DNA of 50,787 nt from an uncultured Opitutia bacterium. Its GTDB lineage: Bacteria > Verrucomicrobiota > Verrucomicrobiia > Opitutales > Opitutaceae. Where the stretch lies: contig CAIRCN010000046.1 in NCBI GenBank assembly GCA_903877135.1, positions 1 through 50,787 on the forward strand. Reading direction: 5' to 3'. The stretch's first letter is position 1. Each line of letters starts with the position of its first letter. Below, piece after piece: positions 1 to 50,787 of the stretch. Under the pieces are notes generated by a model. The model was not told the origin of the DNA. It did not search any database and saw nothing but the letters and a program-made list of their open reading frames with translations. The position numbers were made by a program, and so were the translations under genes.

Positions 1-912
1 GAGCCGCGTGACCAGCACGCCGCGCTTCGCCAGTTCCTTCGACCCGACGGCCATGCTGACAGTGAACATGACGGGCAGGGAGAGTGGTATCGCGCTCGTC
101 AACAGGATAAGCATGAGCGGGACCAGCTCGAGCACCGGCGAACCGCGCTGGAGGGACATGATGATCACCATGACCAGCAGCGCGCTGACGACGAGGAAGA
201 GCCAGCGCACGACCTTGGCTATCACTTCATCGATGTGGAGCTTGGGGCGCGCCTGTTGGACAAGTTCTGAGGTGCGGCCGAAACCGGTCTTCGCCCCGGT
301 CAGCACGACCACGCCGTTGCCCTCGCCGCGGCGGACGACAGAGCACGACGAAAGCATCTCGCCGGCCGACTTGTCCACGTCCTTAGATTCGCCGGTGAGT
401 GCCGACTGGTCGATGGGCAGTGCTCCCGCGAGCAGTATCACGTCCGCCGGGATGATGTCGCCCTGGCGCACGCGGACGATATCGCCCGGGACCAGATCCC
501 GGGCGGGAATTATCCGCCAGCTTGCCTCGCGCAATACGCGTGCGCTGACCTGCAGGCGCCGTCGCAATGCCTCTACGACGCCGGCGGCCCGGCGCTCCTG
601 CATGAAACTCACAACGGCATTGACGACCAGCAGCGAGGTGACCACCACGAGGTCCGGATATTTCCGGAGAATGGCCGAGAGGATGATGATGAACTCGAGC
701 ATCCACGCTGACATTCCCCAAAACTTCCGGAGAAATTCGCTAACCGGATGCCCTTTCTTTTCGGCTACTTCGTTATAGCCGTGCGCTTTCCGGCGGATGT
801 CCACCTCCGCAATTGTGAGTCCGGTATCGGGATTGACCTTGAGCGCCGCAAGGGTCTCAGGAACCGATGTAGAGGCGATGTCCGGGGGCTTGGTGTTGTT
901 CGAAAGGGCCAT
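1..912 (-). CDS. P-type H+-transporting ATPase, N-terminal part (cut by window edge)
   Basis: This is an inner-membrane ion pump of the P-type ATPase superfamily, closest in pattern to plasma-membrane proton ATPases. Only the first 304 residues lie in the window and the frame is open to base 1. The cation-ATPase N-terminal domain spans about residues 18-65. A transmembrane pair follows (about 68-103), then the actuator domain with its TGES dephosphorylation loop at 173-176. Further helices run from about 235 to 290, including a PLSLP segment matching the PxxLP of M4. The DKTGT phosphorylation site should lie just beyond the window. The start is the ATG at 912; no Shine-Dalgarno is obvious. 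The H+ assignment rests on the short N-terminus and the PMA-like M4 sequence; another cation is possible. It has no evident link to the pectin locus. Confidence 0.85.
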   Translation of the reverse strand, partial: MALSNNTKPPDIASTSVPETLAALKVNPDTGLTIAEVDIRRKAHGYNEVAEKKGHPVSEFLRKFWGMSAWMLEFIIILSAILRKYPDLVVVTSLLVVNAVVSFMQERRAAGVVEALRRRLQVSARVLREASWRIIPARDLVPGDIVRVRQGDIIPADVILLAGALPIDQSALTGESKDVDKSAGEMLSSCSVVRRGEGNGVVVLTGAKTGFGRTSELVQQARPKLHIDEVIAKVVRWLFLVVSALLVMVIIMSLQRGSPVLELVPLMLILLTSAIPLSLPVMFTVSMAVGSKELAKRGVLVTRL

Positions 913-953
913 TTTCCGTTCACTCTCCTCTCTCCGACTGACGAATCCTCCCG

Positions 954-2003
954 TCAGCCAGAATTCGCACCCGCTGCGGCGACGGCGCGACCGATCTGCC
1001 GTCCCTGATTGTAATGCGTTCCGATCTTCGCGTCGAGTTGGACCCTGCCAGCTTCGAACAGGGTCACGATGTCGGAACCGCCAAACGAAAAGAATCCGAA
1101 CTCCTCCCCCTTGGCGAGGGTCGCCCCCGGCTCCGCGGTCAGGTTTACCGAGGAGACCTGCGCCATGCCGATCGGCAGCACGGCCACCAATCCCAGCGGA
1201 GAGTCGATGACGATGAGCCCCCGGTCTTGGGTGAATTGGTAACCAGTCCCGTCGACAATATCGAGCGAACCGTCGGGCTTTCGGATCACGTCCATCGTCA
1301 CCTTGCCCGGAATCTTGCGCACTTCCTTGATCATCCCGCCCACCGGAACGTGAAACCAGTGGTAGTCATTCACGTTTAAAAAACTGTGAGTGAATACTCC
1401 TCCTCGGAACCGGTCTTGGTAAGGACTGCCGGCGAGGAGATCGATAACGGACCACGTCAATCTCTTTACCGTGATCTTCGAGTCTCCATGGATCGGCCAT
1501 TGTCCCTGATAGACACTGTCAGCCGGGGAAACGATGATGCTGTCGTCGCATCGGTCATCCACGGGCCGTCTCCCGGGCCGAACCTGCCGGGCGAAGAATT
1601 GGTTGAACGTCAGCCATCCGCTCGGCGCCACAAAATAATCTTCGATGTGGTAGTTCGGGTTGGCAAAGAAGCCCTCGATTCCCCGGGCTGATTCCGTGGT
1701 GTCAAGAAAAGCGCCCCAGTCTGCGGCGAACTTGCGGGTCCAGCGCTGAAACGATGCGTCCGTTTGCAGGATGTCGCCCGGCGACAGATCGATTAAGTAG
1801 TAGAATTTAAGGACAAACGTGTTCAGGTCCCTGTCCGTCGGGATCAATGTGACCATCGCATTCAGGAAGTCGTAATATTGTGGCAGGGTCGCGACATCCG
1901 GGCGGTCTGCCTTGCGGATCGATTCTTTGAGTGCATCCGCCAGACCCGGGCTCGACTTCAGCAACGCGGTCAACTCCTCGACGATAGGCTGATTTTTAGT
2001 CAT
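954..2003 (-). CDS. Phosphatidylserine decarboxylase family protein
   Basis: Family members cleave themselves to form a pyruvoyl group and decarboxylate phosphatidylserine to phosphatidylethanolamine at the membrane. The 349-residue protein has an N-terminal region of about 125 residues, then the core: FNQFFAR at about 133-139, SPADS at about 159-163, the DYHWFHVPVGG histidine motif at about 213-223, and FGGSD at 307-311. Position 308-311 corresponds to the LGST/GGST self-cleavage site. Ser310, the pyruvoyl precursor, is kept, but the usual Thr is Asp. The long N-terminal region resembles the PSD-related group found with plant and fungal type II enzymes rather than E. coli Psd. A truncated receiver gene ends 4 bp upstream. 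Activity is not certain because of the GGSD variant. Confidence 0.8.
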   Translation of the reverse strand: MTKNQPIVEELTALLKSSPGLADALKESIRKADRPDVATLPQYYDFLNAMVTLIPTDRDLNTFVLKFYYLIDLSPGDILQTDASFQRWTRKFAADWGAFLDTTESARGIEGFFANPNYHIEDYFVAPSGWLTFNQFFARQVRPGRRPVDDRCDDSIIVSPADSVYQGQWPIHGDSKITVKRLTWSVIDLLAGSPYQDRFRGGVFTHSFLNVNDYHWFHVPVGGMIKEVRKIPGKVTMDVIRKPDGSLDIVDGTGYQFTQDRGLIVIDSPLGLVAVLPIGMAQVSSVNLTAEPGATLAKGEEFGFFSFGGSDIVTLFEAGRVQLDAKIGTHYNQGRQIGRAVAAAGANSG

Positions 2004-2007
2004 GGTT

Positions 2008-2259
2008 TCACTCAGTGGCCAGCGGGCATTGCACCGCCGCCAGCAGTTCGGACGTAGTGAACGGCTTGCGAACTAAGGCATCGAACCATGACCACGGGTC
2101 GCGTTTCAGTTTCACCACATCCGCCGCGTCCAGCCTCTCCGAAGCCACAATGACCGGCAACGTTATGTTCGCTACCCGAATCCGCCGGACCAAAGCCAAG
2201 CTAGAGACTCTGGGCATGATATCGTCGGTTATGAATGACCGTGTCCAGCAAGGTGCCAC
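2008..2259 (-). pseudogene. C-terminal part of a response-regulator receiver domain, 5' end lost
   Basis: The 83-residue frame reads as the second half of a CheY-like receiver: an ITDDIMP segment matching the phospho-acceptor Asp plus MP loop, the LVRRIR helix, a LPVIVASE strand matching the Thr/Ser position, and LVRKPF with the conserved Lys-Pro. The first half, with the acidic pocket, is absent: a TAA lies directly upstream of the GTG that opens the frame, and I could not find the missing part in the 390 bp upstream. It ends 4 bp before the decarboxylase gene. It is most likely a remnant rather than a working regulator, though a short stand-alone peptide cannot be excluded. Confidence 0.55.
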
Positions 2260-2653
2260 TTACGGAGGTTAACCCAACAAGCCATACGCCGGCAATGGGG
2301 TGTTCAGGGTATGACGATGTTCAATGTTGGAGAGAGCCGCGGCGTCAGCCAGCTTGGCCTTCGCGGGGTCAAAATTAAAACTCTACCGTTCCCGCACTCG
2401 CCAGAACCCTAATGCGGCACGGCATGGAGACTTACCACCACACCTAAGCGCGCGATCTGGCTTGAACAGAGCGAAGTCGCCGGCCTCGGCGAGTTGAATG
2501 GGCTGAATGAATCCACTGGACAGGATAGCGCCCGGATGGGTCAGTTAAACACCGCCTCTCCTCTTTCCCAGTTCGTCGGTCCTCCGCCAGAGGGCCTGGG
2601 CTGATTCAACCCACTTGAGTTCGTGTTTAATTCCAGATTGGGGCACCAAATAG
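2260..2653. other. Intergenic stretch with no supported gene
   Basis: These 394 bp separate the receiver remnant from the secreted unknown protein. Only short frames interrupted by stops are seen on either strand, and no hairpin, tRNA or insertion-sequence end stood out. The stretch is more AT-rich and less codon-like than its surroundings and probably holds decayed sequence plus the promoter side of the remnant. Confidence 0.5.
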
Positions 2654-3556
2654 TCACCGTTTGCTTTCCGCAGATGTGGCCGGCGGCTTCGGTTGAAGCG
2701 CAGTGGCTGGTTTCTTGGATTCTCCCACCAAATCGTTCACTGTGCTCCTCGAGCCTGGACTAAAAAAATCGAGCAGCTTCGTTTCCCCAAGTTCCACGTT
2801 CGGTTTGTATTTGTCCGACGCATTGACCCACACCGGCCGGCTCGTCTCCCGCCCGAGGTTGGGACCGGCGATCGCCAGCATGGTCGGCAGAACGTCGTGC
2901 ATCGCGAAGCCGCGAGAAGGACAGCTGATCCGCGTCATCCATAGCAGTTTCCTCTGTTTCGCCTTGAATGCCTTCAGGTCGTAGGCCGACACAATCGCCA
3001 TGTAGAAATCTTCCTGAGCCAAGTCGTAGAAATCGCGCTGGTCGAAATCGAAGAAGTTCAGGCCAGCAACCGGGGGCATCGCCGCATCGAAATCCCGGTC
3101 GGAAAAACCCACTTTGTAGCCGCCCAGGAACTTGAGGATCTGCTGCCGGTTGCGCTGTCGCGGGGGCTCATCGGGGTTGAAACCGTAGTCCATGTCGGCA
3201 TTGAGGGTGCCCCAAGTGAAGGCCAGCGCGAGGGTCGGTGGGGGCGTCGCTTTGCTCGCAGGCAGAAAACCCCGCTTCGCCAGCGCCGTCGTGATTGTGC
3301 GGAGAACATCCTCCTCCGGCGGTGGCTTGTCACCGCCGACCGAGCTGAGGTCCTTAAAACCGAGGCTGGCCGCAACGTAATACACCGGCTCCCCGGCAGT
3401 CGGCGCGCGTTGACGCCGGCCTTCGGGAGTCATGTCCGTGACGGTGATTACTTCGATGTCCCGGTGGCCCGTCAAAAAGTCCAGCAAACCTGCCCGGGCA
3501 GAAACCGCCGTTGCCGGCAGCAGCAGGCTCAAGGTGCAGGCGAGACGTCCATTCAT
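2654..3556 (-). CDS. Secreted or periplasmic protein of unknown function
   Basis: I do not recognise the family. The chosen ATG at 3556 gives 300 residues beginning with a good signal peptide (MNGRLACTLSLLLPATAVSARA, cleavage after about residue 22). The frame stays open upstream to 3712, but that would overlap uxaC. The mature part is soluble-looking, with no membrane helices or cysteine clusters. It has an acidic aromatic middle (repeated DFDQRDFYDLAQEDFY-type sequence near 170-190), and the C-terminus ends in a Pro/Ala/Lys-rich tail. It lies 101 bp downstream of uxaC on the same strand, so it may be the last gene of the pectin transcript or an unrelated neighbour. Confidence 0.65.
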   Translation of the reverse strand: MNGRLACTLSLLLPATAVSARAGLLDFLTGHRDIEVITVTDMTPEGRRQRAPTAGEPVYYVAASLGFKDLSSVGGDKPPPEEDVLRTITTALAKRGFLPASKATPPPTLALAFTWGTLNADMDYGFNPDEPPRQRNRQQILKFLGGYKVGFSDRDFDAAMPPVAGLNFFDFDQRDFYDLAQEDFYMAIVSAYDLKAFKAKQRKLLWMTRISCPSRGFAMHDVLPTMLAIAGPNLGRETSRPVWVNASDKYKPNVELGETKLLDFFSPGSRSTVNDLVGESKKPATALQPKPPATSAESKR

Positions 3557-3657
3557 GAATGTCGCAACCATGACGGTGCAAATTGACGAAAGTAACAGGG
3601 CAAGCAAAGCCAGACTACAGCACATCCGGCCCTCCGGCAGGCGAGCATTGATGGTGA

Positions 3658-5073
3658 TCAGATCGCCGGGTCCAGTTCGAGCCGGAAGTAGTCGCGAGCG
3701 TTGCCGAAGCAAATTTCACGCACCATGGCGCCAATCAGTTCGCGGTCGGCGGGCATTTCGCCTCGCTCCATCTCCCCACCGAGCAGATTGCAGAGCACGC
3801 GCCGGAAATATTCGTGCCGGGTGTAGGAGAGGAAGCTGCGCGAATCGGTGAGCATGCCGACAAAGCGCCGCAGGAGACCGTTGTTCGAGAGCGCATTCAG
3901 CTGCCACTCCATCGCCTCCTTTTGGTCGAGGAACCACCAGCCGCTGCCGAACTGCACCTTGCCGGCCACCGTGCCGTCCTGAAAATTGCCAGCCATGGTC
4001 GCGAAGACATAGTTGTCCGCCGGGTTGGCATTGTAGATAACCGTGCGCGGCAGCTCTCCGGTCGAGTCAAGCGCGTCGAGGTAGCGGGCCAGGGCGCGGG
4101 CCTGGGGAAAATCGCCGATGGAATCGAAGCCGGTGTCGGGTCCGAGCCGGCGTAGCAGGCGGGTGTTGGCGCTGCGCAGGGCGCCTAGGTGCAGCTGCTT
4201 GGTCCAGCCGCGGGCCGCGTCCCAGCGGCCCAGTTCGAGCATCAGGTAGGTACTATAGCGGGCATGCTCGTCCGGCGTGGCGGCGCGACCATCGCGAGCG
4301 GCGTCGAAAATGGCCCGGGCCTCGGCGCCGGTGCAGGGTTCGCCAAACGCCATGTCCAACCCGTGGTCGGAGAGCCGGCACCCGAAGGTGTGAAAATCAT
4401 CATGCCGTTTCTTCAACGTCGCGAGGAAGCCGTCGAAGGACCGGATGGTCCCCGCGCCGGCCGCGCCGGCGAGTTTTTCCAGGTAGGGATTGAAGGTGGC
4501 CGGTTGATGGACGTTGAACACCTTGTCGGGCCGGAAGGCCGGGTAGACGCGCGTCTTGAGTCCGCTTTTCCGGATGCGTTCGTGGGTCGCGAGCGAATCC
4601 GCCGGATCGTCGGTCGTGCAGATGACCGCCACGTTATTCGCGGCGAGGATGTCGTGCACACGCAGATTCGCCAGCCGGGCGTTCGCCTTTTCCCAGATTT
4701 CCCTGGCGGTGGCCGGGCTGATGACGGCATCGATGCCGAAATAGCGCACCAATTCGAGGTGGGACCATTGATAGAGCGGGTTGCGCAGGGTGTAGGGCAC
4801 AGTGGCACACCACGCGGCATGCTTATCCCAGGGCGACGCGTCGCCGGTGCAGAGGCGTTCGTCCATGCCGTTCGCGCGCATCAAACGCCACTTGTAGTGG
4901 TCGCCGCCAAGCCAGATTTCGGACAGGTTAGCGAAGAGGTGATTGTCGGCAATCTGCGCCGGCGGCAGATGGCAGTGGTAGTCGTAAATGGGCTCGGCCT
5001 TGGCGAACGTGTGATACAGATCGCGGGCCGCGTCGGTTTGCAGGAGAAAATCGTCGTGAATGAAGGGACGCAT
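3658..5073 (-). CDS. uxaC: Glucuronate/galacturonate isomerase
   Basis: UxaC converts D-galacturonate to D-tagaturonate and D-glucuronate to D-fructuronate in the cytoplasm. The protein is 471 residues against 470 for E. coli UxaC, and the similarity runs end to end. Visible marks are the amidohydrolase-type HxH metal site (His33, His35 in YDYHCH), the WLGGDHYKWRLMRANG segment at about 53-68, DDPADS, FRPDK, and the C-terminal MLTDSRSFLSYTRHEYFRR block. The ATG at 5073 is chosen over a longer upstream frame because family members start here (MRPFIHDDF). It sits 85 bp downstream of the UxaE-like gene and provides the first step for saturated uronates released by the GH28 enzymes. Confidence 0.95.
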   Translation of the reverse strand: MRPFIHDDFLLQTDAARDLYHTFAKAEPIYDYHCHLPPAQIADNHLFANLSEIWLGGDHYKWRLMRANGMDERLCTGDASPWDKHAAWCATVPYTLRNPLYQWSHLELVRYFGIDAVISPATAREIWEKANARLANLRVHDILAANNVAVICTTDDPADSLATHERIRKSGLKTRVYPAFRPDKVFNVHQPATFNPYLEKLAGAAGAGTIRSFDGFLATLKKRHDDFHTFGCRLSDHGLDMAFGEPCTGAEARAIFDAARDGRAATPDEHARYSTYLMLELGRWDAARGWTKQLHLGALRSANTRLLRRLGPDTGFDSIGDFPQARALARYLDALDSTGELPRTVIYNANPADNYVFATMAGNFQDGTVAGKVQFGSGWWFLDQKEAMEWQLNALSNNGLLRRFVGMLTDSRSFLSYTRHEYFRRVLCNLLGGEMERGEMPADRELIGAMVREICFGNARDYFRLELDPAI

Positions 5074-5158
5074 GGGAGAGAGAGCGGAAGATCGAGGGAA
5101 ATGGGTTGGTCGAAGACTCCGACAGCGCGGTGGCGCGGCCGGTGGGAAAGTTGGCGCG

Positions 5159-7024
5159 TTATCGGGAGATATCTCCCAGCATGCCGTCGAGCGTGGTGTA
5201 GCTCGCGAGGAGTTTGAAGGCGGCGGCGCAGTGGGGCGCCGGGGCAAGGCCGGTGGTCTCGGCGAGAAAGATGAGGTAACGGGCCACGCCCTGGGAGTAG
5301 TGCAGGCGCGTTGCCGGACTGATGGCGTAGAAGCGCGCCCGCTGCCGGTAGCCCGCCGCAGTGTGGTCGCCCAGCGCCGATTTTTCCGCGCGGCCGCCGG
5401 CGGCCAGCACATAAAGAAAATTATACTCGAAGAAAAACATGTGCTCCGGGCTCGGCGGCAGGGCCTCCAGCGCGGCCCGGCAGGCCGCGGGCGTGCCAAA
5501 GACCAGCCCTGGGGTGTTCGCCAGCGGGCTGGCGCACTTGGCGAGCGGATCAAGGATGAACGTGCGCGCCATTTTCCGCTCCGTTGCATCCGGACTGAAC
5601 GCACCGGCGAGCGCCATTTCCAGGGTGAAGCGATACCAGTCGCGCCACAGCGCGCGGTCACTGGCATCCTTCGACTGGGCTATCGCCACGCCCATTTCGT
5701 AGGTGTAGCGGCCGCTCGTCTTGATTTCCAAACGGCTGCTGGTCACCTCCCCCATCACGCGGTAATTCTCCGCCGACTTGCCGGAGCCGGAGTGGAAGCC
5801 GATGCTGACGCCGAGTTTCTCGCACACGGCCCACTGGCGCGCGATCAGGCTGCGCAGCGCGACGTTGTCGGGATACGGCATGTTTTTCTGGAAGCCGAAG
5901 GCCGGTGCCACGAAGTTGACCGGCATCCCGAGCACCTCGCAGAGCGCCAGCATTACGGCCGTGGTTTCCGGGGTGGTGAGGCCGGGGAGTTCGTCGATGG
6001 AGAGCTCGCGCAGGTAGGCGCGGCCCACCGCGGTGGTAAACGCGGCGGCGCGGGCGGCAGCGTATTTCTCGTCGCGCCGCTTCATCTTTCGCATTGCCGG
6101 CCAGATCATGCAGAGGAGTTTGCAGAATGCCTCATCGTTGAGCGCCAGACCGGTTTGGGCGACGCGGGCGCGCGTCTGCCGCACGATGTCGGCCGGGATG
6201 TCGGCGAAGATCGCCGGCTGGTTGTGCGCAAGTTCGGGCGACAAGTCGAAGGTGATATAGCTCGCCAGCAGGCAGCCGCGCACCAGTGCATCCTCGCGGC
6301 TGTCAAACTTGCCGCCGATCGGCTGATGGTCGGCATTGAAGCTCCAAGCGAGGCGGCGGTGGTGGAAGCCGGTCTTTAGTTTGGAGAGCACGCAGCCGTG
6401 ACTCATGCCCTCGACGCTCTGGCCTTGATGACCCTCGGGCACGTTGGTGCCGATGAACGGAAACGGCACGGTATCGAGGCGGTTCTCCAGCATGGCATCG
6501 ACGTCGTAGACCAGCTCCCGCGGAATGGAGTTCTGGTTGGCCGTCAGGCCCAACCCGAGCGCGCTCATCGCCCACTCGACCGCCGGCCAGTGCAGCGTGG
6601 TGAACCGCGCGCCGACGCCCAGTGTGCAACGACCAAGCTGCGCGCCCGCCGTCGGAAAGATCGTCGCGTCCGCGTCCTTTTCCTGCGCGAGATTCTTGAG
6701 ACGGAGCAGGTTTTCCCACGTGGCCGGAAACACCACGAGCTCACCGCCCAGCGCGATGCCACTAGTGAGCACGCCGGTTTCAGTGCCGGGAGTCCGCGCC
6801 AGCAGACACCACGCGCAGTCACCGGTGTTTTCGTCCTCCAAGAGCGTCCACTCGCCCGCGGTGGTGGCAAAGCGGCTCTTGGGCCACTCTTTGACCGGCG
6901 CGCCGGAGACGAGCCGTGCGCTCAGCGCGGGCCAATCGAGACAGAAATCGGGACTGACGCAGGGATTCTGCGCAATGCGGATGCCGTGCTGCAGCAGGAA
7001 CTGGTTGATGCCTTTTGTGCTCAT
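5159..7024 (-). CDS. UxaE-like tagaturonate epimerase family protein
   Basis: This is a probable cytoplasmic epimerase joining tagaturonate to fructuronate, which would feed galacturonate into the mannonate branch. The 621-residue protein is longer than the roughly 480 residues of the Thermotoga enzyme. The best-matching segments are SFNADHQPIGGKF at about 228-240 followed by a helical stretch, and GFHSGSGKSAEN at 409-420. The latter resembles the HSGSDKFS loop of the family and is followed by an ITEGR/LKT-like segment (VTSSRLEIKTSGRY). The N-terminal 120 residues are not recognised. Its position between uxaC and a mannonate-type SDR supports the role. The assignment is by recalled motifs only; another sugar-acid isomerase is possible. 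Confidence 0.6.
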   Translation of the reverse strand: MSTKGINQFLLQHGIRIAQNPCVSPDFCLDWPALSARLVSGAPVKEWPKSRFATTAGEWTLLEDENTGDCAWCLLARTPGTETGVLTSGIALGGELVVFPATWENLLRLKNLAQEKDADATIFPTAGAQLGRCTLGVGARFTTLHWPAVEWAMSALGLGLTANQNSIPRELVYDVDAMLENRLDTVPFPFIGTNVPEGHQGQSVEGMSHGCVLSKLKTGFHHRRLAWSFNADHQPIGGKFDSREDALVRGCLLASYITFDLSPELAHNQPAIFADIPADIVRQTRARVAQTGLALNDEAFCKLLCMIWPAMRKMKRRDEKYAAARAAAFTTAVGRAYLRELSIDELPGLTTPETTAVMLALCEVLGMPVNFVAPAFGFQKNMPYPDNVALRSLIARQWAVCEKLGVSIGFHSGSGKSAENYRVMGEVTSSRLEIKTSGRYTYEMGVAIAQSKDASDRALWRDWYRFTLEMALAGAFSPDATERKMARTFILDPLAKCASPLANTPGLVFGTPAACRAALEALPPSPEHMFFFEYNFLYVLAAGGRAEKSALGDHTAAGYRQRARFYAISPATRLHYSQGVARYLIFLAETTGLAPAPHCAAAFKLLASYTTLDGMLGDISR

Positions 7025-7040
7025 GGAAATATTTCCCGTT

Positions 7041-7829
7041 TCAGATCGTCATCGCGTGGTAGCCGCCGTCGACGATCAGCTCCTCGCCGGTGATGAAGGA
7101 GCCCGCGCCGTCGCTCGCGAGCAGCAGGGTGGCGCCGATGAGTTCGCGCGCCTCGCCGAAGCGCTTCATCGGCGTGTGTCCCATGATATGGGAAACACGC
7201 TCGGGCGTGAGCACCTTTTTGTTCTGCTCGGCGGGGAAAAAGCCTGGCACGAGCACGTTGACGCGCACTTTGTGCGACGCCCATTCGCGGGCGAGGTTGA
7301 GCGAGAGGTTGTGGACCGCGCCTTTCGTCGCTGAGTAGGTGAACACCCGCGACAACGGCACCACGCCGGACATCGAGCCGAGATTGATAATCGAGCCACC
7401 CTGCCCGCGCTCGACGAAGTATTTACCAAACACCTGGCAGCCGAGGAAGACACCCTTGAGGTTGACGCGCACAATCCGGTCGAACTCCTCCTCGGTGATG
7501 TCGAAGAACGGCGTGGCGGAGTTGATACCGGCGCCATTGACCACGATGTCGACGCGCCCGCTGCGGGCGAGCACCGCGGCGAGCAACGCCTGCACTTCGG
7601 CCTTGCTCGTGGCCTCGGCGGCGTGAAACCACGCCTTGCCGCCGAGGGTGGCAATGCGGTCGAGGCGGATTTTCGCCTTGTCCGCATTGCGGCCGACGAT
7701 CACGACCTCTGCACCGGCGCCGGCGAGGCCCTCGGCCATCGCGCCGCAAAGTTCGCCCGTGCCGCCAATGACGACCGCGACGCGGCCACTCAGGCCAAAC
7801 ATGTCTTTCAGGTAGGTTTCAGGATTCAT
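7041..7829 (-). CDS. SDR oxidoreductase, probable D-mannonate oxidoreductase (fructuronate reductase)
   Basis: This is a classical short-chain dehydrogenase of 262 residues. It has the cofactor motif GGTGELCG at 22-29, NGAG at about 98-101, the catalytic Ser in INLGSMSG (Ser152 or Ser154), and YSATK with Tyr165 and Lys169. The C-terminal [14 protein letters not shown] is typical of the group. SDR-type fructuronate reductases (Bacillus UxuB/YjmF kind) reduce fructuronate to mannonate, and the location beside the epimerase and uxaC fits that step. It lies 16 bp before the UxaE-like gene and 9 bp after the GH43 gene, so it is certainly co-transcribed. The fold is certain; the substrate is inferred from context. 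Confidence 0.8.
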
Positions 7830-7838
7830 AAAGTATGA

Positions 7839-9434
7839 TTACGGAATTGAGGTGACGCGAAACGACAGAAAATCGGCGTGTCCTGCGGCTGCGTTGCCGA
7901 CAGCATCGGCAAACACGCCGACCTTCGCGCCGACCCAGCGTCCGGCCACCGCAGCGAACTCGTCGCCCAGCGGGATGAACGCGCCACCATCCGCGCAGTA
8001 ACTGAAACGGCAACGCGCGCCGTCAGTCACCGTGACACGGAGAGAGATTTTCACCGTTGTGACAGGGACAGTCGCGATGATCGTCTCTGGGTGATCCGCA
8101 CTGGTGTCGCGGCATGCGGCTTGCACCACTTCCAAGCCGGCACTGGTTCGGCGCAGACCGATCCACGCGTAGTCCGCGCCAAACACCACCAGGCCGGCGC
8201 GCCCACCGGCGTCGCCTGCGGACGCGAGTTCCATCTCCGTCGTCGCTGTGAACCGCGGCGCGGAAAATTTCTGCATCAACAGATACGGCGCGGCCGCGAG
8301 GTTCGGGAGCGCGGATGGCTGGGCCTCCAACCGAAGCGCACCGTGCCGGCCCGAAAGTGAAAAACAATTCGCAACCGGATTAGCCTGCCATTGCCACTGG
8401 AGACCGAGACTCGGGGAGTCGAACGTATCACTGGTCGGCGGCACGGCGAGCGATTGCGTCGGGAGCGCGGGTTTCGCGTGCCTGAGGACGGGCTCACCCT
8501 TTCCGTCGCCATCGGGATCGTTCCCGATCACCGGCCAACTGTCGCGCCACACCACCGGCTGCAGATGCACGACGCGACCATAGGCGCCCTGATCTTGAAA
8601 ATGCAGGAACCACCACTCGCCCGCCGGCGTGTCGACGAGCGCGCCCTGGTGCGGCCCGTTGATCGGGGTCTTGCCCTGATCGAGGACTATGCGGTCCTCG
8701 TAAGGTCCGCGGATGGCTCGCGCGCGGAATACCGACTGCCAGCCGGTCGCGACCCCGCCGGCGGGCGCGAACACGTAATACCAGCCGTCATGCTTGTAGA
8801 GTTTCGGTCCCTCAAGCGTAGAGTAGTTGGGTAATCTGTGCCCGTCGATGACGACGCCAAGGGTTTCCACGACGCGCGAGCCGCTGGCGTCGAGGCGCAG
8901 CAAGGTCAGGACGTTGTTGATACCGGCGCGGCTTTTGGCCCAGCCGTGAATCAGGTAAACGCGACCGTCGTCGTCCCATAGCGGACACGGGTCGATCAGG
9001 CCCTGCCCGCCTTGAACAAGCACGGGGGCACTCCACGGGCCATGTGGGTCGACCGCCGTCGTGACATAGAGGCCGAAGTCAGGATCGGGGTAGTAAATCC
9101 AATATTTGCCTGCGTGGTGGCGAATGGCAGGCGCCCACACCCCTTTGCCGTGCTGGGGCGTCGCGAAATTTTCCTCTGGCACGAGCTGCGGCAGCGCGTG
9201 GCCTTCGAGACTCCAGCTGACCAAGTCGCGCGAGTGCAGCAGCGGCAGGCCGGGGACATGGTTGAAGCTCGACGACGTCATCCAGTAGTCGCCGCCCACG
9301 CGCACAACGTCGGGATCCGAGTAGTCAGCGTAGAGGACCGGGTTCTGATACCGGCCGTCACCCAAATCGGGCACCCAGCGTGCGGCGGCGGGAATTGGCG
9401 ACAGGGCGGTCATGAGCAAGAGAGTCAGAATCAC
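7839..9434 (-). CDS. Secreted glycoside hydrolase family 43 (subfamily 12-like) with C-terminal beta-sandwich
   Basis: This is a probable arabinofuranosidase or xylosidase acting on pectin side chains. The five-bladed propeller covers about residues 28-310. The expected acids are visible: Asp40 in YSDPDVV (base), Asp148 in GLIDPCP (modulator) and Glu208 in TLEGPKLY (acid). A C-terminal domain of about 200 residues (about 330-531) resembles the GH43 C2 beta-sandwich. The GTG at 9434 is chosen because it overlaps the stop of the MFS gene as GTGA and because it completes a signal peptide (MILTLLLMTALSPIPAAA). The next ATG at 9413 would cut the signal sequence. The product is likely periplasmic. 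Confidence 0.85.
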   Translation of the reverse strand: MILTLLLMTALSPIPAAARWVPDLGDGRYQNPVLYADYSDPDVVRVGGDYWMTSSSFNHVPGLPLLHSRDLVSWSLEGHALPQLVPEENFATPQHGKGVWAPAIRHHAGKYWIYYPDPDFGLYVTTAVDPHGPWSAPVLVQGGQGLIDPCPLWDDDGRVYLIHGWAKSRAGINNVLTLLRLDASGSRVVETLGVVIDGHRLPNYSTLEGPKLYKHDGWYYVFAPAGGVATGWQSVFRARAIRGPYEDRIVLDQGKTPINGPHQGALVDTPAGEWWFLHFQDQGAYGRVVHLQPVVWRDSWPVIGNDPDGDGKGEPVLRHAKPALPTQSLAVPPTSDTFDSPSLGLQWQWQANPVANCFSLSGRHGALRLEAQPSALPNLAAAPYLLMQKFSAPRFTATTEMELASAGDAGGRAGLVVFGADYAWIGLRRTSAGLEVVQAACRDTSADHPETIIATVPVTTVKISLRVTVTDGARCRFSYCADGGAFIPLGDEFAAVAGRWVGAKVGVFADAVGNAAAGHADFLSFRVTSIP

Positions 9435-10816
9435 GCGACGGAAACCGGCATCGGTGCACCGAGGCGGGGGACAAGGAGTTGGATCGCGAGAAGCGAGAGC
9501 AGATACATGCCGGAGAAGTAAGCGAACACCGGCACGTAGCTGCCGGTCCGCTGCAGAATCTCGCCGGTGAAACCGTTCACAAAGCCACCGGTGAAATACG
9601 CGACGAAGCCGCCGAGGCCGACCACAGAGCTGACCGCATCCCGCGGCATCGTGTCGGAGACGACACTGAAGAGGTTGGCCGACCAACCCTGGTGAGCCGA
9701 ACCAGCGAGACCGACAATGAGGACAGTAAGTAACACCGTGCCGGCGAAAGGCGCGAGCAGCACAGGCAAGACGGCGAAGGCGCAAAGGAGCAGCGAGACC
9801 TTGCGCGCGGCATTGACCGTCCAGCCGCGGCTAAGCAGCCGACCAGCTAGCCAGCCGCCGGCGACACCGCCCACCGCCGCAAGGGCAAAGAAGGCGCCCG
9901 TCCACCAGCCCACCGCCTGCGTCGTGAGAGTGAAACGACGGCCTAGAAAATCAGGAACGAAAAACTGATAAAATCCCCAAGCTGGGCCGGCCAAAATGCT
10001 GGCGATCACGTAAGCCCACACGGCGCGATGGCGGAGGAGCAAGAGCCAGGGCACGCGGGCCGGCTGCGCCTCGTCCGCCGGCCGGTCTTGCCGGATGTAG
10101 GCGAGTTCGGCCGGTGTGAGGCGGCCGTGTTTCTCTGGAGCCTCGTAAATCAGCCACCACGCCGCCACCCAGACGAAGCCGGTGCCGCCGGTGATGTAGA
10201 AGGTCGATTGCCAGCCGAGGTGAGTGTAGAGCCAGGGCACAGCGAAGGGACAGACGATCGCGCCGACGTTCGTGCCGGCGTTGAAGACGCCGGTGGCGAG
10301 TGCGCGCTCCCTCACGGGATACCACTCGGCCACCGCCTTGATGGCACCGGGGAAATTTCCGCCCTCAGACATCCCGAGCACGATGCGCGCAAGCATGAAA
10401 CCGGCCGCGGTCATCGGCATGGCGAGTGTCATCCAAACCACGCCCTTTTCAGCCCACGAAAACCACGGATAGGTCATCGTGAACTGCCCGCCGACCCCGA
10501 TGAGATCGCAGAGACCGTGCGCCAACGCAGCACAGCTCCACGCGAGCACGAAGATGGGCAGCCCCTTCTTCACGCCCCAGCGGTCCATCAGCCGGCCGCC
10601 AAAGAGGTAGCCGAAGGCGTAGGCAAACGAGAACGCCGCGGTGATCCAGCCGTAATCCGCGTCGGTCCAGCCGAGGTCGCGGCAGAGATCCTTCTTGAGG
10701 ATCGCGAGCACGAGCCGGTCGATGTAGTTCACCGCCACCGAGAAAAACAGCAGGCCGCAGATGACCCAGCGGAAGTTGCCGGGTGGCGCGAAAGAATTGT
10801 CGGGAGCGGAAGTCAT
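9431..10816 (-). CDS. MFS transporter, hexuronate/anion:cation symporter type
   Basis: This is an inner-membrane importer of the major facilitator superfamily, most like the ACS group (ExuT and relatives) that takes up galacturonate or glucuronate. The 461 residues hold about 12 membrane helices. The first carries VNYIDRLVLA, the ACS signature (NYxDR). A GGRLMDRWG loop follows at about 73-81, and EGGNFPGAIKAVAEW at about 154-168 matches the hallmark of this group. The gene is 12 bp from the upstream GH28 gene and its stop overlaps the GH43 start by 4 bp. A second transporter of the same type lies at 15.8-17.2 kb; the two may divide mono-uronates and short oligomers. Confidence 0.85.
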   Translation of the reverse strand: MTSAPDNSFAPPGNFRWVICGLLFFSVAVNYIDRLVLAILKKDLCRDLGWTDADYGWITAAFSFAYAFGYLFGGRLMDRWGVKKGLPIFVLAWSCAALAHGLCDLIGVGGQFTMTYPWFSWAEKGVVWMTLAMPMTAAGFMLARIVLGMSEGGNFPGAIKAVAEWYPVRERALATGVFNAGTNVGAIVCPFAVPWLYTHLGWQSTFYITGGTGFVWVAAWWLIYEAPEKHGRLTPAELAYIRQDRPADEAQPARVPWLLLLRHRAVWAYVIASILAGPAWGFYQFFVPDFLGRRFTLTTQAVGWWTGAFFALAAVGGVAGGWLAGRLLSRGWTVNAARKVSLLLCAFAVLPVLLAPFAGTVLLTVLIVGLAGSAHQGWSANLFSVVSDTMPRDAVSSVVGLGGFVAYFTGGFVNGFTGEILQRTGSYVPVFAYFSGMYLLSLLAIQLLVPRLGAPMPVSVA

Positions 10817-10828
10817 CGGGCTGGACGG

Positions 10829-12202
10829 TCAGCGTTGATCGGCGTCGCGCACGAGTGGCGTGTTGGCGTGCGCCACAGCGGTGGTGAGGCGGGTGGCATC
10901 CACGGCTGAGCTGTTCTTGGTGACTAGCGCGGAACCATTCGCGGTATTGATGCGAACGTCGCGAAAGACGATGTCGCGGGCGTTGGTCACGGTGAAACCT
11001 GTCTGCGCGTCAATCTGCACGTCGGTGAAGGTGATGTTCTCGATCAGCATCTCGCGCAGGCCGGTGATCGAACCAGCGCTCTTCGCGCCACGAGCGGTGA
11101 TGGCGCTGAAATGGAAATCACGGTAGCGCGGCGTGCCCTCGTCAACTGGGCACACGTCCTCCGGTTTGCCACCACTCGAATAAAAAGTTGTGATAGTAAA
11201 CGGCGACGGCACACCGGTCATCACGATGTTCGAGACATTCAGCCCCTCGACCACGCCGCCGCGGCCGCGCTGAGACTTAATGCGGATGCCGATGTCGGTC
11301 TCCTGAAAAACGCAGTTCGTAACGACAACGTTGCGCACGCCGCCGGACATCTCGCTACCGATCGTCACGCCACCGTGCCCGTGCCTCATCACGCAGTTGG
11401 CGATTGTGATGTTCTCGTCGGGCCGGCCCATTCTTCGGCCGAGTTCGTTGAGGCCGGATTTCAACGTCACGCAGTCGTCGCCGGTATCAATGCGGCAGTT
11501 GAGGATTTGCACATTGCGGCAGGACTCGGGGTTTATGCCATCGGTGTTGTGCGCCATGGTCGCCGGCGCATTGATCGTGATCCCGTCGATGCGGACGTTT
11601 TCACAGAGCATCGGGTGGACGTGCCACTCGGCGGAGTTGCGGAGGTTGACGTGTTCGAGGACCACGTCCTTGCAGCGAACGGGCCGAAACATATGCGGCC
11701 TTCCGCGCGCCAGCTTCAAGGCCTCGGCGCGTTCGGCGTCACTCTGCGGACCGGGAGGAAATTTGCGCGGGTCATTCAGGCGGACGCGTTTCCACCAGAC
11801 TGCACCCTGCCCATCAATCGTGCCGCGACCGGTGACTGTGATATTCTCGGCGTCGACGGCGTAGATGAGCGGGGCCATCACTTCGCGATCATCGCCCCAG
11901 ACGCTCATGGTCGCGGGATAGTCGGCGGGGGTTTCACTGCCGAGAATGGTGGCTCCACCGGCAATCTCCAAAGTAATGTGACTTCTTAGTTCAATAGTGC
12001 CGGTTAGATAACGGCCCGGGGGGACGAGCACCATGCCGCCTCCTGCGGCGACCGCGGCTGCGACAGCACGTTCGAATGCCTTGGTCTCAAGCGCGACACC
12101 ATCACCCACAGCGCCAAAGTCACGGACGCTGTAGACCGCTGTTGACGCCGTGCAGGACAAAGTAGTCGCAACCAGAAATAGGAGTGGCAGTTTCAAGTTC
12201 AT
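10829..12202 (-). CDS. Glycoside hydrolase family 28 (polygalacturonase or rhamnogalacturonan hydrolase)
   Basis: This is a secreted right-handed beta-helix hydrolase acting on galacturonan. The 457 residues begin with a signal peptide (1 to about 21), then VRDFGAVGDG at about 26-35, typical of the N-terminal turn. Catalytic motifs are all present: NTDG 219-222, TGDD 240-243, HGHGG 274-278 and RIK 307-309. The start at 12202 forms an ATGA overlap with the stop of the upstream esterase. The QxxE-rich insert at about 150-170 and the general pattern resemble exo-acting bacterial members, but mode of attack cannot be read from sequence. A different GH28 lineage is seen at 33.7 kb and inside the giant frame. 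Confidence 0.93.
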   Translation of the reverse strand: MNLKLPLLFLVATTLSCTASTAVYSVRDFGAVGDGVALETKAFERAVAAAVAAGGGMVLVPPGRYLTGTIELRSHITLEIAGGATILGSETPADYPATMSVWGDDREVMAPLIYAVDAENITVTGRGTIDGQGAVWWKRVRLNDPRKFPPGPQSDAERAEALKLARGRPHMFRPVRCKDVVLEHVNLRNSAEWHVHPMLCENVRIDGITINAPATMAHNTDGINPESCRNVQILNCRIDTGDDCVTLKSGLNELGRRMGRPDENITIANCVMRHGHGGVTIGSEMSGGVRNVVVTNCVFQETDIGIRIKSQRGRGGVVEGLNVSNIVMTGVPSPFTITTFYSSGGKPEDVCPVDEGTPRYRDFHFSAITARGAKSAGSITGLREMLIENITFTDVQIDAQTGFTVTNARDIVFRDVRINTANGSALVTKNSSAVDATRLTTAVAHANTPLVRDADQR

Positions 12203-13077
12203 GTGCGTTTCAGTGTGCCCCGGACATCCAGCACTTCGCACAGCCAGGCGATCATGCGGGTCTCGTAATCGGGCATAAATTTCTGCCATGCGTTCAATCC
12301 GTGCGGCGCGCTCGGAATCGTGATCAAGTCGCACCGCACGCCGCAGGCGCGCAGTTTGGCCTGAAATTCGAGCGACTGCTGGATCGGCACTGACTTGTCG
12401 GCGTCGCCGTGGAGGAGCAGGAACGGCGGCAGCCCCACGTGCACGTGGTTCAGTGGCGAGATGTCGCGGAGCAGGGCGAGCGACTCCGGGGTGAGCGCCT
12501 TCGGCCGGTCGAGCAGGTTCTGCAGCGAGGTGCTCAATCCACCGCGGATGGGCAGGTCCTGCTCGTGGTTTGTCACCGGCGCAAACCCGACGACGGCCTG
12601 CACTCTCGTATCGTCGCCGGCCAGCGTAGCCGCGAGGCAAACAAGATGTCCGCCGGCGGAGTGCCCGAAGAGGGCAATCCGCTTGGGATCGCCTTTGAAC
12701 TCGGCGGCGTGCGCCTTCACCCAGCGAATCGCGGATTGCACATCTTCCAGGCAGGCGGGCCAGCGGTATTGCGGCGCAAGCCGGTAGTTGATGGAGAACC
12801 AGGTGAACTTCGCCTCGGTGAGCGGCGCAAACCAGGGTGCGATGTCCGCGCTGTCTCCAGACGGCACACGTTGCCTGTCGCCGCGACTCCAGCCACCACC
12901 GTGCACGAGGATCGCCACCGGGAAGGGTCCGATGCCATCAGGCACATTCACATCGAGCAGCAGGCGCTCGCCGCCTGCCAGACCGTATTCGATATTCTGG
13001 CGCAATTCAGCGCGGAGGTCGGCCATCGCAAAAACGGCGAGCGCACCTCCAAACAGCAGGTGGGAAATTGTGTTCAC
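12199..13077 (-). CDS. Secreted alpha/beta-hydrolase esterase (BD-FAE/acetyl-esterase-like)
   Basis: This is a probable periplasmic carbohydrate esterase. The 292 residues start with a signal-like sequence and contain the oxyanion motif HGGGW at 59-63, the nucleophile GHSAG (Ser140), Asp227 in HGDADKSVP and His259 in APHG, a complete triad. Such enzymes remove acetyl or feruloyl groups from pectin or xylan. The GTG at 13077 is chosen because it overlaps the upstream stop as GTGA and removes a non-secretory extension; the next gene overlaps at the other end as ATGA. Tight coupling to CE8-CE12 and GH28 points to pectin de-esterification. Confidence 0.85.
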   Translation of the reverse strand: MNTISHLLFGGALAVFAMADLRAELRQNIEYGLAGGERLLLDVNVPDGIGPFPVAILVHGGGWSRGDRQRVPSGDSADIAPWFAPLTEAKFTWFSINYRLAPQYRWPACLEDVQSAIRWVKAHAAEFKGDPKRIALFGHSAGGHLVCLAATLAGDDTRVQAVVGFAPVTNHEQDLPIRGGLSTSLQNLLDRPKALTPESLALLRDISPLNHVHVGLPPFLLLHGDADKSVPIQQSLEFQAKLRACGVRCDLITIPSAPHGLNAWQKFMPDYETRMIAWLCEVLDVRGTLKRT

Positions 13078-14714
13078 GGCGCGGGTAGAGGCGGAGCGAA
13101 CGGCAAACATAGCCGACGCATTTCGGCAGCGGCCAGGTTCGCGATGAGACGGGCGCCTTTCTCGACCGAGTGCGTGTTGTCGGTCTTACCCTCGGGAAGG
13201 CGTGGGTGCTCGCCAGACGCGAAGTTCATGAAGAGTTTTTTAGAACCCTCGGGACCGTGGCCGGTGACCAACTGGCGCGTCACGGCTTCCATGTCCAGCA
13301 GCGGCACGTGCTCGCTGGCGGCGACTTCACGCACCGCGACCAGATAGGCACCGTGCATGTCTTTGAGGTGGCCGGATTCATCCCAAGCGCGCCGGACAAC
13401 CGGAGTGGCGAGGACCGGATTGGCTCCATGGGCGCGCACATCCTGCACGAAATGCCGCAAGTTGGCGGGATACTCGGTTGACGGATCGGTGTAACGCGTA
13501 GGGTCGTCCTTCTTGGCGTCGTTGTGGCCGAATTGGATGACCACCCAATCATTCGGCTTCAGCTGCGTGAGCAGCAAGTCCCAATGGCCCAGGGCGCGAA
13601 ACGATTTCGTGCTGCGACCGTTGACGGCGTAATTCACGAACCGCCAGGGCGGCCGGACGAGTTCGCGAAAAAGCTGGCCCCAGCCGCGCTCAGGGAAATC
13701 AAGTTCGGGTTTGTCCGCCATGGTCGAGTCGCCGGCAAAGTGGATCGTCGGAGCCGGCGCGGGATCCCAGCCATCTGGACCAGCAAGGACGGCGGCGGAG
13801 GTGAATCGAGCAGCCTCACCTGAACCCATCTTCTTGGCCCAAGCCGCGCGCTGCGTCGGTTGCGCGCCGGGGCCAGAACTTTCAAATTCGGCATAGTAAG
13901 TGGTTTTCTCCGCGTCGGGCTTTTTCCAGTTGTTCCAGCCTTCCGGGCGAACCACCGCCGACATTTCCGTGCGCACAAAAACCGTCTGGGCATAATTGCG
14001 CCACGGACGACCGAGGTAGGTCTGCACGCCCTCGGCTCCAGTGATGGTGCAATCGGAAAACACGAACCCGCAGGCTGCGCCTTGTGGCGTAGAGGCCGCC
14101 GTGATGTAGCCGTCCCGGAGACAATGGATGTGGCAGCGTTCGAAATACGCCGTGGCGGCACCGAAGATGAAATCCACGTGGCCCTCGATGTAACAGTCGG
14201 CAAAATAGTGGCGGCCGCGGTTGACGAGGATGGTGTCCTGCCAGCCGAGAAACCTGCAGTGACGAAAGACGACGCGGTCGCCATCCACGCGGAGCGCAAG
14301 CGCCTGGCCGACCGGGCCAGCGCTGTTCGCCATAGTGAGATTTTCCCAGACCATGCCGTCGCCGTCGACCTGCACGGTGGGGGTGTGGAAGGTGCCGATA
14401 GGCTTGCCGTCGGGTCCGGGCAGTTTGGCGTTGAGGTCGAACGTGATGATCGTCTTCACCGCGTCCTCGCCGATGACCGCGATGTAGCCTCGCTCGCGCT
14501 GAACGTAGATGCGTTCGCGGTATGTTCCGTTTTTGACGAAAATGGTCCAGCGCGGGGCGGCCGGGTCGGTCTGCAGGGGCGCGGCACTGATCGCTACTTG
14601 GACCGAGCGGAATTGACCGGAACCGTCGGTAGCGACGATGGCGTCTGGCGGCGCGGCGCTTGTGACGAGCGGCAGAGCGAGAAGAAAACAGAAAACTGCG
14701 AACCAACGCTTCAT
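13074..14714 (-). CDS. Pectin methylesterase (CE8) fused to rhamnogalacturonan acetylesterase (CE12)
   Basis: This two-enzyme secreted protein has 546 residues with a signal peptide (1 to about 20). Residues about 25-310 are a CE8 beta-helix with WQD (Asp160), GHVDFIFG (Asp181) and GRPW (Arg236), the methylesterase catalytic set. Residues about 320-540 are a GDSL/SGNH hydrolase of the CE12 kind: AGDSTM (Ser330), the Gly of NGRS, GHND 396-399 and DNTH 512-515 with the catalytic Asp and His. One polypeptide would therefore remove both methyl and acetyl esters before lyase attack. It is 3 bp from the PL10 gene and overlaps the esterase by 4 bp. Confidence 0.93.
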   Translation of the reverse strand: MKRWFAVFCFLLALPLVTSAAPPDAIVATDGSGQFRSVQVAISAAPLQTDPAAPRWTIFVKNGTYRERIYVQRERGYIAVIGEDAVKTIITFDLNAKLPGPDGKPIGTFHTPTVQVDGDGMVWENLTMANSAGPVGQALALRVDGDRVVFRHCRFLGWQDTILVNRGRHYFADCYIEGHVDFIFGAATAYFERCHIHCLRDGYITAASTPQGAACGFVFSDCTITGAEGVQTYLGRPWRNYAQTVFVRTEMSAVVRPEGWNNWKKPDAEKTTYYAEFESSGPGAQPTQRAAWAKKMGSGEAARFTSAAVLAGPDGWDPAPAPTIHFAGDSTMADKPELDFPERGWGQLFRELVRPPWRFVNYAVNGRSTKSFRALGHWDLLLTQLKPNDWVVIQFGHNDAKKDDPTRYTDPSTEYPANLRHFVQDVRAHGANPVLATPVVRRAWDESGHLKDMHGAYLVAVREVAASEHVPLLDMEAVTRQLVTGHGPEGSKKLFMNFASGEHPRLPEGKTDNTHSVEKGARLIANLAAAEMRRLCLPFAPPLPAP

Positions 14715-14717
14715 GTT

Positions 14718-15785
14718 TCAACAGCAACGTTTCAGCCAGCGCGCCGCCCATTCGGGGTAGTCGCGCTCGATGAGTTTCGCTGGTTCCTCGACATACCAGC
14801 GGTAACCGGCGCGCCGCTCCGGCTCAATTTCGGCGAGACTGTAACGGATGACCGCATCGCGTCCGCCGAAAATCGGGCGGTTGGTGCCGATCTCGTAAAA
14901 ACGGGCCCACAGCGGCGGCGCGTGCGGATCAGGCACAACTTTGCGGTCGGCTCCGTGCGGCAAACCAGGTGCCGGCACCACGACTACGCGCAGGCCAGTG
15001 ATCTTGACCAACTCAAACCAAGTCACCGCACCCTGCACCGCTGCGATAATTTCTGGCGAAGGATTCTCGATACCCATCAGGAAACGCACGACGCCCACAC
15101 TCTCGCCACCAGAGAGGGATAGGTGCTCATATGTCCGCGCCGGCACGGGCTCGAAGGTGTTCTCATCGTGCTGCGCGCACCAGACGGTTTTCTTTCCGCC
15201 AACGACGATTTGGCAGCGCAGGATGCAGGTGATGCCCTTCTGGACCGCGCTGTCGGCCTTTGCGCGAGCCGTCTGGTCAAGCCAATCGAAGGGAGCGTGC
15301 CCTCTGGCAATGTCGCGCAGCAAGGTCATCACGCCGATCATGGCGTCGTCGTTGAACGTGATGTGCGTGTAGTAGCCGGGGATCAGCGGGTAGAACTGGG
15401 GCCAGCCGCCGTTATCGTATTGCGCGGCAAACAGGTAGCGGAGCCCGCGCAGAAACGCCTCGCGATAACGGGCCTCGGGCTGCGCCGCGTTCAACTGCGC
15501 GAGAAACCGCATCTGGGTGTAGGTGGCGTCGTTGTCGATCGTGGCTGCGGTGACATCCTCGTGATCGAAGTCATGCGGGCCGGGGGGCCGCGTCATGTCG
15601 TGGTTTTTCGGCCAACCGCCTGAGGGCGTTTGGTAGAGCAGAACATTGTCGGCGATGCTGCGCGCCTCCGCGGTTGCATACCATGCATCGGATTGGTGGA
15701 GCACGGCGCGCCAAGCCACCGCCGCCCTGGCGGACGGCGCAAAGAAGGCGGTGGTGAGCAGAACGAGCCGGAGGAAAAGGCGCAT
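14718..15785 (-). CDS. Pectate lyase family 10
   Basis: This enzyme cleaves de-esterified polygalacturonate by beta-elimination, giving 4,5-unsaturated oligomers. The 355 residues carry a signal peptide (1 to about 22) and an (alpha/alpha) toroid with the family's landmarks: GGWPKNHD at about 56-63, TIDNDATYTQMRFL at about 82-95, QYDNGGWPQFYPL at about 121-133, THITFNDDAMIGVM at about 139-153 and WCAQHDE at about 203-209. No carbohydrate-binding module is attached. It lies 2 bp after the MFS gene and 3 bp before CE8-CE12, so lyase and esterase are made together. Its products are the substrate for the GH105 domain and KduI. Confidence 0.92.
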   Translation of the reverse strand: MRLFLRLVLLTTAFFAPSARAAVAWRAVLHQSDAWYATAEARSIADNVLLYQTPSGGWPKNHDMTRPPGPHDFDHEDVTAATIDNDATYTQMRFLAQLNAAQPEARYREAFLRGLRYLFAAQYDNGGWPQFYPLIPGYYTHITFNDDAMIGVMTLLRDIARGHAPFDWLDQTARAKADSAVQKGITCILRCQIVVGGKKTVWCAQHDENTFEPVPARTYEHLSLSGGESVGVVRFLMGIENPSPEIIAAVQGAVTWFELVKITGLRVVVVPAPGLPHGADRKVVPDPHAPPLWARFYEIGTNRPIFGGRDAVIRYSLAEIEPERRAGYRWYVEEPAKLIERDYPEWAARWLKRCC

Positions 15786-15787
15786 GC

Positions 15788-17203
15788 TCAGGGGGACTTG
15801 AGCTGGATCATCGTGAACTTAGGCGCGAGTAGGTGCATGATGATCCACGCGATCAGGTAGGCGGTGCCGCAGACGACGAAGAGAATGCCGTAACCGAGCT
15901 CAATTTTGCCGATGGCCTGGAAATGCTGGAGCACCAGCCCGGCCACACGGGCAATGAGAATGCCGCCGACAGCGCCGGCCATGCCGCCGAGGCCCGTGAC
16001 CGAAGCGACGGCCTTTTTGGGGAACATATCGGAGGCAGTCGTGAAAATATTAGCCGACCAAGCCTGATGGGCCGAACAGGCAACGGCGATCGTGGCAACG
16101 GCGAACCAGGTGTTGATCGCGCCCAGCCGGGACGCCAGCAGCACGGAGAGCGGAAGGAGTGCGTAGAGGAACATCGCGAGCTTGCGCGCCTTGCTGGGAT
16201 CCATGCCCCCGTTGATGAATCGCTTCGGCAGCCAACCGCCGAGAATGGAGCCACCTGTGGCGACGGTGTAGACGAGCGCGACCGCGAACGGCCAGCTGAT
16301 CACGCCGGGGATGTCGGCCTTGTCGCCCGTGTAGCCGGCATGGGCGGCCATGTAGCTGGCAACCTTGCGGGCGTTTTCCCCGGTGAGAAACGCAGGCAGC
16401 CAGAAAAGATAGAACCACCAGATCGGATCCGTGAGGAACTTACCGATGATAAACGCCCAACTCTGGCGGAAGGTGAGCAGCCGCGCGCCCGAGATGCGCT
16501 TCACGGCCGTGTCGGCTTTTTCCGCCGCCTGTTCGTCCTGGTCGCTGTGGATGTAGTCATACTCGGCCTGCTGGAGGTGGCCGCTCTGTAGCTTTGCGGC
16601 GGGGGAAGCATACATCGCATACCAGAACGCGATCCAAATCAGGCCGATGGCTCCGGTGATGATGAAGGCCCATTCCCAGCCCCAAGCATCCGCAATATAG
16701 GGAACGGCGAGCGGCGCCATGATCGCGCCTACGTTCGCTCCGGAGTTATATAATCCGGTTGCAAAGGCGCGTTCCTTCTTCGGGAACCACTCAGCCATGG
16801 TTTTGTTCGCCGCCGGAAAATTGCCGGCCTCGCAAAACCCGAGCGCAGCACGCCAGAACCCAAAGGTGACCGTCGTGTGGCCAAACGCGTGGCCGATAGC
16901 TGCAAAGCTCCAGCCGATGAGCGAATAGGCGTAGCCAGACCGAGTGCCGACCCGGTCAATTAGGCGGCCCGCCGCCAACATGCCGATGGCATAGGCCACC
17001 TGGAAGCAGATCACCACCGTGGAGTAGTTCAGTTCCTGGCCGGCCTTGTCCGCCCCGAACACCCCATGGTCGGAAAGGGTCTGTTTCAACAAACCTAGGA
17101 CATTCCGGTCGAGGTAGTTGATGGTGGTGGCAAAGAAGACAAGGGCGCAGATCGTCCAGCGATAGCGGCCAATCTGTTCATTGAACTGGTTCAGCTTGTT
17201 CAT
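15788..17203 (-). CDS. MFS transporter, hexuronate (ExuT-like) type
   Basis: This is a second ACS-family symporter, 471 residues with about 12 helices. NYLDRNVLG in helix 1 and CEAGNFPAANKTMAEWFPKKERA at about 135-157 are the ExuT signatures. The ATG at 17203 is used, since the only upstream start in frame is a TTG eight codons earlier. It differs from the transporter at 9.4-10.8 kb in its longer periplasmic loops and in an insert of about 30 residues (AAHAGYTGDKADIPG region), so substrate preference probably differs too. PL10 begins 2 bp after its end. Confidence 0.87.
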   Translation of the reverse strand: MNKLNQFNEQIGRYRWTICALVFFATTINYLDRNVLGLLKQTLSDHGVFGADKAGQELNYSTVVICFQVAYAIGMLAAGRLIDRVGTRSGYAYSLIGWSFAAIGHAFGHTTVTFGFWRAALGFCEAGNFPAANKTMAEWFPKKERAFATGLYNSGANVGAIMAPLAVPYIADAWGWEWAFIITGAIGLIWIAFWYAMYASPAAKLQSGHLQQAEYDYIHSDQDEQAAEKADTAVKRISGARLLTFRQSWAFIIGKFLTDPIWWFYLFWLPAFLTGENARKVASYMAAHAGYTGDKADIPGVISWPFAVALVYTVATGGSILGGWLPKRFINGGMDPSKARKLAMFLYALLPLSVLLASRLGAINTWFAVATIAVACSAHQAWSANIFTTASDMFPKKAVASVTGLGGMAGAVGGILIARVAGLVLQHFQAIGKIELGYGILFVVCGTAYLIAWIIMHLLAPKFTMIQLKSP

Positions 17204-17293
17204 CGCGGGGTCACTGGGGAGGGGCAAGAAGGCAGGGGTTGGAGCGTCTTAGTGAACCGGCGGGGGTGCGGAGGGAGAGTTTCGGCTACGCGC

Positions 17294-19849
17294 CTATTTT
17301 GCTGGTTCAATTGAGACGTTCTCGAAGGTAATGCGCCCCGCGTGGCGCACGAGATCGGTGTCAGTCACGTTGTTGAACGCGCAGTCGGTGAATCGGATGT
17401 TGTCAATCGTCGCCCCCTCGAAACCGGCGATCCACAGGACGCGGGGGCTGCCTTGGCTCGTGACATGGTCCAGCGACACGTTGCGCACGACGGGGCGATA
17501 AGGCCCCCGTGCGCCTTCCTCGTAGATAAGGTCGATCGTCAGCACTGCTTCGGCTACGCGGCCGATCTCTAGGTTGCGCATGAAAACATTCTCGAGCACG
17601 CCGCCACGCTGGGCATTGGACTTGAAACGCAGAGCGCGGTCGAGGTTGGGGCTGTCCATCTTGCAGTTTTCGACGAAGACGTTGCGAACACTGCCGGAAA
17701 TCTCGCTCCCGAGCACGACACCACCATGTCCGTCCATCATCGTGCAGTTGCGGATGACAATGCTCTCGCTAGGCACGTTGACGCGTCGCCCGTCGTTGTT
17801 GCGGCCGGATTTGATCGCGATGCAGTCGTCGCCGGTGTCAAACACGCAGCCTTCGATGAGGATGTCCCGCGACGATTCGGGGTCGCAGCCGTCGTTGTTG
17901 GGGCCGTGCGAGTGAATCTTGACCCCGCGCACCGTGATGTTCTGCGAGAGCACCGGGTGAAGCTCCCACATTGGCGAGCGGACGATGGTGACGCCCTCGA
18001 TCAGGATGTTCTTGCAGCGGTAAGGCTGAATGAAATTCGGCCGCAGGAAGCTGCCCTTGCCAAATATCCGCTCGGCGACCGGCACCCCAGCCTCACCCAT
18101 CGCGTTGAGCCGGTCGCGCGCCGCTTTCTGCCGCGGTGGCTGGTTCTTTCCTTTCTGGTTCCAGGCCCACCAGGTGTCCCAATCTGCCTGACCGTCGAGC
18201 GTGCCCTCGCCGGTGACCGCGATGTTCTCCTGCTCAAAGGCGTAAATGAAGGCGGAGTAGCCCATGAGTTCTACCCCCTCCCAGCGCGTGGAGACGATCG
18301 GATAGTGAGCAGGGTCGGGACTGAACTTGAGCGTGGCACCCTTGCTCACGTGGAGGTTGACGTTGCTCAGCAGGTGAATCGCGCCAGTAAGCCACTCGCC
18401 GGCGGGCACGACAACGCGGCCACCGCCGGCGGCGTGGCAAGCGCCGATGGCCGCGCGTATCGCGGTGGTGGCATCGGCGCCGGGCCTGGCTCCAAAATCA
18501 GTGATGGGAAAATCCCGCGCGGCAAACACCGGTGCCTTGATGCGCGCGAGCACTGCGTCGATGTCGCCCCAGCCACGCACGACGAGCGGGGAATCCGCTG
18601 TGGCCAAAAGCTGCTCCACCTCGATGCCGGCGAGGATGAACGGGCCAACGCCCTTGAGGTCGTTGTCGATGATCGGCTCGTTGACGTAGTAGGCAAACGA
18701 CCCGTCGCGCGTGCGACCGCTGGCTGACGTGTAACCAAGACCGGCAACCTGACAGCAGTGCGTAAGACTGACCGCGCCATTCTTATCGGTGCGGATCAGA
18801 TCGCGGATAAGCCCCTCATAGCCGCGGCGGATCACCGGGAGGAATTTCTCACGCGGCAGATAGCCGCGATTCACGCCTTTCGCGAGCGCGTAGACGAACA
18901 TGCTCGAGGCCGTCGCCTCGAGGTAGTTGCCCTCACGGCCACCTTGATCAACGACCTGCCACCAAAGTCCGCTCTTCGGGTCCTGCCAGCGCGCGATGCC
19001 GTCGGCGGTGCGGCGCAAAACCTCGTTGATCGCCTCGGCGTCCGGGTGCGTGGGCGGAATGAAGTCAAGAGAATCGACCATCGCCATCGCATACCAACCG
19101 ATGGCGCGACCCCAGAAGTTTGGCGAGTGACCGGTATCCTTGTTCGCCCAGCTCTGGGTGCGCTTTTCGTCCCAAGCGTGGTAAAGCAAACCGGTCTTAG
19201 CGTCGTAGGCGTGGCGCTCCATCAGCAGGATCTGCTTCACCACTTCGTCGAACGCCGAGGGATCGCCGAAGGTTTTCCCGTAGTGCGCCAGGAACGGCGA
19301 ACTCATGAACAGGCCATCTAGCCACATTTGATAGGGATAACGCTGCTTGTGCCAGAAGCCGCCGTCGCTGGTGCGCGGCTGGCTCGCGAGTTGTCGACGG
19401 AGCAACTCGATTGGCTTCTGGAGTTTTTCATCGTGCGCCTGGTCGTAGCGCAGCAGCAGCAACCGGCCCTGCGGGATCATGTCGAGGTTGCAGTCCGCCG
19501 CGTCATAGGTGCGGATGCCGCCCTCGGCGGTGAGAAACGACTCGGACGTGCGGTAGCCGAACTCCCCCATCGCTTTGTCCCCTATGCGCTCGCTGAGTTT
19601 CACGAGCGAGAGGCCGAAGAGCGCGGACGTATAATCCCAGCGGGCGCGCAGGCCACTGCCGAAAAAGAGCGAATTACCGCGCCGCGCCATTTCGGACTGC
19701 GCCACGCGCACGGACCACTCGAGCGGAGTGGTCCCGTTGAATTGTTCAACAGCGGCAACGGCACATAGCGGGAGGCTGACATTAAAGAGCACGCCAGCAG
19801 CGAGCACGATCCACGGTCGGGAAAAGCAAGTGCGGTTGAAGGTCTTCAT
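17294..19849 (-). CDS. GH105 unsaturated (rhamno)galacturonyl hydrolase fused to GH28
   Basis: This is a bifunctional secreted enzyme of 851 residues. After a signal peptide (about 10-33), residues about 40-418 form a GH105 (alpha/alpha)6 barrel with QMWLDGLFMSSPF at about 174-186, HAWDE at 224-228 and FWGRAIGWYAMAMVD at 245-259. Residues about 447-851 form a GH28 beta-helix with DFGARPGA at 451-458, NNDG 651-654, TGDD 672-675 and GHGG 707-710. GH105 removes the unsaturated uronate left by lyases, and GH28 hydrolyses the saturated backbone. The start at 19849 is taken because the longer frame adds a non-signal extension. Gaps of 90 bp (MFS side) and 72 bp (DUF4861 side) are the widest in this part of the operon. 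Confidence 0.92.
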   Translation of the reverse strand: MKTFNRTCFSRPWIVLAAGVLFNVSLPLCAVAAVEQFNGTTPLEWSVRVAQSEMARRGNSLFFGSGLRARWDYTSALFGLSLVKLSERIGDKAMGEFGYRTSESFLTAEGGIRTYDAADCNLDMIPQGRLLLLRYDQAHDEKLQKPIELLRRQLASQPRTSDGGFWHKQRYPYQMWLDGLFMSSPFLAHYGKTFGDPSAFDEVVKQILLMERHAYDAKTGLLYHAWDEKRTQSWANKDTGHSPNFWGRAIGWYAMAMVDSLDFIPPTHPDAEAINEVLRRTADGIARWQDPKSGLWWQVVDQGGREGNYLEATASSMFVYALAKGVNRGYLPREKFLPVIRRGYEGLIRDLIRTDKNGAVSLTHCCQVAGLGYTSASGRTRDGSFAYYVNEPIIDNDLKGVGPFILAGIEVEQLLATADSPLVVRGWGDIDAVLARIKAPVFAARDFPITDFGARPGADATTAIRAAIGACHAAGGGRVVVPAGEWLTGAIHLLSNVNLHVSKGATLKFSPDPAHYPIVSTRWEGVELMGYSAFIYAFEQENIAVTGEGTLDGQADWDTWWAWNQKGKNQPPRQKAARDRLNAMGEAGVPVAERIFGKGSFLRPNFIQPYRCKNILIEGVTIVRSPMWELHPVLSQNITVRGVKIHSHGPNNDGCDPESSRDILIEGCVFDTGDDCIAIKSGRNNDGRRVNVPSESIVIRNCTMMDGHGGVVLGSEISGSVRNVFVENCKMDSPNLDRALRFKSNAQRGGVLENVFMRNLEIGRVAEAVLTIDLIYEEGARGPYRPVVRNVSLDHVTSQGSPRVLWIAGFEGATIDNIRFTDCAFNNVTDTDLVRHAGRITFENVSIEPAK

Positions 19850-19921
19850 GTTTTTCAAAGTGCAGAGTTCACGTTGCAAACACGGCGGCGCGGCCGAGAG
19901 CGCCGAGCCCATGCCGCGGCA

Positions 19922-21154
19922 TCAGGGAGCGGCGCCGAGGGTGACAGTGATGGGAGAACGAAGGCGCGCCGCACACGCTGCAATGTAGGCAGTCCAATCC
20001 TGCTCGGAAGTGAATTCACCAGCAGCAGACCAGCTGGCGCCGATGCAGTAGCGCAACGGCTGGCCCGGGGTGACTTTGGCCAGCACGAGTTTGTTGCGGT
20101 CGTCCTCGGCATATCCGCAAAAGGCACCGGTGGGGACGATGATCGCCGTGGCGAGGGAGCCATGGGTCTTTTGCACTATCCACTGCGCGAGGGAGCCATC
20201 GGCCGGCACGGCAGTGAAATTGATCGCTGGATCCTGGCCTTTGTCGGTCGGACTCCTGTGGAGACCGATACCCACCGTCAGTTCCTGGGCGCGGCCACCG
20301 GTCACATTGAATGTGCTCTCAACCTGATCGAGATTATGCCCTGCATCGACCGTGAAGCGCTTGGTCTCGGTCACTTTCAAGCCGCTCGCCTCCCAGGCAT
20401 CGTAAGTCACCTCGAACACCGCGCGGACCGGACCGTTGGCGTTGATTTTCCAGGTGTGGTAATTGCCGCTCACGGCGAGCTGGTGGCCGTCCCATATACC
20501 GGTGCCGCCGCATCCACGCGACTGACCGACATTATACATGTCCATACCCTCGCTCAGGTCGTGCTTGTGGTAGAAGTCGTGTCCTTTGTTATACCAGCGG
20601 TCGACGATGAGATAGCTCACACGCTTGGCCCAAACGTCGATTCCGCTGGTGACGAGCACTTCCTTCGTGACGCCGGCCGGCGCGGGGGCAGCGAGCCCAA
20701 GTCCGTAGATGCGATGGGCGATTTTGTCGTTCTCCCACGCAAAATCATCGAGGCGCTCGGGCACGTAGCGGGCAAAGGCTTTCGTCGGAAAGACCGGGGC
20801 CACTGCCTCGATTTTCTCGATGCTAAACACGGCGGACTTTTCCCCCGCGGCAAAATCATGCTGAAAGATGAGCTCGCCATATGCTGCGCCCCGTCCGCTG
20901 GGATCCTTAGCCGTGGGCGCTAGGTTTGTCACCTGATAGGGCAGCACATGGCCGGCCGCATCCCTGACCTCGAGGTGATACAGGAGCGCGCCGGGAAGCG
21001 CCTGGGCCAGGCCGGCCCATGGCACAGTGATCGTCTCGGCCGGCCGTGCGATGCCGAGCGTATGTGTAACCGTGACGGTGAGGCGCGCGGCCGAGAGGAG
21101 CGGCAGCCAGAGGCCGACCGCCAGAAAAGACATGGCGAAACGGAGGGTTTTCAT
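19922..21154 (-). CDS. Secreted DUF4861 family protein
   Basis: The 410-residue protein has a signal peptide (1 to about 22) and is of the DUF4861 kind, often found beside pectin and alginate lyase genes; no activity is known to me. It is rich in beta strands. Conserved-looking blocks are FAWENDKIAHRIYG at about 138-151, DVWAKRVSYLIVDRWY at about 173-188, HKHDLSEGMDMYNVGQSRGCGGTG at about 197-220, and the GHNLDQVESTF segment near 285. Several His, Asp and Glu residues cluster in the middle block and could form a catalytic or metal site (inference). It is 12 bp after kduD. Confidence 0.8.
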   Translation of the reverse strand: MKTLRFAMSFLAVGLWLPLLSAARLTVTVTHTLGIARPAETITVPWAGLAQALPGALLYHLEVRDAAGHVLPYQVTNLAPTAKDPSGRGAAYGELIFQHDFAAGEKSAVFSIEKIEAVAPVFPTKAFARYVPERLDDFAWENDKIAHRIYGLGLAAPAPAGVTKEVLVTSGIDVWAKRVSYLIVDRWYNKGHDFYHKHDLSEGMDMYNVGQSRGCGGTGIWDGHQLAVSGNYHTWKINANGPVRAVFEVTYDAWEASGLKVTETKRFTVDAGHNLDQVESTFNVTGGRAQELTVGIGLHRSPTDKGQDPAINFTAVPADGSLAQWIVQKTHGSLATAIIVPTGAFCGYAEDDRNKLVLAKVTPGQPLRYCIGASWSAAGEFTSEQDWTAYIAACAARLRSPITVTLGAAP

Positions 21155-21166
21155 GGGGAATCAGTG

Positions 21167-21934
21167 TTAGCGAGCCAGCCAGCCGCCATCGACCGGGAGA
21201 GTGATGCCGTGCACATAGTCGGACGCAGGCGAGGCAAGAAAGACAACGGCACCCTTCAGGTCCGCCGCCACGCCCCAGCGGCCGGCCGGGATGCGTTCGA
21301 GAATGGCACGGTGGCGGGCGGGATCGGCACGCAACTGTGCGGTGTTGTCCGTCTCCATGTAGCCAGGCGCGATGGCATTCACGTTGATGCCGAGCGGTGC
21401 GAGTTCGTTGGCCATCGCATGGGTGAGCCCGCCGAGCGCGCTCTTTGCGGCGGTGTAAGAGGCAACACGGATGCCGCCCTGAAACGAAAGTAGTGAGGCG
21501 GTGTTAATAATTTTACCGGGGGCCTTCCGCGCCGCCAGCGCCGCCGCGAAGCGCTGGCTCAGCCGAAACACAGCGCGGAGGTTCACATTCATCACGTCAT
21601 CCCAGTCAACCTCGGTAAATTCGAGAAACGCCGCGCGGCGAATAATGCCTGCGTTATTCACGAGGATGTCGGGAGCGCCAAGTTGCGCCACGACCGCCTG
21701 CATAATGTGCTCTGCCGCGCCGGCCGATCCGACGTCGATCGGAACGTTACAATTGCGCCGGCCGAGTGAGGCGAGTGCACTTGTGACGGTCGACGTGTCG
21801 CCGCGCGCCACGAGGGCGACGTCAGCGCCGGCTTCCGCCAGGGCGACGGCCATATCCGCGCCTAGACCGCGCGAAGCACCGGTGACGATTGCCACCTTGC
21901 CCGTCAGCCGGAAAGTCTCAAGCACGGTGGCCAT
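21167..21934 (-). CDS. kduD: 2-dehydro-3-deoxy-D-gluconate 5-dehydrogenase
   Basis: KduD reduces 3-deoxy-D-glycero-2,5-hexodiulosonate to 2-keto-3-deoxygluconate with NAD(P)H. It is a classical SDR of 255 residues (E. coli 253): TGASRGLG 18-25, NNAG 93-96, Ser147, Tyr160 and Lys164. NNAGIIRR and VNAIAPGYMETDNT are typical of KduD rather than other SDRs. The ATG at 21934 is chosen over a longer upstream extension because it aligns with the family. Its start lies 7 bp from the kduI stop, and the pair works in sequence on unsaturated uronate. Confidence 0.93.
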   Translation of the reverse strand: MATVLETFRLTGKVAIVTGASRGLGADMAVALAEAGADVALVARGDTSTVTSALASLGRRNCNVPIDVGSAGAAEHIMQAVVAQLGAPDILVNNAGIIRRAAFLEFTEVDWDDVMNVNLRAVFRLSQRFAAALAARKAPGKIINTASLLSFQGGIRVASYTAAKSALGGLTHAMANELAPLGINVNAIAPGYMETDNTAQLRADPARHRAILERIPAGRWGVAADLKGAVVFLASPASDYVHGITLPVDGGWLAR

Positions 21935-21941
21935 GGGCAGT

Positions 21942-22775
21942 TCAACGCAGCGTGGCGATTGGTGCGGGGTCCATGTCGGCGAATTCCTGATTTTCTCCAC
22001 CCATGCCCCAGACAAAGCCGTAGTTGGAGGTGCCGACACCCGAGTGGATGGACCAAGGCGGCGAGAGCACCGCCTCGCAGTCGCGCACAACGAGGTGGCG
22101 GGTCTCCTGCGGCCGGCCCATGAAATGAAACACGGCCTGATCAGACGGCAGGTTGAAGTAGAGATAGACCTCGGAGCGCCGCAGGTGCGTATGCGGCGGC
22201 ATGGTGTTCCACACGCTGCCCGGTTCGAGCAGCGTCACGCCCATCACGAGCTGGCAAGTCGGAAACGCCCCCGGATGGATGAGCTTGTAGAGGGTGCGCT
22301 CGTTTGCGTGATCGCGTTGACCGAGGCGCTCGCCGCGCACGCTTTGAAACACGATAAGTTTGGTTGGGTGAGCAACGTGCGCTGGGTAACTGAGGAACCA
22401 GAAACGCGCCGGCTGCGCGGGATCTTGCGAGCGAAACGTAATCGTTTTGGCCCCGCCACGGCCGACATAGAGCGCATCGAGGTGACCGAGCGGAAACTCT
22501 CGGTCGTCGACGCGCACGACACCGGGGCCGCCGAGGTTGATCACCCCCGCCTCGCGGCGTTCCAAGAAGCTGCCGCTGCGCAGTTCGGCCGGATTGGGCA
22601 GTGGCACTTCATGCGACACGGGCAAGATGCCGCCGAGCACCGCGCGGTCCATTCCCCAATAGTGGAAATCCGCCGCCTCCGGCTGGAACAATCCGGAAAC
22701 GAGAAACTCCTTGCGCAGGTCCTCCGCCATCGAGGCCGAGTCGATCGTCTGATAAAGGCAGTCGTGTAATTTCAT
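21942..22775 (-). CDS. kduI: 5-keto-4-deoxyuronate isomerase
   Basis: KduI isomerises 4-deoxy-L-threo-5-hexosulose uronate, the spontaneous product of unsaturated galacturonate, to 3-deoxy-D-glycero-2,5-hexodiulosonate. The 277-residue double cupin is one residue shorter than the E. coli protein. The zinc site is intact: His195 and His197 in PPHTH, Glu202 in SEVYLYF and His244 in WSIHSG. The start at 22775 (MKLHDCLYQ) matches the family. It is the first metabolic gene after the TonB receptor, with a strong hairpin region between the two, so its level may be set separately from the receptor. Confidence 0.95.
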   Translation of the reverse strand: MKLHDCLYQTIDSASMAEDLRKEFLVSGLFQPEAADFHYWGMDRAVLGGILPVSHEVPLPNPAELRSGSFLERREAGVINLGGPGVVRVDDREFPLGHLDALYVGRGGAKTITFRSQDPAQPARFWFLSYPAHVAHPTKLIVFQSVRGERLGQRDHANERTLYKLIHPGAFPTCQLVMGVTLLEPGSVWNTMPPHTHLRRSEVYLYFNLPSDQAVFHFMGRPQETRHLVVRDCEAVLSPPWSIHSGVGTSNYGFVWGMGGENQEFADMDPAPIATLR

Positions 22776-22800
22776 GGATGATTCTGGACAGAGTAACACC

Positions 22801-22854
22801 CCGGGCGGCGGTCTTCAAGCCGCCAGCCGCGCCGGTCTCGGCTACGAGACCGGC
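22801..22854 (-). terminator. Two consecutive hairpins between the TonB receptor and kduI
   Basis: The first stem pairs GGCGGC (22804-22809) with GCCGCC (22819-22824). The second is a perfect 10-bp stem, GCCGGTCTCG (22831-22840) with CGAGACCGGC (22845-22854), closed by a 4-base loop. Neither is followed by a T-run, so this may be a partial terminator, an RNA-stability element or an intergenic repeat. It lies 22 bp after the receptor stop and 26 bp before the kduI start. Confidence 0.5.
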
Positions 22855-22875
22855 ATCGCCGACCCGCCAGTGCGC

Positions 22876-25800
22876 TCAGAATGAGCCCTTCACGCCGAAG
22901 GTGAAGGCGGTGCCAAACAGTTCGCGCCGATAGAGCTTCGCATAGTCCGGCGTCACCCCTGCGGCGTAACGCTGGTCATCCTGCGGCACGTTGGTGAGAT
23001 TGCGGCCGTTGAAGAAGAGGCCGACGTGCTGCGTCAAGCGGAACTCGAGGTTGGTGTCGAGATACAGGCGCGGGGCAAAATACTCGTAGTAGGTCACGCC
23101 GGCGACGGTCGTCGGGGCATCTTTTTCGCGGCCGCGGTAGTTCCAGTTGAGCTTCACGCTCAGCCGGCGGCTGTCGTAGGCGAGTCCCCAGTTCACAGTG
23201 CGCGAAACGAAGGCGCTGAAGTCGGCATTGGTGGCGCCGCTGAGATGGATTGCCGTAGCATTGACGAAGGCGGAGACGCCCTTGGTGAAGGGCGTCAGCG
23301 TGTCGAGCGACTGCTGATAGCTGAACTCCAGACCAGTGACCCGGGCCGTGCCGGAATTGACCGACGTGGAAACAAGGTCGCCTTGGTTGATGTAGTTTTG
23401 CGCTCCGGCAACACCGAGGCTATTAAGCACCGCCAGTGCGTCATTGCCGATCAGGTTGGACGTGCCCCAGAAGTTGCTGAAGTCCTTGCGGAATGCCCCG
23501 ACGGAAACCACACCGACGTGGCTGAAATAATACTCAAGTGCCACGTCGTAGTTGTCCGCCTGCTCCGGCTTTAACAGCGGGTTCGACACCTTGATCGTCT
23601 GGCTGGAGAGGGTGCTGTCAGGGAGCGAGACATTGGGCACGAGATTGCCGATATCGGGGCGGCCGACCGCGCGGTTGTATGACGCGCGCAGCAGGAAGTT
23701 ATCCTTGATGTCATAGGTGAGGTTCACGCTTGGGTAAGAGCCGTTATAGCTCGTCTGCGCCTGGGCCCCACGGCGCGTATAGGCGGTCGTCGCCCCGGTC
23801 TTCACCGCTAGCGGTCCCCAACCTTGGTCGCTGGTCCGCTCGAGCCGCACGCCATAGATCAGCCGCAGGTGACCGTTCAGGGCTTTCGTGTCACCCATGG
23901 CATAGGCGGAGGTGATCTGCTCCGTAAAGAAGAGCGAACCCTGGACCTCAGCCGAAGCGTTGGCGGCAGACGGGGTGAACAGTGAGGGCGTGGTCAGGGA
24001 GAGGCTGTAGAGCTTCGACGCACTCGGCCACACCACCGCATAGGGAATATAGGGAGGGGCCAGACTATAGACGTTGTCAGCCAAACCTAAGGCGGAGGCC
24101 GCGCCGGCGGCGGCCAAGGCGCCGGTAGGCGTCCAGGTGACTTTGAAACTCTCGACATCGCGGCGTTCGAACTGCCCCTGCACACCGACCTTAACAGTCG
24201 TCGGCAGCGCGAAGTCGAAGGTGCGCTTCAGACTCGCCTGCTGCGTGAAGAACGAGTCGGTCGCGTCCACCGGGTTGTTCTGCACTTGGGTCATGACATA
24301 GTTCGGATTGCGCACATCAAAGACATTGCCGAGCGTGTTGTTGCCCAGTTTGTCCAGCACTGTGATCGTCATCGGTGCGATGCCGTTGTAATCGGCGTAG
24401 TTCACCGTCGCGTTGCTGATCTGGTAGGTTACCGCCGAGAAATAGCCGTTCTGATAGTCGTGATAATGGGCCGAGGCGTGGGAGTAGTTCACGCCGCCGT
24501 CGAACGTCCACACGCTGCCCGTATGGGTGAATTGGGCACCGGCATTGTAGGTGACGCCGTATTTGTTGCGAAAGCTCGAGCCGAAATTGACCGTGCCCTT
24601 GCCCAGGGCTCCGGTCGTGGAGTTCGGGGTAAAGCTCGCGGGCATCACCGCACCGGTGTCGAAGTTCATGTTCCGATTGCCGAATTCATTGTTGTAAAAA
24701 TTGTCCTGGAAGCGGAGCGAAAGCACGTCCCGGTCCGAGATCTTCCAGTCTCCCGTCAGTTCGAAGGCTTGGCGGTGGGTGACTTTTGGTCCGTCCTGCA
24801 TCGTGTATTTTTCGAGGAATGGATTGGTGGCGATCGTGGCGGGGGCGCCGGTGATCGCAGTCAGCGTGCCGTTCTGCGCCCATTGCGGATTCGAGCGATA
24901 CTGTGGGTTGAAGATGTTCGAATCGAGTGCGCTCACCGTGAACCCGAACCGCTTGTTGACCGGCACCGCGAGGGTGAAGTCAAAACCGGGCAGCACCTTG
25001 TAGCTGGTGGAATCGCTGCGGAGCCCGGGCGTGGAACTAAACGACCGCGCCTGGCTGTTCATCGAACCCACCACCCGATAGTCGAACACCATCGTGGAGT
25101 ATTCGAATGCGCTCTTGCTGATGAGATTCAACGAGCCGCCCAGCGCGTCGGCGGGCAGATCCGGGGTCCTCGCCTTGATGATCTCGGTGCGGGCCGCATT
25201 GTTGATGGACAACTGCTCCAGCTCGGTCGTCCGGGTGCCGCCGCCCGTGGCGGAGTAGGTAATCGTGCCGGAATCAGCGCTGGCGACCCGGTAACCGTCG
25301 AGCATGATCGCGGTGTATTGCGAGCCGACGCCACGGATCGATATGTTGCGCACATCCGATGCGGTGTAGCCCACACTGATTCCAGGCAGGAATTTCACGA
25401 ATTCACCAATGTTGCCCTCAGTGATGTCCCCGAACTGATCAGTCGCGACCACAGTCTCGACCCGGGGTGAAAAGCGTTGCTCGTTGATTGAAATCGATCG
25501 TTGGTTGGTGTCCTTGGCCGAAGCCACGACAAACGTGTCCAGCACCACGGCCTGCTCTTTTTTCCCGGCGGCGGCCTGGACCGAAAGACTGAAGTCCTGC
25601 CGGTCGCTCTGGCCGGCCACCACCGTGACTGGGCGAGACTGCTGGGTCAGGCCTGTGAAAAACACCACCAGTTTCACGTCGCCGGCCGGCACCGCGTCGA
25701 GACGGTATTCGCCGAAGCGGTCGGTGAAGGCTACGAGCTTCAGGCCCTCGACCTCGACCCGGGCGTTGGTGAGATTGGTGCCGTTGTCGGTATTCGCGAC

Positions 25801-25974
25801 GCGGCCGACAATGCTCCCTGTCGCCACTACGGCGGCGGCCTCGGCAGCCGGAGCCGCCAGCAGGGCCAGGGCAAGCGTCAGGTATGGAATCGCGCGGAGC
25901 AAGCGGCGGCAACTGCCGCGGTCAGACGAAATGGCGGCGCAGAATGTGTGCCACCCGGAGCAGGAGTTAGTCAT
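22876..25974 (-). CDS. TonB-dependent outer-membrane receptor with N-terminal carboxypeptidase-regulatory-like domain
   Basis: This is an outer-membrane gated channel, here probably for pectic oligosaccharides. The 1,032 residues begin with a long n-region and a hydrophobic signal segment (about 25-47). A regulatory-like beta-sandwich follows (about 52-130: GSIVGRVANTDNG to PVTVVAG), then a linker with VVLDTFVVASAKD as a possible TonB box, the plug (about 165-300, with IRGVGSQYTAIMLDG), and a 22-strand barrel ending in Phe. There is no SusD gene beside it, unlike Bacteroidetes. It leads the minus-strand pectin gene set, and its promoter lies opposite the IclR gene. Confidence 0.92.
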   Translation of the reverse strand: MTNSCSGWHTFCAAISSDRGSCRRLLRAIPYLTLALALLAAPAAEAAAVVATGSIVGRVANTDNGTNLTNARVEVEGLKLVAFTDRFGEYRLDAVPAGDVKLVVFFTGLTQQSRPVTVVAGQSDRQDFSLSVQAAAGKKEQAVVLDTFVVASAKDTNQRSISINEQRFSPRVETVVATDQFGDITEGNIGEFVKFLPGISVGYTASDVRNISIRGVGSQYTAIMLDGYRVASADSGTITYSATGGGTRTTELEQLSINNAARTEIIKARTPDLPADALGGSLNLISKSAFEYSTMVFDYRVVGSMNSQARSFSSTPGLRSDSTSYKVLPGFDFTLAVPVNKRFGFTVSALDSNIFNPQYRSNPQWAQNGTLTAITGAPATIATNPFLEKYTMQDGPKVTHRQAFELTGDWKISDRDVLSLRFQDNFYNNEFGNRNMNFDTGAVMPASFTPNSTTGALGKGTVNFGSSFRNKYGVTYNAGAQFTHTGSVWTFDGGVNYSHASAHYHDYQNGYFSAVTYQISNATVNYADYNGIAPMTITVLDKLGNNTLGNVFDVRNPNYVMTQVQNNPVDATDSFFTQQASLKRTFDFALPTTVKVGVQGQFERRDVESFKVTWTPTGALAAAGAASALGLADNVYSLAPPYIPYAVVWPSASKLYSLSLTTPSLFTPSAANASAEVQGSLFFTEQITSAYAMGDTKALNGHLRLIYGVRLERTSDQGWGPLAVKTGATTAYTRRGAQAQTSYNGSYPSVNLTYDIKDNFLLRASYNRAVGRPDIGNLVPNVSLPDSTLSSQTIKVSNPLLKPEQADNYDVALEYYFSHVGVVSVGAFRKDFSNFWGTSNLIGNDALAVLNSLGVAGAQNYINQGDLVSTSVNSGTARVTGLEFSYQQSLDTLTPFTKGVSAFVNATAIHLSGATNADFSAFVSRTVNWGLAYDSRRLSVKLNWNYRGREKDAPTTVAGVTYYEYFAPRLYLDTNLEFRLTQHVGLFFNGRNLTNVPQDDQRYAAGVTPDYAKLYRRELFGTAFTFGVKGSF

Positions 25975-26003
25975 TGTTGTGGGGAGGTGAGGGGTTCACA
26001 AAG

Positions 26004-26017
26004 GTTCACTAATGAAC
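26004..26017. promoter_or_regulatory. Candidate operator palindrome between receptor operon and iclR-type gene
   Basis: GTTCACTAATGAAC is an inverted repeat with 5-bp arms. A further GTTCAC lies exactly 10 bp to the left (25994-25999) and a further TGAAC to the right (26032-26036), so several half-sites line up over about 43 bp. It lies just downstream of the candidate -10 of the receptor promoter, where a repressor would block it. The divergent IclR-type protein is the obvious candidate ligand (inference). Confidence 0.45.
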
Positions 26018-26023
26018 TTGTCT

Positions 26024-26053
26024 TTCATATTTGAACTATTAGACCGATGGCAA
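26024..26053 (-). promoter_or_regulatory. Candidate sigma-70 promoter of the pectin operon
   Basis: Reading leftwards, TTGCCA (26053-26048) and TATGAA (26029-26024) are separated by 18 bp. The -35 matches consensus at five of six bases and the -10 at four of six. Transcription would begin near 26015, inside the palindrome, about 40 bp before the receptor ATG. It is a weak call made by eye. Confidence 0.3.
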
Positions 26054-26124
26054 CAAAAAAGTGGCGGGCTTCCCGCTGGCAGTTTGCCCTTGGTCGCAGC
26101 CCAAAAAACCTATCCTTTTAACTC

Positions 26125-26946
26125 GTGCCGTTCTCCCAACATCGCACTACGCCTACGTCCAGAGTCGCTCCAGCCGCCGCGGAACGCTATGTGATTCCGA
26201 ATCTGCGCAACGCCTGCCGCATCCTGAAAATGCTGGGCCGGCACCCCGACGGCCTCATCGCCGCCGATCTCGCCCGCAATCTCGGCATCCCTGTCACCAC
26301 CACGCTGCGGATCATGACCACGCTCCACCTCGAGGGTCTTGCGCGCAAGGCCGGCGGACGCTACGAACTCGGTCCGATGCTGATCCAACTCGGCAATGCC
26401 GCGCTCGCCGGCACCGAAATCCGCGAACAGGCGCTGCCGCTGCTGCAAAAGCTCACGACCGCCACTGACGAGACTGCCCATCTGGCTATCCCCTGTGACG
26501 ACCGGGCTCTCATCGTCGCGGTGCAGGACAGCCCCCATCCGCTCCGCGCCGCCTCGCGCCCCGGCTTCCTCGCCGATCTCTACTGCTCGTCCACCGGCAA
26601 GATCTTCCTCTCCTGGCTGCATCGCGACCGACTCGCCGATATCGTCTCGAGCGAGCGGCCCTCCCGGCGCACGCCGGCCACGCTCACTACGCTCAGCGAG
26701 CTGAAACGCGAGGTCGAGCTCACTCGCAAACGCGGCTTCAGCCTCGACAACGAGGAGTTCAATCTAGGCGTGCGCTGCCTCGCCGCCCCCGTTTTTTCCT
26801 CCGACGGCACAGTGACAGCCGCCCTTGGCATCACCGCCTCGACCATGCGGTTCACCAAGGAGCGCATTCCCGAGATGGCCGACAAAGTCCGGGCTGCCGC
26901 CTCGGAGCTCTCCCAGCTCATGGGCCATGCCGAGTCTCGACCGTGA
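26125..26946 (+). CDS. IclR-family transcriptional regulator
   Basis: This is a DNA-binding regulator of 273 residues with a winged helix-turn-helix at about 24-85 (NLRNACRILKMLG to GRYELG) and the IclR effector-binding domain at about 95-270, ending in a TAALGITAS segment. IclR proteins such as KdgR repress pectin genes and are released by KDG or related uronates. The frame opens with GTG at 26125 and no ATG is available before the helix-turn-helix. It is divergent from the receptor-led operon, so repression of that operon and of itself is likely (inference). It converges on the XylR-like gene with only 7 bp between the stops. Confidence 0.88.
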   Translation: MPFSQHRTTPTSRVAPAAAERYVIPNLRNACRILKMLGRHPDGLIAADLARNLGIPVTTTLRIMTTLHLEGLARKAGGRYELGPMLIQLGNAALAGTEIREQALPLLQKLTTATDETAHLAIPCDDRALIVAVQDSPHPLRAASRPGFLADLYCSSTGKIFLSWLHRDRLADIVSSERPSRRTPATLTTLSELKREVELTRKRGFSLDNEEFNLGVRCLAAPVFSSDGTVTAALGITASTMRFTKERIPEMADKVRAAASELSQLMGHAESRP

Positions 26947-26953
26947 AACCCTG

Positions 26954-28117
26954 CTAGAACACTGGGGCGTGCCGTTTGCGATAGGCGGATGGCGCGACCC
27001 CAAAACGGCGCCGGAAGGCTGTGGCAAAGACCGACGGGCTTTCGAAGCCGCAGGCAAAGGCGATTTCGCCGAGGGTCATGGTAGGCTCGGACATGAGTTC
27101 AAGCGAACGCTCAAAGTGCAGCCGTTGCGCCTCGCCATAGACCGAGGTGCCAAGCGCGGCCCGGAAACGCAGCTCCAGCACCCGGCGGGTCACTCCCGCC
27201 GCCCGGGCGACTTCCTCTACATAGATCGTGTTGCCCACATGCTCACGCATGTGATCGAGGGCGAGAGCGACCACCTCGTCATCCACCGCGAACCGGTCTG
27301 TCGAGCGGCGGGTCACGATTTTCTGCGGGCTCACGAGCGTCTCGCCTATGGGCTCGCATCCGCCGTCCAGCATCGTCTGCAGCGTCTCCGCGGCAACGAG
27401 ACCAATCCTCTGGGTGTTGAGTTGGATGCTGGAAAGTGCGACATGGGCAAACTCTACGCGCGCGAGGTCATTGCCGACCCCGAGGATCGCAACATCCTCG
27501 GGCACCCGCAGACCGACGCGGGCGCAGGCTTCGTCGAGTTCGAGCGCCACGCGATCCGTGAACCCGAGGATACCCACGGGCCGCGGCAGGGTATTGAGCC
27601 ACGCCACGAGCCGCGCCCGCGTGACGTCGGGATAGGGCGAGTTCTGGTCGCCCTGCGGCAGAATGTGCCGCGGAATGGCCACCGACAGGCCCAGCGCGCG
27701 TGCCTCGGCGCAGAAACCGCGGAAGCGCTGCACTGAGCCGAGATGTGTGCTGTTGCCACAGTAGGCGAAGTTGCGGTAGGCGCGGCCGTGCAGGTGCCTG
27801 AACGCGAGTTGCCCTACACGCAGGTCGTCGGTGTTGATCAACGGCAGCCGCGGGGTCGCAACCTGGCCAGAGACGTTGACCACGGGCACGCCGAGGGAGG
27901 CGAGGGTCGCCTCGTTGCGCAGCGTCGCCACCCGCGCGATGACGCCGTCGAGCTTGAGACGCTGGAGCACCGCGACGTCGTAGACCCGCGGATCGTTGAA
28001 CTTCAGCACCGTGATCTCGGGTCGCTGGTGGAAGAACCGGGCGATGCCCCGTAAAATGCCCCGCCCGTGCTCGGTTGCGAGCGACAGGTAGACAGCAATG
28101 CGGCGGGGTTGAGTCAT
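26954..28117 (-). CDS. XylR-like regulator: sugar-binding domain plus AraC helix-turn-helix
   Basis: This is a one-component activator or repressor of the XylR type, 387 residues from the ATG at 28117. Residues about 4-265 form a LacI/periplasmic-binding-like sensor (IAVYLSLATEHGRGILRGI start, LGFTDRVALELDEA, VGNDLARVEF). The last 100 residues carry two AraC helix-turn-helix units ending in GFESPSVFATAFRRRFGVAPSAYR. An ATG at 28153 would add 12 residues; 28117 aligns better with XylR proteins. It is divergent from the dehydrogenase/gnd/kdgK set, the probable target, and a sugar acid of that pathway is the probable effector (inference). Confidence 0.87.
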   Translation of the reverse strand: MTQPRRIAVYLSLATEHGRGILRGIARFFHQRPEITVLKFNDPRVYDVAVLQRLKLDGVIARVATLRNEATLASLGVPVVNVSGQVATPRLPLINTDDLRVGQLAFRHLHGRAYRNFAYCGNSTHLGSVQRFRGFCAEARALGLSVAIPRHILPQGDQNSPYPDVTRARLVAWLNTLPRPVGILGFTDRVALELDEACARVGLRVPEDVAILGVGNDLARVEFAHVALSSIQLNTQRIGLVAAETLQTMLDGGCEPIGETLVSPQKIVTRRSTDRFAVDDEVVALALDHMREHVGNTIYVEEVARAAGVTRRVLELRFRAALGTSVYGEAQRLHFERSLELMSEPTMTLGEIAFACGFESPSVFATAFRRRFGVAPSAYRKRHAPVF

Positions 28118-28152
28118 CGGGGCGGCTTCTAGGACTGGCAACCAAATCTTCA

Positions 28153-28179
28153 TTTCGCAAAATATAAACTCTTTTTCGC
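28153..28179. promoter_or_regulatory. Candidate AraC-type operator: direct repeats 21 bp apart
   Basis: TTTCGC occurs at 28153-28158 and again at 28174-28179, a 21-bp period or two helical turns, as expected for a dimeric AraC/XylR protein binding direct repeats. It lies between the XylR-like gene and the divergent dehydrogenase gene. If the regulator starts at 28153 rather than 28117, the first repeat abuts its start codon, which is one reason to prefer the shorter protein. Confidence 0.35.
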
Positions 28180-28254
28180 GTTATCCGGTATGCGGCGGAC
28201 CGCTTTTCCGCTATGCTGCGCCTCGACTAACACCTGAGATTTGCACCTTTTTCC

Positions 28255-29220
28255 ATGAGATCCACCCGCGTCCTCCTCACCACCACTTCTTTTCAAGACA
28301 CGCCCGGCGGGCACCACGACCTCCTCGCCGCCGCCGGGCTCGAGATCGTCCGCGAGCGCGGCCCGCTCCTGGAAGCGCGCATGCTCGAACTCGCCGGTCA
28401 GTTTGACGCCTTCTTGTGCGGCGACGATGCCATCACCCGCGCCGTGATCGAGAAGTCCCGTCCGCGCCTCCGGGTCATCAGCAAATATGGCATCGGGCTC
28501 GACAAGATCGACGTCAAGTGCGCCACGGAGTTAAAAATTCCAGTGCTGTTCACCCCCGGCGTCAATCACACCACCGTGGCCGAGCACACCTTCCTGCTCC
28601 TGCTCGCCTTGGAAAAACACTTGCTCTTCCACTGCGACTCCACCCGCTCCGGCGGCTGGAAACGCAAGACCGGGCACGAATTGCACGGCAAGACAATCGG
28701 CATCATCGGCGTCGGCCGCATCGGCAAGGAAGTCGCCATTCGCGCCCGCGCCTTTGGCATGGAACCGGTCGGCTATGACCTCTACTGGGATGACAAATTT
28801 GCCGCGCAGCACGGCGTGAAGCGGGCGGCCTCCATTGACGAGGCTTTCGCCTGCGCGGACTACTTGTCACTGCACACCAATCTGACTCCCGAGACACGCG
28901 ATATGGTCTGTGCCGCCTCCATCGCCAAAATGAAGAAAGGCGTCATCATCCTCAACTGCGCCCGCGGGGAGATCGTTAACACCGCCGACCTCGTTGCCGC
29001 CTTGAAATCCGGTCAGGTGGCCGGTTACGGCGCCGATGTGCTCGATCAGGAGCCACCACCCGCTGATCATCCATTGCTTAAATTGCCAAACTGCGTGATT
29101 ACGCCGCACATCGGTTCGCGCACCCACGAAAGCGTTCAGCGCCAGGCCACCTGCGCAGTGGAAAATCTCACGTTTTTTCTCGCCGGCAAGAAGCCGCACG
29201 CCCAAGCCAACACATTCTAA
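28255..29220 (+). CDS. D-2-hydroxyacid dehydrogenase (phosphoglycerate-dehydrogenase-like)
   Basis: This is an NAD(P)-dependent oxidoreductase of 321 residues. It has the Rossmann motif GVGRIG at 152-157 and the catalytic triad Arg237 (NCARGEI), Glu266 (LDQEPP) and His285 (TPHIG). It lacks the C-terminal ACT domain of long SerA enzymes. It heads a plus-strand set with gnd, an Ldh2-type dehydrogenase and kdgK, so a sugar-acid substrate (2-keto-gluconate or similar) is as likely as phosphoglycerate. The start ATG at 28255 is followed by a strand typical for the family (RVLLTTTSF). Confidence 0.85.
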   Translation: MRSTRVLLTTTSFQDTPGGHHDLLAAAGLEIVRERGPLLEARMLELAGQFDAFLCGDDAITRAVIEKSRPRLRVISKYGIGLDKIDVKCATELKIPVLFTPGVNHTTVAEHTFLLLLALEKHLLFHCDSTRSGGWKRKTGHELHGKTIGIIGVGRIGKEVAIRARAFGMEPVGYDLYWDDKFAAQHGVKRAASIDEAFACADYLSLHTNLTPETRDMVCAASIAKMKKGVIILNCARGEIVNTADLVAALKSGQVAGYGADVLDQEPPPADHPLLKLPNCVITPHIGSRTHESVQRQATCAVENLTFFLAGKKPHAQANTF

Positions 29221-29268
29221 GCGCGGCTTCCTTGCCAAACGGCAGCCCCCACCCTCACCATCACTATT

Positions 29269-30726
29269 ATGAGCACACCTGTATCCGACATCGGCCTGAT
29301 CGGCCTAGCCGTCATGGGCGAAAACCTCGCCCTCAACATCGAAAGCAAGGGCTTCCCGATCTCCGTCTACAACCGCACCGCCGCCAAGATGGAGGCGTTC
29401 ATGACCGGCCGCGCGAAGGGCAAGAAATTCCACGGCTCGACCAATCTGGCCGACTTCGTCGCATCGCTGAAGCGCCCCCGCAAGGTCATCCTCCTCGTAA
29501 AGGCCGGCAGCGCCGTCGACGAGCTGATCGAGCAACTCATCCCGCTGCTCGAGTCCGGTGACATCATCATCGATGGTGGCAACAGCCATTTCCCGGACAC
29601 GATCCGGCGCACCAAATACGTCGAAAGCAAGGGCCTTCTTTTCGTGGGCTCGGGCGTGTCGGGTGGCGAGGAGGGCGCGCTCAAAGGTCCGTCCATGATG
29701 CCCGGCGGCAGTGCCGCCGCGTGGCCGCACATCCAGCCCATCTTCCAGACCATCTGCGCCAAGACCCCCGACGGCGAGCCCTGCTGTGAGTGGATCGGCG
29801 AGAATGGCGCCGGGCATTTCGTCAAGATGGTCCACAACGGGATCGAATACGGTGACATGCAGTTGATCTGCGAGGTTTACGACCTGCTGAAGCGCGCCAC
29901 CGGACTCTCCAACGCGGAAATGCACGACGTCTTCACCGAGTGGAATAAGGGCGAGCTCGACAGCTACCTGATCGAAATCACCCGCGACATCCTGGCGGTG
30001 AAGGACGAGAGCGGCCACGAGGTCATCGATGTCATCCTCGACGCTGCCGGCCAGAAAGGCACCGGCAAGTGGACGGTGGTCGCGGCCCTCGACGACGGTA
30101 TGCCGCTCACGCTCATCAGTGAAGCGGTGTTCGCCCGCTGCCTCTCGGCCGCCAAGTCCGAGCGCGTCGAGGCCGCCCGCCAGATCAAACCCGTCGTCAG
30201 CACTTTCTCCGGCGACAAGAAAGCCTTCATCAATGATCTCCGCCAGGCGCTTTTCGCCTCGAAGATCGTCAGCTACGCGCAGGGCTATCAGCTCATGCGC
30301 GCCGCGGCCAAGACCTACGGTTGGAAACTGAACAACGGCGGCATCGCGCTTGTCTGGCGCGGCGGCTGCATCATCCGCTCGGCCTTCCTCGGTGACATCA
30401 AGAAGGCTTTCGACCGCAACCCCGGCCTCGTCAATCTGATGGTCGATCCGTTCTTCCGCGAGGCGCTTGAAACCCGCCAGGCCGCCTGGCGCCGCGTCAT
30501 CGTGCAGGGGGTGCAGCTCGGCATCCCGGCGCCCTGCCTCAGCTCGGCGCTTTCCTACTTTGACGGCTACCGCACTGACCGGCTCCCGGCCAACCTGCTA
30601 CAGGCGCAGCGCGACTACTTTGGCGCCCACACCTACGAGCGCACTGACAAACCGCGGGGGCAATTCTTCCACACCAACTGGACCGGCCGCGGTGGTTCGA
30701 CAACGTCCCAAACCTACACCGCCTGA
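29269..30726 (+). CDS. gnd: 6-phosphogluconate dehydrogenase, decarboxylating
   Basis: Gnd converts 6-phosphogluconate to ribulose 5-phosphate and CO2 with NADP. The 485 residues are of the usual long type: GLIGLAVMG 9-17, [33 protein letters not shown] at about 127-147, the catalytic Lys186 and the HNGIEYGD segment, then KGTGKWT in the C-terminal domain. It is 48 bp after the dehydrogenase and 24 bp before the Ldh2 gene. Its place in a KDG-kinase cluster is uncommon and suggests that a gluconate-type sugar acid enters here, or that the set supplies NADPH (inference). Confidence 0.95.
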
Positions 30727-30750
30727 CCCGCTGCGCCAGCCCTTCCTCCC

Positions 30751-31845
30751 ATGGCTGAGATCTTCTACGTCGTCCCCGAGGCGCAGCACAACGCCCTCGT
30801 CGCCGCCGCCTACCGCCACCGCGGCTACTCCGGTGCCGAGGCCGACGCCGGCGCGCGTTTCTGCGCCGAAGCCACGCGTCACGGCATCCGCACGCACAAC
30901 GCCCTGAAGGCGCTCCATCTCGACCACCAGTTGGGCTCCGGAGCCGAGGGCTGCCGGCCCAAGGCCAAAATCGAAAAAATAAAAACCCGTTTCCGCGGTG
31001 CCCAGGTGTGGAATGCGAACCGCAAGCTCGGCCAGGCCACCGGCTACGCCGCGATCGAGACAGCCATCAAGCTCGCCGACAAATACGGCGTCGGCATGGT
31101 TTCCGTCGACAATGCCTTCCACTATCTCTGGGGCGGCGGTTACGTGATGGAGGCCGCCCGCCGCGGCTACATCGCCTACACCAACTGCACCGCCGCCCTG
31201 GCCGAGGTCGTTCCCTTCGGCGGCAAGTTCCCCACCCTCGGCACCAACCCACACTCGTGGGGCTTCCCGACTACCGCCGCCATCGGCTACCCGATCGTCA
31301 TCGACTGGGCCACTTCGGTCGTCGCCATGGGCCGCGTGCAGCAGCTCGCCCGCGAGGGCAAGCAGCTCCCGCCCGGCGCCGCCGTCGACGAAAACGGCGT
31401 GGCCACCACCGACCCTCTCAAGGCTAAATCCCTCCTGCCCTTCGGCGCGCACAAGGGCTACGGCCTCTCGCTAATGAACGAAATCATCGGCGCGTTTATC
31501 GGCGGCTCGCTCCCGACCCTGCGCAACCGCTGGGGCCAGCAGCCCGGCGAGAAGCACACCTGCGCCTTCTTCTTCCAAGTCTGGCATCCCGACGCGATGA
31601 ACGCCGGCGCTTTTGCCCAGGGCCGCAACCAGGCTGATAACGTCAAGGCCGTCATCGCCGACATCCTCGGCCACGGCAACGAAGGCTGCATGCTTCCCGG
31701 CCAGATCGAGGCACAGGCCGCCGCGCGCTCCGCCAAGAACGGCGGTCTCCTCTTCTCCGAGGCCGAGATCACCGCATTTAACGAGGTCGCCGCCGAGTGC
31801 CGCAAGACCCGCTGGAATCTCGCTGAGTTCAAGGTCGCGGAATGA
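30751..31845 (+). CDS. Ldh2/malate-dehydrogenase family oxidoreductase (YiaK-like)
   Basis: This is a member of the NAD(P)-dependent Ldh2 family, which reduces 2-keto acids and includes 2,3-diketo-L-gulonate reductase YiaK. In the 364 residues the catalytic His44 sits in ATRHGIRTHN, and the cofactor-binding GTNPHSWGFPT segment lies at about 166-176. FGAHKGYGLSLMNEIIGAFIGG at about 231-252 is the family hallmark. The protein is about 30 residues longer than YiaK. Lying between gnd and kdgK, it probably acts on a uronate- or aldonate-derived keto acid; the exact substrate cannot be read from sequence. Confidence 0.85.
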   Translation: MAEIFYVVPEAQHNALVAAAYRHRGYSGAEADAGARFCAEATRHGIRTHNALKALHLDHQLGSGAEGCRPKAKIEKIKTRFRGAQVWNANRKLGQATGYAAIETAIKLADKYGVGMVSVDNAFHYLWGGGYVMEAARRGYIAYTNCTAALAEVVPFGGKFPTLGTNPHSWGFPTTAAIGYPIVIDWATSVVAMGRVQQLAREGKQLPPGAAVDENGVATTDPLKAKSLLPFGAHKGYGLSLMNEIIGAFIGGSLPTLRNRWGQQPGEKHTCAFFFQVWHPDAMNAGAFAQGRNQADNVKAVIADILGHGNEGCMLPGQIEAQAAARSAKNGGLLFSEAEITAFNEVAAECRKTRWNLAEFKVAE

Positions 31846-31857
31846 TCTGTCCTTCTC

Positions 31858-31876
31858 GTCACTTGTCACCCGTCAC
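31858..31876 (+). repeat. Three heptad repeats GTCACnn before kdgK
   Basis: GTCAC begins at 31858, 31865 and 31872, an exact 7-bp period in the 43-bp gap between the Ldh2 gene and kdgK. It could be a short heptamer repeat or chance; no Shine-Dalgarno is seen in the same gap. Confidence 0.4.
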
Positions 31877-31888
31877 TCATCATTTCCT

Positions 31889-32983
31889 ATGAGCCTCCCC
31901 ATCAAACCCGCCAATTCTTGCGCGTTCGACCAAATCTCCCTCGGTGAAGTCATGCTTCGCCTCGATCCCGGCGAGGGCCGCATCCGCACCGCGCGCCACT
32001 TCCAAGTCTGGGAAGGCGGCGGCGAATACAACACGTCCCGCGGCCTCCGCAAATGCTTCGGCCTGAAAACCGCTGTCGTTACCGCCTTCGTCGACAACGA
32101 GGTCGGCCACCTCGTGGAGGACTTCATCATGCAGGGCGGCGTCGCCACCGACTTCATCAAGTGGCGCGAGGACGACGGCATCGGCCGCACGGTCCGCAAC
32201 GGCCTCAACTTCACCGAGCGCGGCTTCGGCATCCGCGGCGCCGTCGGCAATCCCGACCGCGGCAACACCGCCGCCTCGCAGCTCAAGCCCGGCGACATCG
32301 ATTGGGACCACATCTTCGGCAAGCTCGGCGTCCGCTGGTTCCACACCGGCGGCATCTTCGCCGCACTCTCCGCCTCCACCGCCGAACTCACCGTCGAGGC
32401 CGTCAAGGCCGCCAACAGGTACGGCACCATTGTCAGCTACGATCTGAACTACCGTCCGTCCCTCTGGAAGACCATCGGCGGCCTCAAGATGGCGCAGGAG
32501 GTCAACCGCGAGATCGCCAAGTATGTCGACGTCATGATCGGCAACGAGGAGGACTTCACCGCCTCGCTCGGCTTCGAGGTGAAAGGGGCTGAGACCCTCG
32601 CCCATATCGAGACCGACGCATTCAAGGCGATGATCGAGACGGCCGTGAAAGAATTCCAAAACTTCAAGGTCGCGGCGACCACGCTCCGCCGCGTCATCAC
32701 CGCGACGAAAAACGACTGGTCCGCGATCCTCTGGCACGACGGCAAATTCCACGAGAGCCGCAAATATCCCGAACTGGAGATCCTCGACCGCGTCGGCGGC
32801 GGCGATTCGTTCGCCTCGGGCCTGCAGTTCGGCTTCCTCCAGTTCAACGACGCCCAAAAGGCCGCCGAGTATGGCGCCGCCCACGGTGCCCTGGCCTCGA
32901 CGACCCCCGGCGACACCTCAATGGCGACCCGCAAGGAAGTCGAAAAGACCTTCGGCGGCGGCGGCGCCCGCGTAGTGCGGTAA
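31889..32983 (+). CDS. kdgK: 2-keto-3-deoxygluconate kinase (PfkB family)
   Basis: KdgK phosphorylates 2-keto-3-deoxygluconate to KDPG, the step after KduD and after mannonate dehydration. The 364-residue PfkB protein has the N-terminal substrate-binding strand (SLGEVMLRLDPGEG at 17-30), the WEGGGEYNTSRGL loop at 41-53 and the catalytic Asp306 in RVGGGDSFASG. The family usually runs to 310-340 residues; the extra length is an insert at about 225-270. The ATG at 31889 is chosen because the open frame upstream lies inside the Ldh2 gene. It links the plus-strand set to the pectin operon metabolically. Confidence 0.9.
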   Translation: MSLPIKPANSCAFDQISLGEVMLRLDPGEGRIRTARHFQVWEGGGEYNTSRGLRKCFGLKTAVVTAFVDNEVGHLVEDFIMQGGVATDFIKWREDDGIGRTVRNGLNFTERGFGIRGAVGNPDRGNTAASQLKPGDIDWDHIFGKLGVRWFHTGGIFAALSASTAELTVEAVKAANRYGTIVSYDLNYRPSLWKTIGGLKMAQEVNREIAKYVDVMIGNEEDFTASLGFEVKGAETLAHIETDAFKAMIETAVKEFQNFKVAATTLRRVITATKNDWSAILWHDGKFHESRKYPELEILDRVGGGDSFASGLQFGFLQFNDAQKAAEYGAAHGALASTTPGDTSMATRKEVEKTFGGGGARVVR

Positions 32984-33069
32984 GACCAAAATCATCCGCT
33001 CTAGGCGAAGCAGCGCGTAGCGAAATACGGCGCGACATCCGGGCGCCAATCCGCAACCTCGGGTGTCTC

Positions 33070-33723
33070 GTGAATTCCACCCCACCCGCTCCCGTTGATA
33101 CCGTCTCCCGGCGGCTGTGCGCGTTGTTCGCTTGGGGAAGCGTGCCGTGGGCCTTTCTGGGCCTGGTAGCCGTGGCGCTGGTGTTCCAATTGAATCCGGC
33201 CTGGCGCGGCGCGCTGATCTATGATCGCAGTTTGATTCAAGCCGGGGAAGTCTGGCGGCTCTGGACCGGGCATTTCATCCACTTTGGCTGGCCCCACTTC
33301 GTTGCCGACGCCGGACTTTTTCTCATCCTCGGGCGTCTGCTTGAGCGGAAGTATCCGACAGCCACGCGAACTGCCACCGTGCTCATGCCGCTTGTAATCT
33401 CCGGCGCGCTCTACTGGTGCGACCCGGAAATGGTCCGTTACGGGGGGCTGAGCGCGGTCAACCTCGGGCTGCTGCTCTTCTACGCCGCCCAGGGTTGGCA
33501 GCGCAACCGCTGGGACTGGTTCTGGCCAGGAATTCTCGCGATCTACATCGGTGAGGTGATTCTCGAAGCCACGCGCGGCCACGGCCACGGCGGCGGCATG
33601 ATCCCTTTCGATGACCCGACGGTGCACGTCGCTACCACTGCGCATATCGCCGGCGGGCTCTACGGGCTCGCGCTCTGGTCGTGGCTGCTGATTCGCAACC
33701 GGACGAAACCGAGCGCCGGTTGA
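33070..33723 (+). CDS. Rhombosortase-like rhomboid intramembrane serine protease
   Basis: Rhombosortases cut proteins at a C-terminal Gly-rich/transmembrane/basic sorting signal. The 217 residues form about six membrane helices. Visible motifs are WRLWTGHFIHFGWPHF at 62-77, close to the family's WRL.TGhf.H..W.H block, the serine in RYGGLSAVN (Ser128), and the histidine in TTAHIAGGLYG (His192), together the Ser-His dyad. The start is GTG at 33070; no ATG is available. It is 86 bp after kdgK and convergent with the GH28 gene. Two matching Gly-rich tails lie in the giant frame nearby. A general rhomboid is the alternative. Confidence 0.78.
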   Translation: MNSTPPAPVDTVSRRLCALFAWGSVPWAFLGLVAVALVFQLNPAWRGALIYDRSLIQAGEVWRLWTGHFIHFGWPHFVADAGLFLILGRLLERKYPTATRTATVLMPLVISGALYWCDPEMVRYGGLSAVNLGLLLFYAAQGWQRNRWDWFWPGILAIYIGEVILEATRGHGHGGGMIPFDDPTVHVATTAHIAGGLYGLALWSWLLIRNRTKPSAG

Positions 33724-33742
33724 ATTTGGCGCGACGGTAGTC

Positions 33743-35386
33743 TCAGCGATTCTCGACGATGAGCGTGGCGACCAAGCTGGTCGCTGTGGCCGGCACCGAG
33801 CCGGACACGAGGCGGTCTTTTCCTGGGTCGTAGGCGTCGAGCGCGGCGTTCACCACTGCGACGTACCGCCCGGCGGCGTCAGGCTGGACGTTCTTCAACT
33901 CCAGCTTAGCCGTCCCGGCACCCGACACGATCGTGCCGTCCGACTGCGGACCGTCGGCGAGCGGTTTGCCCTCGAAGGTCCAGCGCACGGTCGGGGCGAT
34001 CGCGCCACTTGCGCCGCCACCGGCAACGACAATCTCAAACACCGCGGTGCCGCCGACATGGGCCAGTTGGTTTCCGGACTGCTGCACAATCGCGAGGGCG
34101 TTATAAGTGGTGAAGGGCGCCGCGCCACCGACCAGCCGAATGTCGGTGGCGGAAAACCCGATGTTACGCGCGTTGTAGAGGAGAAACCCCTTCTCGCCGG
34201 CATAGTGCAGGTTGATCACGTGCACGTCGGAAAAGAAGCCTTCGGCGAGCGGCAGGCCCCAGATGACGCTGTGGCCGCTGGCCCCGGTGATGGTGAGGTC
34301 GCGGATGATGATGTTGCGCCATGTGGGTATGGTCGACGAATCGAGCGGGCTGGGTGGGGCGGCGTTCCACGCGGCAACCACCGCAGGCGTGGATTTACCG
34401 TTACCCGGGTTGCCGGTCTTGTTGTAGTAGCTGTAGAAAACAATCGGGTATTTCACGTCCGTCATCGTGAGGTTGGTGTAGATGATGTTGCGCACGGGAC
34501 CGCCCTGGGTGGCGTCAGCCTTTAGGCGCAGGCCGCTGGTGGTGCCGTTGAAGGTGCAGTTCGTCACGATCATGCCGTCGAGACCGCGGTTGCTCTGTCC
34601 GCCGACCGACAGGCCGTGACCTGTGCCAAAAGTGCAATCGGTGATTCGGATGTCGCTGCAAAACGAGCCCCCGGCTTTGACCGCGATGTTGTCGTCGCCG
34701 GTGGAGACGCGGCAGCGGCGGATGAGATAGTGCGAACCCGCGGGGTCGATGCCGTCGGTGTTGGGTGCATCCGCGGGGGCGAGGATCGTGATGCCCTCGA
34801 CGGTCACGTAATCGGTGCTGCTAAACGCGAGGTGGAAGCTGGGGGAATTGGTGAGCGTGACGTCGGCCACGAGGACGTTGGTGCAGCCGGAGAAGCGCAC
34901 GAGATAAGGGCGATGCGGCATTTTCTTGTCAGCCCGAAACGCCGCCCACCACGCCACCCCCGCTCCGTCGATGGTGCCTGCACCCGTGATGGCAACGTCG
35001 TGCACCTTCTCCCCCGTGATGAAGTTAGCGTAGGCCCGCCCACTGAGTGGATAAGTTCCCGGTGTGTTGCTACCGGCACCGTAGGGCAGCGGCTGCAGTG
35101 TCGCGCCCTTTTCCAGATGAAATCTGACGCGACTGCGCAGGTGCAGCGGGCCGGATAGATAAGACCGTGTGCTCGGCGGCAGGACCACGACACCTCCGCC
35201 TGCATCGGCGGCGGCCTCGATGGCGTTTTGAATGGCATGCGTGCCATCGGTGCGGCCGTCGCCGACAGCCCCAAACCTGACAACATCAAATCTCTTCTCG
35301 GGGATCGTGGGGCGTGCCGGATCGGCACGGGCGGCCAACGCAAAGGCCGAGACGAAGGCCAGCAGAACCAAGATTGAGCGAATCAT
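33743..35386 (-). CDS. Secreted GH28 polygalacturonase with C-terminal Ig-like domain
   Basis: This is a beta-helix hydrolase of galacturonan, 547 residues, with a signal peptide (1 to about 21). Motifs are VRFGAVGDGRTDG at 36-48, NTDG 209-212, TGDD 229-232, GTGHG 254-258 and RLK 287-289. After the helix, residues about 430-545 form an Ig-like domain (VGGTAVFEIVV to GRYVAVVNA). It is closely related along its full length, including the Ig domain, to residues within the second module of the giant frame (near 41.6-43.1 kb). It lies 116 bp downstream of that frame on the same strand, consistent with co-transcription. It is distinct from the GH28 at 10.8 kb. Confidence 0.92.
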   Translation of the reverse strand: MIRSILVLLAFVSAFALAARADPARPTIPEKRFDVVRFGAVGDGRTDGTHAIQNAIEAAADAGGGVVVLPPSTRSYLSGPLHLRSRVRFHLEKGATLQPLPYGAGSNTPGTYPLSGRAYANFITGEKVHDVAITGAGTIDGAGVAWWAAFRADKKMPHRPYLVRFSGCTNVLVADVTLTNSPSFHLAFSSTDYVTVEGITILAPADAPNTDGIDPAGSHYLIRRCRVSTGDDNIAVKAGGSFCSDIRITDCTFGTGHGLSVGGQSNRGLDGMIVTNCTFNGTTSGLRLKADATQGGPVRNIIYTNLTMTDVKYPIVFYSYYNKTGNPGNGKSTPAVVAAWNAAPPSPLDSSTIPTWRNIIIRDLTITGASGHSVIWGLPLAEGFFSDVHVINLHYAGEKGFLLYNARNIGFSATDIRLVGGAAPFTTYNALAIVQQSGNQLAHVGGTAVFEIVVAGGGASGAIAPTVRWTFEGKPLADGPQSDGTIVSGAGTAKLELKNVQPDAAGRYVAVVNAALDAYDPGKDRLVSGSVPATATSLVATLIVENR

Positions 35387-35502
35387 AAAAAATGTGCGGA
35401 GAGACGGATCCCCTGTGGCGACACGGTCTGTTGTGCAGACAGCAGTTCACGCCACCGCTGCCACCCAAACCTAGGATTTCCAGGGCAGGCCACCGTCCAC
35501 CG

Positions 35503-38500
35503 CTACAAATCGAATGTAGTGGTGATGATAAACTGTCGCGGATCCACGATGCGGTAGGCGCTTGGGGTGCCGTCAGGGAAGGCGCGGATGGGTTTAATAC
35601 CACCGGACTCCTGAATGTTTTTCACGTTGAAACGGATTGTGGCGGAGACCTTGTCGAAGAACTTGATCCGGTAGCCGATGAACGCGTCAAAATAAAAGTG
35701 GCCGGAGTCATAGACAGGATTATTGGCATCTAGGCTCGTGATCGGCTGGTTCGCCGCCAGCAATTGCTGCCAGTTCTTGCCGAAGTAACCGATGGCGCCT
35801 TTGTCCTCCCAGCGCACGGCGCCGCCAACGCTGAAATTGCGCGCAACGTGATTATCGGTGACACCGGCGAGTTGAAGGTTGGTGCTGAGTTTGAAGCCAT
35901 AGCGGCGGACGGCAGGCTGCGACTTGCCCAGGGTTTCGCGAATGACGCTGTAAGGCGCATCAACAAAACTGAGGTAATTGGAAGCGGCGGTCTGCGAACC
36001 GCCATAAGTGGTGTTGGTCCACCAGAGGCGGTTCGGGTCGCCGGCCGGCAAACTGGCAAAGCGCGGATCTTGGATGGTGGTCCAGAGTGGCATGCGTTCG
36101 TCGATGTATTTCTGGATGGCGGGGGAAACGTTGGTGTTGATCGCCTGGGTGTCATTGGCGTTGCAGGCGATGGTCCAGAATTTCGTGGGGTTGTAATTGA
36201 TTTCGATTTCCGTGCCCCTGCCCGTGACGTCGTTGGTGGCGGCGAGTGTGCCGTTTTGATAATTGGTCACGAGGGCATTGTAGCGCGCAGGATCGAGCTT
36301 GATCTCGCTGAAGACCTCGGCCTGAACTTGGGCCGTGGTCCATGCCGGATTCATCGCGGTTACCCAGTTGGTTGCCTGGGTGTAAAGTTTGAAACCGTCA
36401 CTCTGTCCGCCGTCGATGTCGTGGCGCAGAACGCGCTGGGCAATGGTGTTCGCGTCGCCATCACGAGCATTGAACTGGGTGTTAGTGTATCGGTTGACGC
36501 GGATGACGAGTTTGCCGTCAAAGAGGTTCAGCCAGAAACCGTAGTCCTTGCCCTTGCCGGTGGTGTTGGGCAGCTGGTTCAGATATAGATCCACGGCAGG
36601 GGGCGCTGGGATGAAGTTGTCGGACTGGTTATAGGTGAAAGCCATGCCCCGCAGCACGTCGCCAAAAAATCCCTTCACGCCGGTATCGGATTGCATGCGG
36701 CTGACAAAGTCCATGTCGCGGAAAGCCCGGACGACCACACCCGCAGTCTGGGTGCGACCGCTGCTGACCCGCCAGTCAGGCTGCCAGTGATCGATGACGC
36801 TGTAATCAAATGCCGTGTTGTTATTCAGCATCTGCTGCGGCGTCTGGCCGTTTTTCGAATATACGAGGTCCTTGCGGACACCGAAGGTTGTCACGATGGA
36901 ATCGTTGAGGAAATGGCTCTGGATCACCGCCCCGGGGGTTTTGATGATCTGTTTCAGATTGGCGGTGCCGCCAGTGCTATCAGTGGTGGGAAGCTGGCCG
37001 AGGGTGATGGGGTCATAGTGCCAGTTGCCCGTGTTGCCCCAAACAAACGGATATGAACCATAACTGAAGGCCGCGGGCGCGTAATCCACGTTGGAGCCTT
37101 TGTTGTCGCCGACATAGTAGCGAAAGAAACCGCGCATGATGTTGGGCCCCGCCTGCGGACCGCCGATCACGTTGCTTTGATTGGCGCGCGCATAATTGGG
37201 CACAATCCCGCCCACCCCGACGGCTGACCACGCGGTGTCGGTGGTCATGACATCGCGATATGAATATTGGCGGTTGATGCGGTATTTGTAATCGCTGTAG
37301 ACGCTCATCTGATGCAGTCCGAGCCATTTGAGCCAGCCCTTCTCTTGCGTGAGATCGAGGCTGTAGGCGAGCTGCGCCCGGTAGGTGTCCCAGCGGGCCG
37401 GTTGCAGCATGGTGCGCGGTTCAAGGATACCAAGGTAGGGCCGGCCGAAATTAGGATTGGGCGTGCCATCGAGGTTACGTAGGTTGACATCTACAAAGAG
37501 CTGGCCTGTCTGGCCACTGACGCCGGAATTGCTCGCCGGGGTGCGCCGGTAGCGTTCGGCGTCCTCGCGGAAAATCGAGGCCATGCCGGCCAGGCGCTGA
37601 CGCGGAGTGTTGAAGAAGATCTGATCGAGTTGGACAAGATAGGTGTCGGTCTTGTCGCCGAACTGGTCGATGGAGGAGAGATTGATCTTCGACCAGTCGT
37701 ATAGTTCCTGACTGCTGACCGTGGGCGTAGTATTAAAGAGCGGCTGGCTGTCAAAGCGGCCCGGCACCGTCGAAGTGTAGAGCGTGGAGGAACTGGGGCC
37801 CATCAGGCGGACAGTGCCGGCGTTGGCGGCCGGGCTGTTGGCGGTATTGGCGGTCGGCGCGGTCCAGTAGGTGATGCCAGTCTGATCGATAAAGATGTTA
37901 CTGCGCTGGAAGGCTCCGCCGGCACGACTGAAGTAGCTGGGTAGGATAGTGTCGGGGATGGGAATCGTCGAGCCGGCCAGCAGACCCGTCGGGCTGCTGC
38001 TGGCATTCGCGCCGTAACTGACCCCGTTTAAGGTGATCAACTGTGTGACCGGATCCCAACCGGGACGGCCCGCACCAAGCCAGGCGGACACGTAGTCGCG
38101 GGGTGTGGTGTTGTTGGGGCGGTTGCCGACACCGTAATAACGAAGATAGCTGGCGCTGAGCGTGGTGTATTTGAACGGCCGGTATTTGATCATGGCGTCG
38201 AGGCGCTTAGTATTGAAGCCGGATGGTTTGCGCACGAAACCGTCGTGCTGGGTGGCGCCATTGACCCGGAATGCGAGTTTGTTTTTCAGGGCCACTTGGT
38301 TGAGATCGAAGGTCATGCGCCAGCCGTCGTAGCTATCGCCGCGCAACTGAGTCGTGTATTTGCTGCGCGAGAGGTTGGCCGAGATCGGCACCTGATTCAC
38401 AGTGCCGGACGGGTTGCCGAGACCAAAGACGTTGGCATTGGGGCCACGACTGACTTCGACTCCGTCGATGATGAGTGGATCGATGGGTGTGCGGCCCATC

Positions 38501-39012
38501 ATCTCAAAATTGCCGTAGGATATGTTCGCGGCAGCGATGCCACGGACACGATTGGCGCCGGTCGGATTGCCCTGGGAGTTGTCCGTGGCCTGACCGTTGC
38601 GGTCGATGGTCATGTCGGTGTAGGTGCCGGTGCCCTCGGTGTTGCCGGTATAGAGGAAGATGTCGTTGATATCGAGCATTGCGAAATCGGTCATCTGCTC
38701 CTTGGTGATCACACTGATCGATGAGGCAAGGTCCTCGATCTTGGTGTTGAGACGGGTGCCCGACATCGTGTTCGAGGAGAAATAGCCCTTGGTGTCAGAA
38801 ACGACTTCGAAGGGCGAGAGGGTGACGACTTCATCAGCCATGTTCGCTTCAGGACCAGTCTTGACCACTGCGGCTTTGGGTGGAGTGGCAGGTGCGACGG
38901 AACTAGGCGTTGGGGCCGGTTGCGCGAAGGAGAGCGACACGGCAAGGCTGGCCAAGCAGATGGGCAGCAGGATCAGTCTGCCCAGAGATTGAGAGGATGG
39001 TTGCGTCGTCAT
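35503..39012 (-). other. Module C of the giant frame: TonB-dependent receptor
   Basis: From the in-frame ATG at 39012 this is a complete outer-membrane receptor of about 1,169 residues. It has a signal peptide (MTTQPSSQSLGRLILLPICL..., cleavage near FAQ), a Pro-rich linker, the EVVTLSPFEVVSD entry motif, the plug (SGTRLNTKIEDLASSISVITKEQM, then IIDGVEVSRGPNANVFGLGNPSG) and a long barrel ending in FDL. It has no N-terminal regulatory domain, unlike the receptor at 22.9 kb, so ligands probably differ. If stop codons are restored at the junction, this is an ordinary third gene. Confidence 0.85.
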
Positions 39013-42000
39013 TGAGGTATTGGAAGTGCACGGAGTTTGGGCAGCACGGTGAGAAGCAATCCAACGGGCCAGGGCGACCAGACCAAGAGCGAGATAGAAC
39101 CACTCGCTGGGAGCGCCACCACCTCCACCGCCACTCGATACGCCACCGGTGGCAGGGGGCCCACTCACCGCCAGCGTGGCTTCATTGCTGGTCACGCTGC
39201 CTTGGGCATTGGTAGCCACCGCGGTGTATTTGCCGGCGTTAGCAGTCTGGACATTCGACAGAGTGAGAGTGTTGCTCGTGGCACCACTGATGGCCGCACC
39301 ATTGAAATTCCACTGGTAGGTGGGTGCCGGCTGGCCGGTGGCCGTCACAAAGAACTGCACAGTGGCCCCGGCCGTGACTGACTGGCTCTGGGGTTGAGTC
39401 TGAATGACCGGCGCGTTGGGGAACACGCCCTGTCGAAGGATGTGATTGGTGCTATCGGCAATATAAAACTCCCCAGTCAAGGCCTGGGTGATGCCCGACG
39501 GATAGTTGAACCGCGCTGTGGCTCCAGCGCCATCGGCACTGCCAGCAGTGCCCGCCAGCCCCGCCACGGTGGTGACCACACCGGCGGCAGAAGTGATCTT
39601 GCGGATGGTGTGGTTGTTGGTGTCGAGCACGTAGACGTTGTAGGCGCTGTCAACCACCAGTGCGGTCGGTTGATTAAACCGAGCCGCACTCCCGGTGCCA
39701 TCAGCAGCACCGATGCTTCCCGCCAATCCTGCGAGGGTCTTGACAGCACCAGTTGAGCTGATCGAGCGGATGGCGTTGTTGTCGGTGTCGGCGACGTAGA
39801 TGTTGCCATTCTTGTCCACCGCCACATCCGAGGGGCCATTAAACCTCGCGGCACTGCCTGTGCCATCAATGTTACCCGACTGACCAGCGAGTCCAGCGAG
39901 CGTGCTCACCGTGTTGGTCAGGAGATCAATCTTGCGGATGGTATTGTTGTTGGAGTCGGCCACATAGAGGCGACTGCCCGTCGCATCGAAGGCGATACCT
40001 TGCGGTCCGAAGAACCGGGCGGCGGTTCCGACACCATCGGCACTGCCGGAAGCGCCGGCCTGACCCGCGATGGTTGTGACGGCACCAGCAATAGTGATCT
40101 TACGAATCGTGTGATTCAGAGTGTCGGCAACGTAGAGGTTGCCGGCGCTGTCGATCGTGATCCCAGAGGGAGCGTTGAATCTTGCCGCCGCTCCGGTGCC
40201 ATTCGTCGTGCCGGAGCTGCCAGCTGTGCCCGCAAAGGTCGTGACCACACCACCCGCCGCGACGAGGCGGATGGTATTGTTGTTGGTGTCGGCGACATAG
40301 ACGTTGCCAGCGCTGTCGACCGCGACGGCCAAGGGATAATTGAAGCGCGCCGCACTGCCAGTGGCATCAGTGCTGCCTCGCGTAAGCGCCAGGCCTGCGA
40401 TCGTGGAAATCGTCATTGGCGTGGCAACGGCGGGAGCTGTCTGAACCGTGAGTGTGAAGGGCTGTGTTGCATTTGGAGCCGCCCCATTTTGCGCCGTAAT
40501 CATCAGCAGGAACTGTCCGCCAGCTGTCCCCGTGGGTGCCGTGCCGGTGAGCACACCGGAGTTTGGATCCAGTGTGGCCCACGACGGCAAGCCTGTGGCG
40601 GTGTAGGTGGGCGCGGGAATACCTGTCGCCGTCACGGTGAACGTCGACACCAAGCCAAGGGTGAAGGTGGTGCCGTTTGCGCTCGTGATCACGGGGGCCA
40701 CGGTCAGCTGAGACGTCGTCACCGAGATCGTGGCAGAATTGGGGCTCGGCCCGACGTCGTTGTAGGCGCGCACCCGGTAGTAATAATTCGTCGTCTGGCT
40801 CAAACCGGCAATGTTCCGGCTCAGCGTGTTGCCAACATCAAGGCCCTGATAGCCGCTGAGAAAACTGCCGAAGGCGCTGTCGGTCGACAGGTCGAGGAGA
40901 TAACCGGTGGTTTTCGCCGTGGCGCTCCAACTGGCAGTGAAGTGCGCGCTGGTGATGTTGGTGGCGGCGTTGGCCACAGGAGCAAGCGGAGGCGCCGGCA
41001 CCGGGCTGACGAGCAAGTTGGCGCTGGTCGATGTCGCCGTGCCCGCGGGATTGCTCACACTCACAGTGTAAGTGCCGGAATCCGCCACAAGCACACCGGT
41101 GAGCGTCAGCGTCGCTGTCGCGGAGCCAGAAACTTCATTGCCGTCAGTCATAGCTGAGCCGCCCTTCATCCATTGGTAAATCAACGGCGTAGTGCCGGTG
41201 GCGGTGATTGAATAGGTAATGGTGGTGCCTTCAAAGACGGCTTGGTTGCTGATGGGCTGAGTGGTGATAGCTGGCGGCACGATCACGGACAGAGTGGCCA
41301 CGGCGCTGGTGGTAGTCCCGCCGTCGTTGACGATGACGACCGTATAATCGGCGGCGTCACTCGTCTGGGCACCAGTGATCGTGAGCGTGGCGGTGGTGCT
41401 GCCAGAGATGCGCCCGCCATCGGTAAGCGCGGTGCCACCTTTGCTCCATTGATAATATAGCGGAGTGGAGCTGGTCACGACGACGCTCAGTGTCGCCGTG
41501 TTGCCTAGGTTGACCGGCTGAGTGGCCGGCTGTGTCGTGATCGCCGGAGCCGTGCCGACGCCATTCACCGTGAGAGCGGCGGCGCTACTGGTGGCGGAAA
41601 CGGGCAGGCTGCCCGCCGCAATGGCACTGGTGGTGGTGTTATAGCCGTCGAGCGAATTGGAAACGGTGCAGGTGTAACTGCCGGCATTGGCGCTGCGGGC
41701 GGCGGTGAGCGTGAGCGTGGCAGTTGTGGCACCGGAAATCACTGAGCCATTCGGCATCGTCCCATTGGTCACCGCCGTGCCGTTCAGCTTCCACTGATAA
41801 GTGGGCGCGGTGCTGCTGACGCCACTGGCTCCCGCTGTGGTGACGGCGAAGCTGACCTTGTCGCCTGGATTTACTGTAACGCTCTGCGGCTGACTGGTGA
41901 TCGCGAGGGCGTTGGCGGTGGTGAGCGTGCCGACACTGGTGGTGCCGGTAAACTGGACGCCGGTGGCGTTATAGATTTCGAGGCCCGAGCCGCCGGAGAT

Positions 42001-45000
42001 TGAGACGTTGTTAAGCGTGACGTTGGAGATCAGCGCACTGGCCAGCGGGAGGCCCCAGATAGTGCTGTAGCCGGTCGCACCGGTCGCGGTGAGATTGCTG
42101 ATCGTGATGTTCTTCCAAATCGAGAGGGTGGAAGAGCTCAATGAATCGGGCGGCGTGGCATTCCATGCATTGACTTTGGCGGGCGTGATCTGGTTGCTGC
42201 CCGAGGTTGCGCCCGGTGTGCCAACGTCGTTGTAATAGCTGTAGAAGACGATTGGGTATGCGACGTTCGTCATCGTGAGCGTGGAATAGGTCAGATTCTG
42301 CACGGTGCCGCCCTGAGTGGCGTCTGCCTTGAGACGGATGCCACTGGTGGTGCCGGTGAAGGTGCAGTTGGTGACCGTCAGGCCGTCGAGGCCGAGATTG
42401 GTCTGCCCGCCGACAGAGACGCCGTGGCCGACGCCAAAGGTGCAACCGGAGACAGTCATGTTACCGCAGTTGCCGTTCTGGGCCTTGATGGCGATGTTGT
42501 CGTCGCCGACCGCGATGGTGCAGCTTTGCACAAGCACGTTGACAGCGGTCGGGTCGAAGCCGTCGGTGTTGGGCGAAGTGGACGGAGCGGTGATGGTGAG
42601 GCCGTAGGCGGTGACATTGGTGTTTGGCGTGCCGCCGCTGCCACTCATCGCGATGTGGAACTGGGGCGAATTTTGCAGGGTGACGCCGCCAAGGTAGACG
42701 TTGGTGGCCTTCGTAAACTGGATCAGGCGCGGGCGATTACTGATGGTATTGTTGTTGTAAGCATTCCACCAAGCCGTGCCGTCGCCCTCGATCGTGCCGG
42801 TGCCGGTGACGGCGACGTTGGTAGCACTGCTCGCAAAGGTGATGAAGTTAGCGGGCGAGGTGGCGCTGTTCGGATAGGTGCCGTAGGGGAGCGCGCGGAG
42901 GGTCGCGCCGCCGTCGATCTGGAGGTTCAGGTTGCTGCCGAGCGTGAGCGGACCCGAGAGATAGGAGCCGGTCGCGGCCGGAATCTCGACGGTGCCACCG
43001 CCAGCAGTCTGTGCAGCGCTGATCGCGGTTTGGATCGCGGTGGTGTTGTCCGTCGTGCCGTCACCCACCGCACCGTAATCAGTGATTTTGAAAACGCCGG
43101 CAGGAATCGTCGGCTGAGTGGGCAGCGTGACAGCCGGCGCAACCAAGGTGAGCGTGGCGGCAGAACTGGTGGTCGGGCCGGTCACATTGGACACGGTGAC
43201 AGTGTAGCTGGCGGCGTCGGCGGCCGCGAGGCCAACGAGCTGGAGAGACTGGCCCGTGGCGCCGGTAATCGCAGTTCCGGCTTTGTTCCATTGGTAAGTG
43301 AACGGACCGACACCAGTGGCGAGCACGCTGAAGCTGACTTGCGTGCCGGTCAGAGCAGACTGGCTCTGGGGCTGAACGGTGATTGTGGGAACCGGGATCG
43401 TGACAGTGAGGGTGGCGGTCGAACTCGTTACGGTGCCGACGGAATTGGTGACCTTCACCTTGTAAACGGCGCTGTTGTCGGCGACCTGCACGGAGTTGAG
43501 CGTGTAGGAAGCAGAGGTGGCACCGGTAATGTCGGCGTTGTTGCGCTGCCACTGGTAGCTGAGCGTGGTCGAGCTGGTGGCCGCAACGGTGAAGGTGGCA
43601 TTGCCGCCATATGTCACAGTAAGGTTGGCTGGCTGAGTGGTGATGACCGGAGGTGCCGCCGGAGTGGTCGCGGTGATCACATTGGAAGAAGGGCTGGCAC
43701 CACCGACATTGACCGCACGCGCGCGGTAATAATACGAAGTGTTATCAGTAAGGCCGTTCACGGTGGCGGATAAATTGGCGCCGACGTCGAGATCCTGATA
43801 GCCGGTGGCAAAGCTGCCGAACGTGTTGCTGGTCGATACATCAAGCCGGTAGCCGGTGGCACCGGTCACGCTGCCCCAGTTTGCGGTGAAACCGCCCGCT
43901 GTGACGCTACTGGCTGCTGTCGCAGTCGGAGCCGCTGGTGGCGGTGTAACCGCCTGAACGGTCAACGTGGCAGTGGAGCTGGTGACGTTGCCGCCGATAT
44001 TGGAAACGACAACTTGGTAATCGCCGGCATCAGACGCCTGCACACTGGTGAGCGCGAGCGAGGCCGAGGTGGCACCCGAAATGTCGGCAAATGAGCCGCC
44101 GACGGGTTTCTTCTGCCATTGATAAGACAATGGCGTGGTGCCACTCGCCGCCGCAGTGAAGGTGGCATTGTTGCCCACGGTTACAGTCTGCGTAGACGGC
44201 TGAGCCGTCATCGCCGGGGCAGTCACGGGAGTATTTTTAACAATATTGAGATCCTTCACCGCCACTGCCGCACCTGTGGCGGAATAGATCATCAACGAAT
44301 CAAAACTTGTGATCAAGGTGCCGGTCGTCTGACTGACCGAGTAGGACATCAACGTCGTGCTGCCGTTCTTCACGGAATAGGAGAGATTGACCTGCGTCGC
44401 GGAGACATAGGTGATCGAAAGATTAAGCGTATAGACGGTGATGCCGTCATTCACCATCGCCGCAGCCGTGCCGCCACCTGTGCTGCCAATCTGACCAAAG
44501 GTCGCGGAGGGAACGATGGTCGTGAGGTCGGCGGTATTAGGACCCAGGATTTGGGTGCTTCCGCCGGTGGCCGAGGCACTGCCTGTCCGTTGCCAGAAAG
44601 AGAGCGTGTTGTTGGAGGATGAACCCCACGCGTTGGTATCGACGATGTAGCCCGAGTAAGCGCGGGCAGTATTGCCTGTCGGAGTCCCAGTCAGGCTGTT
44701 TGAGGTGCCCGGAGCGTAGCGTGCCGAAATCGCCGTATTGTTAGTCGCCGCACCGTTGCCGCCGCTATTCAATAATCCAAGTCGGAAATTGCCCGCGGTG
44801 GCCGTCTGCGTGCCGCCCGTCAGTGTCATTTGCACCGTCGCTGAAAGTGTCTCACCCACCGCCAGTGACGTGTAGTAGGGCGAGACAGTAGAAGGCATGA
44901 AATAGGTGATGAGTCCCCGGTTGGTCCCCGCGCTCACTCCGAGCGATGTGTTTTGAGTGTAGGCAATCGTGCCAGTGCCAAACGAGGCCCAAACCGCCTG

Positions 45001-48000
45001 AGTGCTGGTCGGCGCTAGAAAACCGTTGGTGTCCGTCGTCAGGCCGGCATGCAACGTCGCGGCCGACATTGCATCGTGGACGACCGATGCAGATTGCACC
45101 GCGGAAGGTGTCGTCACGGTAATGGCGTTGGAAGAAGCACTGGCACCGGCACCATTATAGGCCCGCACCTGGTAATAATAAGTCGTGCTGCTAGTCAGAC
45201 CGGTCACACTGGCAGATAGATTCGAGCCTGCGTCGAGATTCTGATAGCCGCTGACAAAACTGCCAAACGCAGGGTCGGTCGACACGTCGAGCCGGTAGCC
45301 CGTGGCTCCGGTCACGCTGCCCCAGTTCGCCTTGAAGCCGCTGATCATATCATAGGTGGCCGCCGTGGCAGCAGGGCTCACCGGGGGAGTCACAACCGTG
45401 AGTGTCGCAGTAGAACTGGTGGTTGAGCCACCGCCGTTAGTGACTATGACTTGGTAATCACCCGCATCGGATGCTTGCACGCTGGGGAGCGTAAGCGAAG
45501 CCGAAGTCGCACCGGAGATGTTGGCAAACGAACCGCTGACGGGTTTCACCTGCCACTGGTAGGTCAGAGTGCCGCCACCAGTCGCAGCCGAAGTAAGGGT
45601 AACGACTGTGCCAGCGTTGGCTGACTGAGTGGTCGGCTGGGTGGTGATCGTCGGCGCAGCTAGGGCGTTCGTATAGGTCACCTTGAATTGAGTCGTGTCG
45701 AACGAAGTCGCTGCGAGCGTTGTGGAACTGGGCCTGATATCATATGTATCAAATGTGAATCCATTTGGCGTCGTATCGACAAAAGAGACCGTGGCTGTGC
45801 CTGTGCCGTTGAGGTTGCCACCGGCCATCGTAACGGTGACGTCCATAGATGACGGCGTGGTCGCATCACGGGTGAGCGTCATGGTGAACGTGTAGGTGGT
45901 GCCGGACGCATATCCCACATTGCCCGACGTAGCCCCGTTTGCCAGGGCGGTCCAGTTTCCCGATGTCCCCAGTAGCGCACCTGCGGTCGACCCGAGGCCC
46001 CACCGCCGCAACTGAAACGGATTGGCGTTCCCCAGCGTTGCACCCATGTTCATAAACATGGAGTAACCGGCGTAAACTGCCGTCGGCAGGCTCGTATCTG
46101 TTGACACGCGCGTCGCGGCAGGCGATTGAGCCACGGCGATTAAAAAGCCCTGACTGGTGTTGCTGGCATTGACGCCACTTGGCGTGAAAACCCAAGTCAC
46201 CGTCATGCTATCGCCAGGATTTGTCAGGGTGACCGGTGTCGCCGCCGGGGTGAAATAAGTATAAAAGGACTGCGAGCTGGATCCTAGCGTCGCGACCAAA
46301 TGCCCGGTGGTCGCAACCAGCGTTGAGCCAGTGCCTACATTGAACCACGCCGATTCCAAATTCCCATCACTGTCAATATCCGTGCCGACGACGCCGTTAT
46401 TCTCGGCGTAAACCGGCGCCGCCGGATCAGTGCGCGTGCCATCCTGCCACGTATCATTCACGAGGGTATTGGTCAATGCGGCCTGAAGGCCAGATGTGCC
46501 GCAGAACAGCGCGACAACGACGACGAAATTCAGGAGAGCGGACTTGCTCATGGAGAAACGGGCCGGGCCGGGCCGCCGGGTGAGCCAGCGCGCTGCAACG
46601 AGGAGAACGAGTGCGAAGTAGAACCAGCCACCCGGGGCACCGCCGCCGCCGCTGGGCAATCCGACGGCGGACGCGTAGGTGGAGTTGACGACCAAACCGG
46701 CGCGGTTGCTCGTCACGCTGCCGAGCGCATTGGTGGCGGTCACAGTGTAATCGCCGGCATTCGCCGCGGAGACTGCCGAGAGGCTCAGCGTATTACTGGT
46801 GGCACCGACGATCTGAGAGCCGTTGAGCGACCACTGGTAGGTGGGCGCCGGACGGCCAGTGGCCTGCACCGTAAACTGCGCGCTGCCACCGGTCGCAACC
46901 GACTGGCTTTGGGGTTGGGTGGTTATGACCGGAGCATTGGGCAGGCCACCGAGGCGCAGGGTGCTGTTGTTGGTATCGGCAATGAAAAGATCGCCCGCCG
47001 AGTTTACAGCGATGCCGGTCGGATAATTGAAGCGGGCGACGGAGCCAATGCCATCCGTGCTACCCGTAGTGCCGGGCAAGCCAGCGATGGTGGAGACCAC
47101 GCCTGCCGCCGACACGATCTTGCGGATGGCATGATTGTCCGTGTCGACCACATAAACATTGAACAAGCCGTCGACGTCGAGTGCCGACGGTTGATTGAAT
47201 CTAGCGGCGCTGCCGACACCATCAGCCGCACCGGTGCTGCCCACCAATCCGGCAAGAGTGGTGACCACGCCGGCAGAAGTAATTGAGCGAATGGTGCCGT
47301 TGTCCGTGTCGGCCACGTAAAGATTGCCGTTCTTATCCACCGCGACATCGGAGGGAGCAAAGAATCGGGCGGCGCTGCCTGTGCCGTCGGCGCTCCCGGG
47401 CTGGCGGGCGAGACCCGCCAATGTGCTCACCGTCGCGGAGGAGATGACGATCTTGCGGATGGTGTTGTTATTGGTGTCGGCGAGATAGAGATTGGCCCCG
47501 GTGGCGTCGAGGGAGAGACCCTGCGGCCAGAAGAAACGGGCCACGTTGCCCACGCCATCGGCGCTGCCGGTCGCGCCGGCAGAACCAGCGAGCGTGGTGA
47601 CAACACCAGCAGATGTGACTTTGCGGATCGTGTGGTTGAGGGTGTCGGCGACATAGACGTTACCCGCGCTGTCCACGGCAATGCCCGAGGGAGAGTTAAA
47701 CGTCGCCGCCGTGCCCGTGCCGTCCAGACTGCCTGATATGCCGGACTTGCCGGCCAAGGTCGTGACCACACCGGCGGCAGTCACCTTTCTAATGGTATGG
47801 TTGCCGGTATCGGCCACATAGGCATTACCGGAGCTGTCAGCCGCGACGGCGGCGAGATGATTGAACCGCGCTGAGGTGCCGGTGGCATCAGTGCTGCCAA
47901 CCGTGCCAGCCAAACCGGCGACGGTGCTGATCGTCAGCGGCTCGCTGACGCTGGGGACCGCATTCAGGACGAGCGAGAAAGCCTGCGATGCATCGGGAGC

Positions 48001-50262
48001 TTTGTCGTTTTTGGCTGCGAGCGTGATGGCAATCTGGGTGCCCGCGGTGCCGGCGGGTGGCGTGCCGCTCAGCACACCACTTACTGCATCCAATGCGGCC
48101 CAAGTCGGCAGGCCCGTGGCGCTGAATGTCGGCGGCGGCGCCCCCGTGGCCGTGGCCGTGAAACTGCCCGCGACACCAACAGTGAAAACGGTAGTATTGG
48201 CACTGGTGATGATCGGCGCCACGGGTGTCTGCACCCGCAGGGCGATGACATTGGAGTTTCCACTGGTGCCGGTGCTGTTGTAGGCGCGCACCCGGTAGTA
48301 ATAATTGGTGTCGATCGCCAAGCCCCATACATTCGTGCTCAGAGTGGAGCCGACATCCAAATTCGTATAGCCGGTCACAAAATTGCTGAACGCGGCATCC
48401 GTAGCGACATCAAGCTGGTAGCCGGTGGCGTTGGCCGACCGGGTCCACAGGGCTGTAAAACCGTTCTCGTTGATGTTACGTGCGCTCAGCGCCGCCGGAG
48501 CGAGCGGTGTCGGCGCTGCGTTGACGGTCAGGACCGCTGTCGCCGAGGTGATAGTCGCAGCGAAATTTCCCACCGAGAGGGTGTAGTTGCCGGCATCGGT
48601 CAGCCGCGCACTGGGCAGACTGAGCGTGCCCGTGGTGCTGCCGGTGATCCGGCCATCATCAGCGAGATTCACCCCGTTCTTCATCCACTGGTAGACGAAC
48701 GGTGACGGTCCGCTCACCGTGGCAGTGAGTGTGACATCCGCACCTTCATAAACGGTCTGGCTCGACGGTTGGGCGACAAACGCCGGCGGCGTGGACGGAT
48801 AGATCGTAAGCGTAGCAGAGTTGCTGGTGACAGTGCCATAACTGTTGGTGATCACCACCGTGTAGACGCCTGCGTCGCTGAGTTGACTGGTCGTGATCAC
48901 GAGTGAAGCGGTCGCGGTGCCGGAGAATTCGCCGGTATCGGTCAGCGCAACTCCGTCTTTCTTCCATTGGTAGACCATCGTTGGTGCGCCTCTTGCCACC
49001 ACACTCAGGGTAACGCTTTGTTTTTCGAAGATGGTCTTGTCCACCGGTTGAGTAGTGATCTCTGGCACGGTCAATACGGTCAGAGTCGCCACCGAGCTCG
49101 TGACGCTTCCGACGGCGTTGGTCGCAATGACAGTATAATTGCCCGCATCGGCCAGTTGCACGCTGGTGAGCGTCAGTGTGGCGGCGGTCGCGCCGGAAAT
49201 TGCCACGCCGCCTTTCAGCCATTGATAGGCGGGCGCAGGCGCACCGGATGCAGCAGCGGTAAAGGTAACGTCGGTGCCGGCCGCTGCCACCTGCGAGGTG
49301 GGTTGCGTCGTAATCGTTGGCGCAACTGAGGTCTTGGTGACCAGGAAATCCGTCACGGCCAGCGCTGCGTTGTAGGTGGTCAGAATCATGAACGTATCGA
49401 AGCCAACGTAGGGCAAAGTGGAGGTCTCCGTTAGCGAATATGACATCACCGTCGTGGCACCGTTTTGCACAGTGTAGGACAGCGTCATGTTGGTGGCCGA
49501 AACTGCTGTCACCGACAACGTGGCGACATAGATCGTGCCGTCGTTAGTGATGGCACCTACGGCACCACCACCGTAACCGGGCAGGAGCTGGCTGAGGGTG
49601 GTGTTGGCGGCGACATCGCTCGAAGTCGGCCCGAGCCACTGCTGGCTCTTGCCTTGGCCACCATCACGCCGCCAAAACGACAGCGAATTGGTTGATGCGG
49701 TCGGCGACGCCGTGGTGTCGACCAAGTATCCGGAATATCCGCGCGGAGTGTTGCCACCTGCCGTCAGGCTAAAATTATCGGCAATGAGGCGGGCGCCCGG
49801 AAGCGGTTCTCCTGAGGGGCGTGGGCTAGCACTGGCACCATCGTTCGTCGGACCGCCGTTGCCGCCGCTGTTGAGGAACCCCATGCGAAAATCGCCAGAA
49901 CTCGATGCACCCGTGCCACCGGCAAACTTGAACGTCACCGTCGCGGTGAGGGTCTCCCCTACGGCCAGGGAGGCCAAGGTGGTAGAGGGTTCGAAATAGG
50001 CCAGCAGGCCGCGATTGCCTGCAGCCAAACCGATGGACGTGTTAGACGTATACGTAACAGCAGCTCCACCGCCAAACCAGACCGCTTGCGTGCCGGTCGG
50101 TGCGCGATAGCTGTTGGCGTCGAGCGCGAGACCGGTGTTCACGGCTGTCGCCGAGAACGTGTCGTGGAGGATCGTCGTAGTCACATTCGCGGCCGGAAGC
50201 GGGGAGACGCCGCGGAGCAACGCGAAAGTGAAAACGAGGTTAAGCAGCTTGGATTTGCTCAT
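35503..50262 (-). CDS. Giant open frame: two secreted Ig/NHL modules (one with GH28) plus a TonB-dependent receptor, without internal stops
   Basis: One frame of about 4,919 codons runs from the ATG at 50262 to the TAG at 35503; it remains open upstream to 50397, but the signal peptide (MSKSKLLN...) begins at 50262. It holds three successive units, each starting with a signal peptide: A (50262-46552), B (46551-39013) and C (39012-35503). A and B each end in a Gly-rich, hydrophobic, basic tail. Read as one protein it would cross the inner membrane repeatedly and need cutting at the two tails and three signal peptides. Read as an operon it lacks two stop codons: at both junctions the internal start reads ATGA, so one base gained or lost would create an overlapping stop like those elsewhere in this locus. 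No Shine-Dalgarno precedes any of the three ATGs. Confidence 0.75.
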   Translation of the reverse strand: MSKSKLLNLVFTFALLRGVSPLPAANVTTTILHDTFSATAVNTGLALDANSYRAPTGTQAVWFGGGAAVTYTSNTSIGLAAGNRGLLAYFEPSTTLASLAVGETLTATVTFKFAGGTGASSSGDFRMGFLNSGGNGGPTNDGASASPRPSGEPLPGARLIADNFSLTAGGNTPRGYSGYLVDTTASPTASTNSLSFWRRDGGQGKSQQWLGPTSSDVAANTTLSQLLPGYGGGAVGAITNDGTIYVATLSVTAVSATNMTLSYTVQNGATTVMSYSLTETSTLPYVGFDTFMILTTYNAALAVTDFLVTKTSVAPTITTQPTSQVAAAGTDVTFTAAASGAPAPAYQWLKGGVAISGATAATLTLTSVQLADAGNYTVIATNAVGSVTSSVATLTVLTVPEITTQPVDKTIFEKQSVTLSVVARGAPTMVYQWKKDGVALTDTGEFSGTATASLVITTSQLSDAGVYTVVITNSYGTVTSNSATLTIYPSTPPAFVAQPSSQTVYEGADVTLTATVSGPSPFVYQWMKNGVNLADDGRITGSTTGTLSLPSARLTDAGNYTLSVGNFAATITSATAVLTVNAAPTPLAPAALSARNINENGFTALWTRSANATGYQLDVATDAAFSNFVTGYTNLDVGSTLSTNVWGLAIDTNYYYRVRAYNSTGTSGNSNVIALRVQTPVAPIITSANTTVFTVGVAGSFTATATGAPPPTFSATGLPTWAALDAVSGVLSGTPPAGTAGTQIAITLAAKNDKAPDASQAFSLVLNAVPSVSEPLTISTVAGLAGTVGSTDATGTSARFNHLAAVAADSSGNAYVADTGNHTIRKVTAAGVVTTLAGKSGISGSLDGTGTAATFNSPSGIAVDSAGNVYVADTLNHTIRKVTSAGVVTTLAGSAGATGSADGVGNVARFFWPQGLSLDATGANLYLADTNNNTIRKIVISSATVSTLAGLARQPGSADGTGSAARFFAPSDVAVDKNGNLYVADTDNGTIRSITSAGVVTTLAGLVGSTGAADGVGSAARFNQPSALDVDGLFNVYVVDTDNHAIRKIVSAAGVVSTIAGLPGTTGSTDGIGSVARFNYPTGIAVNSAGDLFIADTNNSTLRLGGLPNAPVITTQPQSQSVATGGSAQFTVQATGRPAPTYQWSLNGSQIVGATSNTLSLSAVSAANAGDYTVTATNALGSVTSNRAGLVVNSTYASAVGLPSGGGGAPGGWFYFALVLLVAARWLTRRPGPARFSMSKSALLNFVVVVALFCGTSGLQAALTNTLVNDTWQDGTRTDPAAPVYAENNGVVGTDIDSDGNLESAWFNVGTGSTLVATTGHLVATLGSSSQSFYTYFTPAATPVTLTNPGDSMTVTWVFTPSGVNASNTSQGFLIAVAQSPAATRVSTDTSLPTAVYAGYSMFMNMGATLGNANPFQLRRWGLGSTAGALLGTSGNWTALANGATSGNVGYASGTTYTFTMTLTRDATTPSSMDVTVTMAGGNLNGTGTATVSFVDTTPNGFTFDTYDIRPSSTTLAATSFDTTQFKVTYTNALAAPTITTQPTTQSANAGTVVTLTSAATGGGTLTYQWQVKPVSGSFANISGATSASLTLPSVQASDAGDYQVIVTNGGGSTTSSTATLTVVTPPVSPAATAATYDMISGFKANWGSVTGATGYRLDVSTDPAFGSFVSGYQNLDAGSNLSASVTGLTSSTTYYYQVRAYNGAGASASSNAITVTTPSAVQSASVVHDAMSAATLHAGLTTDTNGFLAPTSTQAVWASFGTGTIAYTQNTSLGVSAGTNRGLITYFMPSTVSPYYTSLAVGETLSATVQMTLTGGTQTATAGNFRLGLLNSGGNGAATNNTAISARYAPGTSNSLTGTPTGNTARAYSGYIVDTNAWGSSSNNTLSFWQRTGSASATGGSTQILGPNTADLTTIVPSATFGQIGSTGGGTAAAMVNDGITVYTLNLSITYVSATQVNLSYSVKNGSTTLMSYSVSQTTGTLITSFDSLMIYSATGAAVAVKDLNIVKNTPVTAPAMTAQPSTQTVTVGNNATFTAAASGTTPLSYQWQKKPVGGSFADISGATSASLALTSVQASDAGDYQVVVSNIGGNVTSSTATLTVQAVTPPPAAPTATAASSVTAGGFTANWGSVTGATGYRLDVSTSNTFGSFATGYQDLDVGANLSATVNGLTDNTSYYYRARAVNVGGASPSSNVITATTPAAPPVITTQPANLTVTYGGNATFTVAATSSTTLSYQWQRNNADITGATSASYTLNSVQVADNSAVYKVKVTNSVGTVTSSTATLTVTIPVPTITVQPQSQSALTGTQVSFSVLATGVGPFTYQWNKAGTAITGATGQSLQLVGLAAADAASYTVTVSNVTGPTTSSAATLTLVAPAVTLPTQPTIPAGVFKITDYGAVGDGTTDNTTAIQTAISAAQTAGGGTVEIPAATGSYLSGPLTLGSNLNLQIDGGATLRALPYGTYPNSATSPANFITFASSATNVAVTGTGTIEGDGTAWWNAYNNNTISNRPRLIQFTKATNVYLGGVTLQNSPQFHIAMSGSGGTPNTNVTAYGLTITAPSTSPNTDGFDPTAVNVLVQSCTIAVGDDNIAIKAQNGNCGNMTVSGCTFGVGHGVSVGGQTNLGLDGLTVTNCTFTGTTSGIRLKADATQGGTVQNLTYSTLTMTNVAYPIVFYSYYNDVGTPGATSGSNQITPAKVNAWNATPPDSLSSSTLSIWKNITISNLTATGATGYSTIWGLPLASALISNVTLNNVSISGGSGLEIYNATGVQFTGTTSVGTLTTANALAITSQPQSVTVNPGDKVSFAVTTAGASGVSSTAPTYQWKLNGTAVTNGTMPNGSVISGATTATLTLTAARSANAGSYTCTVSNSLDGYNTTTSAIAAGSLPVSATSSAAALTVNGVGTAPAITTQPATQPVNLGNTATLSVVVTSSTPLYYQWSKGGTALTDGGRISGSTTATLTITGAQTSDAADYTVVIVNDGGTTTSAVATLSVIVPPAITTQPISNQAVFEGTTITYSITATGTTPLIYQWMKGGSAMTDGNEVSGSATATLTLTGVLVADSGTYTVSVSNPAGTATSTSANLLVSPVPAPPLAPVANAATNITSAHFTASWSATAKTTGYLLDLSTDSAFGSFLSGYQGLDVGNTLSRNIAGLSQTTNYYYRVRAYNDVGPSPNSATISVTTSQLTVAPVITSANGTTFTLGLVSTFTVTATGIPAPTYTATGLPSWATLDPNSGVLTGTAPTGTAGGQFLLMITAQNGAAPNATQPFTLTVQTAPAVATPMTISTIAGLALTRGSTDATGSAARFNYPLAVAVDSAGNVYVADTNNNTIRLVAAGGVVTTFAGTAGSSGTTNGTGAAARFNAPSGITIDSAGNLYVADTLNHTIRKITIAGAVTTIAGQAGASGSADGVGTAARFFGPQGIAFDATGSRLYVADSNNNTIRKIDLLTNTVSTLAGLAGQSGNIDGTGSAARFNGPSDVAVDKNGNIYVADTDNNAIRSISSTGAVKTLAGLAGSIGAADGTGSAARFNQPTALVVDSAYNVYVLDTNNHTIRKITSAAGVVTTVAGLAGTAGSADGAGATARFNYPSGITQALTGEFYIADSTNHILRQGVFPNAPVIQTQPQSQSVTAGATVQFFVTATGQPAPTYQWNFNGAAISGATSNTLTLSNVQTANAGKYTAVATNAQGSVTSNEATLAVSGPPATGGVSSGGGGGGAPSEWFYLALGLVALARWIASHRAAQTPCTSNTSMTTQPSSQSLGRLILLPICLASLAVSLSFAQPAPTPSSVAPATPPKAAVVKTGPEANMADEVVTLSPFEVVSDTKGYFSSNTMSGTRLNTKIEDLASSISVITKEQMTDFAMLDINDIFLYTGNTEGTGTYTDMTIDRNGQATDNSQGNPTGANRVRGIAAANISYGNFEMMGRTPIDPLIIDGVEVSRGPNANVFGLGNPSGTVNQVPISANLSRSKYTTQLRGDSYDGWRMTFDLNQVALKNKLAFRVNGATQHDGFVRKPSGFNTKRLDAMIKYRPFKYTTLSASYLRYYGVGNRPNNTTPRDYVSAWLGAGRPGWDPVTQLITLNGVSYGANASSSPTGLLAGSTIPIPDTILPSYFSRAGGAFQRSNIFIDQTGITYWTAPTANTANSPAANAGTVRLMGPSSSTLYTSTVPGRFDSQPLFNTTPTVSSQELYDWSKINLSSIDQFGDKTDTYLVQLDQIFFNTPRQRLAGMASIFREDAERYRRTPASNSGVSGQTGQLFVDVNLRNLDGTPNPNFGRPYLGILEPRTMLQPARWDTYRAQLAYSLDLTQEKGWLKWLGLHQMSVYSDYKYRINRQYSYRDVMTTDTAWSAVGVGGIVPNYARANQSNVIGGPQAGPNIMRGFFRYYVGDNKGSNVDYAPAAFSYGSYPFVWGNTGNWHYDPITLGQLPTTDSTGGTANLKQIIKTPGAVIQSHFLNDSIVTTFGVRKDLVYSKNGQTPQQMLNNNTAFDYSVIDHWQPDWRVSSGRTQTAGVVVRAFRDMDFVSRMQSDTGVKGFFGDVLRGMAFTYNQSDNFIPAPPAVDLYLNQLPNTTGKGKDYGFWLNLFDGKLVIRVNRYTNTQFNARDGDANTIAQRVLRHDIDGGQSDGFKLYTQATNWVTAMNPAWTTAQVQAEVFSEIKLDPARYNALVTNYQNGTLAATNDVTGRGTEIEINYNPTKFWTIACNANDTQAINTNVSPAIQKYIDERMPLWTTIQDPRFASLPAGDPNRLWWTNTTYGGSQTAASNYLSFVDAPYSVIRETLGKSQPAVRRYGFKLSTNLQLAGVTDNHVARNFSVGGAVRWEDKGAIGYFGKNWQQLLAANQPITSLDANNPVYDSGHFYFDAFIGYRIKFFDKVSATIRFNVKNIQESGGIKPIRAFPDGTPSAYRIVDPRQFIITTTFDL
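39013..46551 (-). other. Module B of the giant frame: multi-Ig, Fn3, GH28 and NHL secreted protein with sorting tail
   Basis: About 2,513 residues from the in-frame ATG at 46551 (MSKSALLN signal peptide). In order: a beta-rich N-terminal domain of about 270 residues with no recognised family; Ig and Fn3; a second beta-rich domain related to the N-terminus of module A; Ig, Fn3, Ig, Ig; a GH28 beta-helix (about 43,098-41,900, with NTDG, GDD, GHG and RLK); three Ig domains; Fn3; a He_PIG-like domain; six NHL repeats (about 40,430-39,430); Ig; then SSGGGGGGAPSEW, a membrane helix and ARWIASHR. It is a probable surface-displayed polygalacturonase on a long stalk. Confidence 0.8.
39070..41275 (-). 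repeat. Long repeat, copy in module B (Ig-Fn3-PIG-NHL6-Ig-tail)
   Basis: These roughly 2.2 kb encode the same domain order as 46,580-48,785, with the same length and closely similar protein sequence over about 735 residues, sorting tail included. Boundaries are approximate and were judged from protein similarity. Confidence 0.7.
46552..50262 (-). other. Module A of the giant frame: Ig, Fn3 and NHL secreted protein with sorting tail
   Basis: About 1,237 residues. After the signal peptide (to about residue 25, SPLPAA) come a beta-rich domain of about 290 residues with no recognised family, three Ig domains, Fn3, a He_PIG-like domain, six NHL repeats (about 47,945-46,950, each with a VYVADTxNHTIRK-type core), one Ig domain, then PSGGGGAPGGW, a membrane helix and ARWLTRR. 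There is no catalytic domain, so it is likely a binding or scaffold partner of module B, whose C-terminal third it closely resembles. Confidence 0.8.
46580..48785 (-). repeat. Long repeat, copy in module A (Ig-Fn3-PIG-NHL6-Ig-tail)
   Basis: This is the partner of the repeat at 39,070-41,275. Equal length and unbroken domain order point to duplication of a whole gene end rather than independent assembly. The copies are direct repeats about 7.5 kb apart, so recombination between them could delete or fuse modules. Confidence 0.7.
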
Positions 50263-50787
50263 GATAGGTTGGGCTCTGAAGGGGCAGTTACCGCGAATAT
50301 TTGCGACCCGCGGGTCAAATGAAGGCCTGAATTGATCGTGTGGTTTCGACCGGATGGGGTTGACGAACGAGGGTAGGAACGCCGGATCGGGGCACATGGC
50401 GGAGCGGGAAACCAGCCTATTTCTCGGAGGGAAAACAGGATGTCTGCAGCGATTGGGATAAGAGTTGGCGGAGGGTAGGACAATTTCTCATCCCCGGATC
50501 GAATTGAGCCGGGGAGCGGGGGAAGGCACAGGCAAGGATCAATATGAGCGAAGGAGCACGTCTCGTCGTTCACAAGAGGCTCAACGCGCACATCGTTGAC
50601 TAAAAATCGGGAAAACTCGCCTGCTGACCCTGTGCGCTATCTTTTTATGGGGTATGCAGTTGACTGACACTGCCGAAGGTTGCGGGGCAATTGTCGTAGT
50701 TTCATATCCCATGCGAGCAATAGGCCATCCTTAGCGCACGCAACTCTCAAGACCGCACAACCCTCCACGAACCCCCGCGATCCGGGC
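50263..50787. other. Region upstream of the giant frame, no supported gene
   Basis: The frame of module A stays open to 50,397 but without secretory character. The remaining 390 bp contain only short frames on both strands. The promoter of the giant frame should lie here, reading leftwards, but I see no convincing -35/-10 pair or operator. The sequence from about 50,600 is AT-richer than the genes. The window ends before the next gene. Confidence 0.5.

What the first reader, a model, noticed from the sequence alone, without database searches (positions are those of the whole stretch)
35503..50262. Three signal-peptide proteins in one unbroken frame: candidate self-threading polyprotein
Seen: about 4,919 codons without a stop, containing internal signal peptides at 46,551 and 39,012, each directly preceded by a Gly-rich/transmembrane/basic tail. 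Inference: the topology would work. Each tail acts as a stop-transfer helix and the next signal peptide restarts export. Signal peptidase and rhombosortase could then cut one chain into a scaffold (A), an enzyme (B) and an outer-membrane receptor (C) in fixed ratio. I know of no described bacterial polyprotein of this form. Alternative: a three-gene operon fused by small indels, because the internal starts read ATGA and a one-base shift creates overlapping stops of the kind used elsewhere in this locus.
Basis: partly seen in the sequence, partly recalled or inferred. Interest (0 to 1): 0.85.

Follow-up and report, generated by a model that had tools for sequence, protein, structure and literature searches.

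The report
Self-cutting bacterial surface polyprotein family
One bacterial gene encodes several exported proteins joined end to end, each joint being a surface-anchor tail run straight into the next protein's export signal, and the same kind of joint recurs in related bacteria, which suggests these bacteria make surface machinery as one long chain that membrane enzymes then cut apart.

Summary
The frame is real: 4,964 codons (35503-50397, minus strand) hold three exported units: A (Ig/fn3/NHL), B (Ig/GH28/NHL), C (TonB-dependent receptor). Each joint is a Gly-rich tail, helix and basic cluster running in frame into a signal peptide. The A/B joint is natural: unbroken also in the other genome held of this genus and in a single-contig genome of a second genus. 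B/C is fused only here: both relatives have a stop, and the linker differs by one base from G001. It is a recent fusion or an assembly error. The architecture recurs. Of 180 tails in stretches I fetched (chosen partly for long frames), 20 credible ones (9 genomes, 4 genera) are internal; 19 run in frame into a signal peptide, 13 of them of a TonB receptor. Two of 17 joints lack any in-frame ATG, GTG or TTG. NCBI's GlyGly-CTERM model passes its cut-off on some relatives' tails, internal ones included, but not on the window's. A rhombosortase gene lies 1.8 kb away. Best explanation: polyproteins of exported proteins, threaded by a helix hairpin, cut by rhombosortase and signal peptidase I. Cutting is inferred, not shown.

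The parts
35503..50397 (-). single open frame encoding A-B-C (4964 aa from ATG 50397; 4919 aa from Met 50262)
46552..50262 (-). unit A: signal peptide, Ig/I-set, fn3, He_PIG, NHL repeats (region also matches the SGL and teneurin NHL propeller models), Ig, then Gly-rich tail
   Evidence: Pfam
46552..46650 (-). internal tail of A: GGGGAPGGWFYFALVLLVAARWLTRRPGPARFS (Gly motif, helix, basic cluster)
46480..46551 (-). internal signal peptide of B (MSKSALLNFVVVVALFCGTSGLQA; cleavage point by eye)
39013..46551 (-). unit B: signal peptide, Ig/fn3 repeats, GH28 domain, NHL, Ig, tail; C-terminal part paralogous to A (57% over A 317-1227 / B 1551-2498)
39013..39132 (-). internal tail of B (GGGGGGAPSEWFYLALGLVALARWIASHRAAQ...)
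38923..39012 (-). internal signal peptide of C (MTTQPSSQSLGRLILLPICLASLAVSLSFA; cleavage point by eye)
35503..39012 (-). unit C: TonB-dependent receptor (Plug 25.2 bits, cut-off 23.9; Pfam barrel models not detected)
33070..33723 (+). rhombosortase (TIGR03902, 109.1 bits, cut-off 84), candidate enzyme for the tails
33743..35386 (-). neighbouring GH28 gene with a weak Ig match, same strand, just downstream of the polyprotein frame

Best explanation
The frame encodes a natural polyprotein of exported proteins, one of a recurrent family in this group of Opitutaceae-type bacteria. Shown from sequence: a rhombosortase/GlyGly-CTERM-type tail (Gly motif, helix, basic cluster), in most copies the C-terminus of a protein, is here joined in frame to the signal peptide of the next exported protein, most often a TonB-dependent receptor. 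Inferred: during export the tail helix stops transfer, the basic linker stays in the cytoplasm, and the following signal peptide re-enters the Sec channel, forming a two-helix hairpin. Rhombosortase cuts at the glycines and releases (probably lipid-anchors) the upstream protein; signal peptidase I cuts after the second helix and releases the next one; the hairpin is discarded. The products are made in fixed ratio from one initiation. In this window A/B is a conserved fusion. B/C is a fusion seen only here, with a linker one base longer than in G001.
For: A/B joint unbroken in G000, G001 (4220-aa frame, open at the contig end) and G104 (single-contig genome, 3961-aa frame) with diverged linkers and a different B N-terminus in G001. 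Survey of fetched stretches: 180 distinct tails at E<=1, 159 terminal, 21 internal, 1 of these spurious; 18 of 21 pass a signal-peptide heuristic of mine against 20 of 2000 random windows; L184 has one further on (by eye). Two loci outside those that built the junction profile (G221:C1:3518813, G222:C95) match it end to end without a stop, beside the six that built it. 9 of 9 downstream parts scanned are TonB receptors. 2 of 17 joints have no in-frame ATG/GTG/TTG. Linker net charge +3 to +10 in the 20 credible cases. Two standalone receptors have their signal peptide where the internal one lies. Rhombosortase over cut-off in the window and in 12 of 12 tail genomes tested, 5 of 8 without the tail; beside tail genes in G049, G132, G149, G159. 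TIGR03501 (GlyGly-CTERM) over cut-off in 7 of 10 genomes, at places that include two internal tails (L172, L184).
Against: No protein evidence: cutting, order and stoichiometry are inferred. Fetched stretches favoured long frames, so 20 of 180 is not a rate. Six of the 11 rows of the tail profile are the A and B tails of G000, G001 and G104, which match it by construction. The heuristic's thresholds were set after seeing the joints. TIGR03501 does not hit the window's, G001's or G104's tails, and it passes its cut-off in 1 of 14 control genomes. 15 of 17 joints do have an in-frame ATG, GTG or TTG in the stretch examined. Rhombosortase occurs in 5 of 8 genomes without this tail. L245 has lost signal peptide and frame, and L165 seems to leave frame after its tail. 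B/C is separate in both relatives. The AlphaFold model of the A/B joint has low confidence (mean pLDDT 54).
Confidence: 0.66

Rival explanations
1. Artefact: separate genes fused by assembly indels.
For: Both joints show the ATGA pattern in the +1 frame; for B/C both relatives have a stop, and the stretch from the conserved TGG to the ATG is 51 bases here, 50 in G001 and 47 in G104, so only here is it a multiple of three; the window is a contig of a draft genome of 87 contigs.
Against: A/B is unbroken in three genomes, one a single contig, with diverged sequence; joints of the same kind recur in the single- and two-contig genomes G083 and G221. For B/C alone the artefact stays possible (my estimate 0.35-0.4).
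Confidence: 0.05
2. True fusions, but the chain stays uncut: the hairpin holds the upstream protein and the receptor together in the inner membrane, or the joint acts as a tether.
For: No cleavage data; a helix pair with a basic loop is a stable topology (linkers).
Against: A receptor held in the inner membrane could not reach the outer membrane (general knowledge); a small-residue site follows the second helix in the 18 joints that pass the heuristic; a rhombosortase gene lies in the locus.
Confidence: 0.13
3. Fusions are near-neutral accidents of tightly packed gene pairs: the downstream protein is made mainly by internal initiation at its old start codon, and the fused chain is waste.
For: Terminal tails are followed closely by a same-strand frame with a signal-like N-terminus in 42 of 156 cases; both joints in the window keep an ATG; 15 of 17 joints examined have some in-frame ATG, GTG or TTG; Shine-Dalgarno motifs are rare at ORF starts in this window (1 of 20), so their absence at the joints does not exclude internal starts.
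Against: 2 of 17 joints have no in-frame ATG/GTG/TTG (rarer start codons not examined); homologous fusions are shared between genera; L184 stays in frame across a long linker; the joint is under amino-acid constraint (pS 0.62, pN 0.29 against G104).
Confidence: 0.16

Closest known systems
GlyGly-CTERM / rhombosortase system (Haft and Varghese 2011, PMC3237569, passages seen; Vibrio VesB work 2018, PMC6219818, passages seen; 2026, PMC13393428, abstract and outline seen)
   Same: Gly-rich motif, helix, basic cluster; rhombosortase gene in the genome; the curated GlyGly-CTERM model passes its cut-off on tails of several relatives, two internal ones included; Haft and Varghese list Opitutus terrae with one such protein beside its rhombosortase.
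   Different: There the signal is at the C-terminus; here it is internal and continues into a signal peptide and a second exported protein. The window's own tails are not hit by the model. Haft and Varghese found tail and rhombosortase side by side only in genomes with a single tail; here they are neighbours also in genomes with several.
Bradyrhizobium FbcH cytochrome b/c1 polyprotein (recalled; not in the listings)
   Same: Bacterial polyprotein separated at an internal signal peptide by signal peptidase.
   Different: There two subunits of one inner-membrane complex; here surface proteins and outer-membrane receptors, joined through a sorting tail, in several gene pairs.
Polyproteins of enveloped RNA viruses (recalled, as a topological comparison only)
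   Same: Stop-transfer helix followed by an internal signal sequence, cut by signal peptidase.
   Different: Eukaryotic ER, unrelated proteins, no rhombosortase.
SusC/SusD-type gene pairs (recalled)
   Same: A TonB receptor made together with a surface glycan-handling partner.
   Different: Separate genes, lipoprotein partner; no sequence relation tested here.

Membership tests
GlyGly-CTERM proteins | Gly-rich motif + transmembrane helix + basic cluster | tested here: met
GlyGly-CTERM proteins | located at the C-terminus | tested here: not met
   both window tails are internal; of 172 surveyed tails at E<=0.01, 153 are terminal and 19 internal
GlyGly-CTERM proteins | curated model TIGR03501 over cut-off (window tails) | tested here: not met
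   window, G001 and G104 tails not hit
GlyGly-CTERM proteins | curated model TIGR03501 over cut-off (tails of relatives) | tested here: met
   7 of 10 genomes over cut-off, many at places found by my tail profile, including internal tails L172 (18.7 bits, cut-off 15.5) and L184 (16 with its neighbours); internal tail L175 just below (15.2); 1 of 14 controls over cut-off
GlyGly-CTERM proteins | cognate rhombosortase in the genome | tested here: met
   window 33070-33723 (+), 109.1 bits, cut-off 84; 12 of 12 tail genomes tested
GlyGly-CTERM proteins | cleavage at the Gly motif and lipid modification | not testable with these tools
   needs protein
Rhombosortase (window 33070-33723) | TIGR03902 over curated cut-off | tested here: met
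   all 14 control genomes give some match, none over cut-off
Bacterial polyprotein with internal signal peptide | one uninterrupted frame with two exported proteins and an internal signal peptide | tested here: met
Bacterial polyprotein with internal signal peptide | separate mature products from one precursor | not testable with these tools
   needs proteomics
TonB-dependent receptor (unit C) | Plug domain | tested here: met
   PF07715 25.2 bits, cut-off 23.9
TonB-dependent receptor (unit C) | beta-barrel domain | tested here: inconclusive
   PF00593 not detected in C; 160 of 252 family genomes have a homologue of C at E<=1e-30

The most novel reading that the evidence does not exclude
A bacterial family uses a general polyprotein design for its surface machinery: a rhombosortase tail and a signal peptide merge into a removable two-helix hairpin, cut by two different membrane proteases, so that one initiation yields a surface-anchored glycan-handling protein and its outer-membrane receptor (in this window two surface proteins plus a receptor) in fixed ratio. 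The design has arisen several times from neighbouring gene pairs and is kept by selection.
Probability: 0.55. Interest if true: 0.87.

Novelty: new variant of a known kind. Interest (0 to 1): 0.77.

Why it matters
Bacteria are generally taken to balance subunits by operons and translation rates, not by cutting long chains. Here a sorting signal defined by its place at the C-terminus is found inside frames, repeatedly, most of them 2,800 to 5,000 codons long. If the chains are cut, these bacteria possess a multi-part exported polyprotein system with rhombosortase as a maturation protease, and such frames are easily mislabelled as giant receptors or adhesins. It is directly testable in culturable relatives and, with reporters, in E. 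coli K-12.

Tried and rejected
Rejected: (1) Artefact for A/B: unbroken in three genomes. (2) A single freak locus: the tail survey and junction profile found others. (3) The G065 receptor frame of 1783 aa as another fusion: by eye the upstream part is non-coding open frame before a normal Met and signal peptide. (4) L265 (E 0.59, 85-aa frame): spurious tail. (5) L245: the tail's frame runs on for 208 aa, but by eye the signal peptide is lost and the receptor lies in another frame; counted as a broken copy. (6) Missing Shine-Dalgarno motifs at the joints as evidence against internal starts: uninformative, since 1 of 20 other ORF starts in the window has one, and those starts are mechanical ORF starts, some probably not the true ones. 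(7) dN/dS: synonymous sites are near saturation (pS about 0.6-0.7), so it shows only amino-acid constraint. (8) AlphaFold of the A/B joint, from three sequences: two helices, low confidence. (9) A scan for pairs of hydrophobic stretches stopped part-way and also missed the window's own joints, so its silence elsewhere means little. (10) Tail at class level: 16 of 384 genomes at E<=1e-5, the 16 all in this family. (11) Paper searches on rhombosortase, bacterial polyproteins, FbcH, internal signal peptides and rhombosortase with polyprotein: no listed paper describes this arrangement; the library is open-access only and, apart from three papers, I saw listings only. Not done: a tree of the fusion events; the groups in the report rest on BLAST similarity and are rough.

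Full report
What is there. The minus strand carries one open frame, 35503..50397, of 4964 codons with a single stop at the end. It holds three exported units. A (46552-50262) has Ig, fn3, He_PIG and NHL domains; B (39013-46551) has eight Ig_3 stretches, fn3, a GH28 domain and NHL; C (35503-39012) has a TonB plug. A and B are paralogues: A 317-1227 matches B 1551-2498 at 57%. Each internal boundary reads Gly-rich motif, hydrophobic helix, basic cluster, then in frame a signal peptide. The surroundings look like a pectin and galacturonate locus: GH28, GH43, GH88-GH28, pectinesterase-GDSL, UxaC, UxaE-like, MFS and PfkB-type genes.

Is it an artefact? For A/B, no. The window's genus has one other genome held, G001; its contig has the length of record JAFEGO010000084.1, MAG isolate SZAS-20. 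There A and B form one 4220-aa frame, open at the 5' end of the contig; the tail GGGGGGAPSDFFWLALALLGAARWLSRR leads into RFLSLAVLLGLALLPVAAHAQ, a quite different signal peptide with a different first domain. In G104, a single-contig genome of another genus, A and B form one 3961-aa frame with tail GGGGGAPGWWFYFALVVAAAARWLSRRRERRFSF and then MRHSTLFIFAAVLVLAGSAATLRAQ. In a family search (252 genomes; capped candidates and a capped list) these three are the ones listed whose match spans the whole joint. Amino-acid constraint runs through tail, linker and signal peptide (pS 0.62, pN 0.29 against G104; 0.64 and 0.29 against G001), though synonymous sites are near saturation.

For B/C the answer is open. 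In G001 the B frame ends in TGA two bases before the ATG of C. In G104 the stop of B overlaps the ATG of C (ATGA). From the conserved TGG to the ATG the window has 51 bases, G001 50 and G104 47, so only in the window is it a multiple of three. Of 252 family genomes searched, 160 have a match to C at E<=1e-30; among the listed matches only the window's frame is this long, and the next longest, in G065, is not a fusion. So B/C is either a natural small-indel fusion in this lineage or an assembly error. I put the fusion at about 0.6.

Is it unique? No, and this is the main result. I built a profile of the tail from 11 segments, six of them the A and B tails of G000, G001 and G104, and searched 252 family genomes; 68 have a match at E<=0.001. 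A class-wide draw of 384 genomes had one at E<=1e-5 in 16, all 16 in this family. I fetched stretches around many tails, not all, favouring long frames, and counted distinct tails. At E<=0.01 there were 172: 153 terminal (stop within 40 residues) and 19 internal. At E<=1 there were 180: 159 and 21. Of the 21, L265 is spurious and L245 has lost its signal peptide and frame (by eye). The other 19 run in frame into a signal peptide: 18 pass a heuristic of mine (hydrophobic core, preceding basic residue, small-residue site; thresholds set after seeing the joints) that 20 of 2000 random windows of the same frames pass, and in L184 the signal peptide follows a long linker (by eye). The 20 credible internal tails lie in nine genomes: G000 (2), G001, G104, G083 (3), G084 (2), G085 (2), G086 (2), G221 (6) and G222, in genera g1, g22, g18 and g46. 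G085's contig has the length of a record of an Ereboglobus MAG, so g18 is probably Ereboglobus (inference). Because of how stretches were chosen, 20 of 180 is not a rate.

What follows the tails. Of the 19, 13 lead into a TonB-dependent receptor: C in the window, nine by Pfam with plug and barrel (9 of 9 scanned; seven of them with a carboxypeptidase-regulatory domain) and three (L202, L243, L244) by BLAST similarity to those. The other six are of the A-B kind (G000, G001, G104, L165, L201, L184). Four upstream parts scanned all have Ig and NHL domains; three have He_PIG, two PATR repeats and one a pectate-lyase match. A junction profile built from six receptor loci matches eight loci end to end with no stop, in G083, G084 (two), G085, G086, G221 (two) and G222; six of these eight built the profile, so two are new (few candidates scored per genome). 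By BLAST the fusions fall into about seven groups: A/B; B/C; L165/L201/L184; the eight-locus group; L172/L175; L205; L188 (rough). So the architecture has probably arisen more than once, and several groups are shared between genera.

Could the second protein start by itself? At 2 of 17 joints examined (L205, L175) there is no in-frame ATG, GTG or TTG between the tail helix and the signal peptide core; the other 15 have at least one in the stretch examined, and rarer start codons were not looked at. The window's two joints keep an ATG without a Shine-Dalgarno motif, but only 1 of 20 other ORF starts in the window has such a motif, so that says little. Two standalone relatives of the receptors have their N-terminal signal peptide at the place of the internal one (L258, L229). 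Terminal tails are followed within -30 to +200 bases by a same-strand frame of 200 aa or more with a signal-like N-terminus in 42 of 156 cases, an obvious source for fusions; seven of those neighbours look like rhombosortases by eye.

Mechanism. The tail has the build of the GlyGly-CTERM signal, which rhombosortase cuts to expose a glycine that is then joined to a glycerophosphoethanolamine-containing moiety in Vibrio (PMC6219818, passages). NCBI's model of that signal, TIGR03501, passes its cut-off in 7 of 10 genomes that I tested, at many of the places my profile found, including the internal tails L172 and L184; L175 is just below. It does not hit the tails of the window, G001 or G104, and it passes in 1 of 14 control genomes. 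A rhombosortase gene over the curated cut-off lies in the window at 33070-33723 (+) (109.1 bits against 84). In 20 genomes tested it is over cut-off in 17: 12 of 12 with the tail and 5 of 8 without a listed tail; all 14 control genomes give some match and none is over cut-off. Tail and rhombosortase genes are neighbours in G049, G132, G149 and G159. Haft and Varghese saw such neighbours in genomes with one tail, Opitutus terrae among them, but not in those with several (PMC3237569, passages); in this they differ from my four. Linkers between the helices carry net charge +3 to +10 in the 20 credible cases, as a cytoplasmic loop should. The most likely course is: first signal peptide exports A; the tail helix stops transfer; the next signal peptide restarts it; rhombosortase cuts at the glycines; signal peptidase I cuts after the second helix. 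The cutting steps are inferred. A model of the A/B joint has two helices (residues 108-124 and 136-164) but low confidence.

Against this reading. The window's own tails miss the GlyGly-CTERM model. Rhombosortase is not confined to tail genomes. Some copies are decayed (L245; L165 seems to leave frame about 668 aa after its tail). There is no protein evidence. An uncut tethered chain, or fusions that are tolerated while downstream proteins come from internal starts, are not excluded.

Comparison and novelty. The parts are known: rhombosortase tails, signal peptides, TonB receptors. The arrangement, a sorting tail inside a frame that hands over to the next signal peptide, appeared in none of the listings of searches of an open-access library. 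The nearest bacterial precedent, FbcH, is recalled and was not in those listings as such. I therefore file it as a new variant of a known kind.

Noticed in passing
window 954-33723: Much of the rest of the window is a pectin/galacturonate utilisation locus: GH28, GH43, GH88-GH28 fusion, pectinesterase-GDSL fusion, UxaC, UxaE-like, MFS, DUF4861, TonB receptor, regulator, 2-hydroxyacid dehydrogenase, gnd, Ldh_2 and PfkB-type genes.
   Followed up: partly
window 26954-28153 (-): Regulator with a LacI-type periplasmic-binding-like sensor and an AraC-type DNA-binding domain.
   Followed up: no
L087 (G001:C117, about 110751): An open frame of 8554 aa in the related genome matches the start of unit B (signal peptide and first domain; E 1e-36).
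   Followed up: no
L088 (G000:C26): An open frame of 4558 aa with Ig-like repeats in the window's own genome.
   Followed up: no
L184 (G221), after the internal tail: Linker of about 100 residues that looks like an inserted repeat element (by eye), yet the frame stays open into a signal peptide.
   Followed up: partly
L245 (G221:C1, about 1588986): Decayed member of the eight-locus group: signal peptide lost and receptor in another frame.
   Followed up: partly
tails of G000, G001, G104: Their GGGG-AP-x-F/W tail variant escapes the curated GlyGly-CTERM model, while tails of other family genomes pass it: probably a lineage form of the rhombosortase signal.
   Followed up: partly
G221 and G083: Unusually many rhombosortase-type tails per genome: 42 and 29 matches at E<=0.01.
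   Followed up: partly
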